Shown piece by piece: positions 1 to 62,120 of a stretch of 62,120 bases of DNA; positions within the stretch are counted from its first letter, which is position 1, and the number at the start of each line of letters is the position of its first letter. Both the position numbers and the translations under genes were made by a program. The DNA comes from Aureispira sp. CCB-QB1 (lineage in GTDB: Bacteria; Bacteroidota; Bacteroidia; Chitinophagales; Saprospiraceae), in the NCBI RefSeq assembly GCF_000724545.1, contig NZ_JHBV01000036.1:1-62120 (forward strand). The letters run 5' to 3'. Under the pieces are notes generated by a model. It was not told the DNA's origin, did not search any database, and saw only the letters and a list, made by a program, of their open reading frames with translations.

Positions 1-240
1 TTTGTATAGATATTGAACACATCTTACAAATATAGTCTTCATTGTCTTTTTTTCTAACTTATCATACAATCTACATCACTACCAAAAATAGAATGGGCTT
101 AAAATAGAATTAATAACTGAAAAATGTAAAAAAAAAATAAAAAAAATGTCCTATTGCTGTGTTTTATTTTTATCCCAATTTGTGCATTAAAATTTTTCCT
201 AACTATTCATTAATCGGGGACAGGCATAAGTATAAAAAGC
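1..240. other. A/T-rich flank, no gene seen
   Basis: This left edge lies just past the stop of the first LRR gene on the minus strand. It is very A/T-rich, with A-tracts near 127-146, and I see no credible open frame, RNA gene or strong hairpin in it. It may hold the 3' untranslated end of the LRR operon. Confidence 0.5.
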
Positions 241-1365
241 TTAAAAGGTTATTTTAGTATTGGGTAAGTGCATTTGTATACTTTGTTGTTCTTCCAAGGA
301 CAACCGTTTATTTTGACTTAAATCTAAAGTAGTTAGTTGTTGCAAGTTTTGAATAGACGAAGGTAGTGTTTTGAGTTTATTGTTGTTCAGATTTAATACT
401 TTTAAGGAACTAGCATTACCAATACTATGAGGTAACTGTCGTAAAAAATTGCTGTACAAATCTAGATGAACCAATTGAGTTAGATTGCCAATGCTTTTAG
501 GTAACTCTATCAAACGGGTATGACCACATTCCAAGGTTTTGAGTTTTTGCAACTCTCCAATGTCATTGGGCAAATCCATTAAGGGATTATCATTTAATCT
601 CAAATGATTTAAGTGACTTAATTCTGAGATAAAAGAGGGCAATGAAGAAAGATTATTATCTGAAAGGTCTAAGTACTCCAAATTGTTAAACTGTTCTAGA
701 AAAGCAGGAAGTTCCTTTAGGTGTAAACGATCTAAAGATAACTTTTTGAGTCGTTTGAAATTCCCTATAAAAATAGGTACTGCTTCTAAAGGACAACTCG
801 AAAGTCTTAACATTTCTAATCGTTCCAACTGAGCCATGCTTTCAGGTAAATACTTGACTTGCGTAAAGCCAATGTTTAACTCCTCCAACGCTTGTAAGTT
901 TCCAATGCTCTCTGGAAGTGTTTTTAAGTCTCGACAGCCATAGAGTTTTAATTGTTTAAGTTCTGAGAGCTGTCCGAGAGACGCTGGCAACGATGTAATA
1001 GGGCAACTAGAAATACTAAGGGATTCTAAATTGGCAAGATTTCCAATTGAATCAGGAATTTCTTGAATTTCGTCATACTCAAAATGTAGTGTCTTGATGT
1101 GGTATTGACCATATGGAGTACCCCAAAGGTCTATTTTTTTTTGTTCTGAGCATTTACCCTCTTTGATGTAAGAAAAAATAGTGGGCAAAGATTGGACGCT
1201 TTTTCGATTGAATAATTCTAATAATGGTTGAAAATAAGCTTCTACCTCTGCAATTAATGCCTTGGGTTGGCTTTTTAAAAGCTGTATACCCAAGGCTGTA
1301 TTTTCATCGCCACTAATTAATAATTGGCAAATATGCTCCAAGTTTTTAGATTCAAAATTACTCAT
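241..1365 (-). CDS. Leucine-rich-repeat protein (downstream of pair)
   Basis: A 374-residue protein that is mostly leucine-rich repeats, about 11 units of roughly 23 residues with the pattern LPxSIGNLxxLxxLxLxxN, from about residue 95 to the C-terminus. LRR solenoids bind protein partners; no enzyme domain is present. The first 95 residues are not LRR and resemble the N-terminus of the neighbouring LRR protein (a shared LLxxF, then KC, then LWxTP pattern). No signal peptide or membrane segment is visible, so it is probably cytoplasmic. The start ATG overlaps the stop of the upstream gene in ATGAGTAA, so the two are very likely co-translated. The partner and role are unknown. Confidence 0.85.
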   Translation of the reverse strand: MSNFESKNLEHICQLLISGDENTALGIQLLKSQPKALIAEVEAYFQPLLELFNRKSVQSLPTIFSYIKEGKCSEQKKIDLWGTPYGQYHIKTLHFEYDEIQEIPDSIGNLANLESLSISSCPITSLPASLGQLSELKQLKLYGCRDLKTLPESIGNLQALEELNIGFTQVKYLPESMAQLERLEMLRLSSCPLEAVPIFIGNFKRLKKLSLDRLHLKELPAFLEQFNNLEYLDLSDNNLSSLPSFISELSHLNHLRLNDNPLMDLPNDIGELQKLKTLECGHTRLIELPKSIGNLTQLVHLDLYSNFLRQLPHSIGNASSLKVLNLNNNKLKTLPSSIQNLQQLTTLDLSQNKRLSLEEQQSIQMHLPNTKITF

Positions 1366-2782
1366 AACTTATGGTTGTTCTTGGTAATAAATCTTCAATT
1401 TTTTCTTTTTCTTCTTCGTCAGAACACAATGGGTTTTCTGATAAGAATAAGTGAGTAAGGTGTTGCAATTGAGCAATCGAATCAGGAAGGTGTTTTAAGT
1501 TATTTTTACTCAAAGAAAGTACTTTCAGATTTTCCATTTCACCAATGCTATCAGGCAAAGATTCTAATTGATTGTTGTAAACATATAACTTTTCTACTTT
1601 TTTTAGTGCGCCAATGGATGCTGGCAACGTTTTTAGCTGGTTGTGCGACAAAATTAAACCACTTAGTTCTGTCAAGGCACCAATGCTATCAGGCAAAGAT
1701 TCTAATTTGCCTTCTTCTAAATCTAAATAGGTAAGTTGTGAAAGTTGCCCTATTGTATCAGGTAGTGTTGTAAATGGATTTTTGTTAATTTCAATAGTTG
1801 TTAATTTACTTAGATTGCCGATAGATTCTGGTAAGGTATCTAATTGATTGTTGTTGGCTTTTAGCGTCTGTAGTTCTGTTAAGTTACCAATAGTTGTAGG
1901 CAATGATGTTAGCGAGCACCTTGCAATATTCAATTCTTCAAGTTGTGTTAATTTGCCAATACTGTCGGGCAATGTCTCTACTTTTTTGTTCCAAGATAAA
2001 TCTAGACTTTTTAGCTTAGAAAGTTCACCGATCCATGTTGGAACGGAACTAATCTGGCTAGTAGAAAAAACTAGCTTTTCTAATTGATGGAGTTTTTGAA
2101 TAGCTAGAGGTAGCTCAGACATCAAATTGTTGCCAGCAATAAGTTGCTTGAGGTTCGATAGATTGCCCAACGATTTTGGTAGTGACTTGAGAACAGGATT
2201 ACCATGTCTACGATCAGAATTGTAATAAACATTGAGGTATTCTAATGATTCTAGTTTGCCAATTGCTTCTGGTAGTTCAGGTAAAAAATTAAAGGCTAAG
2301 TATAAAAATCTAAGTTTGGATAGTTTTCCAATGCTATTAGGGAGTTTTTTTATCCGATTGTAATGCAGGTTTAAGATTTCCAATTCTGAAAAATCACCTA
2401 TGAAGGTAGGAACTTCACTAATTGTATTCTTCGCAACTCGTATGGCTTTTAGGTTTTTTAATGCTTTTAATTCTTTCGGAATTTCTTTCAGCTTTTTGCT
2501 GCGATCATATTTAAAAGCGTCAATGCGTTCGTCAAAAGGAGGAGTAGACCACAAGGCAACTTCTTGTGCATAAGTGCATTTATCAGCATCTATTTTTTTT
2601 AAAATCCCAGAAAGATCACTTAACTTTTTCTTTTTAAAGATTTTCAAAAGAGGCATTACTTTTTCTAATAATGCTGCATTTAATTCTTCTGACTCTTTTT
2701 TTAAGTCTTTCAAAGTATTTTTGCTGGTTGCTTCGTCTGTTAACAATGCGTTGTAGTATTCCTCTAGTGTTTTTTGACTCAT
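1358..2782 (-). CDS. Leucine-rich-repeat protein (upstream of pair)
   Basis: A 474-residue protein with about 15 leucine-rich repeats of the 23-residue LPxSIGxLxxL type following an approximately 90-residue helical N-terminal region rich in Lys, Glu and Leu. That N-terminal region shares the LLxIF, KC and LWxTP positions with the downstream LRR protein, so the two are paralogues with a common cap. No export signal is seen. It is the first gene of a two-gene minus-strand operon and is divergent from the ECF sigma gene across about 210 bp. Repeat proteins of this kind usually act as binding scaffolds; nothing in the sequence names the ligand. Confidence 0.87.
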   Translation of the reverse strand: MSQKTLEEYYNALLTDEATSKNTLKDLKKESEELNAALLEKVMPLLKIFKKKKLSDLSGILKKIDADKCTYAQEVALWSTPPFDERIDAFKYDRSKKLKEIPKELKALKNLKAIRVAKNTISEVPTFIGDFSELEILNLHYNRIKKLPNSIGKLSKLRFLYLAFNFLPELPEAIGKLESLEYLNVYYNSDRRHGNPVLKSLPKSLGNLSNLKQLIAGNNLMSELPLAIQKLHQLEKLVFSTSQISSVPTWIGELSKLKSLDLSWNKKVETLPDSIGKLTQLEELNIARCSLTSLPTTIGNLTELQTLKANNNQLDTLPESIGNLSKLTTIEINKNPFTTLPDTIGQLSQLTYLDLEEGKLESLPDSIGALTELSGLILSHNQLKTLPASIGALKKVEKLYVYNNQLESLPDSIGEMENLKVLSLSKNNLKHLPDSIAQLQHLTHLFLSENPLCSDEEEKEKIEDLLPRTTISYE

Positions 2783-2861
2783 TTTTTATTAAATTGAAGG
2801 TAGAAAGAAAGGTAAAATATATAATAAGGAGATTTTTATTAAGGACTTTCAAAGTAAGCAA

Positions 2862-2869
2862 TATATTTG
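2862..2869 (+). promoter_or_regulatory. Candidate -7 box upstream of the ECF sigma gene
   Basis: TATATTTG is an exact match to the Bacteroidota -7 consensus TAnnTTTG, about 125 bp before the sigma factor start, in the divergent gap with the LRR operon. I do not see a good TTTG -33 element at the expected distance, so this is only a candidate. Confidence 0.3.
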
Positions 2870-2995
2870 TAAAAATGGGTGTTTCAGGCTTTTTTAACAG
2901 CAAAACCTTTTGTTGGAAATAGAAAAAATAATTTTTTTTGAAACTAGGTGTAACTTTTTCTACAGTGCCTCGTCTTTGAAGTGAAATCACGCTAC

Positions 2996-3505
2996 ATGAC
3001 ACTAAAAGAATTTACATATCAACTCGTAGAATTGAAAGATAAGCTCTTTCGTTTTTCTGCTCGAATCGTTGGAGACGATGAGTTGGCAGAGGATGTTGTG
3101 CAAGATGTCGTTATCAAAATGTGGAATAAAAGAGAGAATCGACATGAGTACAAAAATTTAGAAGCATACTGCATGCGCATGACAAAAAATTTATCCATTG
3201 ATAAAACAAGAGCTAAAAGTTTTCAAAATATTTCTTTGGACAAGGCACCAGAGCAAGTTCAAGATAGCCAAAATCCTTATCAACAAACTGCTCAAAAAGA
3301 CACCGTATCACACATTCATCAGTTGATGCAAGAACTACCAGAAAAGCAGCGTATGGTGATGCAACTTCGAGATATTGAGGGGATGGAATATAAAGAAATA
3401 GCAGAAGCACTAGAGTTGCCTTTGAATCAAGTAAAAGTAAATCTGTTTAGAGCTCGTAAGAGCATCCGAACACAATTGTTAAATATAGAATCTTATGGAT
3501 TATAA
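2996..3505 (+). CDS. ECF-type RNA polymerase sigma factor
   Basis: A 169-residue sigma-70 family protein of ECF size. Region 2 is seen near residues 15-70 (DELAEDVVQDVVIKMW, the core-binding and -10 recognition segment). Region 4 is near residues 110-165, with LPEKQRMVMQLRDIEGM followed by a helix-turn-helix around YKEIAEALELPLNQVK. There is no region 1.1 or 3. I prefer the ATG at 2996 because it opens directly onto MTLKEF; a GTG at 2981 would add five residues. It overlaps the next gene by 11 bp, the usual arrangement of sigma and anti-sigma. It probably controls the DUF4252 genes downstream and its own operon (inference). Confidence 0.9.
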   Translation: MTLKEFTYQLVELKDKLFRFSARIVGDDELAEDVVQDVVIKMWNKRENRHEYKNLEAYCMRMTKNLSIDKTRAKSFQNISLDKAPEQVQDSQNPYQQTAQKDTVSHIHQLMQELPEKQRMVMQLRDIEGMEYKEIAEALELPLNQVKVNLFRARKSIRTQLLNIESYGL

Positions 3506-3956
3506 GACAATAAAAAAGATACTAGACAAATATTGGGAAGGAGAAACTTCTTTGAAAGAAGAACAATTGCTAAAAGATTACTTTAATAGCAACCAAGTAG
3601 CAAAAGAGTTAGAATCTTTTCGCCCTCTATTTGTCTATTATAAAAAAGAGCAAGAAAAAACATCTACTCAGTCCTTTGAAAAACTGAAAAAGAAACCTGT
3701 TGTTCATCGTTTGGTACCAACATGGTTGGTTGCAGCGGCTAGTATTGTTCTTGTATTAGCTGTAGGGACATTTTGTTATCTAAATCAAAGTAATTCTAAT
3801 ACGGCTATTTTTGCAGTAGATGAAACGACCAAGGATACTTATGAAGATCCTCAAAAGGCATATGAAGAGGCGAAAGCTGCTTTGATGCTAATTTCTAAAG
3901 GATTGAATAAAGGAATGACCAAAACGAAGGAAGGCGTTCAAAAAGCTAAACAATAA
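3495..3956 (+). CDS. Putative membrane anti-sigma factor
   Basis: A 153-residue protein with an acidic and lysine-rich cytoplasmic N-terminus (about residues 1-75), one transmembrane helix near 76-95 (VAAASIVLVLAVGTFCYL) and an approximately 55-residue outer segment. It overlaps the ECF sigma gene by 11 bp, which, with the single membrane helix and size, is the main argument for an anti-sigma role. I see no zinc-binding HxxxCxxC motif, so it would be of the non-zinc kind common in Bacteroidota. The outer segment is short and has no FecR-like domain. If the assignment is right, it holds the sigma factor at the membrane until an envelope signal arrives. Confidence 0.7.
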   Translation: MDYKTIKKILDKYWEGETSLKEEQLLKDYFNSNQVAKELESFRPLFVYYKKEQEKTSTQSFEKLKKKPVVHRLVPTWLVAAASIVLVLAVGTFCYLNQSNSNTAIFAVDETTKDTYEDPQKAYEEAKAALMLISKGLNKGMTKTKEGVQKAKQ

Positions 3957-4082
3957 AACGCATTACTAAACCCAATGTATTAAGAACCTTATCCTAATAG
4001 ATGCAGGATTGATCACCTGTTATAAAGTAAAGCTTTACGATAAATTAAAATCATTCAAAAACAAATTAGACCAAAACAAATT

Positions 4083-4532
4083 ATGAAAACAATTATCGCA
4101 ATTTTTATCGTAATCGCTTCTTTTTCTTTCACCATGCAAGCGCAAAATAATTTTATTGAAAAGCATATGAAAGCATATTTGAACGACGATCATTTTACCT
4201 CTATGAATTTTGCTTTGAGCAACTTGCTTTCAAAAGAAATGCTCAAAGAAATTCAAGCAGAATTAGGAAAGGCAGAGCATAAATTTGCCAAATTGATCAA
4301 AAACTTAAGCAAAATGACGCTTTTGATGACCGAAAAACAGCCTCAACAGTATTATAAAGAAACGATGGCTTTGATCAAGAAAAATAAATACATGCCTTTG
4401 ATGACTGTCAAGGAGGGCAAAAGTGGTGGGATGAATATTTTGGTTCGAGAGGGCAAAAAAGGTGTCGAAGAGGTCTTGATGTTAGCTGGTGGTGAAGATG
4501 ATTTTGTCTTGATATCTTTTTCAAATAAATAG
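4083..4532 (+). CDS. Exported DUF4252-like protein, first of three
   Basis: A 149-residue protein with a signal peptide ending about residue 20 (FSFTMQA/QN). The rest follows the DUF4252 layout: a short helical N-terminal part (FIEKHMKAYLNDDHFTSMNF), a middle section with LxxMTLLMTEK, YYKETMALI, and a C-terminal half with LMTVKEG, then LVREGKKGVEEVLMLAGGEDDFVLISF. The function of DUF4252 is not established; members are small exported proteins found largely in Bacteroidota. It is the first of three tandem copies behind the sigma/anti-sigma pair, with 126 bp before its start. It ends shortly after the LISF strand and lacks the tail seen in the next copy. Confidence 0.82.
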   Translation: MKTIIAIFIVIASFSFTMQAQNNFIEKHMKAYLNDDHFTSMNFALSNLLSKEMLKEIQAELGKAEHKFAKLIKNLSKMTLLMTEKQPQQYYKETMALIKKNKYMPLMTVKEGKSGGMNILVREGKKGVEEVLMLAGGEDDFVLISFSNK

Positions 4533-4606
4533 GGGAAATAATTTTAAAGAAAATTAAAAAACAACAAAATTCGCTAGGAGCTAGTGAATTGCTAAAACAA
4601 TATACA

Positions 4607-5122
4607 ATGAAAAATATAATCACAATATTGGTGCTATTCTTCGCCATACAAGGAGCATTTGCACAGGAGAATGCAATAGAAAAATATTTTCAAAAATACG
4701 AAGATAAAGAGGCATTTACCTCTGTTTATGTGAGCGAATATATGTTTAGTCTGTTTGCTGATATAGATATGGAGAGCTCAGAAGACAAGGAGGTAATGGA
4801 GATTTTGCAGGGGTTGAAGAGTTTGCAGGTGCTAACAACTGAGAAAGATGGTAAAAAATACTATGAAGAAGCCATTAAATTGGTCAATCCTAAAGAATAC
4901 AAGGTCTTGATGAAAGTGCGAGATGGAGATACCAATGTTCGGTTTTTAATCAAAAAAGAAGGTAGCCAAGTAAAGGAGTTGTTACTTTTAGTAGGGGGAG
5001 AGGAGTTTGTTCTACTAAGTATAGTCGGCAATGTTGACTTAAAAAAGATCTCTAAACTTGCCAAACACATGGATATACAAGGTATGGAGCATTTGGACAA
5101 GGTCGAAGGCGAGGCACACTAA
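4607..5122 (+). CDS. Exported DUF4252-like protein, second of three
   Basis: A 171-residue exported protein and the most typical DUF4252 member of the three. The signal peptide runs to about residue 19 (FAIQGAFAQ). Then come the FFQKYEDKEAFTSVYVSEYMF-like start of the domain (about residues 23-45), LQVLTTE, YYEEAIKLV, LMKVRDG and VKELLLLVGGEEFVLLSI, followed by VDLKKISKLAKHM. An upstream TTG at 4589 is possible, but the ATG at 4607 gives the clean signal peptide. It lies 74 bp after the first copy and 32 bp before the third, so they are probably one transcript. Paralogy with its neighbours is clear by eye but the copies have diverged strongly. Confidence 0.85.
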   Translation: MKNIITILVLFFAIQGAFAQENAIEKYFQKYEDKEAFTSVYVSEYMFSLFADIDMESSEDKEVMEILQGLKSLQVLTTEKDGKKYYEEAIKLVNPKEYKVLMKVRDGDTNVRFLIKKEGSQVKELLLLVGGEEFVLLSIVGNVDLKKISKLAKHMDIQGMEHLDKVEGEAH

Positions 5123-5154
5123 ATTTTATCTCATCACACCAAAAAGACAAAACA

Positions 5155-5712
5155 ATGAAAGCAATAATTATTCTATTACTAATTAGCATGAGCAGTGCAT
5201 CAATGGCTCAAAACTTGGAATTAGATGCTTTTTTTATCAAGCATAGACACCACCCCAATACGATTGCGATGGCACTTCCTGGCTGGTTGGTCAAGTTTGG
5301 ACTAAATGCTTCTGAAGCAAAGGAGGATGTGGATGAATACAGACCATTATTAAGAGGATTGAACAACATTCGTTTGTTGGTCATGGAAGAAAAAAATTAT
5401 GCTTCTCAAAAGGAGATCAATCGCCTAATTACTAGTGTACGCAAACACCGTTATGTCGATTTGCTTTCGGTCAAAGAAGGCACGACTTCGGTACACATTC
5501 TGGTAAAAGAAAAGAAAACTAAAAAACGAGATTTGATTCGACATGTGATGATTTTGGTAGCCGAAGAAGATGAATTAGTCTTACTAACTTTAAATGGTCG
5601 TTGGAAAAAAGAACTGTTGCAAAAAGCACTGAAAGATGGCAATATAGATTTCTTAGGTGGGGTGGTTGATGGGCATCGTTCAACTGAAACAACTGCCGTA
5701 GCACAACTATAA
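5155..5712 (+). CDS. Exported DUF4252-like protein, third of three
   Basis: A 185-residue protein with a short signal peptide (ISMSSASMAQ, cleavage near residue 19). It keeps the DUF4252 order (FFIKHRHHPNTIAMALPGWL, then LNNIRLLVMEEKN, LLSVKEGTTSVHILVKEK, HVMILVAEEDELVLLTLNG) but is the most divergent copy and is more basic. The C-terminal approximately 25 residues extend beyond the domain with low-complexity Gly, Thr and Ala. It is last in the cluster and is followed by an intrinsic terminator at 5758-5790. The role is unknown; its position makes it a likely target of the nearby ECF sigma factor. Confidence 0.78.
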   Translation: MKAIIILLLISMSSASMAQNLELDAFFIKHRHHPNTIAMALPGWLVKFGLNASEAKEDVDEYRPLLRGLNNIRLLVMEEKNYASQKEINRLITSVRKHRYVDLLSVKEGTTSVHILVKEKKTKKRDLIRHVMILVAEEDELVLLTLNGRWKKELLQKALKDGNIDFLGGVVDGHRSTETTAVAQL

Positions 5713-5757
5713 GTATAACCAATCATAGCCTAACCAACTTGTACTTTGAATAGTATG

Positions 5758-5790
5758 GCTCAAGTGAACTGGATTCGCTTGAGCTCTTTT
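5758..5790 (+). terminator. Intrinsic terminator after the DUF4252 cluster
   Basis: GCTCAAGTGAA pairs with TTCGCTTGAGC (5774-5784) across a five-base loop, with one G-T pair, and is followed by TCTTTTATTT. This is a standard intrinsic terminator closing the sigma/DUF4252 operon about 45 bp past the last stop. Confidence 0.8.
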
Positions 5791-5840
5791 ATTTCAATCT
5801 GAAATAGTTTTTTATCCTATCTTTTCCTTGAAATACTTAT

Positions 5841-5885
5841 CATTCACAATAGTTGCATTATAACAACCTACAACTATTGCGAATG
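5841..5885. repeat. 15-bp inverted repeat just past the lon stop
   Basis: CATTCACAATAGTTG (5841-5855) pairs with CAACTATTGCGAATG (5871-5885) with one wobble position and a 15-base loop. It sits 13 bp past the end of lon and has no strong T-tract on either strand, so it may be a 3'-end stabilising hairpin or weak terminator for lon. Confidence 0.6.
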
Positions 5886-5898
5886 AAACAGCCTAATT

Positions 5899-8346
5899 TT
5901 ATTGAGGAGAACTCAATGCTAAATTTAAGACTTCTTGCATTTTCTTAACATAGTGAAATTGTACTCCTTGGATGTATTCAGGGTTAATTTCTTTGACATC
6001 CTTTTCATTATCTGCGCACATGATAATTTCCTTCACACCAGCACGTTTAGCTGCCAATACCTTTTCTTTGATTCCCCCTACAGGCAAGACTTTACCACGG
6101 AGAGTAATTTCTCCCGTCATAGCTAAATGTTGGCGTAATGGACGTTTGGTGAAAGCAGAAGCCAAGGCACTTAGCATGGTAATACCAGCCGAAGGACCAT
6201 CTTTGGGAATTCCACCCGCCGGAACGTGGATGTGTACATTCGTTTCATCAAAAGCTTCCGCTTGGATGCCCAACGGTTCTCCATGCGCTCTTAAATAACT
6301 TAAAGCAGTTGTTGCTGACTCTTTCATAACATCGCCCAAGTTTCCAGTTAGGATTAGCTTTCCTTTACCTCTACTCAAACTAGATTCTATAAATAAAATA
6401 TCTCCTCCAACACTAGTCCAAGCCAAACCAACAGCAACACCAGGTTCTTGTTCTTCTTCAAAGATATCATCTAAGTTGACCTTTTTGGGACCTAAAATAG
6501 TACTAATATCTTCTGGACTTAGATTTTTGTTAGTATTCGTCTTAGTGACCACTTTTTTGGCAACATGACGCATAACCTTAGCAATTTCACGATCCAAAGA
6601 GCGAACGCCAGATTCACGTGTATAGTCCGAAATAACTTTGTTTAAGGCAGCATCATCTAGAACAATATCTTCTTCTGTTAAACCATGCTCTTTTAGTTGC
6701 TTTGAAACCAAGTGGCGTTTGGCAATTTCTAATTTTTCCTCTACCGAATAGCCATTAACTTGGATGATTTCCATACGGTCTAGTAAAGCAGGTTGAATAC
6801 TTTGCAACGAGTTGGCGGTAGCGATGAATAAGACTTTAGACAAGTCATATTCCAATTCTAAATAATTATCATAAAAAGAAGTATTTTGCTCAGGATCTAG
6901 AATTTCTAATAGGGCAGAAGAAGGATCGCCTTTATAGCTTGTTCCTAGCTTGTCAATCTCATCCAAAATAAACACAGGATTATCTGATTCTGCCTTTTTT
7001 AGCGACTGAATGATACGCCCAGGCATTGCACCGATGTACGTTTTGCGATGTCCACGCAATTCAGATTCATCATGTACCCCTCCGAGAGACATGCGGATAT
7101 ATTTTCGACCAATGGCTTTGGCAATCGAACGCCCCAACGATGTTTTCCCAACACCAGGAGGACCTACCAAGCACAAGATTGGTGATTTCATATCTTGTCT
7201 TAATTTCAAAACAGCCAAGTGCTCTAAAATTCTATCTTTTACTTTGTCCAAACCAAAGTGATCACTGTCCAAAATCTCTTCTGCCGAAGACAAATCAAAG
7301 GAATCTTCTGTGACTTCGTTCCACGGCAAATCGACCAATACTTCTAGGTAGTTGACCAAAATAGAGTGTTCTGGTGCAGCAGGGTTCATGCGTTTTAACT
7401 TACGCAGTTCTTTATCAAACTTATCTTGAACTGTTTTGGACCATTGTTTATTTTTAGCCTTTTCCTCTAAATCGGAAATATCATTTTGAGTAGGAGATTC
7501 TCCCAACTCTTCTTGAATTTTCTTCAATTGTTGGTTCAGGATATAATCACGCTGTTGTTTCTCCATGTCACCATGAACATCTACCTCAATTTTTTGCTTC
7601 AATTCCAGTACCTGCAACTCATGATTCATGTGTTGAAGAATTTCATCTGCTTTATCTTCTGTTCGTTCAATTTCGAGCAAAGCTTGTTTGGTAGCAATAT
7701 CTACATTTAGATTAGAACCGATGAAATTGACCAAAAAGTGCTGACTCTTGATGTTTTGAAGCATCAACGAAGCATCGTTAGGAATATTGGGAGAGAGCTT
7801 AATGATCTTTTCAGCCAAATCTCGCATCGAAGAAACGATAGCTAAGAATTGAGGTGTGTTATTAGGTACCTCAATTTTGGCAAACTCTAAAGAACCTTTT
7901 AGAAACGGTTCTGATTGTAACAATTGCTTTAGTTCTAATTTTTGACGTCCTTGAAGGATAGCGGTTGTGGTACCATCAGGCATTTTTAATACCTTTAAAA
8001 TTTTGGCAACCACACCAACTTTGAACAAATCCTCTTGCATAGGATCTGCTACTTTGATATCTCGTTGTGTTAGAACCGCAATATTCTTATCCGAATGGTA
8101 AGCTTCGTTTACTGCAGCAATAGATTTTGGGCGCCCCACTGTAATTGGAATAATAACTCCAGGAAATAAAACAGTGTTTTTAAGTGCTAGAATGGGTAAA
8201 ATGTCAGGGTAATCTTCCTGCTCATTTTCGTCGAATCCTTGCTCGTTGATTGAAAAAAGAGGTAAAAAATCTACTTCGTCATTACTTCCACTTAGCATTT
8301 GCAATTGTATATTATTAGGTAAATTAATATTTGTTCTTGATTTCAC
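5899..8346 (-). CDS. lon: ATP-dependent protease La (Lon)
   Basis: An 815-residue Lon protease, close to the usual size. It degrades misfolded and regulatory proteins in the cytoplasm as an ATP-driven hexamer. The N-terminal LON substrate-binding domain runs from about residue 45 to 245 (starting near [15 protein letters not shown]). The AAA+ domain has the Walker A GPPGVGKT near residue 390 and Walker [11 protein letters not shown]. The C-terminal protease domain has the catalytic serine in [11 protein letters not shown] (about residue 718) and the lysine in the [14 protein letters not shown] segment (about residue 760). All key residues are present. It stands alone, convergent with the DUF4252 cluster, with about 270 bp to the next gene upstream. 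Confidence 0.98.
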
Positions 8347-8617
8347 GTGCTTTTATTTTTGTCAGAATACTTGCCAATTTGTCATTGGTAGACACAAAGT
8401 CATCTACTAGGTTTTATTGGTGTTGTATTGCTTTTACTAGCCTATTTTGTTAAAAATCAGTATTGTTTTAAAGTATTAGGCTTGGTAGCTTCTGAGAATT
8501 ATTCAAGGAATGTGCCATTCCAATTTTTAACAATTTTTCGTACAATTTGTCAGTTAAGTAATGTTCAAAAAAATAAGTTTTCAAAATTTTGCTGCAAGCC
8601 GAGAGATTATTTTTTTA

Positions 8618-9379
8618 CTAAACACCTGTTAGCTGATTCCATATTTCTATATGGAGTCGAGTACACATTCTCAACTGATGTTCGATGCAAATATCTGCTA
8701 CCAACTGATTGCGTTCTAAAAGCTGCTCAATGCTATCTGCACCAGGCATTAAGACAATTTTTTTTGAGTCAATTAATCCCGTATGAACTAGTTGTGTTTG
8801 TATTTCCTCAAAATCTTGTTTAGTTGTAACAACAAATTTAAACATAGTGTTCGGATTTGCTGAAAACCATTTTAGGATGGAGTGATTGATCCGTTGGCTG
8901 GTTGGCATGCCAGAATTGCTTAACTTTGGGGAGGTGTTCCAATAATGGACCCGAGCATCAAGCGAAGAAAGTGGCAGTATAGTAGCATTGGTTTCTATTT
9001 CAATAATAGGACGAAGCGCATATTCTGTTTCTAGGTATTCTAAAAAGGCAACGATTCGTTCTTGTTGCAAAAGTGGCTCGCCCCCTGTAATAACCAAATG
9101 CACCCCTGTTTGTAGGCGTTGTATAAAATTGGTACTTTGATTTAATTCTTTTAGTAGGTCTGCAAAAGAATAAGTAGTTCCTTTCATCCAGACATCTATA
9201 GTGTCGCAAACCCAAGTCGCTCCATCGCGCAGCACCCCATCTTTTTCGACTCCCTTGCCACCACACATAAGGTTGCATCCTGTCAATCGGAGAAAAATAG
9301 CAGGGATGCCAGATGTACGACCTTCTCCCTGTAAACTGTAAAAGTATTCGCTGACAGCAATTTTTTGATTTTTAGACAT
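8618..9379 (-). CDS. queE: 7-carboxy-7-deazaguanine synthase (QueE), variant cluster motif
   Basis: A 253-residue radical-SAM protein. QueE converts 6-carboxytetrahydropterin to 7-carboxy-7-deazaguanine, feeding queuosine synthesis for tRNA. The N-terminus has the family signature EYFYSLQGEGRTSGIPAIFL, followed by a cysteine motif, and the SAM-binding ITGGEPLLQ follows near residue 95. The cluster motif is unusual: Cys35, Cys39 and Cys58, that is CX3CX18C, with GGKG and ATW in the insert and the usual CDT at the third cysteine. The classical motif is CX3CX2C. The insert keeps all three cysteines, so the enzyme is probably active. No other queuosine gene is nearby, and it appears to be transcribed alone. 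Confidence 0.9.
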   Translation of the reverse strand: MSKNQKIAVSEYFYSLQGEGRTSGIPAIFLRLTGCNLMCGGKGVEKDGVLRDGATWVCDTIDVWMKGTTYSFADLLKELNQSTNFIQRLQTGVHLVITGGEPLLQQERIVAFLEYLETEYALRPIIEIETNATILPLSSLDARVHYWNTSPKLSNSGMPTSQRINHSILKWFSANPNTMFKFVVTTKQDFEEIQTQLVHTGLIDSKKIVLMPGADSIEQLLERNQLVADICIEHQLRMCTRLHIEIWNQLTGV

Positions 9380-10031
9380 TCTTAAAATAATTATAAGCCT
9401 TGTTTACTTTGTTAATGATTATCACCAGCATACAAACCTAACTGCTTTTGTGAGGTGTTTTTATAAGAAATAAGAATAATTCGAGATAAAGTCTAATAAA
9501 AACCTTAAAAAAAATCCTTATTTTAGCACCCAAGTAGATAAAAAACGTTATGACAAAATTTACGACTCCTCTTCTTATTAATTGATTGTAGTTCGTTGAT
9601 TAGATTATTAAGATGATAACTCTTTTTTTGCGAATTATTGAATTGACTTAAATACTAACTTTCTTGGTTGCGGGTTTTGAAAAATAAGAAGTATGTTGTG
9701 TTGTTACGAAACATTATAATATTGTATTAGGTTGTTTAAAATAAGTAAAATTAGAACAACTTTTGACGATTTCCTAATTACAATTGGTATTCGATCGATT
9801 AATAATACACTATTAAAATCTTTTTGCTATGGTTTAGTTTCGTAGAAAACAGCAAAAAGGAAATAAAATAAGCTGTATTTTTTAATTTATTAAAGGATTA
9901 TCACACCAATTTGCATAAAATTTGCATCTAATGGTTTGTAAATATTAAATATTAAAACGATTAACCATCCACTCAACTAGTACGTTTAAGGGTACTAATA
10001 TAACATTTGGAAAATATCAAATTATATAATT
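9380..10031. other. 652-bp A/T-rich intergenic region
   Basis: A long divergent gap between queE and the first unknown-domain gene. It holds the candidate queE promoter at 9433-9440 and a 9-bp stem CTTTTTGCT/AGCAAAAAG (9820-9828 with 9851-9859, 22-base loop). No gene or RNA of known type is recognisable. Its length suggests regulatory content for the gene at 10032. Confidence 0.6.
9433..9440 (-). promoter_or_regulatory. Candidate -7 box for queE
   Basis: On the minus strand this reads TAGGTTTG, an exact match to TAnnTTTG, about 55 bp before the queE start. No convincing TTTG -33 element is seen at the expected spacing, so confidence is modest. Confidence 0.35.
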
Positions 10032-11633
10032 ATGAGAAGACTATATTCTGGAATTTTGGCAACTATAATTGGCGCATTATGTTCTATGCCAGTAGATATG
10101 ATTGCCCAAAAAGGACCAAGTGAAGGAACTTCTGGAAAAGTGCGCACCAAGATTGTAAGGGACTGTGAATATGAAGTCCTTCCAGGATTGGCAGAAATAA
10201 CGTCTATTGAAAAAATTCGACCAGCTTCTGAAAGCGCTTTGAAGTATGATGAGCATGAGGTCTTGTTTAAGTTTACTCCTATGGAGGGAGGAGAGATACT
10301 CGAAATGCTTAGAGATACAGAGATTGAATTTGTATTGCGCTCTCGTGCCATCCGTGTTCCTGTTGGACCTGAATATATTAAGGCTAAGAATTTAAAGGTA
10401 GGAACCAAATATGCGATGAACTTGCTACAAACTAGAAATAGAGATGCTTGTTTGGAATTGTATACGTACGAATCTAAAGCACTAGACAATGACTTGTTTG
10501 AAGCGTACGAGCATATTATTGATTATACCAAAGAGGCTTATGTGCAGCAATTGGAAGCAAAGGAACGAGCTTACGAGCGTAATAAAGCGAATGAAAAAGA
10601 TGTCGTTGTTGCAGAAACGGTCGACCCTACTGTGGAAACAGTTGTAGAAACTCCTATTCAAGAAGATGAATTTGATTATGGAGGGCTTTCTGAGGAAGAA
10701 ATTGCCAATTTGTCAGAAGCAGAAATGCGTGCCTTGGTCGAAAAGAATTTAAGAAAGAAATTTGAAGATGAAGGCACTCCAAGTTCTTATGACGGAGGAT
10801 CTTCTGGCATTGATGAAGCAAAATTGAGAGCAGAAATAGAGGCTAAGAAGAGAGAGGAATATGCAGCACAGTTGGCTGCTGCCGAAAATGGAAAGGCAAA
10901 CTCATCTACTACGACTATTAAATCAAATAATTCTAATAAATCTAGCAATGCAGCTAGTGATGCGATTCGAGAAGCAAAACGAAAAGCAAAGGAAGCTGAA
11001 AAAGCAGCTAGATTGGAGGAAAAACGTAAAGAGCAAGAGGCTTTGGAAAGAGCTCGCAAAAAAGAGGAGTTGAGACAAAAATTAGAAAAAGAAGTAGAAG
11101 CCGAAATTCAAAGAGAAATAGAAGAAAAGGCAGAAGCAGCTCGTTTAGCAGCTATTCAAGAGGCTAAGAAAGAAGAGGAAGAGCGTAACAAAAAAACAGC
11201 AGCGATTGAGAAAATTAAGGAAATTGAGCGAGAAATGGCTCAACGCATCGTGGATGAGACCAAACGTAAGGACTGTGTCTTTGGAGATCGTATTTCTGGA
11301 ACAATTGAAGTGATCAAAGTAAGCAAGGTAAAAGAGGCGAACTTAAGTCACTTGAAATATACGGAATATGAAGTCATGGTTACTTTCCGCCCAGATAATT
11401 ATGCTGATTTGTCTAAAAAAGAGAAAAAAGACTGGGAGGCAGCTTTTGTCTTTACGCTAGATCCAATGGGGCAAAATGCCAATCCTGGCGCTGGTTACAT
11501 TAGAAAGTATAAAGTATTCAAAGCTTCTAAATACCAAGGTTTTGCTCAGCCATTACAGTCTGGGATTTGTACAGAAATGATGCTTTATTCTCCTGATTTG
11601 CCTAATGATGGAGCTAAAATAAAATTAAAATAG
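10032..11633 (+). CDS. Secreted coiled-coil protein with unknown repeated domain
   Basis: A 533-residue exported protein of no family I recognise. It has a signal peptide of about 25 residues (ILATIIGALCSMPVDMIAQ). An approximately 120-residue domain follows (about 43-160): DCEYEVLPGLAEITSIEK, ESALKYDEHEVLFKFTPMEG, VPVGPEYI, LKVGTKYAMNLLQTR, then CLELYTYESKALDNDLFE. Residues about 170-420 are charged, Ala/Lys/Glu-rich and predicted coiled coil, with a Ser/Asn-rich break near 300. A divergent second copy of the domain closes the protein (about 415-530: KDCVFGD to GICTEMMLYSP). The same domain occurs in the genes at 11884 and 14914. No catalytic motif is seen; a structural or adhesive envelope role is a guess. 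An intrinsic terminator follows. Confidence 0.85.
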   Translation: MRRLYSGILATIIGALCSMPVDMIAQKGPSEGTSGKVRTKIVRDCEYEVLPGLAEITSIEKIRPASESALKYDEHEVLFKFTPMEGGEILEMLRDTEIEFVLRSRAIRVPVGPEYIKAKNLKVGTKYAMNLLQTRNRDACLELYTYESKALDNDLFEAYEHIIDYTKEAYVQQLEAKERAYERNKANEKDVVVAETVDPTVETVVETPIQEDEFDYGGLSEEEIANLSEAEMRALVEKNLRKKFEDEGTPSSYDGGSSGIDEAKLRAEIEAKKREEYAAQLAAAENGKANSSTTTIKSNNSNKSSNAASDAIREAKRKAKEAEKAARLEEKRKEQEALERARKKEELRQKLEKEVEAEIQREIEEKAEAARLAAIQEAKKEEEERNKKTAAIEKIKEIEREMAQRIVDETKRKDCVFGDRISGTIEVIKVSKVKEANLSHLKYTEYEVMVTFRPDNYADLSKKEKKDWEAAFVFTLDPMGQNANPGAGYIRKYKVFKASKYQGFAQPLQSGICTEMMLYSPDLPNDGAKIKLK

Positions 11634-11688
11634 TTTGTGCTTTGAGTATCAAAAGCGACAAAGCTTGATGACTATATTATCTTAAATG

Positions 11689-11730
11689 AAACGTGGCTCT
11701 CTTCAACTGTTGAAGGAAGCCACGTTTTTA
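11689..11730 (+). terminator. Intrinsic terminator
   Basis: AAACGTGGCT (11689-11698) pairs with AGCCACGTTT (11718-11727), with a second inner stem CTTCAAC/GTTGAAG, followed by TTTTATT. It ends transcription of the gene at 10032 and separates it from its paralogue at 11884. Confidence 0.9.
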
Positions 11731-11883
11731 TTGGATAAGAATTCTTTATGTTCTATTTCAGACTAAAACAAGCACTTTTAATCGTTATGATTGGTGCGTA
11801 ATGATAATTTGAGTTCCCCAAGCATTACTTTGTAGAAACTATGAAGTAGTAGCGTAGCTAAGTATTACAAATAATACTCGATT

Positions 11884-13398
11884 ATGATGTTCAAATTCTG
11901 TGTATTTCTTTTGATAGTTATGAATACCAACGGCATTGCTATTGTGCATGGTCAGCAGTTGCCTGTTGTTAAGCCACTGCCTAAGACGATGCAAATAAAT
12001 AGTGTAAACTATGAAATAATTCCTGGTTTAGCAGAAATAACTCAAATTCAGTTGATGAAAGAGGCCAAAGAAAGTGCTCTGGGGTATGATGAATACAAGG
12101 TATTGTTTCGATTTATACCAATGGAAGGGCATGAGTTATTAGAAGTGTTAAAAAATAAGGAATTAGAAATAATGCTCAAATATCATAGCTCCTCTGTTCG
12201 GGTAGGTGCTGCTTATATTCGAAAAATGAATTTAAGAGTTGGAACTCGATATGCTATGAAATTATTTCAAACACGCAGTGGAGGGCTGAATATTGAACGT
12301 TATTTTTATGAATCTAAAGTTCTTGAAAATCAATTGTTCAAAGTGTACGAACGAGTGATTGAGGAACTGAGTTTAACCCTCACATTTAATGCAAATGACT
12401 CTACGATTATAAGCAAAATACATCAAGAATTAACACCTGCTGAGCAACGTGCTTTGATTGATGCAGAACTAAAACCTATTGTAGACAACCATGCTTCTGA
12501 AAAGCCTTTCTTTACACAATCGTCATTGGATTTCCTGAAAAAACATAGTACGTTGTTGGATGAATATGAAGCGGCATTAGGGGCATTGGCTAAGCAAGAA
12601 GAGGAAAAATATCAACAGCGTTTGTTACAAGAAAAAGCTGAACAAGAAGCAGCTGATTTATTGGCGGAGAAGGTAAAAGCTATTGCTAATTCTGAAGCCC
12701 CAAAAGTTGCTCCAAGTACTGCAATAGTAAGAGGGTGTTATTATGAAGTAATTCCTGGATCAGCTGAAATAACAGCTATTGAGCATTGCCTGTCTGCTCA
12801 AAAAAGTGTCTATAAATATAATGAATACAAGGTGCTTTTTCGATTTACTCCTGAGCAGGGATATACTATTTTGGATAAATTGCAAGGAAAGGAATTGGAA
12901 TTTATGCTTTATTATCGAGATCAAAAAGTTTGTGTAGGACCTGCTTATATTCAACAAAAGGGATTAAAGGTGGGGCAACATTATCCTATGCAGTTGTATC
13001 AAAAGAGAGAAGGGCAAATTTGTACTGAGCAATATACGTACACTTCTGAAATACTGGACAACGATTTATTTGAGTTGTTTCCTCAGCGTTCTATGTGGCT
13101 AGAAAAAATGAAAAAAGAAACAACCCAAGTGTTGGATAGTCTAGAGGAGTTAGAGATCGATTCAACTTCAACTATTATGAATTATGAAAGGGCTAAAAAG
13201 GATTTGAAATTGGCACAATTGGATAAACGCTTGGGCATCATTCGAGCCAATAGAGCAATTCAATTGGCTAGGCAAAAGGCTCGGAATCTTAAAAGAATGG
13301 AGCGTATGAAATATAAAGAAATGCGCAAAAGATTAAAAGGAGAGCCCACTATTCAAGTGGGGAATCTACGTACCAAAACTGCTCATCCTCAAAAGTAA
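11884..13398 (+). CDS. Secreted protein with two copies of the unknown domain
   Basis: A 504-residue exported protein (signal peptide to about residue 24, ending near VHGQ). It carries two copies of the approximately 120-residue domain found also at 10032 and 14914: copy one at about 40-160 (VNYEIIPGLAEITQIQ to ERYFYESKVLENQLF) and copy two at about 281-400 (GCYYEVIPGSAEITAIE to CTEQYTYTSEILDNDLF). Between them lies an Ala/Glu/Lys-rich helical linker. The last 90 residues are helical and strongly basic (many Lys and Arg). Copy one lacks both conserved cysteines, copy two has both. It is followed after 1 bp by a membrane protein gene, so the two are co-transcribed. Function unknown. Confidence 0.85.
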   Translation: MMFKFCVFLLIVMNTNGIAIVHGQQLPVVKPLPKTMQINSVNYEIIPGLAEITQIQLMKEAKESALGYDEYKVLFRFIPMEGHELLEVLKNKELEIMLKYHSSSVRVGAAYIRKMNLRVGTRYAMKLFQTRSGGLNIERYFYESKVLENQLFKVYERVIEELSLTLTFNANDSTIISKIHQELTPAEQRALIDAELKPIVDNHASEKPFFTQSSLDFLKKHSTLLDEYEAALGALAKQEEEKYQQRLLQEKAEQEAADLLAEKVKAIANSEAPKVAPSTAIVRGCYYEVIPGSAEITAIEHCLSAQKSVYKYNEYKVLFRFTPEQGYTILDKLQGKELEFMLYYRDQKVCVGPAYIQQKGLKVGQHYPMQLYQKREGQICTEQYTYTSEILDNDLFELFPQRSMWLEKMKKETTQVLDSLEELEIDSTSTIMNYERAKKDLKLAQLDKRLGIIRANRAIQLARQKARNLKRMERMKYKEMRKRLKGEPTIQVGNLRTKTAHPQK

Positions 13399-13399
13399 A

Positions 13400-14821
13400 A
13401 TGACCTTGTACCGCCAGTATCCATATTCTCTAATAACTATTATCGTTAGTCTTTGCGTTTATCTAGTCGTCCATAAAACAACAGACAAAGCCCGAAATGC
13501 TAATCCATTTTTATACGATCAAGCAGGCTATTATAACTACCTACCTGCCTCATTTCTTTATCAAGATTTAACCTTTTCGTATTTGGATAATTTGTCCATG
13601 GATAAGAACTCGTTCTTGAGTCCGCAAAGTAGCAAAGATGGGAGAAAGGTAACACTTAATCGTTATGGCGTTGGCGTAGCGATGCTATTGAGCCCATTTT
13701 TTGTTATGGCAAGCCTGCAAGCTGAACTATCGGGAACGCCTGTAGATGGTTTTTCGACTCCTTATAGAAGCTGGATTTTTGGAGCACAATTTTTTTACCT
13801 CTTTTTAGCTTTTTTATTATTGAGAAATGTTTTGTTGCGGTATTATCAAGACAAGATTGTGGCAACGACATGCTTAATTCTTGCTTTAGGAACAAATCTT
13901 TTTTATTATGCATTGTATGAGCCTGTCATGTCGCATAACTATTCTTTTTTTTTATTTAGTTATTGTCTTTATATGACAGTTAAATGGCTAAACGAACAAA
14001 AAAAACACCAATTGCTGTTCTTGGGAATTGCGTTTGGGCTATTGGCAAATGTTCGATTAACCAACAGTATTTTTATACTGGTTTTGTTGCTATGGGAGGT
14101 CGGTACTTTAAAAGGTCTGAAGGCTAGATTGGTGTTGTTAAAATCCAATTGGCAGTGGTTGACTGTAGCTTTGCTATTAACTGCTCTTACCTTTATCCCA
14201 CAACTATATTATTGGTATTCAATGACAGGGTATTGGTTCGTTAATTCCTACGGAGTCGAACAAGGGACTTTTTTCTGGTTGGATCCCATGCTTTTTGAAA
14301 TCCTTTTGGGATATAAAAAAGGTTGGTTGGTGTATACTCCTTTAATGAGTTTGGGAGTAATAGGAATGTTCTTTATGCATCGATACCAAGAAAAGTTATT
14401 TTGGGGAACCTTGCTATATACTTTGTTGAATTGGTACATTATTTCTTGTTGGTGGTGTTGGTGGTATGGAGGAAGCTTTGGAATGCGCCCTTTGATTGAA
14501 TCCATGGTTCCTTTTTCTTTTGCGATAGCTGCTTTGTTGCAGTGGTTTTTTCAAAAAAAATGGCGGTTGATCCCAATTGTTATTATAATACTCGGAGGAG
14601 TTGCTTTAAATGCGCTTCAAACCTATCAATATACACAGGGGTGTATTCATAGTTTTGGAATGACTCGTCAATCGTATTGGCTTGTATTTGGAAAAATACC
14701 TCCTTTGTCTCCTGAGTTATACCAAACTTATGACCATTATTTATTAGGTGTCTACATGAACGAGATGACGGAGGCTGCTCGCGCAGAAACAAAGACTTAT
14801 AATGAGCGTTCCGAAAAATAG
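13400..14821 (+). CDS. Polytopic membrane protein, glycosyltransferase-like (GT-C type?)
   Basis: A 473-residue integral membrane protein with about 10-11 hydrophobic helices spread over most of the chain. A loop after the first helix has acidic residues (NPFLYDQAGYYNYLPASF), and a large outer loop near 270-310 is aromatic-rich. This layout resembles lipid-linked-sugar-dependent GT-C glycosyltransferases (GT39/PMT-like), and DQ/YY residues in the first loop fit, but I see no decisive motif, so the enzyme class is inference. It starts 1 bp after the unknown-domain gene at 11884 and ends 92 bp before a third paralogue, which ties it to that family; modifying these exported proteins is one possibility. 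Confidence 0.8.
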   Translation: MTLYRQYPYSLITIIVSLCVYLVVHKTTDKARNANPFLYDQAGYYNYLPASFLYQDLTFSYLDNLSMDKNSFLSPQSSKDGRKVTLNRYGVGVAMLLSPFFVMASLQAELSGTPVDGFSTPYRSWIFGAQFFYLFLAFLLLRNVLLRYYQDKIVATTCLILALGTNLFYYALYEPVMSHNYSFFLFSYCLYMTVKWLNEQKKHQLLFLGIAFGLLANVRLTNSIFILVLLLWEVGTLKGLKARLVLLKSNWQWLTVALLLTALTFIPQLYYWYSMTGYWFVNSYGVEQGTFFWLDPMLFEILLGYKKGWLVYTPLMSLGVIGMFFMHRYQEKLFWGTLLYTLLNWYIISCWWCWWYGGSFGMRPLIESMVPFSFAIAALLQWFFQKKWRLIPIVIIILGGVALNALQTYQYTQGCIHSFGMTRQSYWLVFGKIPPLSPELYQTYDHYLLGVYMNEMTEAARAETKTYNERSEK

Positions 14822-14913
14822 TGTTTGTTGTACACCAATATCCAGCCAAGAGTCATCTTATTAGTTATAAAGAATTGTAATCCTAAAAATATTCATCTTT
14901 AAAGCTAAACAAC

Positions 14914-15657
14914 ATGAAAAAAGTATCCTTTATAATAACTAGTATTTTTTTTATTTTACCAATGTGGGGGGGAGCTCAATCAGGTCTTAGTGCAATTGCC
15001 CCACAAACAAAAACTGTTCGAGGTTGCGTTTATGAAGTTGTGCCAGGATTAGCCGAAATAACAAAGATAGAGGTTAGTAAAGGTGCTGCAGAAAGTGTTC
15101 TGAATTATGATGAGCATAAAATTACATTCCAATTTACACCAATGGAAAGTGACAATTTATTGACTTGTTTAAAAGAAAACGAATTGGAGTTTACTTTGAG
15201 AAGTAACATTGCAAAAATACCTGTTGGTCCTCAATATATTCAACAAAAGAAACTAAAAGAAGGTACCAAGTATGCGATGAATATTTTACAAACTAAGGAT
15301 CAAAAGGCTTGTTTGGAGCAGTATGTTTACGAATCTAAGGCATTGGATAATGATTTGTTTGAAGTTAAAGAACAACTTATTCCTTTTATAAAAGCTAATT
15401 ATCCTAAGATATATAGCGATATTGAAGTAAAGTTGGAAGCTTGTTTGGCTACTCAAGACACAATTACGAATACCTTAGAAGTTGATAAAAGAAATTTGAA
15501 AGCTGTGCTTGAAATAGAACAAAAAAAGCAAGACTATAAAAGTAATGAAATGAAAAAAGAGGGTGCTTCCAATATTTATATTACCCGAAGGGCTGCGTTT
15601 AAAAAAGCTAGAAAGATAGCTCGTCAGAAAAAAGGGAAAAACAAAAAGAACAGTTGA
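14914..15657 (+). CDS. Secreted protein with one copy of the unknown domain
   Basis: A 247-residue exported protein with a signal peptide to about residue 22 (ILPMWGGAQ). One copy of the shared domain fills about residues 35-150: RGCVYEVVPGLAEITKIE, ESVLNYDEHKITFQFTPME, IPVGPQYIQQKKLKEGTKYAM, CLEQYVYESKALDNDLFE. Both cysteines are present. The C-terminal 90 residues are helical and end in a very basic tail (KKARKIARQKKGKNKKNS), similar in character to the tail of the protein at 11884. It is the smallest of the three paralogues and is probably the last gene of the 11884-13400-14914 group. No known family is recognised. Confidence 0.83.
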   Translation: MKKVSFIITSIFFILPMWGGAQSGLSAIAPQTKTVRGCVYEVVPGLAEITKIEVSKGAAESVLNYDEHKITFQFTPMESDNLLTCLKENELEFTLRSNIAKIPVGPQYIQQKKLKEGTKYAMNILQTKDQKACLEQYVYESKALDNDLFEVKEQLIPFIKANYPKIYSDIEVKLEACLATQDTITNTLEVDKRNLKAVLEIEQKKQDYKSNEMKKEGASNIYITRRAAFKKARKIARQKKGKNKKNS

Positions 15658-15872
15658 ACTAGACATAGAAAACTACTTTTATCATTTCTAAATAGTCTTT
15701 TTTAGAAGTAGCTATACACCACTTCAATGCTAATTCATAACCATTCTAAACTTTAATTTATAATTATTCTAGGTTAATCTGTAATAGACTTTTGAGTGGT
15801 ATTTCTCTTTACAATCGCTTATTTTAGTATTTCTAAATCACGATGATTTTGTCACCCTAAACTAAAATAGCA

Positions 15873-16355
15873 ATGGAAGGAAAAGAGCTTTTTAAGCAAA
15901 TGGATAAAATTAGTAAATTAGGAGCACTAATTGGAATTGCCTTTATAATTTTAATCGGACTAGTATTACAAGAAGGTCTATCTAGTGGGTTTCAAGATGA
16001 AAGCGCCTTGGTTGTTGAACAAGAAAAAACTGTAGTAATAAGAACCTCCAACAAAGTGGATGGCGATGTTATAGAAGGCAAAGACTTGTTTTTGCAAAAA
16101 TGTGCTTCTTGTCACAATATAGATATGGTTAGCGATATGATAGGACCTGCTTTGTACGGTGCGGTTGATCGATGGGGAAATTGGGCAGATTTATACCAAT
16201 GGGTACAAGATTATAGTGTGCTGATAGAACAAGAGCATCCTAGAGCTTTGGAAATGGAAAAATGGTCTCCGTCAATAATGACAGCCTTTTCTAATTTGGA
16301 TACAACACAAATACGAAATATCTTTGCGTTTGTAGAAATGAAAACGGGTTTTTAG
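15873..16355 (+). CDS. Membrane-anchored c-type cytochrome
   Basis: A 160-residue monohaem cytochrome c. One membrane helix at about residues 17-33 (LGALIGIAFIILIGLVL) anchors the protein. The haem motif CASCH is at residues 77-81, followed by MIGPALYG and a C-terminal MTAF segment whose Met may be the sixth ligand. The cytochrome domain is small (class I). It begins 215 bp after the previous gene and its stop is 1 bp before a second cytochrome gene, so the two form an operon. An electron-carrier role on the outer face of the inner membrane is expected; the partner oxidase or dehydrogenase is not in the window. Confidence 0.9.
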   Translation: MEGKELFKQMDKISKLGALIGIAFIILIGLVLQEGLSSGFQDESALVVEQEKTVVIRTSNKVDGDVIEGKDLFLQKCASCHNIDMVSDMIGPALYGAVDRWGNWADLYQWVQDYSVLIEQEHPRALEMEKWSPSIMTAFSNLDTTQIRNIFAFVEMKTGF

Positions 16356-16356
16356 T

Positions 16357-16767
16357 ATGAATCGAAAAGTACTTGGAATGTTGGGAGGAATATGGTTGTG
16401 TTTAACGAGTTGTAGCTCTGAAACAAACCCACCTCAAACAACTCCTGAAATAAAGAAAACAGTTGCTATTAAATCAAAAATAGGAAAAAAACTATTTTTA
16501 GAACATTGCGCAGCATGCCATAATACAAATATGGTAGACGATATGACAGGTCCAGCTCTGTATGGGGTAGAAAGTCGTTGGTCAAATCGAGGAGAGCTTA
16601 TTCAGTTTGTTCAAAATCCTCAAGAGTTAATTAACAACAACCATGAACGAGCCGCTAAAGTAGCAGCGTTGTGGCCTAGTGAAATGACCGCTTTTCCGCA
16701 GTTAGATAGCTCGGCAATAGAAGAAATATTAGCTTTTGTGAAAGAAAAAGGTGCATTAGCGAACTAA
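16357..16767 (+). CDS. c-type cytochrome lipoprotein
   Basis: A 136-residue monohaem cytochrome c with a lipobox LTSC (Cys19) instead of a membrane helix. The haem motif CAACH lies at residues 51-55. Like its neighbour it has NMVDDMTGPALYGVESRW and a C-terminal MTAF. The two cytochrome domains are clearly paralogous, so this looks like a tandem duplication in which one copy became a lipoprotein. It follows the first cytochrome after 1 bp. It converges with the response-regulator gene, 9 bp away. Confidence 0.9.
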   Translation: MNRKVLGMLGGIWLCLTSCSSETNPPQTTPEIKKTVAIKSKIGKKLFLEHCAACHNTNMVDDMTGPALYGVESRWSNRGELIQFVQNPQELINNNHERAAKVAALWPSEMTAFPQLDSSAIEEILAFVKEKGALAN

Positions 16768-16776
16768 TGCTTTATT

Positions 16777-17193
16777 CTAATGTGGTTTTTGTTGACGTAA
16801 TTTCGTAACAGCTCGTTCAATTAAACCTTGAATAGTGGCTTCGTCCAATGGTTTTTGGGCATATTCCAAAACACTGAGAAACTTAGCAGCCTTTTTCTGA
16901 TCCTCTTCGGCAATAGAGCTAGTGAGCAAGCAAATTACAAAGGAATGATCTTGATGTGCCATAGCATTTTCATAAATGTTAAGAAACTGAAAACCGTCCA
17001 TAATAGGCATATCTATATCTAAAAAGACAAGTGTTTTTAGATTAGAATCTTGTGCTGTAATAAGATAAATTAAGCCCGCTTCTCCATTTTCAAATGTCTT
17101 AATAGAAGCATTGGGCAATAATTTCTGTACAATTTTTTTATTGATAGTTGTAACTATCTTATCATCGTCAATAAGAATAATTTCGTCTAACAT
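16777..17193 (-). CDS. Single-domain response regulator
   Basis: A 138-residue CheY-like receiver without an output domain. The acidic pocket is IDDD (residues 8-11), the likely phospho-acceptor is Asp59 in FLDIDMPIMDGF, the switch Thr is in LLTSS, and the conserved Lys is in AQKPLDE. It should pass a phosphoryl signal from a histidine kinase to another protein by direct contact. No kinase is adjacent. It stands alone, convergent with the cytochromes, with 267 bp on its upstream side. Confidence 0.92.
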   Translation of the reverse strand: MLDEIILIDDDKIVTTINKKIVQKLLPNASIKTFENGEAGLIYLITAQDSNLKTLVFLDIDMPIMDGFQFLNIYENAMAHQDHSFVICLLTSSIAEEDQKKAAKFLSVLEYAQKPLDEATIQGLIERAVTKLRQQKPH

Positions 17194-17461
17194 AGGTTGC
17201 AGTATTTATCAAGAAAATATTTGATCATTAGTCCGCTTAAATCACGTCGAAACCCCAGTAAGCTAAAGTGAAAAATTAAGCTTGAAGAATAGGTTGGTAC
17301 TAATAGCACAAAGGGGCTGTTCATGAGCGCAGCAAACTACTATATTAAATAACTTCAATATAAGCGTTAATTATAATACAACCTTCAAGCCATTTTAACA
17401 AAAAAAGAAGTTGTTTTAGTGTGGATATTTTAATCATTACTCTTTTGGAATGCCCAAAACA

Positions 17462-18058
17462 CTATTTTTTTAGCTCATGCCATGTTTTGTAATTAGAATA
17501 ATCTTGAACTTTTAGATCTTTGGGAACCGTACGCAAAGGCACACACTCTTTGAGGGTTTGTTGACATTCAGCAGGCAATTGTTGATAGAGTGCAGTGCCC
17601 TCCGTTTTCCAATCTACCATTTCGTCAGGCAAATCTTTGATAATTTTGGCAGGATTACCCACGACTAGTTTTTGATTAGGAATCTTGGTGTTGGCAGGTA
17701 CAAAACACAGCGCACCGATTAGGCAATTATCACCTACCTCAACATCATCCATCAAAACAGCGTTCATTCCGACCAGTGCATTTTTACCTACAGTAGCCCC
17801 ATGGATAATGGCTCCATGACCAATATGCGCTCCTTCTTTTAAATAAACGGTTTTGCCAGGAAAAATATGCACCACGCAGTTCTCTTGCACATTACAACCA
17901 TCCTCAACGATAATTTGCCCCCAATCTCCTCTTAAGACAGCTCCAGGACCAATGTATACCTTGGCACCAATAATAACATTTCCTGTAACATTTGCTTGTG
18001 GGTGTACAAAAGCTGTTTCGTGCACAACAGGTTTGTAACCATTAAATTCGTAAAACAT
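17462..18058 (-). CDS. PaaY-like hexapeptide protein (gamma-carbonic anhydrase family)
   Basis: A 198-residue left-handed beta-helix protein, with hexapeptide repeats from about residue 12 to 150 (VTGNVIIGAKVYIGPGAVLRG, GAHIGHGAIIHGATVG, ALVGMNAVLMDDVEVG). Histidines at VHIF and at HIGHG are placed like the metal ligands of gamma-carbonic anhydrases. The C-terminal helix with TEGTALYQQLPAECQQTL resembles PaaY-type proteins, which act as thioesterases or have weak carbonic anhydrase activity. I chose the ATG at 18058 because MFYEFNGYKPVV is the usual beginning; an in-frame upstream ATG at 18100 adds 14 residues. No phenylacetate genes are nearby, so the substrate is open. Confidence 0.85.
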   Translation of the reverse strand: MFYEFNGYKPVVHETAFVHPQANVTGNVIIGAKVYIGPGAVLRGDWGQIIVEDGCNVQENCVVHIFPGKTVYLKEGAHIGHGAIIHGATVGKNALVGMNAVLMDDVEVGDNCLIGALCFVPANTKIPNQKLVVGNPAKIIKDLPDEMVDWKTEGTALYQQLPAECQQTLKECVPLRTVPKDLKVQDYSNYKTWHELKK

Positions 18059-18241
18059 TTTTTTCGTTTTGTGTATTTTTAACAATAATCTATTTCTCAA
18101 TAGTTAGCTGCGCTGCTAACTATTAATTTCTTATACAAAAGACTTATTTGTCCAAGATATTATTTTGAGGTAGCAAATTATTGTTTTGAATATATTTAGT
18201 AATAGCTAAGAAGGCAACAAGTACATTACCCGCTAGGCGTT

Positions 18242-19576
18242 TTAGTCGACCAATTCTAGACTAAATGGCATTATTTCCATAGTTTCTTGATGTTGCCACC
18301 AACCTTTGAGTTGGCAATTAGCAAAGTAACCATTGAATCGTTCTCTTTGTTCATTATTTTTGATTCGATAAAAATTGAGCGTAGCTTCTATAGATGCCTC
18401 GAAATTCCCTTCGATGGGCAATTTACGATGAGGTCTATTGGGATACCAATAGAAACCTTGCAATTTCCCATAATTAAAAGAGGCTTCCATCTGAATTGGC
18501 GTTTCCCCAATTTTTCCTGCAAATATATATTTTTTAGAGCTAGAATAATCTATTTTTGTACAAGGTTCATCTTTCCAAGGAATAGGAGTAGGAAGGTTGT
18601 TGAGTGTATATTGTGCTCCATTCCAATCCCAGCGAATATGTTTGTTAGGTGAAAATTCAAGAACAATAGATGAGGCATGGATATTAAGATTGAAATTTAC
18701 TTGGTCTAATTGTTCGATACCAAGCCAATGTTTCCAATGGTCTTGGTTTTGTGTCAGTCCTTCTTTGGAATAAGTTTTTTCAATCAAAAAGAAACCAGAA
18801 TGTTTTGGTTGGAGGACTTTATTTTGAGCCCAAAAAGGAAGCGCTGCTTCTAAGCGGGCATACATTTGAGACGAAAATACTTGCGAAGAAATATTATGCC
18901 ATGTTCCTTTTTTCTTTTCCCATACCCAAAATCTAATATCATGCTTTTGATATGTGCCGTTTAATGTACGAATAGATCTTCCTACATTGGCCATATCTTG
19001 AGCAATTCGACTCAAAGCATCCTCGTCATTAGGAATACTAGTATTGCCTTGTGCTATTAACTCTTTTAAATCATTATAATGGAATTCTATCTCCTCTTGA
19101 TACCCACCATAACTTTCTTGAGACTGCACGGCCAACAAGACGATAGGATGACCATCTTTGCTATTTAATAACTGATAATGCGATACCCAGTCTTGTTCCC
19201 CTGATGTGCCATACCAGCCTCCTTCGAATTGAATGTTGGTAGTAGATGCTTTTCTTAGGTTATAATAATAAGAATAATCGCCATCTTCTACGCCCTCTAA
19301 AAACTGTATGGTATCTGCGCGGAGTTGCAGACGAGTTTTTGGAGCTTCTAAAGGAAAGTGGTAACTAAAAAAAGGAAGTTCATTGATGTATTGGGCTAAA
19401 GGAGGTAGGGTATTAAATGTTGGTGTTGTCGAGTTAGACGAGGAATCAGAAATTGTTTTAGAATGAAGTGTGGTATTGTTGCTAGGAGCACTATTCTCTT
19501 TCATGTTTTCCTTGTTTACAGCATTCTGGCAACTGCAAAGAACTAAAATGAGTGCAAAATAAAATAATATTTTCAT
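18242..19576 (-). CDS. Lipoprotein of unknown function
   Basis: A 444-residue lipoprotein. The signal peptide ends in a lipobox LCSC with Cys16; a Ser/Thr/Asn-rich stretch follows to about residue 55. The middle (about 100-250) is mixed alpha/beta with many aromatic residues. The C-terminal 110 residues have the pattern seen in small beta-rich modules (FAGKIGETPIQMEASF, LQGFYWYPN, IEGNF, GYFANCQLKGWW), which recur in Bacteroidota exported proteins without a known role. It is an isolated gene, with 140-280 bp on both sides. I do not recognise a catalytic motif. Confidence 0.8.
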   Translation of the reverse strand: MKILFYFALILVLCSCQNAVNKENMKENSAPSNNTTLHSKTISDSSSNSTTPTFNTLPPLAQYINELPFFSYHFPLEAPKTRLQLRADTIQFLEGVEDGDYSYYYNLRKASTTNIQFEGGWYGTSGEQDWVSHYQLLNSKDGHPIVLLAVQSQESYGGYQEEIEFHYNDLKELIAQGNTSIPNDEDALSRIAQDMANVGRSIRTLNGTYQKHDIRFWVWEKKKGTWHNISSQVFSSQMYARLEAALPFWAQNKVLQPKHSGFFLIEKTYSKEGLTQNQDHWKHWLGIEQLDQVNFNLNIHASSIVLEFSPNKHIRWDWNGAQYTLNNLPTPIPWKDEPCTKIDYSSSKKYIFAGKIGETPIQMEASFNYGKLQGFYWYPNRPHRKLPIEGNFEASIEATLNFYRIKNNEQRERFNGYFANCQLKGWWQHQETMEIMPFSLELVD

Positions 19577-19854
19577 TGGTTTTGATATTGTGAGGAATCC
19601 TATAGGCGTTTAGGAATATTCGATGAAGTTGTTTGGTTGAATAATTGTAGCGTGTTGAACATATTCAACTTTCTATCTAAAATACTGTTATTTTTATGTT
19701 ATTTATAGATAGGACAGCAAGGATTTAATCATGAAGCACGACATTGTTAAAAAAAATCTACAAAAGAGCCAATTTCTTTTTGTATTTTCGCAAGCCAAAC
19801 AAAGAAAACCGCTGTTGGTATAACAAACAGGTAAAATAAAAGAATATAAGAAAA

Positions 19855-21195
19855 ATGGGGTATTTTATTATGGGAATGCAGCTCTTATTGAGCTTGTCAA
19901 TTTTAGTAACATTACATGAATTTGGGCATTATTGGACCGCCAAGAAATTTGGTATGCGTGTGGAGAAATTTTTCTTGTTTTTTGATGCAGGATTTCATTT
20001 GTATAAGAAAAAAATAGGAGAAACAGAGTATGGAATTGGTTGGTTGCCTTTGGGGGGGTATGTGAAAATTTCAGGGATGATTGACGAAAGCATGGATCGA
20101 GAGGCCATGGCTCAACCACCTCAACCTTGGGAATTCCGTTCCAAACCAGCTTGGCAACGCTTGATTGTAATGATAGGAGGGGTGACGGTTAATTTTTTGC
20201 TAGGGATCTTTTTGTTTGCGATGCTATCGTGGATTTATGGCGATAAGTACTTGCCAGCAGAAAATGCTGTTTATGGAATTGCCGTTTCTGGTTTAGCAGA
20301 AGAAATGGGGTTGCAAGATGGAGATAAAGTTTTGGCAATCGGAGAGGAGCCTTTTGATAAATTTAATTCGGGAGTTGTGACCGCCAAAATGCTTTTGGAT
20401 CAAGTTTTTGAACTTACAATAGAACGAAATGGAGAAAAAATGACATTAACAGTGCCTGATAGTACTGTCGTCAAATTGACCAAATATAGCAAGAAAAAAA
20501 TTCGCTTATTCGAACCAAGGGTGCCTTTTGTGGCAAAACAAATTGCAGGAAAATCGCCAGCAGAAAAAGTAGGGTTTGAACGAGAAGATTCTATTGTAGC
20601 ACTAAATGGCATACCAACACCTTTTTTTAACGACTTTTTGGCAATAGCATCTGAAGAAAAAGACAAAGATATAACCGTTGATTTTTATCGAAATGGAGAA
20701 CTTCAAACCAAGACTGTTCATACAACAGAAAATGGAATAATTGGAATAGCTCCTTATGGACCACCTCGATTTTTTGCCTTAGATACAATTCATTATGGTT
20801 TCTTTGAGTCTTTTCCTGTCGCTGTCGTCAAAAGTTACGACTTTTTGGCCAATCAAATCAAAGCATTTGGACAGATGTTTACCAATAGAATTAAGGCACA
20901 AGATAGCTTAGGAGGATTTATTTCCATCGGTCAAATGTTTCCTCCTTATTGGGATTGGGAATATTTTTGGAGAATGACAGCCATTTTATCGCTAATTTTA
21001 GGCTTTATGAATTTACTGCCAATTCCTGCTTTAGATGGTGGGCATGTACTCTTTTTACTTTTTGAAATCGTAGCACGTCGACCCGTTAACGAAAAGGTTT
21101 TGGAATATGCACAAGTAGTTGGAATTATCTTGCTGCTAGGTTTGTTATTATTTGCAAATGGCTTAGATATTTATGGGATTTTCTTTCCCTCGTAA
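19855..21195 (+). CDS. rseP: RseP-type site-2 intramembrane protease
   Basis: A 446-residue inner-membrane zinc metalloprotease of family M50. The zinc motif HEFGH is at residues 21-25 within the first membrane helix, and the third ligand is Asp394 in LLPIPALDGGH. Two PDZ-like domains lie between (about 130-200 with GLAEEMGLQDGDKVLAI; about 220-295 with SPAEKVGFEREDSIVAL). RseP cuts membrane-bound anti-sigma factors and leftover signal peptides. The membrane anti-sigma factor encoded at 3495 would be a plausible type of substrate, but that is inference. All catalytic residues are present. The gene stands alone, divergent from the lipoprotein gene. Confidence 0.96.
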   Translation: MGYFIMGMQLLLSLSILVTLHEFGHYWTAKKFGMRVEKFFLFFDAGFHLYKKKIGETEYGIGWLPLGGYVKISGMIDESMDREAMAQPPQPWEFRSKPAWQRLIVMIGGVTVNFLLGIFLFAMLSWIYGDKYLPAENAVYGIAVSGLAEEMGLQDGDKVLAIGEEPFDKFNSGVVTAKMLLDQVFELTIERNGEKMTLTVPDSTVVKLTKYSKKKIRLFEPRVPFVAKQIAGKSPAEKVGFEREDSIVALNGIPTPFFNDFLAIASEEKDKDITVDFYRNGELQTKTVHTTENGIIGIAPYGPPRFFALDTIHYGFFESFPVAVVKSYDFLANQIKAFGQMFTNRIKAQDSLGGFISIGQMFPPYWDWEYFWRMTAILSLILGFMNLLPIPALDGGHVLFLLFEIVARRPVNEKVLEYAQVVGIILLLGLLLFANGLDIYGIFFPS

Positions 21196-21385
21196 ATTTA
21201 TTTGTTATTAAAGCGTTAAAAAACCAACTTCAACTACCCAATTAACGTTTAATGAGGTACAGTAAAAGCGGTTTCTAAAGTTAAAATCAAACAATAATAG
21301 AGGTTATTATAAACGTGTATTTTATGATAATGTCTGTTATCCTTAATTGTAAACAATTACTTATGATTGTTATAATCTAATAAAT

Positions 21386-22072
21386 ATGATGACACCAAAA
21401 TATTTCCTTGCACTAGTTCTTAGTTTTTTTGCCTTGACGACAATGGCGCAAGAAGAATCTGATATTGTTGAAGTATATGGTCTGATTGTGACCAAAGGGC
21501 AAGCTGCTCAATATGCTTATGTTCCTTTTGTAACAGTAGCGGTAAAAGGGACAACACGAGGAACATATGCCAATTACGAAGGAATGTACTCTATTGTTGT
21601 TAAGAAAGGGCAAACATTATCTTTTTCAGCAGTAGGTTTTGAGGCTAGAGATATTGTTATTCCTGAAGATATCAACGGTATGTATCATAGTTTGACGGTA
21701 GAATTAGAACCAGCAGAGATAAATATGGAAGAAGTTACCGTTTTTCCTTGGCCAGATCGCAACAATTTGGCAGCAGAATTTTTGGCAATGCAACCCAACC
21801 GTGCAGGTCAATTAGAAGCTATCGCTAAGGATAATCTAGATAAACAACAACTATTAGCAGTCGCTAATGCAACAGATGCCGATGGTAGAGAAAGTTCTAT
21901 TCGATACTTGCGCCAACAATCAAGCGACTATTCTTATCAAGGTCAACAAGCGCCACAGTCTATTTTTGATCCAATTGCATGGGGGAAATTCTTTAACCAG
22001 TGGAAAAAGAAAAAACGAACGGCTAAGGAAGAACAAATGATTAAGATATTAGAGGGAGAGAACGGAAGATAA
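21386..22072 (+). CDS. Exported carboxypeptidase-regulatory-like protein
   Basis: A 228-residue exported protein with a signal peptide to about residue 21 (FFALTTMAQ). Residues about 28-115 form a carboxypeptidase-regulatory-like (CarboxypepD_reg) beta-sandwich: VYGLIVTKGQAAQYAYVPF, VAVKGTTRGTYANYEG, FSAVGFEARDIVIPE. This module is common at the N-terminus of TonB-dependent receptors, but no plug or barrel follows here. The C-terminal half is helical, Gln/Asn-rich and ends basic (KKKKRTAKEEQM). A clear intrinsic terminator lies 35 bp downstream. Its role is unknown, probably periplasmic or outer-membrane associated. Confidence 0.85.
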   Translation: MMTPKYFLALVLSFFALTTMAQEESDIVEVYGLIVTKGQAAQYAYVPFVTVAVKGTTRGTYANYEGMYSIVVKKGQTLSFSAVGFEARDIVIPEDINGMYHSLTVELEPAEINMEEVTVFPWPDRNNLAAEFLAMQPNRAGQLEAIAKDNLDKQQLLAVANATDADGRESSIRYLRQQSSDYSYQGQQAPQSIFDPIAWGKFFNQWKKKKRTAKEEQMIKILEGENGR

Positions 22073-22106
22073 TAGGGTTTAGTTAGTATGTATTAACATT
22101 AACAGG

Positions 22107-22145
22107 AAAGTCATCGCTTTTATAAATTGGGCGATGACTTTTTGC
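22107..22145 (+). terminator. Intrinsic terminator
   Basis: AAAGTCATCGC (22107-22117) pairs perfectly with GCGATGACTTT (22131-22141), followed by further T residues. It ends the gene at 21386 a few bases before the convergent mqnB stop. Confidence 0.85.
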
Positions 22146-22148
22146 TTT

Positions 22149-22823
22149 TTACTCAGAAAATAAATCAATAATTTCTACGGCAACCTTATTCAAGTTGTCA
22201 ATAGCCAAAGGAATGTTCCAATTATCTTTGTTGCGAGACTCTACATAATTGGAAACACTACGAACTTGCAAACAATCAATTTGATGTTGTAGGCAAGCAT
22301 AAAAGATAGCAGCCCCTTCCATAGATTCTAAATCAGCGGTATATTTGCCTTGAATTTTTTTAATACTTTCTAAGGTGCCGTGTACTTTGCTGACGGTTAT
22401 GGCAGTAGCCTGCGGCAAAAACTTGTGTTCTGTGTTAGGGGCATATAGTTTTCCATTAATATAAGGCGGCTCATTCCAGTCCATCAATTGCATTTCGAAT
22501 AAATCGGTAAAACTTCCATCGGCTTCTTCCACTCCCACATCGGCAAAACGATCGTTAACAATTTGAAATACTTCTCCAATCTTGAAGTTCTTATTAAAAG
22601 CACCAGCAATACCTAAATTTAGAACCAAATCAAAATTATGCTGTGCCAATACTGTGGCTAATGCAAAACTTGTGTGAATTGGTCCAACTCCTGTCACTAA
22701 AATATGAATGTCTATCTTTTGGGAAAAGAAGCGTCTGTTTTCTTTGTTTTTAAAATTACTTTTTAAGTAATCTAATAAAGGGATAATTTCAAATTCTGTA
22801 GCACTAGCGACCAATAATTTCAT
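22149..22823 (-). CDS. mqnB: Futalosine hydrolase (menaquinone, MqnB)
   Basis: A 224-residue nucleoside phosphorylase-fold protein. MqnB removes hypoxanthine from futalosine in the alternative menaquinone pathway. Seen are the N-terminal KLLVASATEFEIIPLLDYL, the fold motif VTGVGPIHTSFALATVL, the glycine-rich LVLNLGIAGAF, and the base/ribose pocket DLESMEGAAIFYACL with the conserved Glu-Ser-Met-Glu. The last part RSVSNYVESRNKDNWNI is typical of futalosine hydrolases rather than MTA/SAH nucleosidases, which is why I prefer that name. The length fits. No other menaquinone gene is in the window. It is convergent with the gene at 21386. Confidence 0.85.
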   Translation of the reverse strand: MKLLVASATEFEIIPLLDYLKSNFKNKENRRFFSQKIDIHILVTGVGPIHTSFALATVLAQHNFDLVLNLGIAGAFNKNFKIGEVFQIVNDRFADVGVEEADGSFTDLFEMQLMDWNEPPYINGKLYAPNTEHKFLPQATAITVSKVHGTLESIKKIQGKYTADLESMEGAAIFYACLQHQIDCLQVRSVSNYVESRNKDNWNIPLAIDNLNKVAVEIIDLFSE

Positions 22824-23326
22824 TGTGTTGAATACATTATTTTGTGGTAAAATCGTATTTGTCTGATTATTAATAAAATATACTTTTGTTGTCTAAAGCT
22901 TTAAATGGTTGATAAACAACAGCGAAGCATCCACAACTGAAGGGCATACCACCGCCAACTAAGCTTGCCGAGTAGTGCAAAGGAACTAGCTGTTGATGAG
23001 CAAACCAAGCATAGCGAGCTCACGACCGAAGGGAGTAACAAAGTGAATGACTGCGAAGTATAATAATCAAGACGATTCCTTGAATGATAATTAGAATAAG
23101 TTTATGCAAAGCGACATAAAAGTACTATTTTTCCCAATAGTAGACCATTAAATTTTTGGTTTTTCTACGATAAGTTGCTTCAAGATTGTAATAGATAAGA
23201 GATCGTACGAAGACGTAAAGGAATGATGCTTTAATCGAAGGCATTGGGTAACATGACAATAGCTGTATTGGATAGTTTTAGTAGCTACTATACAACGGCA
23301 GAAAAATATAGAATTAAATAAAACTT
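22824..23326. other. 503-bp intergenic region with dispersed repeat
   Basis: The gap between the divergent mqnB and TPR-AAA+ genes. It carries the GC-richer repeat block at about 22930-23060 listed separately. The remaining sequence, 23061-23326, shows no gene, tRNA or strong hairpin and probably holds the promoter of the TPR-AAA+ operon. Confidence 0.55.
22930..23060. repeat. Dispersed intergenic repeat, copy 1
   Basis: A block richer in GC than its surroundings. Its 30-bp core at 23014-23043 (GCGAGCTCACGACCG, A, AGGGAGTAACAAAG) matches the core at 35057-35086 at 29 of 30 positions. It contains further words shared with the other intergenic copies (AAGCTTGC, TGATGAG, AGCGAAG). It has no open frame of note and is not a tandem array. 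Confidence 0.75.
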
Positions 23327-24661
23327 ATGAACAACACACTTAAAAATTTAAGAGAAGCGGTTGCTTTATCTCCTGACAACGCTATTTTAAGAAAAATGCT
23401 AGCTAAAGAATTGATGAATCAAAGCTATTGGTCAGAAGCAGAAATGGAGTTAAAAGTCGTTTTGCGCTTAACGGGAGAAGACCAAGAAGCAAAACTTTGG
23501 TTGGCTCAAACCTATTGGGCATTAGATAAAAAGTCAGTTGCGGCAGTTATTGCAGAGGAATTAGAAGAACAAGGTTGCGACACACCTGCATTTACCTTTT
23601 TATTGGCACAACTAGCTTTGGAAAATAAGGACTTACCCAAAGCAAAGGCGTACTATGAAAAAGCCATTGATGCTAATTTAGCACTAAAAGATACAGGCTT
23701 TGAAGCACAACTTAAAAATACTATTTTGGATAGTGGCATGGCGATGGGAAATACAACGGAATCTTCTGAAGAGGATACACCTTTTTTTGCCGATATAGAG
23801 AAACCTGCTATTTCTTTTGAGCAGGTGGGGGGATTAGAGTCTATTAAGAAAGAGATTGCTTTAAAAATTATCCATCCTTTAAAAAATCCTCAAATCTATG
23901 AGGCTTATGGTAAAAAAATAGGAGGAGGCGTTTTGTTGTATGGACCTCCAGGATGTGGAAAGACATTATTGGCAAGGGCGACGGCTGGTGAAATAAATGC
24001 TTCTTTTATCAATGTTGGGATTAGTGATATTTTGGATATGTGGGTAGGAAGCAGCGAGCGCAATTTGCATGAAATTTTTCAAAAAGCTAGAGCTAGCAAG
24101 CCTTGTGTCTTATTTTTTGATGAGGTAGATGCCTTGGGAGCGAGTCGTTCTAACATGCAAAATTCTTCTAGCCGTTTTATTGTCAATCAATTTCTGGATG
24201 AATTGGACGGGATTCGTTATTCCAACGATGGTTTATTAATTCTAGCAGCTACAAATAGCCCTTGGTATTTAGATGCTGCTTTTCGTCGCCCAGGACGTTT
24301 TGATCGAATCATTTTTGTGCAACCACCTGATGCACCTGCACGAGAAGCCATCCTAAACTTGTATCTGGAGCAAATCCCTAAGGAGGCAGGAATTAATATC
24401 TCTAAATTGGTTAAGCAAACTAAGGATTACTCTGGAGCTGATCTAAAAGCTATTATTGATATTGCTGTAGAAAGTAAATTGGAAGAGTCTCTAATGCAAA
24501 ATAAAGTTGTTCCCATTACCCAAAAAGACTTGCTAAACGCGATTAAACGCCATCAACCTTCTACCAAAGATTGGTTGGCTACTGCTAAAAATCACGTCTT
24601 ATATGCCAATCAGAGTGGTCTATATGATGATGTTATGAAATATCTTAACCTGAAAAAATAA
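23327..24661 (+). CDS. AAA+ ATPase with N-terminal TPR domain (Cdc48/FtsH-like)
   Basis: A 444-residue cytoplasmic protein. Residues about 1-130 hold three to four TPR-like helical pairs (NLREAVALSPDNAILRKM, AKLWLAQTYWALDKKS). A classical AAA domain follows from about 165 to 390, preceded by ISFEQVGGLESIKKEI: Walker A GPPGCGKT near 206-213, Walker B VLFFDEVDAL near 262-271, and the second region of homology AAFRRPGRFDR with arginine-finger residues. It resembles one D-domain of the p97/VAT family. TPR regions probably bind a substrate or adaptor. There is no protease domain. The next gene, another TPR protein in the membrane, begins 1 bp after its stop, so they are one operon. Confidence 0.9.
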   Translation: MNNTLKNLREAVALSPDNAILRKMLAKELMNQSYWSEAEMELKVVLRLTGEDQEAKLWLAQTYWALDKKSVAAVIAEELEEQGCDTPAFTFLLAQLALENKDLPKAKAYYEKAIDANLALKDTGFEAQLKNTILDSGMAMGNTTESSEEDTPFFADIEKPAISFEQVGGLESIKKEIALKIIHPLKNPQIYEAYGKKIGGGVLLYGPPGCGKTLLARATAGEINASFINVGISDILDMWVGSSERNLHEIFQKARASKPCVLFFDEVDALGASRSNMQNSSSRFIVNQFLDELDGIRYSNDGLLILAATNSPWYLDAAFRRPGRFDRIIFVQPPDAPAREAILNLYLEQIPKEAGINISKLVKQTKDYSGADLKAIIDIAVESKLEESLMQNKVVPITQKDLLNAIKRHQPSTKDWLATAKNHVLYANQSGLYDDVMKYLNLKK

Positions 24662-24662
24662 A

Positions 24663-25916
24663 ATGATTGATCAAGAACAATTTTTAAACCGTGCTCAATC
24701 TTTGATAGATGTCCATCGTTATGAAATGGCTTTGCAAGAGCTGCAAAAAGCGATGGAAATAAATCCCGATAATGGGCATGCTTGGTTGCTAATGCTCATT
24801 TGTTATACCAAGATGGGAAAAACTGACAAAGCGATTGATATTGCACGTCAATTGTTAAGTACGTATCCCGAAGAACCATTGATTTATTTTCTTTTGGCAT
24901 TGAACCTAACGGATGAAGAGGCATTGGTAGAAGCAGAAGAAATTGCCTTGGTAGGACTAAACATAGCGCCTACCTATGTTAATTTACTAGGGTTGTTAGG
25001 GCGTATTCATCTAATACGAAAAGATTGGGAAGCAGCTCTTAGATATGCCGATGAAGGCTTGGCAATTGATCCGAGTGAAGTCGATTGTTTGAATATTCGG
25101 GTAAAAGCTCTTACACAGTTGGGTCGAAAGGAGGAGTTGAAGGCTTCTATGGAAGATACCTTATCGGCAGAGCCGAATAATCCTTATACGCATAATAATA
25201 TCGGTTGGTCAAAACTTCAAGCAGGGGATCACGAAGGAGCAAAAGAGCATTTTGCACAAGCATTACGCATTAATCCTAATTTAGATGATGCTAGAATAGG
25301 TTTGTTGGAGGCTTTGAAAGCGAAAAATTTTATGTATCGAATTTTCTTGAGTTGGATGTTCTGGATGGCAAACAAGACGGAAGGTTCTCAATGGTTCATA
25401 ATCATTGGCTTGTATTTTGGCGCACGTTATTTAAGGCAAATATCGGCGCATTATCCCTTTTTGATTCCTGTGGTTGTTTTATTGGCAATCGCTTTCTATA
25501 TGACATGGGTGATGAATCCTTTATTCAATTTATTTATCAAATTAGATAAAACGGCTCGGTATGCATTAACCCCTGAAGAATCTAGTGGGGCAAATGTTGT
25601 TGGTATTGGTGTTGCTGTAGGGCTAACTGCTATTGCTACTTATGCGCTCACAGGTTGGGATGAGGCTTCTTTGATTGCTATTTTTGCTTTGTCAATTGTT
25701 ATACCGAGTTATATGTATTTTGACTTTAAGGGCACAACGTATGAAATGCATGCGAAAGTCTCTGCCATTGCCTTTTGGGGGATTGGCTCATTAGCATTGC
25801 TTGGTGTGCTGTTAGGAATGTCTGGTGCCAATAGTTTATGGACGATCTATTTTCTAGGTTTCTTTGGCTATCAATTTGCTGCTAATTACTGGAATATGAA
25901 TAATTCAAATCGGTGA
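24663..25916 (+). CDS. TPR protein with C-terminal membrane domain
   Basis: A 417-residue protein. Residues about 1-220 are tandem TPR motifs (ALQELQKAMEINPDNGHAWL; ALRYADEGLAIDPSEVDCL; AKEHFAQALRINPNLDDARI). The C-terminal half has about five to six hydrophobic segments from about residue 230 to 410, with a short polar loop after NPLFNLFIKLDKTARYALTP. Start and stop place it 1 bp behind the TPR-AAA+ gene, so a physical partnership is likely: the membrane part could anchor the ATPase (inference). The family is not one I can name beyond TPR. Confidence 0.85.
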   Translation: MIDQEQFLNRAQSLIDVHRYEMALQELQKAMEINPDNGHAWLLMLICYTKMGKTDKAIDIARQLLSTYPEEPLIYFLLALNLTDEEALVEAEEIALVGLNIAPTYVNLLGLLGRIHLIRKDWEAALRYADEGLAIDPSEVDCLNIRVKALTQLGRKEELKASMEDTLSAEPNNPYTHNNIGWSKLQAGDHEGAKEHFAQALRINPNLDDARIGLLEALKAKNFMYRIFLSWMFWMANKTEGSQWFIIIGLYFGARYLRQISAHYPFLIPVVVLLAIAFYMTWVMNPLFNLFIKLDKTARYALTPEESSGANVVGIGVAVGLTAIATYALTGWDEASLIAIFALSIVIPSYMYFDFKGTTYEMHAKVSAIAFWGIGSLALLGVLLGMSGANSLWTIYFLGFFGYQFAANYWNMNNSNR

Positions 25917-26046
25917 TATGATTAAAGCAGCGATAGGTTTAATGTCTTCTTGTCTATATTGCTTTTTTCGATTTATGTTTACTTTGTCATGCCCTTGGTT
26001 TTGGGGATTGATTTGTACGGAACTTTGTAGTATTTTTTTTAAAATC

Positions 26047-26079
26047 CTTGTTATTACTCCACTTATTTTACTACATTTG
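26047..26079 (+). promoter_or_regulatory. Candidate promoter of ndk
   Basis: CTTG at 26047-26050 and TACATTTG at 26072-26079 match the Bacteroidota -33 and -7 elements (TTTG, TAnnTTTG), 21 bp apart. The ndk start is about 60 bp further on. The -7 box is exact; the -33 box has one mismatch. Confidence 0.55.
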
Positions 26080-26139
26080 CGGCAAGCTTAATAAGCAAAC
26101 AAAAATAAAATTTATAAACTAACAAATAAACGTAGGAAA

Positions 26140-26559
26140 ATGGCTACTAATAGAACGCTAACAATGATTAAACCTGATGCTGTAAAAGCAGGACACATTG
26201 GTGGAATTTTGAACCAAATTAATGAAGCTGGTTTTAGAATCGTTGCAATGAAAATGACTCAGTTGACTAAAGCTGGTGCAGAAGCATTTTATGCCGTACA
26301 TAAGGAAAGACCTTTCTTTGGTGAGTTGGTAGAATTCATGACTTCTGGTCCTATCGTAGCAGCTATTTTAGAAAAAGATAATGCTGTTGAGGATTTCCGT
26401 ACGTTGATTGGTGCTACTAATCCTGCTGAAGCTGCTGAAGGAACTATCCGTGCAAAATATGCTAAGAGCATTGGTGAGAATGCGGTACACGGTTCTGATT
26501 CTGATGAGAATGCTGAAATCGAAGGTAACTTCCACTTTGGTGGTGTTGAGCAATTCTAA
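26140..26559 (+). CDS. ndk: Nucleoside diphosphate kinase
   Basis: A 139-residue enzyme of the usual size that moves the gamma phosphate from ATP to other nucleoside diphosphates through a phospho-histidine. Seen are the N-terminal [19 protein letters not shown], the [10 protein letters not shown] segment, the [21 protein letters not shown] nucleotide site, and the active-site histidine in NAVHGSDS. All family residues look intact. The gene has its own candidate promoter upstream and a strong intrinsic terminator 40 bp downstream, so it is a single-gene transcript. Confidence 0.98.
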
Positions 26560-26598
26560 ATAGAAGCTCGCTAAGAGTTACACATATATTTTTATGAG

Positions 26599-26633
26599 AG
26601 GTGGTCTTGATTTTTTCAAGACCACCTTTTTTT
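26599..26633 (+). terminator. Intrinsic terminator of ndk
   Basis: GGTGGTCTTGA (26600-26610) pairs perfectly with TCAAGACCACC (26616-26626) over a five-T loop and is followed by seven T residues: a textbook intrinsic terminator. Confidence 0.95.
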
Positions 26634-26767
26634 GTACCAAAGCAAAAAATCTACGAAGTATTAATTTACAATATGCGTATATATTTTATCTTTAGTATCG
26701 ATCAAGTTATCCCCTTGCCTTGTTTGTATTTTCTAATGTGCGATTATTGCTAATAAATGTAAAATAT

Positions 26768-29700
26768 ATGAAATACGACTACTATTGTTATGTATTGGTT
26801 ATAGGAAGCCTATTTTTTACTGCTTGTAATCAAGAACAACCTGATATTGATGCGTTATTAAAAGAAAAGAAAGAAACAGCAGCAACACCCATAGAGTACC
26901 TTTTTGAAGAATTGCCAGCTGCTCAAACAGGGATTGATTTTCAGAATACCATTACACAAACTGCTACCATTAATATTTTATCTTGGGAATATCTATTCAA
27001 TGGAGGTGGCGTAGCTGTGGGCGATCTAAACAATGATGGGTTGCCCGATTTAGTATTGACAGGAAATCAAGTAGATAATAGAATTTACCTTAACAAAGGA
27101 GGTTTGAAATTTGAAGATGTTACATCAAAAGCAGAGATCAATGTACAGGATAAACAAGGCAAACCGTCTTGGTATACGGGAGTAACTTTGGCAGATGTCA
27201 ACAATGATGGTTGGTTGGATATTTATATTTGTCGGTCAGGGATGAAAGATTATTATGCCAAACCCGAAAACTTGCTTTTTATTAATCAAGGAGATTTGAC
27301 TTTTTCAGAAGAAGGGCAAAAATATGGGGTTAACGATGCTGCTTATTCAACAGGAGCTACTTTTTTTGATTATGACAAAGATGGAGATTTAGATTTGTAT
27401 GTCAACAATCATTTTGCAGATTTTAATCGAACGACTACTGTGGATAAAGTCCGTAAGAAAATAGAAGAAAATCCCGCCTTATTGGAAGAAAATTCATCGC
27501 ATTTGTATAAAAATGAAAATGGGACGTATCGAGATGTAACGGCTGAATTGGGGATGCTGAAATATGACTATGGTCTAGGAGTTGTAGCGGCAGATGTTAA
27601 TAATGATGGTTGGACAGATTTGTATGTTTCTAACGATTATACACAACCTAATGTCCTGTGGATTAATAATCAAGACGGAACATTTACGGATAAAATTAAG
27701 GAACAAATGGGACACGTAGCCTATTTTTCAATGGGCTGTGATATTAATGATTTTAACAATGATGGTTTGCCTGATATTGTGGCGGTTGATATGGCAGCCA
27801 AGGATCATGTAATGGCAAAAACTTCAATGGCTTCCATGCAACCTGCTTCGTTTAGAAAGCTGACAGAGTTATATGGTTATGTACCACAATATATGTACAA
27901 CGAATTGCAATTGAATAATGGCAATGGGCAATTTTCGGAGATTGCCAATATGGCGGGAACCGCAAAAACAGAATGGAGCTGGGCACCTTTGTTTGCAGAT
28001 TTTGACAATGATGGTCTAAAGGATCTCATCATTACCAATGGTTATAAACAAAATGCCTTGGACAATGATTTTAGAATGAAGTTAAGGAATCGAAAAATAG
28101 AGTTAAGAGGGCAGCCTATTCCTGAGGCAGAACGTATGAAATGGATTCAACAAATTCCAACATACAAAGCCAAAAATCATTACCTCAGAAATACTGGAGC
28201 ACTTCAATTTGAGGACATGCGAAATACTTGGATTCAGTCTACGGCTAATTTATCGAATGGAACAGCTTATGCAGATTTGGACCAAGATGGTGACTTAGAT
28301 TTGGTGACCAACAACATAGATGCACCTGCTTCTATCATCGAAAACAAAACAAAAAATAATGCTTATCTGCAAGTCGTTCTCAAAAGCAAGGAAAACAACT
28401 TTGCGGCTTTGCTAAATGCTAAAGTAATTGGTTTTAAAGGCGAAGAAGTGTTTTATCAAGAGTTGACCTTAACAAGAGGTTTTCAGTCTTCTGTAGAGCC
28501 TTTGTTGCATTTTGGATTGGGAACTGTTCAAACACTAGATCGACTAGTGGTTCAATGGCAAAATGGCAAACAGCAAACACTGAAGGCAGTTGCTGCCAAT
28601 CAACGTTTGGAGGTGTATTGGGAAGATGCAACGGAGTCTGTTGCGCCATTAATTAAAACAGAAGAATTAACCAACCAAGCCAAGCAATTGGGAATTAATT
28701 TTACCTATAAAAAAAGTAGGTTTAATGACTTTGAGAAAGAAATTTTACTCCCTCACAAAATGTCTACCTTAGGAGGTGCTATTGCGGTTGGTGATGTTAC
28801 AGGTGATGGCTTGGCAGATGTTTATATGGGTGGCAATCAAAATCAAGCAGGTCAATTGTTTGTTCAAAAAACTAATGCCACGTTTACTCCCAAAAGCATA
28901 AAGGCTTTTAACCAAGATAAATCCTTTGAAGATTTGGGCGCATTGTTTTTTGATGCTGACGGCGATAAGGATTTGGATTTGTATGTTGCTAGTGGTGGTG
29001 GTGGTGAAATTGCAGATCAACCAATGTTGTTACAAGATCGTTTGTATTTGAATGAGAATGGAAATTTTGTGCGTCAAAATAATTTTCCAGCGATTGAGTC
29101 TAGTACCCAAGCGATTGAAGCATTTGATTACGATCAAGATGGAGATTTGGATTTGTTTGTAGGAGGTCGGAATGAACCAGGTCGTTATCCCAAAGCGCCT
29201 AAGTCTTACTTTTTAGTGAATGATGGAAAGGGAAATTTTGAAGATCAAATTGGTTCTATTGCAAATGCTCTAGAGTATGTTGGTTTGGTAACAGATGTAT
29301 TAAGTATTGATTTTAATGAAGATGGTGCCTTGGATTTGGTGGTTTGTGGAGAGTGGTTTTCTGTTTCCTTTTATGAGCAAGTCAATGGTCGATTTCAGAA
29401 TGTAACGGCAAAAATAGCAGACCCTCTGAAAATGGGATGGTGGCAATCTCTAATGGCTTATGATTATGACCAAGATGGAGATTTAGATATTGTTGCAGGC
29501 AATTTAGGAACGAATAATAAATTTCATCCATCCACCCATCAGCCCATGAAAGTATATTTTAGAGATTTTGATCGAAATGGGACAGAGGATATTTATTTAA
29601 GTCTTAATAAAGAAGGCAAGGAACTTCCTGTTCGAGGACGAGAATGTAGTTCGCAACAAATGCCTTTTATTGCTAAGAAATACCCTACTTATGGGCAGTT

Positions 29701-30139
29701 TGCACAGGCAGAGGTGGGAGATATTTTAGGCGTAACGAACATTGATAGTTCTTTGGTGTACGAAGCTAGGACGTTTGAGCATACTATTTTTATTAATGAG
29801 CAGCAACAATTTAAGAAAACCATACATTTGCCTGCTGCTGCTCAAGTTTCTTTGTTGAGGAGTATGGTGTTGTGGGATTGGGATAAAGATGGTCAGAGTG
29901 ACTTGTTAGGGGTTGGAAATTGGAAAGATACAGAAGTGGAAACGGTTGCTTACGATGCTGGTATTGGAACGGTTTTGTTGGCAAAAAATAAGGCTTTGTA
30001 TCCTTTACCTGCCAAGGAATCTGGGTGGCGAGTCAAAGGAGAGGCAAGAGCTATTGAATTGCTTCCTTTAGCAAATGGAAAAACAGCGGCTTTAATTAGT
30101 AAGTATGGAGAAGGAGTAGAAGCTTATATATTACCATAA
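26768..30139 (+). CDS. FG-GAP/VCBS and ASPIC-domain lipoprotein (CRTAC1-like)
   Basis: An approximately 1123-residue lipoprotein. The start at 26768 is chosen because [11 protein letters not shown] leads into a lipobox FTAC with Cys20; an upstream in-frame start at 26720 would spoil it. The body has many FG-GAP/VCBS beta-propeller blades with calcium-binding loops of the form DxNxDGxxD ([48 protein letters not shown]). In the middle, around residues 540-620, is an ASPIC/UnbV-like segment ([18 protein letters not shown]). A second propeller follows. Such CRTAC1-like proteins are frequent in Saprospirales and Cytophagales; the role is unproven. It heads a probable operon with the hydrolase 10 bp downstream. 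Confidence 0.92.
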
Positions 30140-30149
30140 ATAAAAAATT

Positions 30150-31085
30150 ATGAGTGATTTAATTAGAAAAAGAACTTCGTCATTTAAAAATCCTAAAGAG
30201 GGAAAAGAGAGAATAGAAGGTTGGGTGGCGAAAATGGAAGCATCGAATGGTCGTCCTTATGCTAAAATTTCTGTAGAAACAGAGTTAGGGCAAACGCAGG
30301 TTTATGGCCTTAATTTGGATGAGAATTATACAGAAAGTATCGTGATTTTTCCTGGATTTAGAACCAGTGCGCTCTTTTGGGACTTTGACAATGGTTTAGA
30401 CTTATTAAAACGTGAAGCTTTAAAAATTTATCTGATAGAAACCAACGGGCAACCTAATCTGAGTGCTGGACATACACCAGATATTAAAGGAAATGGCTAT
30501 GGAATTTGGGCAAATAAAGTACTAGAACAACTTGGTATAGAGCGCACCTATATTGCTGGAGCTTCGTTTGGAGGTTTGGTATGTATGAAATTGGCGATAA
30601 CCAATCCTGAGAAGATAAAGGCAGCTTTTTTATTAAATGCGGGCTGTTTTAGAATGATATCGTTAGGTTTTAAAAATCTATATTATAACTTGCTACCAAT
30701 TTTGTTTCCTAGCAAAAAAAATATGGACCTATTTTTTGAGCAAATTGTTTTTTGCGGTGACCATCATTGTTTGTCTTCAAACTCGAAAGATTTAATTATG
30801 GATTATATGCATTATGTGATTCAATTTTATCAAGATAAAACCCAAAAACCATATCCAATGGGAGCAGAGTTGCGGATTGTTGATACGCCTGTGCATCTTT
30901 TGTTTGGTGCCAATGACTATCTATTGCCTTATGAAAAATCGATGGCAAATGCTCAACGTTATCTAAAAAATATTCAGTCTATTAAGGTGTTTCCCAATGT
31001 AGGGCATGGCATTGAGACGTATCAACCAGCAATAGAGTATATAAAATTGCAGATTAATAAATCAACAATGCAGCCACTTAGCTAA
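30150..31085 (+). CDS. Alpha/beta hydrolase
   Basis: A 311-residue alpha/beta-hydrolase-fold protein without signal peptide. The nucleophile elbow is GASFGG (Ser in YIAGASFGGLV), the acid is likely Asp in LLFGANDYLLP, and the histidine is in NVGHGIE, giving a complete Ser-Asp-His triad. The strand before the oxyanion site reads IVIFPGFRTSALFWDF. No cap feature allows a substrate to be named; esterase or lipase-like activity is possible. It begins 10 bp after the FG-GAP lipoprotein and 12 bp before the next gene, so it is co-transcribed with both. Confidence 0.88.
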   Translation: MSDLIRKRTSSFKNPKEGKERIEGWVAKMEASNGRPYAKISVETELGQTQVYGLNLDENYTESIVIFPGFRTSALFWDFDNGLDLLKREALKIYLIETNGQPNLSAGHTPDIKGNGYGIWANKVLEQLGIERTYIAGASFGGLVCMKLAITNPEKIKAAFLLNAGCFRMISLGFKNLYYNLLPILFPSKKNMDLFFEQIVFCGDHHCLSSNSKDLIMDYMHYVIQFYQDKTQKPYPMGAELRIVDTPVHLLFGANDYLLPYEKSMANAQRYLKNIQSIKVFPNVGHGIETYQPAIEYIKLQINKSTMQPLS

Positions 31086-31097
31086 TGTTTATAAACC

Positions 31098-31541
31098 ATG
31101 GATATACTAGATGATTATAGAAGTTCTGAAAAAGAAAAACTCAAAGGTTTTGTACCTTATGTTAATTTAAGCAAGGATGAAATTGCAGATGTAATTGCTT
31201 TACTGGAAGAGGGAGGGGTGGAATTTAAACTTCAAAAAATAATGGGTTCTACCAACAATACCTTTATTGTACCATTAGCATCTACAGAATTAGACCGAAC
31301 AAGCGCACTAATTTACATCAAAGAAGCGGACAAATTAACAGTGGATGTGATTTTAGATGCTTACTATATGGGAGCGGGTAAACGGCATTTGGATGCATCA
31401 GAAGCCAAAGCAAAAGAATCCCTTCAGTTGAATACAGAAAAAGAGAAACGTGGAAAATGGTTGTTCATCAATGCCGCTATTTTTTTTCTAATCATGTTGG
31501 TTTGGATTTTATTCAAACTTTATGAAATGGGGGTATTCTAA
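31098..31541 (+). CDS. Small membrane-anchored protein, DUF2007-like?
   Basis: A 147-residue protein. Residues about 15-95 form a small alpha/beta region (EIADVIALLEEGGVEFKLQ, NTFIVPLASTELDRTSALIYI) that resembles the putative signal-transducing DUF2007 fold, though the match is weak by eye. A charged stretch (EAKAKESLQLNTEKEKRGK) leads to one C-terminal membrane helix (about 122-141, FINAAIFFLIMLVWILF), so the domain faces the cytoplasm on a tail anchor. It lies 12 bp after the hydrolase gene and 33 bp before the DUF1415 gene. Function unknown. Confidence 0.75.
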   Translation: MDILDDYRSSEKEKLKGFVPYVNLSKDEIADVIALLEEGGVEFKLQKIMGSTNNTFIVPLASTELDRTSALIYIKEADKLTVDVILDAYYMGAGKRHLDASEAKAKESLQLNTEKEKRGKWLFINAAIFFLIMLVWILFKLYEMGVF

Positions 31542-31574
31542 AAAAAAGTATGTTTTTAAAGCAAATAGCATCAT

Positions 31575-32129
31575 ATGACAAATTATACAGAAGAAGAAAT
31601 TGTTCAGCAAACCAAAAATTGGGTTGCTAAGGTGGTTGTAGGTTTGAATTTTTGTCCTTTTGCCAAGCGAGAGGTCTTGAGGGATAGTATCCGATACCAT
31701 GTTTCGAATAAAGACAGTTTAGAAGAAGTTTTAGAGGAATTGGTGAGAGAGTTGAACTACTTGGATAAGAACGTTACTACTGAGACGACCTTACTAATTT
31801 ATCCTAAATTATTTGAAGATTTTGAATCCTACTTGGATTTAGTAGACATGGGACAATCCTTTTTGAATCAGTTGAATTATGAAGGGATTTATCAACTGGC
31901 TAGTTTTCATCCACAATATCAATTTTGGGGGACAACACTGGACGATGCTTCTAATTATACGAACCGCTCTCCTTATCCAACGTTGCATATCATTCGAGAA
32001 GAAAGCATCGAAAGAGCCTTAGAGCATTACGAAGCGCCAGAAGAAATTCCCGAACGGAATATTCAAGTAGCAGAAGAAATGGGAGCAAAAGTATTGCAGC
32101 AGTTGCTGTTGGATTGTTACCAATTATAA
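31575..32129 (+). CDS. DUF1415 family protein
   Basis: A 184-residue protein that fits DUF1415: an N-terminal TKNWVAKVVVGLNFCPFAKRE, a middle TLLIYPKLFEDFESYLDLVD, and the family's LASFHPQYQFWGT with DDASNYTNRSPYPTLHIIRE. The Cys, His and Asn-rich pattern in these blocks suggests a metal or substrate site, but no activity is established. No export signal is seen. It is the last gene of the probable operon that begins with the FG-GAP lipoprotein, 33 bp after the preceding gene. Confidence 0.88.
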   Translation: MTNYTEEEIVQQTKNWVAKVVVGLNFCPFAKREVLRDSIRYHVSNKDSLEEVLEELVRELNYLDKNVTTETTLLIYPKLFEDFESYLDLVDMGQSFLNQLNYEGIYQLASFHPQYQFWGTTLDDASNYTNRSPYPTLHIIREESIERALEHYEAPEEIPERNIQVAEEMGAKVLQQLLLDCYQL

Positions 32130-32292
32130 TCTTGTCAAGGGGGAGTGTTATTGGCTAGAGGTATAACGCTAGTGATAAATTTTCAAAAATCAATTTTTTG
32201 ACAACCAAAACTGCCTTCTTCTTGTTGGGGAGGTGAAATGAAAATAATGTAGCACTACAGCTAAGGATTATTATACAAATTTATAACAAACA

Positions 32293-33882
32293 ATGAACAT
32301 TACAACCTTTGATTTTAAGAATATTCCTCAGTTTTCGGATACAGATAAAGCATATACGTTAGGGGACAAAAATCTTCGACCATTTTATAAGTACGATGTT
32401 ACTTTGGAAGCATTTGAAGATGTCATAAAGAACAAGAAATTTGAAGCAGAACAACGCAATGTTTTGGTTAAGGAATTAGAGATGCAGTATGAAGATGTGG
32501 AAGCTAGTGAAGCGACTTTACAGAATATACAGAGGCTAAAAGCTGCCAATTGTTATACGGTTGTTACCGCACACCAACCCAACTTATTTACAGGTCCCTT
32601 GTATAGTATTTATAAGATAATTAGTACGATTAACTTAGCAGAGAAGCTTGCCAAAAAGTATCCTAAACAGCAATTTGTACCCATTTTTTGGACAGGAGGA
32701 GAAGACCATGATTTTGAAGAAGTCAATCATTTGAATTTGTTTGGAAATCGTTTGATTTGGGAAGACGAACAAGGCGGTCCAGTAGGAAAATATTCGGTTG
32801 ATTCTTTGCGGACAGTTTTGGATCAGACGAAAGAAATTTTAGGAGACGGAGCATATGCAAAGGAAGTAGCCAATAAGCTAGAAGCGTTTTATGGCAACGC
32901 AACACAATATAGCGAGGCGGTAAAGCATTTCTTAAATTGGATTTTTGGGGCGTATGGTTTGGTCATTGTCAATGCCAATACAGCAGGATTCAAACGTCAG
33001 ATGATCCCCTTATTCAAAGATGAACTACTACACCAACCTTCCAAACCAATTATAGAACAAACCATTCAAGATTTGGAGGCAGCGGGTTATCAACAACAAG
33101 CCTATGCCCGAGAAATCAACTTATTTTACCTTTCTCCCAACAAACGTAGCCGAATTGTCAAACAAGGCGATAGTTACGAGGTATTGGATACGGACATTCG
33201 TTTTTCGGAGGCAGAAATATTAAAAACATTAAAAGAGCACCCTGAAAACTTTAGCCCCAATGTTGTTTTGCGACCGTTGTTTCAGGAATCTATATTGCCT
33301 AATTTAGCCTATATTGGAGGAGGGGGCGAAATTGCTTATTGGTTAGAGCGTAAGACACAGTTTGAGCATTATCAAGTGCCTTTCCCAATGTTGATTCGTC
33401 GTTGTTCTGTCTTATGGATTCCGAAAGGTATGACAAAGCTCATGTCAAAACTAAATATCCAAGTAGAGCAATTGTTTGAGGATACCCACCATTTGTTAAA
33501 GCAATATGTACTAGACCATACAGAGGAAGAATTATCCTTGCAAGAAGAGTTGGAATCTTTGAATAAAGTTTTTGAATGTATTTTGACCAAAGCAAAACGG
33601 GTAGACCCTGCGTTAGAACCAGGTGTTTTGGGGCAGCAGGTTCAGATGCAAAAGGCAGTCGAAAATTTGGAGCAGCGTTTGATTCGTGCAGAAAAGAAAA
33701 AGAATGAAACGAGTATGCAGCGCATTCAAAAATTAAAAGATAATTTGTTCCCTAAGAATGGTTTACAAGAACGATACGATAACTTTTTGGCTTTTTACAG
33801 TCGATATGGTCGTACTTTTTTAGATACTTTAAAGGCAAATTTGGACGTATTGGACAAAAAGTTTGTCGTAATTGAAGACTAA
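32293..33882 (+). CDS. bshC: Bacillithiol biosynthesis cysteine-adding enzyme
   Basis: A 529-residue protein of usual BshC length. BshC catalyses the last step of bacillithiol synthesis, adding cysteine to GlcN-malate. Recognisable are the N-terminal nucleotide-binding region with TAHQPNLFTGPLYSIYK, then VPIFWTGGEDHDFEEVNH, the NVVLRPLFQESILPNLAYIGG segment and a C-terminal coiled coil (about 395-500). The companion genes bshA and bshB are not in the window, which is usual. Bacillithiol occurs in part of the Bacteroidota as well as Firmicutes. It lies 163 bp after the DUF1415 gene and is probably transcribed separately. Confidence 0.95.
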   Translation: MNITTFDFKNIPQFSDTDKAYTLGDKNLRPFYKYDVTLEAFEDVIKNKKFEAEQRNVLVKELEMQYEDVEASEATLQNIQRLKAANCYTVVTAHQPNLFTGPLYSIYKIISTINLAEKLAKKYPKQQFVPIFWTGGEDHDFEEVNHLNLFGNRLIWEDEQGGPVGKYSVDSLRTVLDQTKEILGDGAYAKEVANKLEAFYGNATQYSEAVKHFLNWIFGAYGLVIVNANTAGFKRQMIPLFKDELLHQPSKPIIEQTIQDLEAAGYQQQAYAREINLFYLSPNKRSRIVKQGDSYEVLDTDIRFSEAEILKTLKEHPENFSPNVVLRPLFQESILPNLAYIGGGGEIAYWLERKTQFEHYQVPFPMLIRRCSVLWIPKGMTKLMSKLNIQVEQLFEDTHHLLKQYVLDHTEEELSLQEELESLNKVFECILTKAKRVDPALEPGVLGQQVQMQKAVENLEQRLIRAEKKKNETSMQRIQKLKDNLFPKNGLQERYDNFLAFYSRYGRTFLDTLKANLDVLDKKFVVIED

Positions 33883-34033
33883 TAAGCACCTGTTTTGGCA
33901 ATGCTCAAAATATTAACGTTATTTATGGCACAGTTTTCTTAGTAGTTAAGAATTAAAAGCTAACCTGTTTTACTTAATAAGCAATTAGCAATCAATTTCT
34001 TGATTTTAAAAACATAATAATCCTGAACGGAAT

Positions 34034-34987
34034 ATGATGATAGGCTCGAACAAATATTGTGGCATTTTTTTTAGTATTTTAATAATGGTTATAGGGGGGC
34101 AAGTACAGGCGCAAAAATTGCGATTCAATGGACATTATCCTTTGGCAACACCCAAAAAAGGATCAGAGTCCCAAGCAAAGGCAGAGTACGAAAAAACGGT
34201 TACGGCAATGCTAGGTGGCGTACGGTTGATGGCGTTGAATACAACACCTACCAAAAGGGAAGATCCCGAGGCATTTACGAAAGATGATTATAAAGCAATC
34301 GTGGCAGAAATGGGAACTTATGCGACAGAACTGTGTGAGGCATTAAAAACAGATTATGCTAATGATTTGAAGAAAATTGAAAAATCCATCAAGTCCAATA
34401 AGTTTTCTAGCGCTATATCTAGTTTGGAAAAAATTGGTGCTCAGTCTACAGAAGATGCAGAGACTATCTTTTTTATTTGGAAGGAATATTTGGAGGATAA
34501 GAAAAAGGAAGCACCTTGGACGAATCCTGACAACATTCAAATTACACGGGTGTATCGTGCTATGTTGACGTATGTCAGCAAAAATTATGAACGTCCTTTT
34601 GGAGCACAAGCAGAACAAGGGGCTATTATTGCCGATGCTGCTCAAGCACTTAGCAACTGTATGGAAAACCCAACTGAGTTGGCTTGGAAGGGAGAGTCCA
34701 AAATGAATATGAAAAAGGAGGATGAATTGAGACGTTTGGCTAGTAATGTGTCGTATTATAATTGGAGGTTGCACGACCCTGTTAGTGGGAAGCGTTCTGC
34801 ACACATTGACCCAGAGGTAGTTGATCACTTGCAGCAAGCTTTGTTTGATGTGGTACGAACAACGATTCAAGAAAAAGATCGATGGAATAATGATCCCTCA
34901 CATGGAGCTAATTTATTGCGTTTATTTGAAGATACTAGACGTAGTGGTTGGACTGTGAACGGAGATCGAGCTAAAAAGAGCAAGTAG
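34034..34987 (+). CDS. Exported protein of unknown function
   Basis: A 317-residue exported protein with a signal peptide to about residue 28 (IMVIGGQVQAQ). The mature part is mostly helical. It has no motif I recognise; there are two Cys (in ATELCEAL and ALSNCMEN) and a conserved-looking WTNPDNIQITRVYRAML stretch. The C-terminus holds SYYNWRLHDPVSGKRSAHIDPE. There is no membrane segment or sorting domain. It stands alone, 150 bp after bshC and 410 bp before the next gene, with a possible terminator far downstream (35311-35355). Confidence 0.75.
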   Translation: MMIGSNKYCGIFFSILIMVIGGQVQAQKLRFNGHYPLATPKKGSESQAKAEYEKTVTAMLGGVRLMALNTTPTKREDPEAFTKDDYKAIVAEMGTYATELCEALKTDYANDLKKIEKSIKSNKFSSAISSLEKIGAQSTEDAETIFFIWKEYLEDKKKEAPWTNPDNIQITRVYRAMLTYVSKNYERPFGAQAEQGAIIADAAQALSNCMENPTELAWKGESKMNMKKEDELRRLASNVSYYNWRLHDPVSGKRSAHIDPEVVDHLQQALFDVVRTTIQEKDRWNNDPSHGANLLRLFEDTRRSGWTVNGDRAKKSK

Positions 34988-35015
34988 TTTGTTTCGTCAT
35001 TAATTTTAAAGTTCA

Positions 35016-35095
35016 ATAGTTCGTTGAAACCACGCAGTAGCAGCGAACCGAGCTATGCGAGCTCACGACCGTAGGGAGTAACAAAGCTAACTAAA
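35016..35095. repeat. Dispersed intergenic repeat, copy 2
   Basis: It contains the 30-bp core at 35057-35086 that matches 23014-23043 at 29 of 30 positions. The leading words AGTTCGTTGAAA and AGTAGCAGCGAACC recur, in part, near 39931, 40030 and 55748. The block ends against the palindrome at 35097. Confidence 0.75.
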
Positions 35096-35096
35096 A

Positions 35097-35147
35097 GCGC
35101 AGCGCTCACGAAGTAAACTTTATTAGTTTACTTCGTGAGTGCTGCGC
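35097..35147. repeat. Long palindrome, 23-bp arms
   Basis: GCGCAGCGCTCACGAAGTA plus AACT (35097-35119) pairs with 35125-35147 with a single mismatch (a possible G-T pair) over a five-base TTATT loop. The arms use the same words (CTCACGAAG, GCGCAGC) as the dispersed intergenic repeats. There is no T-tract, so it is more like a repetitive palindromic element than a terminator. Confidence 0.85.
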
Positions 35148-35210
35148 AGTTGATAATTAACAAGTTGTAGATTTATTACGTTTTATGCTAAAATTTTGAT
35201 TATTAGACCA

Positions 35211-35242
35211 ATATAAATGTGCTTTTTTGTCTTTTTTGGTAA
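35211..35242. repeat. T-rich repeat shared with 39946-39976
   Basis: ATATAAATGTGCTTTTTTGT followed by CTTTTTTGGTAA matches 39946-39976 with two substitutions and one T indel. In both places it is followed within about 15 bp by ACTAAGC and then by a fragment of the dispersed repeat, so it seems to be part of a longer composite element. Confidence 0.65.
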
Positions 35243-35310
35243 AAAAGTAAACAACTAAGCGATAGCGATCTCATGAGCGTAGCGAACTAATCAACGAACT
35301 ACTAAAAGTT

Positions 35311-35355
35311 AATACCCGATTGTTTTTTTACCTAAAAAATAATCGGGTATTTTTT
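35311..35355 (+). terminator. Terminator-like hairpin
   Basis: AATACCCGATT (35311-35321) pairs perfectly with AATCGGGTATT (35341-35351) over a 19-base T/A loop, followed by TTTT. It lies 320 bp past the exported protein gene and 45 bp before the broken hydrolase. It may end read-through from upstream. Confidence 0.7.
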
Positions 35356-35400
35356 AATACGACAGTGGTTTTCTGTAAAATATGCTAAAATGGTATTTTG

Positions 35401-36045
35401 ATGAAAAAGGTTTATTGTATTAGTGGTTTGGGAGCTGATAAACGGGTTTTTGCAGCATTAAAGCTACCCGAAATAGAACTTGTACACATAGCTTGGCTAA
35501 GCCCTTCCATTGATGATACAATGGGAAGCTATGCTAAAAAGTTATTGCCTCAAATTGATACAAGTACTTCCGTAACAATTTTGGGGCTTTCCTTTGGTGG
35601 TATGCTGGCGGTAGAACTGGGACATTGGATTGAGAATAGCTAAATTATAGTATTGTCTAGTGCTGTAACAGCATCGGCTATCCCACTTCGTTATCGATTG
35701 TTAGGTCAATGGAAGATACCCGACAAAATTCCTTTCTCTATTCTACAAAAGACCAATGCCTTGACGTATTATTTTTTTTGTATAAAAACCAAGCAATACC
35801 AAGTCTTGCTAAACAATATTTTACAGGACACGGAGGAACATTTCTTTAGATGGGCTGTTCAAGCAATTGTAAACTGGAAAAATGAAAAAGTGCCCTTAGA
35901 TTTGATTCAAATACATGGTACAAACGACAAAATTTTGCCTTTGGTGAAAACGCCAAGTCTTATTTTGGTCAAAGGAGGGGGACACTTTATGATCTTGGAG
36001 CAAGCCGATCAAGTAGCTCAAATTTTGAATGATATATTACACTGA
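35401..36045 (+). pseudogene. Alpha/beta hydrolase interrupted by one in-frame stop
   Basis: Two open parts in the same frame together make an approximately 214-residue alpha/beta-hydrolase-like protein. The first part (ATG at 35401 to 35640) has the N-terminal VYCISGLGADKRVF and the nucleophile elbow LGLSFGGMLAVEL. A TAA at 35641-35643 then interrupts, and the frame goes on with IIVLSSAV, exactly the strand expected next. The second part has IHGTNDKILPL (acid) and GGGHFMIL (histidine). There is no frameshift or deletion, so a single change such as AAA to TAA would explain it. It may be a recent pseudogene, a sequencing error, or a read-through. It is convergent with the VWA-like gene 23 bp away. 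Confidence 0.85.
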
Positions 36046-36068
36046 GAAATAGGTTGTTTAAGAAGCAC

Positions 36069-37460
36069 TTAAATTTTACGTAATTGAACAAATTTACCAT
36101 GCTCAATAATATACTCATCGTTGCCAAACTTAATAACTTCCCCTTCTTTCATATCCATCAAATGAACCAAATCATCTTCCATAGTATGGACAGAACCACC
36201 AGTAGCTCTTGCTAAATCGAGGTATTGTGTATTAAGCTCAACATCAGTACCACACAAAATAACCTTAACAGGCTTTTTAAATTTTTTTAGCAAACGAAAG
36301 TCCTTAATAGAAGACCAATTATCAGCAATCAAAACAATATTTTCGCAATCTGGGCATAATTTGACAGCCTCAATCAAAGCCTCTAGGTCATTTTCTGGAC
36401 GGTCGCCACCATTTCCATTGCGCATACTTTCATAAACAAGGTTTTCTACAGCTTGGTATTCAGAAGAAGGAATGTTATAAATGCCTCCTGTTTTGCCAAT
36501 TTCCTTTTCAAAAGAATTTTTTCGGTTACCATCATTAAAAAAAACGAAATGTTTGACCTTGTCATCTATAGTATTAAAACGCAACCACATTAACAATTGT
36601 CCTGTATAAGGAGACATACTGCCTGTTACATCAGCAACAATCAACATCTTCTTCCAATCGTTCCGTTTAAGGACATTTAAAATAGTAACATCCCGTTTGG
36701 GTGTTACAAAAGAATTGTAGAGCTCAGATGGAGTCGGTTCATCAGGTTTGTCATCCCAACTGTGGGAAGATTTTTTTAATTGCTGCGCTTTTTTTTGCTC
36801 CATATCTTTATCATATTGAACGCTATCTTTTTTGCCTGAACCCAATCGAAACAACAGTTCACCATTGCTGCCAACCATAGTGTCGTAAAGAGGGGTAGGT
36901 GGATCGTCGGACTCTAATGCCAAGTCAGAAGAAGCCGTTGTTAGTTTGTTTTCTTGATCCGAAAGAATTGTTTTCAAATATTCAATTTCTTTTTCGATAT
37001 GTTCCTCTTTTTGAAGAGGGCGATAAGTGATTACAAACCCATGAAATAATTTCTGTGCACTAGACTGGTCAGAACAATTGGTTTGACGAACCAATCTCCA
37101 GTGGATGTTATAATTTTGAAAAAGCTCAGGACTTAATTGCTGAAGGCTTTGCAGTCGCTTTTTTATAAGTTGCGAGAAATCTCCAGATTTAGGATGATTA
37201 GAATATAGTAAATCAATACTAACAATATGGGCACCTTCTAACTGCTTTAAATCTTGTTTATTTTGAATTTGAATACTACCATAAGCCATTTTTAATAAGA
37301 GTAGTTGTCCACTGTTGATTTTAGGTTCGTAGAGAGAACTTTCTATTTCTGTAGATGCTAGAATACTATCAATTTTTGTTGTTTGACCTATAGCAAACAG
37401 GCAAAAATGAAGGAGTAAGGTCACTAAAAGAAGACGTGGTGTTTTGAATGTTAGAGTCAT
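36069..37460 (-). CDS. Exported VWA-like protein
   Basis: A 463-residue exported protein with a signal peptide to about residue 25 (FCLFAIGQ). The first 240 residues are not recognised. From about residue 265 to 440 is a von Willebrand A-like fold: a strand ending in the MIDAS-type DVTGSM (MLIVADVTGSMSPYTG), the helix with LLMWLRFN, the strand VKHFVFFNDG, an acidic ENDLEALIEAVKLC, and the strand NIVLIADN. The two Cys in CPDC lie next to each other. Such domains bind protein partners through a metal ion. It is a single gene; a hairpin upstream at 37502-37545 ends mnmA transcription before it. Confidence 0.8.
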   Translation of the reverse strand: MTLTFKTPRLLLVTLLLHFCLFAIGQTTKIDSILASTEIESSLYEPKINSGQLLLLKMAYGSIQIQNKQDLKQLEGAHIVSIDLLYSNHPKSGDFSQLIKKRLQSLQQLSPELFQNYNIHWRLVRQTNCSDQSSAQKLFHGFVITYRPLQKEEHIEKEIEYLKTILSDQENKLTTASSDLALESDDPPTPLYDTMVGSNGELLFRLGSGKKDSVQYDKDMEQKKAQQLKKSSHSWDDKPDEPTPSELYNSFVTPKRDVTILNVLKRNDWKKMLIVADVTGSMSPYTGQLLMWLRFNTIDDKVKHFVFFNDGNRKNSFEKEIGKTGGIYNIPSSEYQAVENLVYESMRNGNGGDRPENDLEALIEAVKLCPDCENIVLIADNWSSIKDFRLLKKFKKPVKVILCGTDVELNTQYLDLARATGGSVHTMEDDLVHLMDMKEGEVIKFGNDEYIIEHGKFVQLRKI

Positions 37461-37501
37461 AGCTTTAGGTATAGTGTCGAGAATTAGCTATATAAAGATA
37501 T

Positions 37502-37545
37502 AAAAAAATCGCAATCCTTCTACGTGCTAGAAGAACGATTGCGAT
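37502..37545 (-). terminator. Intrinsic terminator of mnmA
   Basis: ATCGCAATC (37508-37516) pairs with GATTGCGAT (37537-37545), with an inner stem CTTCTA/TAGAAG. Read on the minus strand, it is followed by TTTTTTTA. It lies 26 bp past the mnmA stop. Confidence 0.85.
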
Positions 37546-37570
37546 CAATAATATTAGAATTTGAATAAGT

Positions 37571-38770
37571 TTAGCCAATAACACCCGAGCCAATCAATTC
37601 TTCGCCGTCGTACCATGCTGCAAATTGCCCAGGAGTAACCCCTCTTTGAGGCGTTTCAAAAATAATATAAATTCCATCCTCTTCACAATACAATGTGGCA
37701 GCTGTTAGAGGTTGGCGGTAACGAATTCGACACATAAAGTCTCGTTGTTCACCAACTGTTAATTTTAAGTCTGGACGCACCCAATGTACTTCATTAGTAG
37801 CAATAAAAAGCCCTTTTCTAAACAAACCAGGATGTTTCCCTTGACCTGTATAAATAACATTGCTTTGAGTATCTGTTGCAATGACAAAAAGAGGTTCCTT
37901 GGTTCCTCCAACTTGTAATCCTTTGCGCTGTCCAATGGTAAAGTAGTGGGCACCATTGTGCTGACCAAGCACTTTCCCATCTTGTGGGGCATAACTTAAT
38001 GTCTTGCTAAGAATTTTTAAAGCAGCGGTATTTCTGTTCTCACCAATGGCATCTAGTTGTTCTTGATAATTTTGAAAAACAGGAGCATCCTTGGGAATTT
38101 CTACAATATCTCCTTGTTTAGGTTTTAGTTGTTGTTGTAAAAATTCTGGTAATTTGATTTTACCAACAAAACATAGACCTTGAGAATCTTTTTTATCGGC
38201 AGTAATCAACCCTTGTTCGGCCGCAATTTTACGAACATCTGGTTTTTGTAAATGACCAATAGGGAAGAGTGCCTTAGATAACTGTTCTTGGTTGAGTTGA
38301 CACAAAAAGTAACTTTGATCTTTGTTGTTATCTGCCCCCGCAATTAGTTGATAATGTGTTTGACCATCCTTTTTAATACTTTTCTTTTGGCAATAATGTC
38401 CCGTAGCAACATAGTCAGCCCCTAATTCTAAAGCAGTTTTAAGAAAAACATCAAATTTAATTTCTCTATTGCACAAAACATCAGGGTTGGGCGTGCGTCC
38501 TGCTTGGTATTCTGCAAACATATAATCGACAATTCGTTCTTTGTATTGCTCGCTCAAATCAATGGTTTGAAAAGGAATTCCCAAAGCTTGCGCTACAATT
38601 AAAGCATCATTGCTATCTTCAATCCAAGGACATTCCGCATCTAAAATAACCGAATCATCATGCCAGTTTCGCATAAACAAACCAATTACTTCATACCCTT
38701 GCTCTTTTAGCAAATAGGCTGATACACTAGAATCTACACCACCCGAAAGTCCTACTACTACACGTTTCAT
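37571..38770 (-). CDS. mnmA: tRNA-specific 2-thiouridylase
   Basis: A 399-residue enzyme that puts sulfur on uridine 34 of tRNAs for Glu, Gln and Lys. The N-terminal PP-loop SGGVDSS is at residues 9-15 ([18 protein letters not shown]). Two catalytic cysteines are visible, one in [14 protein letters not shown] (about residue 101) and one in SQGLCFVGK (about 200). The C-terminal beta domains contain [14 protein letters not shown] and [21 protein letters not shown]. It is somewhat longer than E. coli MnmA. The gene stands alone, with a clear terminator behind it. Confidence 0.97.
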
Positions 38771-38906
38771 TTTGTAATCAAATTTTTATTTTAATATTTT
38801 ATTATGGGTAATAATTACTCAACCACTAGTACAGCAACTTGCTTGTTAAGTAATCATTCTATTTCGATTGCTAAACAGTCCATGAACGAAAACAATCTAG
38901 CAAAAA

Positions 38907-39899
38907 TTACCAAATAGCTTCGTGTTCTTCCATAACACCATAACCTGTGAATTTTTTCCAAGTACCTTGATGGCGAATTTTTCCATTGATTTGACCAAAT
39001 ACTTGGGTAAATTTACTTTTTAATAGTTTGATGTTAATGTTCTCTTTTCGAGAACCATTTGGCTGCATACTTAGTTCCAAATCTCCGTTCAAAGAACGCA
39101 CTTTCCATAGGGATTTTGACAATGGTTTGTTGTATTGATAACTAACATTTCCAATCAAAATGCGCTCTGTTCCCAACCAAACAATATTTTCCATATTTTG
39201 GTTGAATTGATCCACCACATTTATACCAATAGGCGTTCCATCTTCTAGTTTTCCTAGAAAGGATGTCCAGTTCCAGTTGGTATGTTTGGGAGGGTAGCCC
39301 TTAGAAAAATCAATGCCTCCGTACAAATCGTTAAAAAACTTTGTTTCTCCATTTTGTTTCAATTGAATATTGGTTGGCAATAACAAGTTTTTATAAGTAA
39401 AATGAAAAGGGCGATTGCCACCAGAGGAAGGACAAATAAAACTTAGCCCGTGCTCGTTGTTGACACATTGTACACTAATTTGAAATTTTTTGCCCTTAAA
39501 ATTGAATTGCATTTGTCCCTTTTGTGTCAAAATTTCATACTGCCCTAATTGCCAATAGCTATCCAAGTTTGCCTCAAAATTAGCATCAAAAGCAAATGGG
39601 CGATCAATCCCGTGCTCTAAAAAGGTATTGGTCTGTGGAAAGTAAACATAGCAAAAAGCTTTGCCTATAAAACCAGCATCGACAATTGCGAAACCTACAA
39701 AGATATCAGGACTATAAGCCCCTAAAAAAATCCAAGATTTTCGTTGCCATCTTCTTGGGCTTCTCCAACCTTTTGAGCCGTCCCATACGTTAGTAGAAGT
39801 ATTGGGAACCACATTGTCATACACTCCATAATCTTGGAGATCTTGATCAGAAAGTAAACTAGGTATACTATCTAGTATTTTTTTTTGATGTACATTCAT
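38907..39899 (-). CDS. DUF2804 family protein
   Basis: A protein of about 330 residues when started at the ATG at 39899 (MNVHQKKILDSI), which I prefer to the longer frame from 40013 because the upstream residues run into repeat-rich DNA. The family pattern is visible: WKSWIF-like WQRKSWIFLGAY with FVGFAIVDAGFIGKAF, then GGIDFSKGYPPKHTNWNWTS, and the closing GYGVMEEHEAIW. DUF2804 proteins are beta-rich and may be enzymes or lipocalin-like binders; no activity is known. No signal peptide is seen. It is a single gene, with a repeat-rich 550-bp region upstream. Confidence 0.85.
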   Translation of the reverse strand: MNVHQKKILDSIPSLLSDQDLQDYGVYDNVVPNTSTNVWDGSKGWRSPRRWQRKSWIFLGAYSPDIFVGFAIVDAGFIGKAFCYVYFPQTNTFLEHGIDRPFAFDANFEANLDSYWQLGQYEILTQKGQMQFNFKGKKFQISVQCVNNEHGLSFICPSSGGNRPFHFTYKNLLLPTNIQLKQNGETKFFNDLYGGIDFSKGYPPKHTNWNWTSFLGKLEDGTPIGINVVDQFNQNMENIVWLGTERILIGNVSYQYNKPLSKSLWKVRSLNGDLELSMQPNGSRKENINIKLLKSKFTQVFGQINGKIRHQGTWKKFTGYGVMEEHEAIW

Positions 39900-40450
39900 T
39901 TTGTAATAGGCTGTAAGTTTTATTGAATAGTTTGTTGAAAATTTAATATGAATGTGCTTTTTTATCTTTTTGGTAACTAAGCTTGCGGCCTCATGACCGC
40001 AGGGAATAATCAACGACCACGAAGTAGCAGCGTAGCTAACTACTATTTATTATTAGTCAATTATTATTACACTTGCTCGTTGTAGTTTACTAAAAACACA
40101 GGGTTATCCAATTCCGTATTAGCACCGAACCAAGCTTGCGAGCGAAGGAACCTAGTGAACGAAAGTACAAACTACTAATTGATGAATTATGAAACGATAT
40201 TCAAAAGGCATAATAATTGCGCATTTGTTAAGTTGGTTCTATTTTTAAACAAAAGTACAATTTCTTTCGTTTTTCTGTACTAAGAATCTATATAAGTATT
40301 GGTATAAATCAAACTGGAGGATAAACAAACTACAATTGTGGTAAGAATTGTTTAACTTAGACCGAAGCCCATTGCTATGATATATATAGTACCTCTTTTA
40401 ATATAATATTAATCTGCTCCCTTATTTTAAAAAATTGGAAGTCGTCGTCT
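39900..40450. other. 551-bp intergenic region with repeats
   Basis: A divergent gap between the DUF2804 gene and the first PKD surface protein. It holds the T-rich repeat at 39946-39976, a diverged dispersed-repeat core at 39985-40014 and further repeat fragments to about 40175. From 40176 to 40450 I see only A/T-rich DNA that presumably includes the surface-gene promoter. Confidence 0.6.
39946..40175. repeat. Dispersed intergenic repeat, copy 3, composite
   Basis: The T-rich repeat (39946-39976) is followed by a core-like block at 39985-40014 that matches the 23014 core at about 22 of 30 positions. GAAGTAGCAGCGTAGCTAAC and, at 40122-40165, GCACCGAACCAAGCTTGCGA with GCGAAGGAACCTAGTGAACG use the same words. 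It is the most degenerate of the three large copies. Confidence 0.6.
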
Positions 40451-43345
40451 ATGAAGTATTTAATTCATTCTATAAGTTTGTTATGTTGTCTAGTTCTATT
40501 CCCATTTTCTACTACTCAAGCAAGTCATATTGTAGGAGGAGAAATGACCTATAATTGTTTGGGAAACAATCAATATGAGATTTTGTTAACCATTTTTAGA
40601 GATTGTGAGAATGGAAACCCAGGAGCTTATTTTGATAATCCAGCCATTATTGGTGTTTTTGATGCTACATCAGGGGCTTACTTGGGCAAAGAATCTTTTT
40701 TTCTAACGGTAGACGATACACTAGATTTATCCTTGAGTAATCCTTGCTATACGATACCCCCCAATGTGTGTATTCATACAACAACTTACAGAAGGCAAAT
40801 TACCCTTCCTTATAGAAGTGGTGGTTATCACTTAGCTTATCAGCGGTGTTGTCGAAATAATATCATTGCTAATATTGTCAATCCACAAGCTTCTGGAGCT
40901 ACGTATGATGTGGTTATTTCAGCCAATGCACTAGCTAATTGTAATAGCAGCGCAAGGTTTAGAGAGTGGCCTCCTTTTTATATTTGCCAAGGTTCTTCTA
41001 TCAATTATGATAACTCCGCATTTGATCCAGATGGAGATTCTATCGTATATAGTTTGTGCAATCCTTATGATGGTGCCACTCAAGGAGATCCTATCCCTGA
41101 TCCACCAGCAGGTCCTCCTTACAATTCTGTGGTATGGTTGCCACCTTACAACCTTAACAATATGTTGGGAGGACCCGATCCTTTGAGAATAGACCCTGTG
41201 ACTGGTTTGTTAACAGGCACACCACCTACTTTAGGAACTTTTGTGGTAGGAATTTGTGCCCAAGAATATAGAAATGGTGTTTTAATTGGGGTTACAAAAC
41301 GAGATTTTCAATATTCCGTAGGAGTGTGTACTCCTTTGCAAGCACAGTTTGCGGTTAATATTCCACCTTGCAATAATACGCTTTCGGTCTTGCACCTTAA
41401 TGCAAGTACTTCTCTAAATACGTCTTTTCAATGGGATTTTGGAGATAATTCACCTATTTCAACCGCTGTTAATCCATACCATGCCTATCCAGATACAGGA
41501 ACGTATACTGTAACCATGATTGCAGCAGCGGGACTTTCTTGTGTGGATACCGTAGAGCGCCAAATTACCGTAACACTAGATGGGGCAGATGTAGAAGTGC
41601 CTCCGCAAGAAGCTTGTTTGGGAGATACGGTGTTGCTTGTTGCAGAAAATGTATTGAGTAACTATAATAATTTAGTATCTTATAACTGGTCACCCAACAA
41701 CACCATTTTATCAGGACAGGGAACCGATTCTGTTTATGTTGTCGCTAATAGTAACATAAACTTGAGTGTAACGGTAATCAATGATAATGGTTGCCAAGAT
41801 GTTGATAATACCAATATACAATTACAATTAGTAGAAGCTAGTTTCGATAGTATTGCCTTTGATTGTAACACTACCTTGAGTATCCCATTTACTAACAATA
41901 GTGTTGCTGTCAACAATGGTTATTGGTGGGATTTTGATGGGACAGGGACCTCGACGGATGTATTTCCTGTTCATACATTTCCAGATACAGGACTGTATTC
42001 GATTACTTTAATTGCTGGGTATGGAGCATTGTGTCAAGATACATTTACTAGAGATATTTATATCCCATTGGATGGTGCATCAGTTCTGTCTACTTCTCCT
42101 ACACAAGCTTGCAAGGGAGACGATTTGATTTTAAGTGTGACCAATGAGCTTGCTAATTATAATAATATAGCAGGTTATGTATGGACACCAGATGCTCCGA
42201 TTTTATCTGGTCAAGGAACGGATTCTATTCAAATTGTAGCAGATGCCAATACGGTATTTACAGTTAATGTTATTAATGACAATGGTTGTGTCGATACCGT
42301 AAAACTACCGCTTCAAGTATTTCAAGTTAACGCTACTTTTGACACGACGGAATTGGTGTGTAACAAATCGCTAGATGTTCCTTTTACTAATACCAGTGTC
42401 GATCCTAATGTAGGATTTGTATGGGATTTTGGAGGTACAGGAACTTCGACAGATTTAAGTCCAACCCACACGTTTCCTGACACAGGGACTTATACCGTTA
42501 CATTGATAGGAGGTATTGGAACTGCTTGTCCAGACACCTTCTCAAGGACGATCTATTTGCCAATAGATGGGTTAGAAATAATAGCCTCTGATTCTCAATT
42601 GGTTTGTAGAGGAGATACCGTTTTGTTAACTGCTTCAAATGTTTTATCTTTATACAGTAATGTTGTAGATTACACATGGACACCAGGGACAAATATACTA
42701 ACTGGTCAAGGAACGGATAGTGTGGAAGTCTTGGCAAACGGAGATCTAGATTTTATAGTAATTGGCTTAAATGATAGAGGTTGTAGAGATACTGCTATGG
42801 CGCATGTTAATGTGAGTACAATGTCTCCCGCTTTTACAGTGGTTGCAATCCCTGATAGTATCTTTTTAGGACAGTCTTCTCAGTTGGCTGCTACCAATGT
42901 AGCAGGTTATATATACAGCTGGTTGCCAGATACAACTTTAAGTGCTTATAATATTCCTGATCCAATCGCTAAGCCTAGACAAACGACAACCTATTATTTG
43001 ACAGTTGAAAATCAACTTTGCACAGATTATGACTCTGTAACTGTTCGAATAAGACAGCCAGTTTGTGATGGTCCTGTTGTATTTATACCCAATGCATTTT
43101 CGCCTGATGGAGATGGTTACAATGATGTATTGATGGTGAATGGAAACAATATCGACGAAATGACGATGGCCATTTATAATAGATGGGGACAAAAGGTATT
43201 TGAAACCAATAGCCAAGATATTGGTTGGGATGGAACATTTGAAGGACAAGCTTTGCCACCAGATGTATATGGTTATTATATGAGATGCACGTGCGATGGA
43301 GGAGGTACGTTGTTATTAAAAGGAAATATTACCTTACTAAAGTAA
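40451..43345 (+). CDS. T9SS type B surface protein, three PKD-type units
   Basis: A 964-residue secreted surface protein. A signal peptide ends near ASHIVGG (about residue 25). The N-terminal domain (about 25-290) is cysteine-rich and starts GGEMTYNCLGNNQYEI. Three tandem units of about 165 residues follow, at about 296, 461 and 625; each has a PKD-like half (FDxxxxxCNxxL to FPDTGxYxVTLI) and an Ig-like half (ACxGDxxxL to SGQGTDSV). The C-terminal about 88 residues, VVFIPNAFSPDGDGYNDVL to KGNITLL, are the type B (gliding-motility-associated) T9SS sorting domain. It is the first of three paralogues in a row; a terminator follows. Adhesion or gliding-related roles are typical for such proteins, but are inferred. 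Confidence 0.93.
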   Translation: MKYLIHSISLLCCLVLFPFSTTQASHIVGGEMTYNCLGNNQYEILLTIFRDCENGNPGAYFDNPAIIGVFDATSGAYLGKESFFLTVDDTLDLSLSNPCYTIPPNVCIHTTTYRRQITLPYRSGGYHLAYQRCCRNNIIANIVNPQASGATYDVVISANALANCNSSARFREWPPFYICQGSSINYDNSAFDPDGDSIVYSLCNPYDGATQGDPIPDPPAGPPYNSVVWLPPYNLNNMLGGPDPLRIDPVTGLLTGTPPTLGTFVVGICAQEYRNGVLIGVTKRDFQYSVGVCTPLQAQFAVNIPPCNNTLSVLHLNASTSLNTSFQWDFGDNSPISTAVNPYHAYPDTGTYTVTMIAAAGLSCVDTVERQITVTLDGADVEVPPQEACLGDTVLLVAENVLSNYNNLVSYNWSPNNTILSGQGTDSVYVVANSNINLSVTVINDNGCQDVDNTNIQLQLVEASFDSIAFDCNTTLSIPFTNNSVAVNNGYWWDFDGTGTSTDVFPVHTFPDTGLYSITLIAGYGALCQDTFTRDIYIPLDGASVLSTSPTQACKGDDLILSVTNELANYNNIAGYVWTPDAPILSGQGTDSIQIVADANTVFTVNVINDNGCVDTVKLPLQVFQVNATFDTTELVCNKSLDVPFTNTSVDPNVGFVWDFGGTGTSTDLSPTHTFPDTGTYTVTLIGGIGTACPDTFSRTIYLPIDGLEIIASDSQLVCRGDTVLLTASNVLSLYSNVVDYTWTPGTNILTGQGTDSVEVLANGDLDFIVIGLNDRGCRDTAMAHVNVSTMSPAFTVVAIPDSIFLGQSSQLAATNVAGYIYSWLPDTTLSAYNIPDPIAKPRQTTTYYLTVENQLCTDYDSVTVRIRQPVCDGPVVFIPNAFSPDGDGYNDVLMVNGNNIDEMTMAIYNRWGQKVFETNSQDIGWDGTFEGQALPPDVYGYYMRCTCDGGGTLLLKGNITLLK

Positions 43346-43441
43346 ATAGATGGTTTGATAGAGTAATACGATGCTTTTAGGGCTATCTTAAAATAGTACT
43401 CTGATAATTAAAAAGAATCAGAGCGTGATAAAAAAGTAAAA

Positions 43442-43476
43442 GGGATAAATGATTGGTAGTTTATCCCGTTTTTTTT
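43442..43476 (+). terminator. Intrinsic terminator
   Basis: GGGATAAA (43442-43449) pairs with TTTATCCC (43460-43467) over a ten-base loop, followed by GTTTTTTTT. It separates the first PKD surface gene from the second. Confidence 0.88.
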
Positions 43477-43507
43477 GATAGCCCCCACAGCTCAAAACTA
43501 CTCTATT

Positions 43508-46500
43508 ATGAAAAAAGCACTACTCCATGCTTTAAAAGGCATACCCTTATTGCTGGCTCTCCTTTGCTGTTCTCAAAAAGCTCTAGCAACCCATATTGTT
43601 GGGGGAGAAATGAATTATCGATGTTTGGGCAATGATCAATACGAAGTTTCTTTGACGGTATTTCGAGATTGCGATACTGGTGTTCCTTGGTTTGATGATC
43701 CTGCTTCGATTGGTGTTTTTGATGGACAAACCAATGTGCTAATTTTTAGTCAATTAGTTGATTTAGATGCAGGAATCAATGATACACTAGATATTTATTT
43801 GCCTGATTCTTGCTTGATTGTACCCAACAATGTTTGCATTCATACAACCACTTATACCGATACGTTTACCTTGCCTTTTTCTTTGACAGGCTATACTTTG
43901 GCTTATCAAAGGTGTTGTCGAAATCAAGATATTGTAAATATTGTCAATCCCAATTCGACAGGAGCAACTTACTGGACATATATATCACCAGCTGCGTTGC
44001 AATTGTGCAACAGTTCAGCTGTTTTTAATGAATGGCCTCGGGTGTATTTGTGTTCAAGAGTTCCTATAGCATTTGATCATTCGGCAACAGATGTAGACGG
44101 GGATTCTATCGTATACGAACTCTGCACGCCTTCGGATGGTGCAACTAATGCGAACGCAAGACCACAACCACCCAATGCTCCTCCTTATCAAAATATCACA
44201 TGGCAAGCGCCATATGGTGTATCCAACGTACTAGGAGGTCCCGACCCTTTATCTATAGACCCCGTTACTGGTTTGTTGACAGGTACGCCACAAAACTTAG
44301 GCGTATTTTTGGTTGGAGTTTGTCTTAAAGAATATAGAAATGGAAACTTAATTTCGATTACTAGGCGCGATTTTCAACATGTAGTCGGAACCTGTGAACC
44401 ACAAACAGTAGCAGATTTTGACACAACAGGATTGCAATGCAATAAAGTGTTAACTTATCCATTTGATAATGACAGTCGAGTCGTAACAGGATCGTACAAT
44501 TGGATATTCGATACTTTGGGAACCTCTCAAGCTGTTAATCCTATATTTACATTCCCAGATACAGGACTTTATACCGTCACTCTAGTGGCGGGAATTGGTT
44601 CTCCTTGTTTGGATACTTTTTCTGTGGATATGGACATTAGAATAGAAGCCTTAGAATTATCAATGGCAGCACCACAAACGGCTTGCCAAGGAGATACCAT
44701 ATTGTTAGTGGCTACCGATACTTATGAAGGATATTCTGACTCAACAACATTTACTTGGTCTCCTGCGGCGGCTATTATCAGCGGACAAGGAACAGATAGC
44801 GTTTGGGTGGTTGTTAATCAAAGCACACAGTTTCGAGTAGATGGTGTCAATAACTATGGTTGTACTAGTAGTGCTTTTGCAACGATCAACATACGACAAG
44901 TGACGGCAGATTTTACAACAACGAGTACACCCTGCAATACGTCATTAACTTTACAGTTTCAAAATCAAAGTTCTAGCAACCCTACTAATAATAATTATCA
45001 ATGGCAATTTGGTACCTTAGGATTTGCTACGGCAACCAATCCTTTTTTTGTTTTTCCTGACACAGGAACCTACACCGTAACTTTGGTGGCAGGAGTAGGC
45101 AGCCTATGTGCTGATACTATTTCAAGGAATGTTTTGGTACAATTAACAGCAATGGAGTTGCAGCCAATTCCTGATGTCACTGCATGCAAGGGAGATAGTA
45201 TTTTTATTAAAGCTATAGATTTGTATAAAGATTATTCTACTTCTGCTAATTATGTTTGGACACCAAGTTCAGAGATTGTAACGGGGCAAGGAACAGATAG
45301 TGTTTTAATCATAGCCAATAACTCCACACAAATACAGGTATCAGGACAAAATAACTATGGTTGCCCCAGTACATTGAGTTTTGACATTGACGTTATCCAT
45401 ATAGAAGCTAATTTTGACACGCTTGATTTGGCTTGTAATACATCTCTAGCCATTCCATTTACGAACAGCTCCATTAATAGTTTGGGAGGTAGTAATTATT
45501 TATGGCGCTTTGATACTTTGGCAACTAGTGCGGCTACCAACCCAATATACACCTTTCCAGATACAGGAATGTATGCAATTGAACTCATTGTAGGAGCCAA
45601 TACCTTGTGTCCTGATACCATGTCATTAGATTTATATTTACCACTTTATGGTGTTGATTTGACACCAATTCCAGCACAAACAGCATGTGTAGGCGATTCG
45701 TTATGGTTAACCGTGGATGATTTGTTAGAACGTTATTCGGATAGTATTGACTATGTTTGGACACCTACTTCACAGATTATTGAAGGGCAAGGGACAGATT
45801 CGGTCTTAATTCTAGCGACCAATACGACGACTATAAAAGTTGAAGCGTTGAACAGTCATTTGTGTCGAGATACTGTTGCTACGACCATAAACGTATTGGA
45901 AGTTAATGCTTCTTTTGATACCCTAGATGTTTTGTGTAATACTTCTTTGTTAGTTCCTTTTGTCAATACATCTACTAGCAATCTAACAATGAATAATTAT
46001 GAGTGGAATTTTGAAAATTTGGCAACATCCACAGATGTTAACCCGCTATACAATTTTCCAGATACAGGAAATTATACCGTACGTTTAGTGGCTGGAGTTG
46101 GTAGTTTGTGTCCAGATACATTCAATATGGAGGTCTATTTGCCTTTACATGGTTTAATTATGGATGCTCCTGATGTCTCGGTTATCTGTAAAGAAGATAC
46201 GGTAGAACTAACGGTTACCAATGCTTTGGATGCTTATACCGATTGGGTCAATTATCAGTGGTTGCCGACCAATGAAATTTTTGCAGGGCAAGGAACCGAC
46301 ACGGCATATGCCTTGATGGATACTAATACCACTTTTATTGTAATTGGAAACAATGCGCATGGTTGCGTTGATACAGCTTATGCACAAGGGCGCATCATTT
46401 ACATTTCACCAATATTGACAACGACTGTAAACCCTGACAGTATTTTTGTTGGTCAAACGGCTCAATTAGCTACAACAAACGATATCAATTATCTCTATAA

Positions 46501-46930
46501 TTGGTTGCCAGATACAACATTGGATAATTATTTTATTTATAATCCCATGGCAAAACCGAGGCAAACAACTTGGTATTTTGTTTCGGCAACCAATCAATAT
46601 GGTTGTACGACCAAAGATTCGGTTTTAGTTCCGATAAAAGCTCCCGTTTGTGGTTTGCCTACTGTGTTTATACCCAACGCATTTTCACCTGATGGAGATG
46701 GTCACAATGATGTTTTGATGATTAATGGAAATAACATAGCAAGGATTGATTGGACAATTTACAATCGTTGGGGCGAAAAGGTATTTGAAAGCAACGACCA
46801 AGCGATTGGATGGAATGGTACGTTTAAAGGGAAAACACTGCCTCCAGACGTTTATGGCTATTACTTAAGGTGTATATGTGATGATGGAAGTGAACTATTG
46901 ACAAAAGGAAATATTACTTTGTTGAGATAA
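43508..46930 (+). CDS. T9SS type B surface protein, four PKD-type units
   Basis: A 1140-residue paralogue of the protein before it, with ATG 43508 chosen because MKKALLHALKG begins a proper signal peptide (ending near ALATHIVGG). The same cysteine-rich N-terminal domain (GGEMNYRCLGNDQYEV) is followed by four units beginning at about residues 301, 464, 631 and 798, then a short Ig-like segment and the type B sorting domain (about 1053-1140, VFIPNAFSPDGDGHNDVLMI). The extra 176 residues compared with the previous protein correspond to one more unit. Each unit has paired cysteines. It follows a terminator, so it has its own promoter. Confidence 0.93.
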   Translation: MKKALLHALKGIPLLLALLCCSQKALATHIVGGEMNYRCLGNDQYEVSLTVFRDCDTGVPWFDDPASIGVFDGQTNVLIFSQLVDLDAGINDTLDIYLPDSCLIVPNNVCIHTTTYTDTFTLPFSLTGYTLAYQRCCRNQDIVNIVNPNSTGATYWTYISPAALQLCNSSAVFNEWPRVYLCSRVPIAFDHSATDVDGDSIVYELCTPSDGATNANARPQPPNAPPYQNITWQAPYGVSNVLGGPDPLSIDPVTGLLTGTPQNLGVFLVGVCLKEYRNGNLISITRRDFQHVVGTCEPQTVADFDTTGLQCNKVLTYPFDNDSRVVTGSYNWIFDTLGTSQAVNPIFTFPDTGLYTVTLVAGIGSPCLDTFSVDMDIRIEALELSMAAPQTACQGDTILLVATDTYEGYSDSTTFTWSPAAAIISGQGTDSVWVVVNQSTQFRVDGVNNYGCTSSAFATINIRQVTADFTTTSTPCNTSLTLQFQNQSSSNPTNNNYQWQFGTLGFATATNPFFVFPDTGTYTVTLVAGVGSLCADTISRNVLVQLTAMELQPIPDVTACKGDSIFIKAIDLYKDYSTSANYVWTPSSEIVTGQGTDSVLIIANNSTQIQVSGQNNYGCPSTLSFDIDVIHIEANFDTLDLACNTSLAIPFTNSSINSLGGSNYLWRFDTLATSAATNPIYTFPDTGMYAIELIVGANTLCPDTMSLDLYLPLYGVDLTPIPAQTACVGDSLWLTVDDLLERYSDSIDYVWTPTSQIIEGQGTDSVLILATNTTTIKVEALNSHLCRDTVATTINVLEVNASFDTLDVLCNTSLLVPFVNTSTSNLTMNNYEWNFENLATSTDVNPLYNFPDTGNYTVRLVAGVGSLCPDTFNMEVYLPLHGLIMDAPDVSVICKEDTVELTVTNALDAYTDWVNYQWLPTNEIFAGQGTDTAYALMDTNTTFIVIGNNAHGCVDTAYAQGRIIYISPILTTTVNPDSIFVGQTAQLATTNDINYLYNWLPDTTLDNYFIYNPMAKPRQTTWYFVSATNQYGCTTKDSVLVPIKAPVCGLPTVFIPNAFSPDGDGHNDVLMINGNNIARIDWTIYNRWGEKVFESNDQAIGWNGTFKGKTLPPDVYGYYLRCICDDGSELLTKGNITLLR

Positions 46931-47138
46931 AGCAAGTATTATGCTCATATTGAATAACAAGTTGTAAATTTAGTTTAATTTAATATGATTGGATGGAGGT
47001 TGATTTTATTCAAACTATATGTTATCTTAGAACTAGAATTAATGGCATTAAAATGTAAACAGAAATACTATTTTCTAATAACCAGATGCTTATTTAGGCT
47101 GAACAGAAGAATAGCCCTTGACCACTAAAATTAACACC

Positions 47139-49520
47139 ATGAAAACACTTCGACTCCAATATTTGATCCTAAGTATAAGCAGTATGTTTATAGGCATGCA
47201 TTCGCTTTTGGCAACCCATATTATTGGAGGAGAAGTTAATTATCGGTGCTTAGGGAACGATCGGTATGAAATTACGTTGCAATTGTTTCGAGATTGTGAC
47301 ACTGGAGTACCTTGGTTTGAAGATCCAGCAGCCATTCAAATATTGGATGCTAATGGATACTTTATTGATACGATAGGAATGCGATTGAGAAACAATGATA
47401 CCTTGGCTTTTACAAGCTCAGCGTGTTCTGTTATTCCACCGTCTGCCTGTATTCATACCACTACTTATCGAGAGGTGCGGACGTTGCCTTTTCGAGTGGG
47501 AGGGTATCAGTTTTTATACCAAATCTGCTGTCGAAATCAAGATATTATTAATATTGCAAATCCTACAGGAACCCAAGCGGCTTATCATGCTGTTTTAACA
47601 GAAGAAGCCTTGTTGTCTTGCAATAGTGCCCCAAAAGTAGGAGATTGGCCTCCTTTTTATATCTGTAATGGACAGCCATTTAGTTATGATCATTCGGCAA
47701 CAGATGTTGATGGGGATTCTTTGGTTTACGAATTGTGTACTCCATACGATATCTTTGGAGTGGCGGGAAATCAATTTGTGAATTGGGTACTCCCTTATAA
47801 TTTAAACAATATGCTTGGAGGACCACAACCATTTGTGATAGATCCTGTAACGGGAATGTTGACAGGAACCCCTTTTTCTAATGGAACCTTTGTATTTGGA
47901 ATTTGCATTAGCGAATACCGAAATGGCGTATTAATGGGGCGCATACGGAGAGATTTCCAATTTATTGTAACACCTTGTATTACTTCTATTACAGCAGATT
48001 TTGAGCCAGATATTCCCATCTGTAATGCTTCTCTAAATATTGGCTTTGATAATATGAGCAACCCTTCTAATGGTCCTTTTATTTGGGATTTTGGAGATGG
48101 AAGCCCCATATCAACAGTAGCCAATCCTGTTCATTCTTTTCCAGATACAGGGCAGTATACGGTTCTTCTTATTGCTGGTTTGGGAACTCCTTGTGAGGAC
48201 TCTATCGAAATGGATGTTCAATTAAATATAGAGGCTGCGGAAATAGATGTCGTGAGTGCTCCAATTATTTGTAATGATAACAAAGTATTGTTAGTGGCTT
48301 ACAATATTTTCTCTGAATTTAATCAAGTAGTTAGCTATAACTGGTCGCCACCTAGCAATATTATTTCGGGACAAGGAACAGATAGTGTTTGGATGTCAGT
48401 AAGTGGCAATAGTTTTGGGGTAATGGTAGAGGCAACGAATAATTATGGATGCACCGATATGGTACAACTAACACAGGTAGATGTTCCTATAGATACAGTG
48501 ATGGCTGCTTTTGATACGACTACATTTGCTTGTAATAAATCACTTTCAGTTCCTTTTAACAACCAAAGTGTTACGAACAATCAGCAATATTTATGGAATT
48601 TTGGAAATACGGGGAGTTCAACCGATGAAAATCCAACCCATACCTTTCCCGATACAGGAATGTACGAAATAACTTTAATTGCGGGTATTGGACATCCTTG
48701 TCAAGATACATTTAGTAGAATGTTGTACGTTCCATTTACAAGTCCTTCTATCGCAGCTATTGGCTCCCAAACAGTTTGTAAGTCAGATACATTATTAGTG
48801 ACGGCATTTGCAACAGGGCAAAATTATCATGATATTATAGAGTATAACTGGACGCCTACAGAGCATATTATTTCAGGACAGGGAACAGATAGTATTTGGG
48901 TGTTGGCTAATGATGATATTTACTTGGAAGTGGTTGGTACTAATACTGAAAATTGTAAAGATACGAATTATACCAGTGTGATTGTCAGCTCTGTTTCTCC
49001 TGTACTATCGATTTCTGCCGTGCCTGATGCAATTTATGAAGGGCAAACAACTCAACTGTTGGCTACTTATGACATGGATTATACCTATACGTGGTTGCCC
49101 GATACAACATTAAATGCATATGATATTCATAATCCTACTGCCCAACCTCGATCAACCAATACGTATTATCTCTCTGTAAGAAATGATATAGGGTGTTCTT
49201 TACTAGATTCTGTAACAGTTACAATTCTGCCGCCACTTTGCGGAAATCCTGTTGTTTTTGTCCCTTCTGCTTTCTCTCCTGATAATGATGGTCACAATGA
49301 TATTTTGAGGGTAGAAGGCAATCATATTACCGAAATGACTTTTGCTATTTACAATCGTTGGGGACAGAAGGTTTTTGAAACCAACGATCAAGATAGAGGT
49401 TGGGATGGAACATTTGAAGGGAAATTGTTGTCTCCAGATGTATATGGTTATTATATGCAGTGTGTTTGTGACGATGGGAGCGAAGCCTTTTTGAAAGGAA
49501 ATATTACGTTGCTACGCTAA
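47139..49520 (+). CDS. T9SS type B surface protein, two PKD-type units
   Basis: A 793-residue third paralogue (ATG 47139, MKTLRLQYLIL, with a signal peptide ending near LLATHIIGG). The N-terminal domain opens with GGEVNYRCLGNDRYEI. Only two of the approximately 165-residue units are present (starting at about residues 284 and 455), then the short linker PDAIYEGQTTQLLATY and the type B sorting domain (about 707-793). It is 171 residues shorter than the first paralogue, again one unit. There are about 200 bp between it and the second gene, without an obvious terminator, so co-transcription is possible. Confidence 0.92.
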   Translation: MKTLRLQYLILSISSMFIGMHSLLATHIIGGEVNYRCLGNDRYEITLQLFRDCDTGVPWFEDPAAIQILDANGYFIDTIGMRLRNNDTLAFTSSACSVIPPSACIHTTTYREVRTLPFRVGGYQFLYQICCRNQDIINIANPTGTQAAYHAVLTEEALLSCNSAPKVGDWPPFYICNGQPFSYDHSATDVDGDSLVYELCTPYDIFGVAGNQFVNWVLPYNLNNMLGGPQPFVIDPVTGMLTGTPFSNGTFVFGICISEYRNGVLMGRIRRDFQFIVTPCITSITADFEPDIPICNASLNIGFDNMSNPSNGPFIWDFGDGSPISTVANPVHSFPDTGQYTVLLIAGLGTPCEDSIEMDVQLNIEAAEIDVVSAPIICNDNKVLLVAYNIFSEFNQVVSYNWSPPSNIISGQGTDSVWMSVSGNSFGVMVEATNNYGCTDMVQLTQVDVPIDTVMAAFDTTTFACNKSLSVPFNNQSVTNNQQYLWNFGNTGSSTDENPTHTFPDTGMYEITLIAGIGHPCQDTFSRMLYVPFTSPSIAAIGSQTVCKSDTLLVTAFATGQNYHDIIEYNWTPTEHIISGQGTDSIWVLANDDIYLEVVGTNTENCKDTNYTSVIVSSVSPVLSISAVPDAIYEGQTTQLLATYDMDYTYTWLPDTTLNAYDIHNPTAQPRSTNTYYLSVRNDIGCSLLDSVTVTILPPLCGNPVVFVPSAFSPDNDGHNDILRVEGNHITEMTFAIYNRWGQKVFETNDQDRGWDGTFEGKLLSPDVYGYYMQCVCDDGSEAFLKGNITLLR

Positions 49521-49739
49521 GCAATGTTTTATTCTGCACAATAGCGATAAGAGCAAAAAATGTAATGGATTGAAACTATGTTCCTCCTTAATTTGTATTT
49601 GATATAACAAGTTCATTGCTTCATGGAAAATTAAAAATCCAATGAAGCTCCATCGCGTGCAAAAGAAGGTAAAACGATTTGAATTTTATATTTTGAATAT
49701 ATTTTTTGATAATTGTTTGCTTGTCTTAATCCTTATATT

Positions 49740-50858
49740 ATGTTGTTTTTAACCCTATTACTAGTTTTCGTAATTTTTAATCTTGCTTACAGTCAGTCTA
49801 TAGATACTTTAAGAACAGTAGATGCTGCTGGTAATATTGTTAAGGTGGAGTATTACGAAGAGGGAGTAAGAAGAAATTATCTGAATCATTACGAGTATGA
49901 TCCTAATAATCGCCTTATCAAAGAATATATGACCGACACTCTTGGTGAGATTCTTTCTAGAATTGGTTTGGCTCCAATTTTTGTGTATGAATACCGACTT
50001 ATAGATGGTAAGGAGTCTAAAATAGAATATTGTTATGATAAAAATATGCAACCAGATGTATTGGACATCCCTCCATTTTATCATAAAGTTATTCATACAT
50101 ACAATTCAAAAAAGCAAGTCATAGAGCGTTGGGGAATGTCAAGGAATGGAGATACAAAATTTAGAATGGCATATACTTACAATGAACATGGATTGGAAGA
50201 ACAAATTAAATACTTAGATGCTGATGGTAATATAGAAAAAGATAATGTTGGAATTCTTGAATTGAAATACGATGCACAAAAGAGGTTGATTTGCGAAGAA
50301 AATTACGATTATAAACACCGCCCTTATAGTACCCAATATGTACCTTTTAGGAAAGAAATTTCTTATTTAGGGAACATTGAGTGTGTTAAGATTTATGATA
50401 AAAACTTGAATGTTGTTCATCAGGAAGGTGTTGAATTATGTGCAGTTGCGTCAAACTTTGAATTGAAGAGTTTAGATAATACAATAGTAACTCTAGATGA
50501 TTTTAAAGGGCATACAGTTGTTCTGTATTTTTGGTCTTCCACTTTTAGAGGGGCTCCATTTTTGAATCCTAGGATATTGCCTGCTTTTAAAAAGTATCAA
50601 TCTAAGGTGAAATTCATTGCTGTAGGGATAGAGAAGCCTGAAAATTATGAAAAATGGCAAGAAGCAATTGTCACTACTCAAATAAATTGGGCTATAAATC
50701 TTGGTGCTTTTAATTCCTTTGATTCAAAAATTGCGAAAGATTATTATATCAATTACTTGCCTTTATTTTTTGTAATTAATAAAGATGGATTTATTGTTGG
50801 ATCAGAACTTACAGGAATCCAAAATGTTATTAAATTGCTAGACCAACTCGAAAAGTAA
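49740..50858 (+). CDS. Exported protein with cysteine-less redoxin-like domain
   Basis: A 372-residue exported protein (ATG 49740; signal peptide LLLVFVIFNLAYSQ). Residues about 25-215 are a run of YD/MORN-like strands (YEYDPNNRLIKEYMTD, ITYNEHGLEEQI-type repeats). From about 235 to 372 it has a thioredoxin-like TlpA/AhpC fold: FELKSLDNTIVTLDDFKG, then VVLYFWSSTFRGAP, FIAVGIEK, and LPLFFVINKDGFIVG with the cis-Pro strand. The position that holds WCxPC in TlpA reads WSSTFRGAP, so both catalytic cysteines are absent and redox activity is not expected. It may be a binding or assembly domain. It stands alone, 219 bp after the surface gene. Confidence 0.85.
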   Translation: MLFLTLLLVFVIFNLAYSQSIDTLRTVDAAGNIVKVEYYEEGVRRNYLNHYEYDPNNRLIKEYMTDTLGEILSRIGLAPIFVYEYRLIDGKESKIEYCYDKNMQPDVLDIPPFYHKVIHTYNSKKQVIERWGMSRNGDTKFRMAYTYNEHGLEEQIKYLDADGNIEKDNVGILELKYDAQKRLICEENYDYKHRPYSTQYVPFRKEISYLGNIECVKIYDKNLNVVHQEGVELCAVASNFELKSLDNTIVTLDDFKGHTVVLYFWSSTFRGAPFLNPRILPAFKKYQSKVKFIAVGIEKPENYEKWQEAIVTTQINWAINLGAFNSFDSKIAKDYYINYLPLFFVINKDGFIVGSELTGIQNVIKLLDQLEK

Positions 50859-50942
50859 TGAATAGTTTATGTATTAAAAACAATACGATTTTTAAACGAA
50901 GTAGAGTACAACAATAAATATCTTATTTGATAATATTTATAC

Positions 50943-51815
50943 ATGGAAGAAACACACATATTGGATGAAGTCCAATCATCGCAAAAAGTTTACAACGAAA
51001 CAGGAATAGCACTAGGTACATTTTTCGGAGGTCCTATAGCTACAGGTTATCTTTTTGTGGCAAATTATAAAAACCTAGGAAAAGGTCATTTATCTAAAAA
51101 AGTATGGGGAATTACGGCAGTAGTTTTCATATTATATTGTACCATTCTTTTTATAATACAAGAAATCGTAACGATCAATATTCCCAATGTAGTTTTTCCA
51201 ATTATTAGTGTTGCCATTGCACGGCAATTGTTTAAGCAGCAGCAAGAGAAAGATGTGGAAGCACATATTCAACAAGGAGGAGAGGTGTATAGTTTGTGGC
51301 GAGCGGGTGGAATTAGTTTTATTTTTTCGTTAGTTATGATTAGTATTTTTATGGGTGGTTATTTGTGGTATGGTTCTGATCGAATACTTCCTTCTACCCC
51401 TTCTGAAGAAGGATGGACTGTTTCGCCTCAAGAAGAGCCTTCAAGTGAGCTTACCGACCCAAGTTCTGTTGTTGCTAATTTAGAAACTAGAAGTTATGGA
51501 GAGGCAGCGCATGTAATTGTTTATAATGAAGTCTTTTTTACACAAGAAAAGATTGACAGTATAGCTGAAGAATTAACACGGTTGAACTTCTTTGATGCTC
51601 GAAATCAAAAATATATTTATCTCGAAAAAGTGCTCTTTGATTATGAATTTTCGATTACAGATGCGAGTGCAAATATAGAAGACAAACAAACCAGTCTAAA
51701 GTATGAACAGTTAAGAATTGATTTAGAGAAATTTTTGAAGGATGGAAGCGTACGTGTTCTATTAATGGATGAGGATTTAGAAGAAGTCTTAGGTCATTTT
51801 GGGGAGGAAATTTAG
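50943..51815 (+). CDS. Membrane protein of unknown function
   Basis: A 290-residue protein with about four membrane segments (near 24-40, 57-75, 79-92 and 121-141), then an approximately 145-residue soluble C-terminal part rich in acidic residues (VSPQEEPSSELTDPSS, ALGELTRLNFFDARNQKYIYLEKV-like). No catalytic motif or known domain is visible. It begins 84 bp after the redoxin-like gene and ends 147 bp before the next gene. Function unknown; the layout, membrane bundle with a soluble tail, would suit a sensor or regulator, but nothing proves this. Confidence 0.75.
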   Translation: MEETHILDEVQSSQKVYNETGIALGTFFGGPIATGYLFVANYKNLGKGHLSKKVWGITAVVFILYCTILFIIQEIVTINIPNVVFPIISVAIARQLFKQQQEKDVEAHIQQGGEVYSLWRAGGISFIFSLVMISIFMGGYLWYGSDRILPSTPSEEGWTVSPQEEPSSELTDPSSVVANLETRSYGEAAHVIVYNEVFFTQEKIDSIAEELTRLNFFDARNQKYIYLEKVLFDYEFSITDASANIEDKQTSLKYEQLRIDLEKFLKDGSVRVLLMDEDLEEVLGHFGEEI

Positions 51816-51897
51816 ACTTGCAAAAGGGATGGAAAACTTTACAAGATTTGCCCATATTTAGGAAAGTAAAGACAATAATTCAAATCGCTTTATAGTT

Positions 51898-51926
51898 TTT
51901 GTTTTGATAGAAATCCTATATTTTTG
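51898..51926 (+). promoter_or_regulatory. Candidate promoter of the 51963 gene
   Basis: TTTG at 51898-51901 and TATTTTTG at 51919-51926 match the -33 TTTG and -7 TAnnTTTG elements, with 17 bp between them, a little shorter than usual. The gene starts about 37 bp further on. Confidence 0.5.
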
Positions 51927-51962
51927 CAGGAGCAAAAAAATTGTTGAGTAGATTAAATACGA

Positions 51963-53159
51963 ATGATGTCACCACACAGAAAATTCTTGTTTGTAACGCT
52001 TGTTTTTTTTTTAATTTATCCTTACGTTGACTTACAAGCTCAAAGAGTAAAAAAAGTAAAGTTTAGTAGGCATGCAGGGGCAAAAGAAATTAATTCTCCT
52101 CTTCCTTCTGATTATACGGATAGAACCTTTATTAGAGGCTTGGCTGGTTATCGAAATCAAATTGACCAATTGGTAGGGCATGTGTTGTTAATAAAAAAGG
52201 AAAAAGGAAAAAATAAAAAACCTGTTATATTAGGGCGATATGTTCGAAAAAATAGCCCTCCAAAAATGGAAGCTATTATATCCGATAAAGCGTTGTATAG
52301 CTCAAAAATTGACGGCTCTTGCGAATTTAATGGGCACTATATGATTGCTTCTGTAAATGCAAGTATCGAAAGTGTCTATGAATTGACCATCACAGATATT
52401 GCAATGGCAATTATTCCAGATAGCTTAATCCCATATACCGAAATTTGTGAGGCATTTCAAAATGCAGATCAAGCAGATTCAGAAGTGAATTTGTACTATG
52501 TCAAATCTGCTAAATTGACAACTGTTTATACCAAAGATTATGTCCGAATTCAAAGTGCGACAGAAGTGTCAGGGGGAGACATATTTGGTCTCAAGGGTGA
52601 AATTTATAATAGCTCGGATAATTATGCTGTAAACTATGTTGTATCCGCAGATATAGTTTCTTTAAACGATATGTTGTTGCTTCAAAATTGTGATAAAAAA
52701 ATAGAAGAAAAGAAAATACGCTTGGCAGCCGCAGAAGCTGCAAAGGAAGCGGCAATTGCTGCCAAAGAATTGCAAAAAGCAAAAGAGTTGGAGTTAAAAA
52801 CAACTAAAAGTGAACTGGCAGAGTTGTCTAAGGAGTTGTCAAAATTAAAAAAGCAATTGGAGGCACAGTCTAAAGAATCCAAAGAGTACCAAACATTGGC
52901 ATTAAAACAAGCTTTGGCCATTGATAGAATGAAAGAAACGATTCAGAATCAAGCACAAATTGAGCAAGATATTGAAGTGGCCAAAAAAGAACGCAATGCT
53001 GCTGAAAAGGTAGTCGTTTTGAACAATGAAATAAAAAAACAAACTAACTTGGGCGTTTTAGATTTGGGACCAATGCAAGAAGGAAAAACTAAGGTGATTA
53101 GTTCTTCCGAAGAATTAGAAAAAAAGATTGTAAAGGAAGAAAATGCTGAAAAAGAATAA
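51963..53159 (+). CDS. Exported coiled-coil protein of unknown function
   Basis: A 398-residue exported protein with a signal peptide to about residue 26 (FFLIYPYVDLQAQ). The N-terminal part (about 27-240) is mixed alpha/beta, with PVILGRYVRKNSPPK and strands around SASVNAS and YVRIQSATEVSGGDIFGL; it is not a family I recognise. Residues about 243-375 are a long coiled coil rich in Ala, Lys, Glu and Leu. No sorting domain or lipobox is seen. The start could be Met1 or Met2. It has a Bacteroidota-type promoter upstream and is convergent with murF-alr 48 bp away. Its overall layout resembles the coiled-coil unknown protein at 10032, but without its domain. Confidence 0.8.
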   Translation: MMSPHRKFLFVTLVFFLIYPYVDLQAQRVKKVKFSRHAGAKEINSPLPSDYTDRTFIRGLAGYRNQIDQLVGHVLLIKKEKGKNKKPVILGRYVRKNSPPKMEAIISDKALYSSKIDGSCEFNGHYMIASVNASIESVYELTITDIAMAIIPDSLIPYTEICEAFQNADQADSEVNLYYVKSAKLTTVYTKDYVRIQSATEVSGGDIFGLKGEIYNSSDNYAVNYVVSADIVSLNDMLLLQNCDKKIEEKKIRLAAAEAAKEAAIAAKELQKAKELELKTTKSELAELSKELSKLKKQLEAQSKESKEYQTLALKQALAIDRMKETIQNQAQIEQDIEVAKKERNAAEKVVVLNNEIKKQTNLGVLDLGPMQEGKTKVISSSEELEKKIVKEENAEKE

Positions 53160-53207
53160 ATTTGTTTTTGAGACTATTTTTAGATCTGAAATAGATTGGT
53201 ATCTTGG

Positions 53208-55655
53208 TTAGGCTTCATAAAAAATGCGAGGTACTCGATCGCTGATGTTGGTTAATATTTCATAAGGAATGGTCTCTAGCGTAGTCGCTAAAGCTTGAAT
53301 CATATCGACATTATCAAACAAAATAACTTCATCTCCTTCTTGTGCCGCTGAAATATGGCTAACATCTACAAAGCACATATCCATACAAATATTGCCAATA
53401 GTAGGAGCGAGCTGTCCATGAATTTTTACTTGTGCATTGCCATTGCCAAAAGCTCTCAAAAAACCATCTGCGTACCCAATGGATAAAACGGCAATCCGAC
53501 TAACTTGCTCAAGGGTTCCTTTGCGACTATAACCTACGGTTTCTTTGGTGTCTAATGTTTTTATTTGAGCAATACTTGTTTTTAGGCAAACGACATTTTG
53601 TAGTAATGGTAATTGTCGATTTGGATCAATGCCATATAAACCAATGCCCAAACGAACCATATCAAATTGGTGCTGCGGAAAACGAGTAATGCCAGCGGAA
53701 TTGAGTAAGTGCTTAATAGCTTTGATCTCTAGAGTTGTTTCCAGATGATTGGCTAGATGGGCAAAACTATCAATTTGTTGCTTTGAGAATGCCTCATGTT
53801 GTGGTGTATCAGATGCTGCAAGGTGAGAAAAAATGCCCTTGATATTCAATTGTTTTTTGTGTTTACTGAGAATGCTTAATACATTCGGAATGTCCTGTTC
53901 CACAAAGCCCAAACGATGCATTCCTGTGTCTAATTCTAAGTGAATTGGATAAGGGGTTTTTAGGTCAGTGGTCGTTAAATAATGTAAAAAAGCCTTTAGC
54001 ATACTAAAACTATAAACAACAGGCTCTAATCTATTTTTGCACAAGATCTCAAACTCATAGGCGGCACTATTCATAACCATAATGGGCAGTTGAATACCTC
54101 TTGATCGCAGCGCTACCCCTTCGTCAACATAGGCTACTCCCAAATAATCAACATGATTGTATTGTAGTAGTTGTGCAATTTCGTAAGAACCGCTACCATA
54201 GGCAGAAGCTTTAACCATGACCATTAGCTTAGTTTTGGGGTTGAGCTGATTTTTATAGATTTGGAGGTTGTTGGTCACGGCTTCTAAGTTGATTTCCAAG
54301 ACGGTTCCATGGATACGTTGTTTTAGTTGTTGTGCAATTCGCTCAAAACCAAATGCTCTAGCTCCTTTGAGCAGAATACTCTCTTGATAAAAAGAAACCT
54401 CGGAACCAATTGCACTGATAAACGCATCTGTTGTTTCAAAGAAATAGGTTTCTGGTATGGTCTTAAAATAATGTTGGGCTTGCATTAGATGAGGACCAAT
54501 ACCAATCAACTTTTTAATTTGATGCTCTTGAAGTAAGCGTCCAATTAGTTGATAATGTGGAAGTTTTTTTAGCTCTGGGATGTCTGATAAAATTAAAGTT
54601 TTGCTATAGTCCGAACTAGTTTTGTGTTTTTGCTGTAAAAAATCTAAGGCAATTTTCAGACCTTCTAAATCATTGTTATAACTATCGTCAATAATCTGCG
54701 AGTTATGAATCCCCTCTTTTAGTTCTAGACGCATGGGAACGTCACTCAATTTCTCCATGCGTTGTTCTAGTTGCTGAATAGGAATGCCCAAATAAAGTAA
54801 GGTTGCAATAGTATGCAAGCAATTTTCAATAGCTGCGGCATTGGTAAAAGGAATCGACATTCGGGTAATTTTATGCTCCCAATGAATTTGCACAAGCGTT
54901 TTATTTGTCCTTATTTGTGTATAAATAGGCAATTGAGCTTCTGTTGAAGCCCCCCAAGACCAAAGTTGGGTAGGGGTGTGCTTGAATTTTGCTCTGATTT
55001 TTTGATGGATTAGCGAATGGTTGGTACTATAAATAAGTACCTCGACTCCTTTAAATAGCAATAGTTTTTCTTCTATCTTTTCCTCTAGGTTAGCAAAACC
55101 ACTAGCATGTGCTTTGCCTATATTGGTGAAAATACCGATGGTGGGAGTTATCACTTTTTGTAATCGCTCCATTTCACCCACTTTTGAAATGCCTGCTTCA
55201 AAGATAGCCAAGTTGTGTTGCCCATTGATGGCAAGTACAGAGAGGGGGACGCCTATTTGTGAGTTATAACTTTTAGGACTTTTGATCAAGGTATAATCTT
55301 GTTCTAATAATTGGAAAAGCCATTCTTTTAAAATCGTTTTTCCGTTACTTCCTGTAATTGCTACAACTGGTAGGTCAAATTGTTTTCGATGATAATGCGC
55401 ATAGTCTTGCAAAAGTTGGATGACATTAGGAGTTGTTATAACTTGAGCCATGGGGTATTGTTCCCAAGAGATCGATTCACTAACAACAAAATGCCGAACA
55501 CCTTGTTGGTAAAGCGCATCGATAAAACGATGGCCGTCATTGAGCTTTCCTTTAATTGCAAAAAAGATACTTTGTGCAGGAAAAATTAATTTTCTACTAT
55601 CAATTAAGATGAGCTTTTGTTTCCAAAAATTAGTATCAAAGTTAATCGAATCCAT
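53208..55655 (-). CDS. MurF-alanine racemase fusion
   Basis: An approximately 815-residue bifunctional peptidoglycan enzyme (start 55655, MDSINFDTNFW; a longer frame begins at 55694). The MurF part (about 1-445) joins D-Ala-D-Ala to the UDP-MurNAc tripeptide: ATP site AITGSNGKT with KSPKSYNSQIGVPL, and DDSYNND in the middle. The racemase part (about 450-815) makes D-Ala: the PLP lysine is in MVKASAYGSGS (about Lys482), the base Tyr in VGYSRKGTL, and the SIGYADGFLRAFG segment follows. This fusion is known in Bacteroidota and couples supply of D-alanine to its use. Both active sites look complete. Confidence 0.95.
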   Translation of the reverse strand: MDSINFDTNFWKQKLILIDSRKLIFPAQSIFFAIKGKLNDGHRFIDALYQQGVRHFVVSESISWEQYPMAQVITTPNVIQLLQDYAHYHRKQFDLPVVAITGSNGKTILKEWLFQLLEQDYTLIKSPKSYNSQIGVPLSVLAINGQHNLAIFEAGISKVGEMERLQKVITPTIGIFTNIGKAHASGFANLEEKIEEKLLLFKGVEVLIYSTNHSLIHQKIRAKFKHTPTQLWSWGASTEAQLPIYTQIRTNKTLVQIHWEHKITRMSIPFTNAAAIENCLHTIATLLYLGIPIQQLEQRMEKLSDVPMRLELKEGIHNSQIIDDSYNNDLEGLKIALDFLQQKHKTSSDYSKTLILSDIPELKKLPHYQLIGRLLQEHQIKKLIGIGPHLMQAQHYFKTIPETYFFETTDAFISAIGSEVSFYQESILLKGARAFGFERIAQQLKQRIHGTVLEINLEAVTNNLQIYKNQLNPKTKLMVMVKASAYGSGSYEIAQLLQYNHVDYLGVAYVDEGVALRSRGIQLPIMVMNSAAYEFEILCKNRLEPVVYSFSMLKAFLHYLTTTDLKTPYPIHLELDTGMHRLGFVEQDIPNVLSILSKHKKQLNIKGIFSHLAASDTPQHEAFSKQQIDSFAHLANHLETTLEIKAIKHLLNSAGITRFPQHQFDMVRLGIGLYGIDPNRQLPLLQNVVCLKTSIAQIKTLDTKETVGYSRKGTLEQVSRIAVLSIGYADGFLRAFGNGNAQVKIHGQLAPTIGNICMDMCFVDVSHISAAQEGDEVILFDNVDMIQALATTLETIPYEILTNISDRVPRIFYEA

Positions 55656-55906
55656 AGTTTGCGGGCAGATTACAAAAAAGAAAATTATATGCAAGAAAAT
55701 GCCAAAGATACAGATATGTTTTGGGAGTGGGGAATATTTTTCAATTGTTCGTTGAAAACTTTATGAGTTTCTTAAGGAGGAATTATAATAAGATCTCTAT
55801 CGGATATTGCTATTTTCTGCTGAAAATATGGATAAAGAATATTAATTTGGGTAACCAAAAAAAGGAAAAACGTAAGATGATTGTTCGGGTAGAAAAATAG
55901 AATAAG

Positions 55907-56665
55907 ATGGAAGCATATGAATTGATTACACTAAATGAAAGGAATCTAGATACGGAGCACATTTGTTGTGCATTTACCAATAAGAATTGTGCAGAAGGCT
56001 ATCAAGCCAAAAAAAATTGGTTAAAAGGACAGTTTAAAGATGGTTATACGTTCAAGAAGTTTAATATTAGGGGCAAGGTATTTATAGAGTATGTTCCTGC
56101 TGAAAAAGGATGGGTGCCCATTGATGCCCCCAATTATATGTTAATCAATTGTTTTTGGGTTTCTGGGAAATACAAAGGGCAAGGATTGGGAACACGACTT
56201 TATGAAGCTTGTCTAGAAGATGCTAGGGATAAAGATGGGCTTGTAGTTGTAACCGCAAAAAAGAAACAGCCTTTTATGTCTGAAAAGAAATTTTTTAATA
56301 AAAAAGGTTTTCAGCTGTGCGATACGGCCTTGCCGTACTTCGAATTATGGTACTATCCATTTCATGCAGATGCTGTTGTCCCAACGTTCAAAACAATCGC
56401 CAAACAAGGGATTTGCGATGTTCCGCAAGGTTTGAGTGTTTATTATACGAATGCTTGTCCATTTACAGAGTATTATGCCAATATAGAACTAGTAGAAGCT
56501 GCCAAAAAGCGAGGTATTCCTATTCAAATTCATAGATTGGCAACCAAAGAACAAGCCCAAAATCACTTTGTTCCTCATACTATTTACAGTGTTTTTTATA
56601 ACGGTCAATTTGTAACGCAACAAATGTTAACCGAAAAATCTATTGACAAGTATATTACCAAATAA
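55907..56665 (+). CDS. GNAT acetyltransferase with YoaP-like domain
   Basis: A 252-residue protein. The N-terminal half (about 1-150) is a GNAT fold with the acetyl-CoA loop in WVSGKYKGQGLGTRLYEA. The C-terminal half (about 155-252) is YoaP-like, with YYTNACPFTEYYANIELVEA, a thioredoxin-like arrangement with a CPF motif, and FVPHTIYSVFYNGQFVTQQ. Such proteins are annotated as GNAT/YoaP; the substrate is unknown. It has no export signal. It is divergent from murF-alr by about 250 bp and convergent with the chitinase gene, with a hairpin between that ends the latter. Confidence 0.88.
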   Translation: MEAYELITLNERNLDTEHICCAFTNKNCAEGYQAKKNWLKGQFKDGYTFKKFNIRGKVFIEYVPAEKGWVPIDAPNYMLINCFWVSGKYKGQGLGTRLYEACLEDARDKDGLVVVTAKKKQPFMSEKKFFNKKGFQLCDTALPYFELWYYPFHADAVVPTFKTIAKQGICDVPQGLSVYYTNACPFTEYYANIELVEAAKKRGIPIQIHRLATKEQAQNHFVPHTIYSVFYNGQFVTQQMLTEKSIDKYITK

Positions 56666-56671
56666 AAAAGA

Positions 56672-56717
56672 CCCCAATAACCACTAGGGAATAAATTCCT
56701 TATTGTGATTATTGGGG
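56672..56717 (-). terminator. Intrinsic terminator of the chitinase gene
   Basis: CCCCAATAACCAC (56672-56684) pairs with GTGATTATTGGGG (56705-56717) with one mismatch. Read on the minus strand it is followed by TCTTTTTTATTTGG, so it ends the chitinase transcript about 50 bp after the stop. It may also be a weak stop for the gene at 55907. Confidence 0.75.
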
Positions 56718-56768
56718 AAGAAACTAAATAGAATTGTAACAAATTTAAAATTTAATCATTATTTATAC

Positions 56769-58616
56769 TTAGTTGATTTTTAGTAAAGTATTGATGGTTC
56801 TGTTTCCTTGTGTATCAATTGCTGAAATCCAGTAAGTTCCAACTGCTAATCTACTCAAATCAATTGTAATATCAGAAGAAGTAGTAGTGGTGTAATGGAC
56901 TTGTCCCAACGCATCAAAAACATAGATGGTTTGCTTTTCAGAAACGTTTCGGATGCTTAGCACTTGGTTAGCAATAGACCATTGTGGCGCTGATAGGCGT
57001 GCAGATGTACAATTTGGACCATTATTACAAGTACTCACTTCTACCCAAACAGGATTTGATCCAGGCATCTCATTAGGGTTGGCATACCATTGGTTCTTCC
57101 AAATTTTACATTGGTAATAAACATTCGTGTTAGGTGTAGGATACGCAATACTATTGTCATAGGCATTGTAACCACAATAAGCACCACCATTGCCATTGCC
57201 ACCCCCGTTACCATTTCCGCCACCGTTACCACCGCCGCCATTGCCAATACAGCTGCTATCTTCTGTGCAAGGGCTAATTTCTACCCAAACAGGGTTTGAT
57301 CCAGGCACTTCGTTCGGATTGGCATACCATTGGTTGCTCCAAATTTTGCATTGGTAATAAACATTGGTATTAGGACTAGGGTAGCTATTGGCAGGATTAT
57401 AGGAAGCATGACCGCAGTAAATAGCGCCATTGCCACCACCGCCGCCACCATTACCAGCACCATTGCAGTCATCTGCACCACCACTATAAGGCTCCATGGC
57501 AAAATTATTAGCATCAGCAACGGCATTGGCAGGAGCAGTTCCATTTAAGACACTGCTTGCAACGTTTAGGTAGGAGTATGCAGAACTATTACTACCAGAC
57601 ATTAATAGTTGCCAAATCATAATACCATCTCCATCCCCTGCACGATTTGGATGATTTTCTATATGGTCTGATAAAGAAGCAACGTTGGCATGTGTATAAG
57701 TGTAATACGGCCCCCATGGTTCATTGGGATAATGGACACCGGCAGCAATTTTAAATCCATATTGTTCTGCATAGTGCGCGTAGGCATCGTACATGATAGA
57801 GCGATTGGTACTCCCTCCTGCATTGTAGCCTTGAAAAGCAATTAAATCAATTTCGTTACCAACAGCTTTCATAACAGGAATCATATGACCTGTTGCACTA
57901 AAACCAAATAAATTGATACCGTTAGTTTGGGCAGTACCTTGGTATAGTTGAGCATCGGTTTCTCCTGTTAGGGTATTGCGATTGGCAAAGGCAAAAGGAG
58001 AACTAGGATCATCATTTAGCTGACCGCCCAAAGCACCAACACCACTAGGAGCGCAAGCCATAATGTATCCCTGAGAACGAGGCATGATAGCTCTAGAGTT
58101 GGTGAAGAAATCAATAAAATGCTGTACGTTTGTAGCACTTCCGATATTGGCAAAAGAACCGTTGGGCTCAAAATCCCAGTCGATGCCTGCAAATCCCATG
58201 TCGTCTACCAAATCTTTGATTTGCTGATAATTAATGTCGTTATAAATGGTGTTACTGGTCCAATATGTTTCTCCTCCAATGGACAGAATCACTTTCGTTC
58301 CCTTGTTGTTGAGTGCCCCAATACTCTCTTTTAGTGTACAACCATCATAAGGAACTTGAATGCCTGTTTGACTAATGTCATAAGATCCCTTAGTATATCG
58401 CAAATCGGGTTTGGCAAAAGCAAGAAAAACGTGATTGACATAAGAAGGAATTTCCCTTAATTTTGAATTTTGATTGTTTGAAACCCAGTTCTCTGACCAA
58501 GATGGGAAATAACCTAAGACAACAGGTGCATTGTTGTTTGATTGCGCAAAACTAGGTACTTGAAACAGGGCAAATAATGCAATTAGCATTATATACAAAT
58601 TTGTTTTCATACTCAT
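56769..58616 (-). CDS. GH18 chitinase with two chitin-binding modules and T9SS tail
   Basis: A 615-residue secreted chitinase; signal peptide to about residue 24 (LFQVPSFAQ). The GH18 barrel (about 28-360) begins VVLGYFPSWSENWV; the catalytic motif reads GFAGIDWDFEP, with Asp146, Asp148 and the acid Glu150, but the first Asp of the DxxDxDxE motif is Ala143. Two carbohydrate-binding modules of about 52 residues (about 403-455 and 485-537; YYQCKIWxNQWYANPNE) resemble CBM5/12 and are separated by Gly/Asn linkers. The last 75 residues (LSIRNVSEKQTIYVFDALG to KIN) are a T9SS type A-like sorting tail. It hydrolyses chitin outside the cell. Single gene with its own terminator. Confidence 0.93.
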   Translation of the reverse strand: MSMKTNLYIMLIALFALFQVPSFAQSNNNAPVVLGYFPSWSENWVSNNQNSKLREIPSYVNHVFLAFAKPDLRYTKGSYDISQTGIQVPYDGCTLKESIGALNNKGTKVILSIGGETYWTSNTIYNDINYQQIKDLVDDMGFAGIDWDFEPNGSFANIGSATNVQHFIDFFTNSRAIMPRSQGYIMACAPSGVGALGGQLNDDPSSPFAFANRNTLTGETDAQLYQGTAQTNGINLFGFSATGHMIPVMKAVGNEIDLIAFQGYNAGGSTNRSIMYDAYAHYAEQYGFKIAAGVHYPNEPWGPYYTYTHANVASLSDHIENHPNRAGDGDGIMIWQLLMSGSNSSAYSYLNVASSVLNGTAPANAVADANNFAMEPYSGGADDCNGAGNGGGGGGNGAIYCGHASYNPANSYPSPNTNVYYQCKIWSNQWYANPNEVPGSNPVWVEISPCTEDSSCIGNGGGGNGGGNGNGGGNGNGGAYCGYNAYDNSIAYPTPNTNVYYQCKIWKNQWYANPNEMPGSNPVWVEVSTCNNGPNCTSARLSAPQWSIANQVLSIRNVSEKQTIYVFDALGQVHYTTTTSSDITIDLSRLAVGTYWISAIDTQGNRTINTLLKIN

Positions 58617-59087
58617 ATTATAAAATTAGATAGTGAAAAAATATAGTTATAATGTGTGTATAGTAGAGTGTGTTCTACTAAATAATATAGAATGAAAATC
58701 AAAGGCTAAATACATATTTAGCGATCATAAATTAATCCAATATGTTGTCGGGGGAGTATGACGATTTTTAGGAGTGGGGTTTCCTAAATGAAGTAGGTTT
58801 AGCACACAAAGTTGATGTACTGCACTCAATGTATTTTTATTAAAATTATAATATTCATTGAGTTTATGTTTGTGAAACTACAATAATTTATATCCTAATA
58901 TTTTTTAATTGTTCGTTTCAAGGAGAGATTTCGAGTAGGTGCTAGGTTTAGTAATGGCTTGTTTAATAGAAAATAATAATAGTAGGCTTGGATTATCTTT
59001 TAAAGCTTTTTAGACAAGAAAAAAAATAGGAATAGAGTTTTCCCTATTCCTATCTATATAAAAAAATAATAAATTGATAATGATTGT
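58617..59087. other. 471-bp intergenic region
   Basis: This lies between the chitinase start and the MoxR-type gene stop, both on the minus strand. Apart from the terminator at 59019-59053, I see only A/T-rich DNA, which presumably carries the chitinase promoter; no exact TAnnTTTG box was found near the start. There is no gene or RNA of recognisable type. Confidence 0.6.
59019..59053 (-). terminator. Intrinsic terminator of the MoxR/VWA operon
   Basis: ATAGGAATAG (59026-59035) pairs perfectly with CTATTCCTAT (59044-59053). Read on the minus strand it is followed by TTTTTTTTC. It lies 35 bp past the stop of the ATPase gene. Confidence 0.9.
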
Positions 59088-60548
59088 TTATTGCAGACCA
59101 CTTAAATAGGAACCTAACAAGTCTTTGAACTGATAGCCTTCGGTAAATCGATCTTTGCTTAATTTTTTATGTTCGACCAAGCCCCACAAAACAAACTCTT
59201 TTAAGAAATAGCTGTCTTCTTTTGAGATATTGGGTTGATATTTTTTAATTAGTTCAGTTAAAGGTGTAATCTTATCTAGTTGAGCATGGTATTCTTTTTC
59301 TGGCAACTCATCTAACAACTCAAAACCACTTTCTTCAAAGAAAAATTCTAAAACATCATGATAAGGGCTTACTGTATCTGGACGCTCTAGTTTTGATATT
59401 TTAGGAAATAATGTGCTAAACAAGGTTACGATAGCCTCGCCAATTAGAGTTTCGGCAACAAAAGCAGCTCCTTCTTGCTCTCCTTCATAAACCAACTCCA
59501 CTTTTCCTGTGATAGAGGGAATGACTCCCATAAAGTCGCTTAGGCGAATGGACGTTTTTTCATCTCCATTTTTTAATGCACGGCGTTCGGCTGTACTCAA
59601 TAAATTTTCAAACGCTGTAATACTCATTCTAGCACTAATTCCACTTTTTACATCAATGTAGTCACTTACTCTAGCTTGAAAACTGATTTGTTCAAGTAAA
59701 TCCTTGGCTAAAGAAGGAACATGGATTGTTTCAGATTGACGATCATCTAATTGAGCCTCTTGTTCAGTGATGGTTCTAGCTACAGCAATATTTTCTGGAT
59801 AGTGCGTTAGGATTTGAGAACCTATTCTATCTTTGAGTGGTGTTACAATGCTACCTCTATTAGTATAATCTTCAGGATTAGCTGTAAATATAAATTGAAC
59901 GTCCAAAGGCATTCTTAATTTAAACCCTCGAATTTGAATGTCTCCTTCTTGTAAAATATTGAACAGTGCCACTTGAATCCGAGCTTGTAGATCTGGTAGT
60001 TCGTTAATAACAAAAATACAACGATTCGCACGAGGAATCATACCAAAATGAATCACTCTATCGTCAGCATACGTTAGTTTCATGGTAGCAGCTTTGATGG
60101 GATCAACATCGCCAATCAAATCGGCAACTGTTACATCGGGAGTAGCTAGCTTTTCAGCAAAGCGTTCTGCTCGGTGTACCCATGCAATCGGAGTATCGTC
60201 TCCCTTTTCTTCCAACAAATCAATGGCAAATCTAGAAATAGGATAGAAGGGGTCATCATTAATTTCAGAACCTGCAACAATTGGCATCCATTCATCTAAA
60301 AGTTGCACCATCAAACGAGCCAAACGAGTTTTGGCTTGACCACGCAAACCTAGCAAATTAATATTATGACGAGATAAAATAGCTCGCTCTAGTTCTGGAA
60401 TTACCGTATTTTTGTATCCCCAGACTCCTTTAAAAATGGTTTCTTTATTTTTAATTTTTGCAATCAAGTTATCTCTAAGCTCATCTTTGATAGATTTACT
60501 CTGATAGCCTGATTTTTTTAATTCACCGAATGTTTGAATTGATTTCAT
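59088..60548 (-). CDS. MoxR/magnesium-chelatase-type AAA+ ATPase
   Basis: A 486-residue AAA+ protein of the MoxR/ChlI kind. The Walker A motif is GLRGQAKT (residues 67-74), where the usual Gly before Lys is Ala; the Walker B is CIFVINELPDL (near residue 180), with Asn in place of Asp. The sensor region LPDLQARIQVALFNILQEGD and FIFTANPEDYTNRG follows, and GSIVTPLKDRIGSQI is like the arginine-finger segment. The C-terminal 200 residues are helical. These ATPases work with VWA proteins as chaperones that insert metal or remodel complexes; the VWA gene is 98 bp upstream in the same direction, so they form one operon. Confidence 0.88.
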   Translation of the reverse strand: MKSIQTFGELKKSGYQSKSIKDELRDNLIAKIKNKETIFKGVWGYKNTVIPELERAILSRHNINLLGLRGQAKTRLARLMVQLLDEWMPIVAGSEINDDPFYPISRFAIDLLEEKGDDTPIAWVHRAERFAEKLATPDVTVADLIGDVDPIKAATMKLTYADDRVIHFGMIPRANRCIFVINELPDLQARIQVALFNILQEGDIQIRGFKLRMPLDVQFIFTANPEDYTNRGSIVTPLKDRIGSQILTHYPENIAVARTITEQEAQLDDRQSETIHVPSLAKDLLEQISFQARVSDYIDVKSGISARMSITAFENLLSTAERRALKNGDEKTSIRLSDFMGVIPSITGKVELVYEGEQEGAAFVAETLIGEAIVTLFSTLFPKISKLERPDTVSPYHDVLEFFFEESGFELLDELPEKEYHAQLDKITPLTELIKKYQPNISKEDSYFLKEFVLWGLVEHKKLSKDRFTEGYQFKDLLGSYLSGLQ

Positions 60549-60646
60549 TTTGTATAGTTATTAGATTTCAATAGCATTAAAAAAATTAGTACGCTATTAA
60601 GTTTTATGTCTAGTGATTAATTGCCCATTAGGGGGGAAATGCGCTT

Positions 60647-61762
60647 TTATCGAATTCTTTTTTTTCTATTTTGCTCATAATCTGTAAAAATCATTTCACC
60701 CAAACCTTTAAGACCTGTATAAAATGCTTTTCCTTGATTTGATTTGGTAAATTGCTCTACAAAATTCATTAAGTGCGGATCTTGCGCAATCATAAATGTT
60801 GTAATTGGAATGTGCAGTTTTCGAGCTTGAGCAGCCATATTGTAACATTTGTTGACAATGTATTTGTCTAAACCAAAGCTATTTTTATAATAAGAGCCAT
60901 CTTTTTCTCGAATACAACTTGGCTTTCCATCGGTTATCATGAAAATTTGTTTATTGGTATTGCGTTTTCTACGCAGCATATCCATTGCTAGTTGTAAGCC
61001 TGCCACTGTATTGGTGTGGTAAGGACCAACTTTTAGGTAAGGCAAGTCCTTGATACTAATCGACCAAGCATCATTGCCAAAAACCAATATATCCAATGTA
61101 TCTTTGGGATAGCGCGTCGTAATTAATTCAGCTAATGCCATTGCTACTTTTTTGGCAGGAGTAATTCGATCCTCTCCGTACAAAATCATACTATGGCTGA
61201 TGTCAATCATCAAAACAGTGCTCATTTGAGCTTTGAAACTTGTCTCTTCAACAACCAAGTCATCTTCTGTAAGCTTAAAGTCTCCTATACCATTGTTGAT
61301 TTGAGCATTACGCAAGCTTTCCGTCATAGAGATACGCTCCAAAGAATCCCCATAGTTATAGTTTCTAAATTCACCATTGTGTTCATCACCTTGCCCTGTG
61401 TGTTTGGTCTTATGATTACCCGAGCCACTGCGTTTGAGTTTTCCAAAAATTTGATTTAATGCTTGCTGTCGGATTGCTCGTTCGGTTTTTGCTGTAATGG
61501 ACAATTGACCACGACCATCTTTGGGATTGTTCTCTTCTTTGATATAACCTTTCTTTTTTAAGTCTTCTTCAAAGTCTTCTAAGGTATATTCAGGAGTGGT
61601 TAGTTGGTATTCTTTGTCCAGTTGCCGCATCCAGTCTAGTGTTTCTTCCACATCTCCAGAAGTATATGTAATCAACTCTTTGAAAATTTCTAATAATCTA
61701 TCAAAAGGTTCCTGATGAGGAGCTTCGTATTCTTTGAAAATAAATCCCTTTCTATTGGCCAT
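60647..61762 (-). CDS. VWA-domain partner of the MoxR-type ATPase
   Basis: A 371-residue cytoplasmic protein without signal peptide. The N-terminal 175 residues are charged and helical, with a Gly/Lys/His-rich segment (KRSGSGNHKTKHTGQG). The von Willebrand A domain spans about 180-365: MIDAS VLMIDISHSMILYG (Asp near 187), the Thr/Asp strand FMITDGKPS, and the order of strands LDILVFGNDAWS and ITTFMIAQD. It is followed downstream by the MoxR-type ATPase. Such pairs resemble BchI/BchD or RavA/ViaA systems, in which the VWA protein bridges ATPase and target. The target is not evident here. Confidence 0.9.
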   Translation of the reverse strand: MANRKGFIFKEYEAPHQEPFDRLLEIFKELITYTSGDVEETLDWMRQLDKEYQLTTPEYTLEDFEEDLKKKGYIKEENNPKDGRGQLSITAKTERAIRQQALNQIFGKLKRSGSGNHKTKHTGQGDEHNGEFRNYNYGDSLERISMTESLRNAQINNGIGDFKLTEDDLVVEETSFKAQMSTVLMIDISHSMILYGEDRITPAKKVAMALAELITTRYPKDTLDILVFGNDAWSISIKDLPYLKVGPYHTNTVAGLQLAMDMLRRKRNTNKQIFMITDGKPSCIREKDGSYYKNSFGLDKYIVNKCYNMAAQARKLHIPITTFMIAQDPHLMNFVEQFTKSNQGKAFYTGLKGLGEMIFTDYEQNRKKRIR

Positions 61763-62120
61763 GTTTTAATATTATTTCTTGGAATTAATTTGCAAATCTG
61801 TAACAATTAAAAACGCAAATGGTTATAGAATTCACACGTAAATTGAAAATTTACTTCTATTTTATTGGATAAACACCACTGTAAACGACTGTTTGGCTTG
61901 TGAGAGCATAAACTAGCTACTTTATTGGGGAATATGATTGAAGGGCATCTAAGATAAATAATCCCTACCTAGTAAAAACATATGCTGAAGTAAATATCTA
62001 ATTTTTAATCTTTTATTAACAAGTTAGTAGCTAAAACAAAAAACATGAGTCATCCCGAATTTTCTAAAGCACATTGACAAAATAAAAATGTTAAGATAAA
62101 ATGGATGGCTTTTCTAAGTC
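61763..62120. other. 358-bp flank upstream of the VWA gene
   Basis: A/T-rich DNA before the VWA/MoxR operon and up to the window edge. I see no open frame of note, no repeat core and no strong hairpin. It probably includes the operon promoter, but no exact TAnnTTTG box was found. Confidence 0.5.

Follow-up and report, generated by a model that had tools for sequence, protein, structure and literature searches.

In a marine bacterium of the Aureispira kind, three adjacent genes share a repeated domain, and the question is what this domain is and what proteins built in this way could do. The genes, here called A, B and C, lie on the plus strand of the window, the whole stretch of 62,120 nucleotides that was analysed. 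Together they contain five copies of one domain of ~125 residues.

Gene structure and domain copies

Gene A (10032-11633) is an open reading frame encoding 533 amino acids. A signal-like N-terminus is followed by the candidate OB-like domain A1 (10140-10526, residues 37-165, with Cys45 and Cys140; delimited by the HMM and the AlphaFold model), an acidic linker, a predicted charged helix of ~98 residues (10977-11270, residues 316-413; placed by the full-length model, composition and pair counts) and the divergent candidate OB-like domain A2 (11253-11630, residues about 408-533, with Cys415 and Cys513), which ends in KIKLK. Gene B (11884-13398, 504 amino acids, pI 10.5) has two copies and a basic tail. 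Copy B1 (11980-12411, envelope residues 33-176) contains neither cysteine; copy B2 (12712-13143, envelope residues 277-420) contains Cys285 and Cys380. Gene C (14914-15657, 247 amino acids, pI 9.9) has a single copy, C1 (15001-15432, envelope residues 30-173, with Cys38 and Cys133), and a basic tail. The three reading frames lie where the initial annotation placed them, and its solo, double and split layouts are borne out.

A terminator-like hairpin with a T run is located 3' of gene A (11688-11728); folding of the region 11684-11740 yields -22.9 kcal/mol with z -5.68. We infer that gene A forms its own transcription unit. In the 330 bases preceding A, B, the gene at 13400, C and 15873, no simple Bacteroidota-type promoter pattern was observed.

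A search of the host genome with protein C (E<=0.1) found five places, all inside the window: 14914-15654, 10122-10721, 12691-13329, 11968-12369, and a weak fifth at 11250-11630 (E 0.0137). The latter copy (residues 407-533 of A) scores 38.7 bits against an HMM of the four clear copies, the best of 2000 segment shuffles reaching 10.9 bits. It is 25% identical to the first copy in the alignment, and is divergent yet real. The five copies claimed for the three genes are confirmed. The motifs originally quoted for the domain are present in four copies; the fifth has related but different ones. Purifying selection acts on both A1 and A2: compared with two relatives, dN/dS is 0.026-0.037. In the comparison with genome G001, dN/dS is 0.032 for A1, 0.034 for A2 and 0.126 for the linker.

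A pair of cysteines spaced 92-98 residues apart occurs complete in 25 of the 29 copies examined and is wholly missing from the other four; neither cysteine ever occurs alone. The 29 copies comprise 23 from alignment set A4 and six more from alignment set A1, with a slack of a few columns allowed. Since presence and absence are joint in all 29 copies, the alignment makes a disulfide likely. It would most likely staple the beginning of the first strand to a site shortly ahead of the final one. The four copies without cysteines are all orthologues of B1, and so probably reflect one event.

Known families and predicted fold

The claim that the domain belongs to no recognised family holds in the libraries searched. 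Nothing in Pfam or NCBIfam reaches its cut-off with proteins A, B and C, and the domain has no match among PDB sequences at E<=10. When 19 single domains were compared with Pfam at E<=1, no family was common to more than two of them. The AbrB-like family (E 1.7e-4, 22.1 bits against a cut-off of 25) covers 21 residues of B, and DUF4864 was listed for C (E 0.011), also below its cut-off. A known-family identity was rejected, as all Pfam listings under E 1 are of this kind. The PHROGs search produced a single listing (E 0.095). Among the titles listed on Aureispira, Saprospira grandis, ixotrophy and rhapidosomes none is about such a protein, no paper was found on secreted proteins of Aureispira, and those listed on single alpha-helices, OB folds and the periplasm include an efflux-adaptor review and no title on such a protein.

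Fold prediction, which the initial annotation had proposed as a check, gave a confident model of A1 with an OB-like order of elements; the structural matches are weak. The AlphaFold model of A1 (10140-10532) has pLDDT 89.6 and pTM 0.82. According to DSSP, its five strands are interrupted by one helix, in the order strand-strand-strand-helix-strand-strand, which puts the helix after strand 3 and before strand 4. In the full-length model A2 has the same elements and an extra helix, at lower confidence. The OB fold is a closed barrel with strand order 1-2-3-5-4-1. The best Foldseek match of the domain has E 0.077, and the weak matches of the A1 and A2 ranges include Mop/ModE, DNA-ligase and EF-P/eIF5A-like chains, which we take to be of the OB type. 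A library of viral structures contained nothing at E<=0.001 (best 0.024). On the model, the domain is probably OB-like and barrel-shaped. Given the order of strands and helix and the kind of weak structural matches, the sequence family is new and the fold probably is not.

The predicted charged helix of protein A

In the initial annotation the segment separating A1 from A2 was described as a coiled coil. In the full-length model it forms a helix of 98 residues (291-388 in model numbering, which is the protein numbering minus 25). No clear hydrophobic heptad pattern was seen: hydrophobic residues (I, L, M, V, F, Y or W, with Ala left out) occupy 5 of 28 a/d sites in the best register, and 15 of 99 positions over the helical part. 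A coiled coil is thus unsupported by the heptad count. Residues 308-406 are 29% K/R and 28% D/E. At i,i+3 there are 27 opposite-charge pairs where shuffles average 16.0, and at i,i+4 there are 19 where they average 15.9, which is not significant. In the corresponding helix of G105, the counts are 31 against 22.8 and 43 against 22.6, respectively. Protein A has the features of ER/K-type single alpha-helices, a long helix with many opposite-charge i,i+3 / i,i+4 pairs, and a charged single alpha-helix fits this stretch better than a coiled coil.

Export and anchoring

The N-termini of A, B and C, judged by eye, are signal-like, in agreement with the description of all three proteins as exported. 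No C-terminal sorting domain of the T9SS was found in them at E<=1 (Pfam, NCBIfam). The same Pfam library places CHU_C above its cut-off in three window proteins, and Por_Secre_tail below it in one (25.1 bits against 27). Inspection by eye revealed no lipobox cysteine at the signal end of A, B or C. In A, Cys17 follows Ala-Leu and is missing in several orthologues; B has Cys6, and C has no cysteine before residue 38. A lipobox-like sequence, GFMSC, occurs only in the relative from G100.

Phylogenetic distribution

The family is not confined to the host genome, as relatives were found in Saprospira grandis, the genus of the host, and genomes G085, G105 and G100. The split form A is present in Saprospira grandis, other genomes of the host's genus, and G085 and G105, which were assigned to two further genera, with its layout conserved in G001-G004, G086, G085 and G105. 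Genes of type B were found elsewhere in G001, G003 and G004, and gene C only in the host species (G000, G156). G100, from another genus, has four copies in one lipoprotein-like protein.

Of 298 genomes drawn from the family, 15 gave a match at E<=0.01. The partial matches in G016 and G248 (E about 0.0099 and 0.0095) were dropped from this draw as chance; a second match in G005 (E 0.005), from the order draw and the relatives of G100, was likewise set aside. G005 was counted as a relic, and G007 holds a contig-edge fragment of 26 codons. G006 (88% complete) had no match. The draw from the order gave matches in 3 of 298 genomes, and the phylum draws yielded the host genome alone (1 of 395 with alignment set A1, 1 of 296 with alignment set A4). 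Among 60 relatives of G100, matches occurred only in G100 and G005. A pattern scan of genome contigs with C found no relative, and one with the A alignment found seven loci, assigned to Aureispira, Saprospira grandis, Saprospiraceae or Chitinophagales. No plasmid searched with A matched.

In a midpoint-rooted Lon tree of 30 rows, the 11 genomes with A-type genes form one side of a branch with support 100/100. The 18 rows without the gene were chosen by us and include G016 and G248; G100 contributed only 365 Lon residues, G006 had no Lon match, and G156, G244 and G287 were left out. Genes of type A were found solely among Saprospira, Aureispira and their near relatives. Gene A, which these share, is the oldest, and B and C appear to be subsequent duplicates within Aureispira. 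In the domain tree the domains of G100 form long branches, and the tree gives C no firm position among the A1 copies from the genus.

Possible roles

Our preferred reading, to which we give a probability of about 0.4, is that A is an exported envelope spacer or adaptor with OB-like, disulfide-stapled heads in a lineage-restricted family, B and C being duplicates with basic tails. The domain would be exported across the inner membrane. In A, a gap of about 15 nm between the two heads (98 residues x 0.15 nm) would be kept by one stiff charged helix, so that the protein could join two partner sites, which probably lie in the periplasm or on the outer membrane. In B and C, the basic tails would bind the same heads to anionic envelope polymers.

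Several other roles were considered. The three proteins might be surface-exposed or released adhesive or matrix proteins in the sticky prey-catching material of filamentous gliders (ixotrophy). Proteins with multiple heads and basic tails would be well suited to cross-linking, and A-type genes were found only in the branch that contains Saprospira grandis, described in PMC10508125 as a gliding predator that captures prey by extracellular sticky material. However, vertical descent in one branch, which includes MAGs of unknown lifestyle, yields the same pattern, and the absence of a T9SS sorting domain also argues against this role, which we hold to be rather unlikely. A bolder form of the spacer reading seems decidedly unlikely: gene A, dating from the base of the Saprospira-Aureispira branch, would encode a structural part of the envelope machinery peculiar to these filamentous, gliding, prey-catching bacteria, a rigid ~15 nm dumbbell by which that machinery is fastened to the outer membrane or the wall, and B and C would be elaborations within Aureispira.

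Other possibilities concern the domain itself. It could belong to an already named family of bacterial envelope proteins with an OB-type fold, but have diverged so far that the profile searches missed it. The weak structural matches do include the small bacterial chains 2l0c, 3rd4 and 3q6c (DUF2500), but the Pfam and NCBIfam results described above speak against this, and we regard it as unlikely. The recurrence of Mop, ModE and tungbindin chains among the same matches would fit heads with a small ligand, such as the oxyanion of Mop-type domains, so that A would be a bivalent periplasmic sensor or buffer; we consider this quite improbable. Least credible is a protein-protein or protease-inhibitor module like NTR/C345C of complement C3 and netrins, as the Z-scores of these structural matches are level with those of unrelated rows, at 10-17% identity, and PDB sequences gave no match.

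The interest lies in a domain not named by the libraries searched and in a simple, testable design, two probably disulfide-locked barrels joined by a stiff charged helix, whose distribution takes in a known ixotrophic predator, Saprospira grandis. Should it turn out to belong to the machinery for capture or gliding, components of that machinery that have no known homologues would become accessible; otherwise it still stands as a defined envelope protein from a poorly annotated family.

Comparison with known systems

The domain resembles the OB fold in the order of strands and helix in A1, and similarly in A2, and in its many weak matches to chains of the OB type. It differs in having no sequence family match, in its conserved cysteine pair, and in being exported, as judged from the N-termini. 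Among OB-type proteins, the molybdate-tungstate domains (MopII, ModE, tungbindin) are a recurrent weak fold match. The NTR/C345C domain of complement C3 and netrins is an OB fold with disulfides; it is exported, as the domain described here probably is, and about 78-82 residues align. Protein A as a whole would resemble TolA-type periplasmic helical rods in combining a long K/E/A-rich helix with a globular domain in the envelope, whereas A has a globular domain at both ends of the predicted helix and a signal-like N-terminus.

The domain and its copies

Three neighbouring genes, A (10032-11633, 533 aa), B (11884-13398, 504 aa) and C (14914-15657, 247 aa), all open reading frames on the forward strand, carry copies of one domain of about 125 residues: A1 and A2 in protein A, B1 and B2 in B, and C1 in C. 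When the whole genome was searched with protein C (E<=0.1), five places were found, every one inside the window. The fifth copy, in the C-terminal part of A, has diverged strongly, to 25% identity with copy 1, and scored 38.7 bits with a profile of the four clear copies, the top score among 2000 shuffles of this copy being 10.9 bits. Therefore the five copies proposed in the initial annotation are real.

The lack of an assignable known family was also borne out. Nothing above the curated cut-offs of Pfam and NCBIfam was found with A, B and C, no Pfam model was common to more than two of 19 single domains, and two profiles had no match among PDB sequences at E<=10. PHROGs gave a single listing (E 0.095). 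Judged from sequence, this is a real domain family, unnamed in the libraries searched (Pfam, NCBIfam, PDB sequences, PHROGs). Its predicted fold is OB-like.

The cysteine pair was considered in 29 copies, 23 in one alignment (A4) and six more in another, with a few columns' slack permitted. Both cysteines are present in 25 copies and both absent in four; one alone was never observed. All four cysteine-less copies are B1 orthologues, and thus the loss was probably one joint event. Since the cysteines are kept or lost jointly and the proteins are predicted to be exported, a disulfide is likely.

Genomic context

A hairpin with a T run was observed 3' of gene A, which is therefore probably transcribed alone. 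The gene between B and C (13400-14821, forward strand) starts two bases past the final base of B and encodes a membrane protein of 473 aa, glycosyltransferase-like by eye, with no Pfam match at E<=1. A similar protein is also encoded 3' of B in the same-genus genome G001 (L019:3970-5382). Two adjacent cytochrome c proteins (15873-16355 and 16357-16767) follow C on the same strand. Further along the window there are an AAA ATPase that weakly matches TPR models and then a TPR protein (23327-25916, forward), and one protein combining a Mur-ligase middle domain with both alanine racemase domains (53208-55694, reverse).

Distribution and descent

The domain profile matched 15 of 298 genomes of the family. 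After removal of two chance-level rows, 13 were left, including G005 with a relic and G007 with a contig-edge fragment; with G001 and G004, the domain is present in 15 genomes. In phylum-wide samples the window genome alone matched. The domain family was thus found in one family of Bacteroidota.

Within the genus, gene A occurs in G001-G004 and B-type genes in G001, G003 and G004; among the genomes examined, gene C was found only in the window species (G000, G156). Beyond the genus, G085, G105 and four members of genus g79 have A-type genes. In the window, G001, G002, G003 and G086, A is adjoined by a divergent queE-like gene (identified by eye), which supports orthology of the A genes; no such gene adjoins A in the parts of G004, G085 and G105 that were read. 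The G005 relic retains approximately the last 43 codons of the C-terminal domain in a 236-base intergenic gap (L066:4764-4999). It is adjoined by an FG-GAP-like gene (by eye), and such a gene also adjoins intact A in G004. The window itself encodes an FG-GAP/ASPIC repeat protein (26720-30139, forward) that by eye resembles these neighbours.

A midpoint-rooted Lon tree (30 rows) places all 11 A-type genomes, relic and edge fragment included, on the same side of a branch (support 100/100), with G100 and 18 chosen genomes without the gene on the other. In the domain tree, A2 (99/98), B1 (97/95) and B2 (99/97) each form a single group, B1 joins B2 (82/80), and B1, B2 and C are nested among same-genus A1 copies (85/96). 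By these placements A is the oldest of the three genes, B and C being most simply explained as later duplicates of the A1 head. Against G001 and G003, dN/dS is 0.026-0.037 for A1 and A2 and 0.071-0.126 for the acidic linker of A (approximate values, as dS is high).

Architecture, location and possible role

The initial annotation had A1 and A2 separated by a long coiled coil. However, the intervening stretch (residues 308-406; 29% K/R, 28% D/E, 19% Ala) has only 5 of 28 a/d sites hydrophobic in its best register, Ala excluded. There are 27 pairs of opposite charge at i,i+3, compared to a shuffle mean of 16.0; those at i,i+4 (19 vs 15.9) are not significantly enriched, and the helix of G105 has 43 i,i+4 pairs vs 22.6 shuffled. 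An ER/K-type single alpha-helix thus fits better than a coiled coil. With the alpha-helical rise of 0.15 nm per residue, its length would come to about 15 nm.

Signal-like N-terminal stretches (by eye) suggest that A, B and C are exported. No T9SS sorting domain was found in them with Pfam and NCBIfam. Elsewhere in the window, CHU_C T9SS sorting domains scored above the cut-off in three large PKD-domain proteins in succession (40451-49520, forward), and there is one Por_Secre_tail match below its cut-off. G100, the sole genome of its genus among those compared and of a different genus than the window, encodes a lipoprotein-like relative of 589 aa (L046:5127-6896, reverse strand) that carries a lipobox-like GFMSC and the domain four times in tandem, every copy having a cysteine pair of its own. 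This relative points to a membrane, and the periplasm or outer membrane is the favoured candidate site of action. The basic C-terminal tails of B (pI 10.5) and C (pI 9.9) may bind anionic polymers.

In the favoured reading, A would be a two-headed envelope spacer or adaptor. Ixotrophy of Aureispira was reportedly described by Lien et al. in 2024. The link of A to a predatory, ixotrophic lifestyle is weak, since one branch is one event; it is invited by the presence of A in both Saprospira and Aureispira, Saprospira grandis being described as a gliding predator whose prey is trapped by ixotrophy (PMC10508125).
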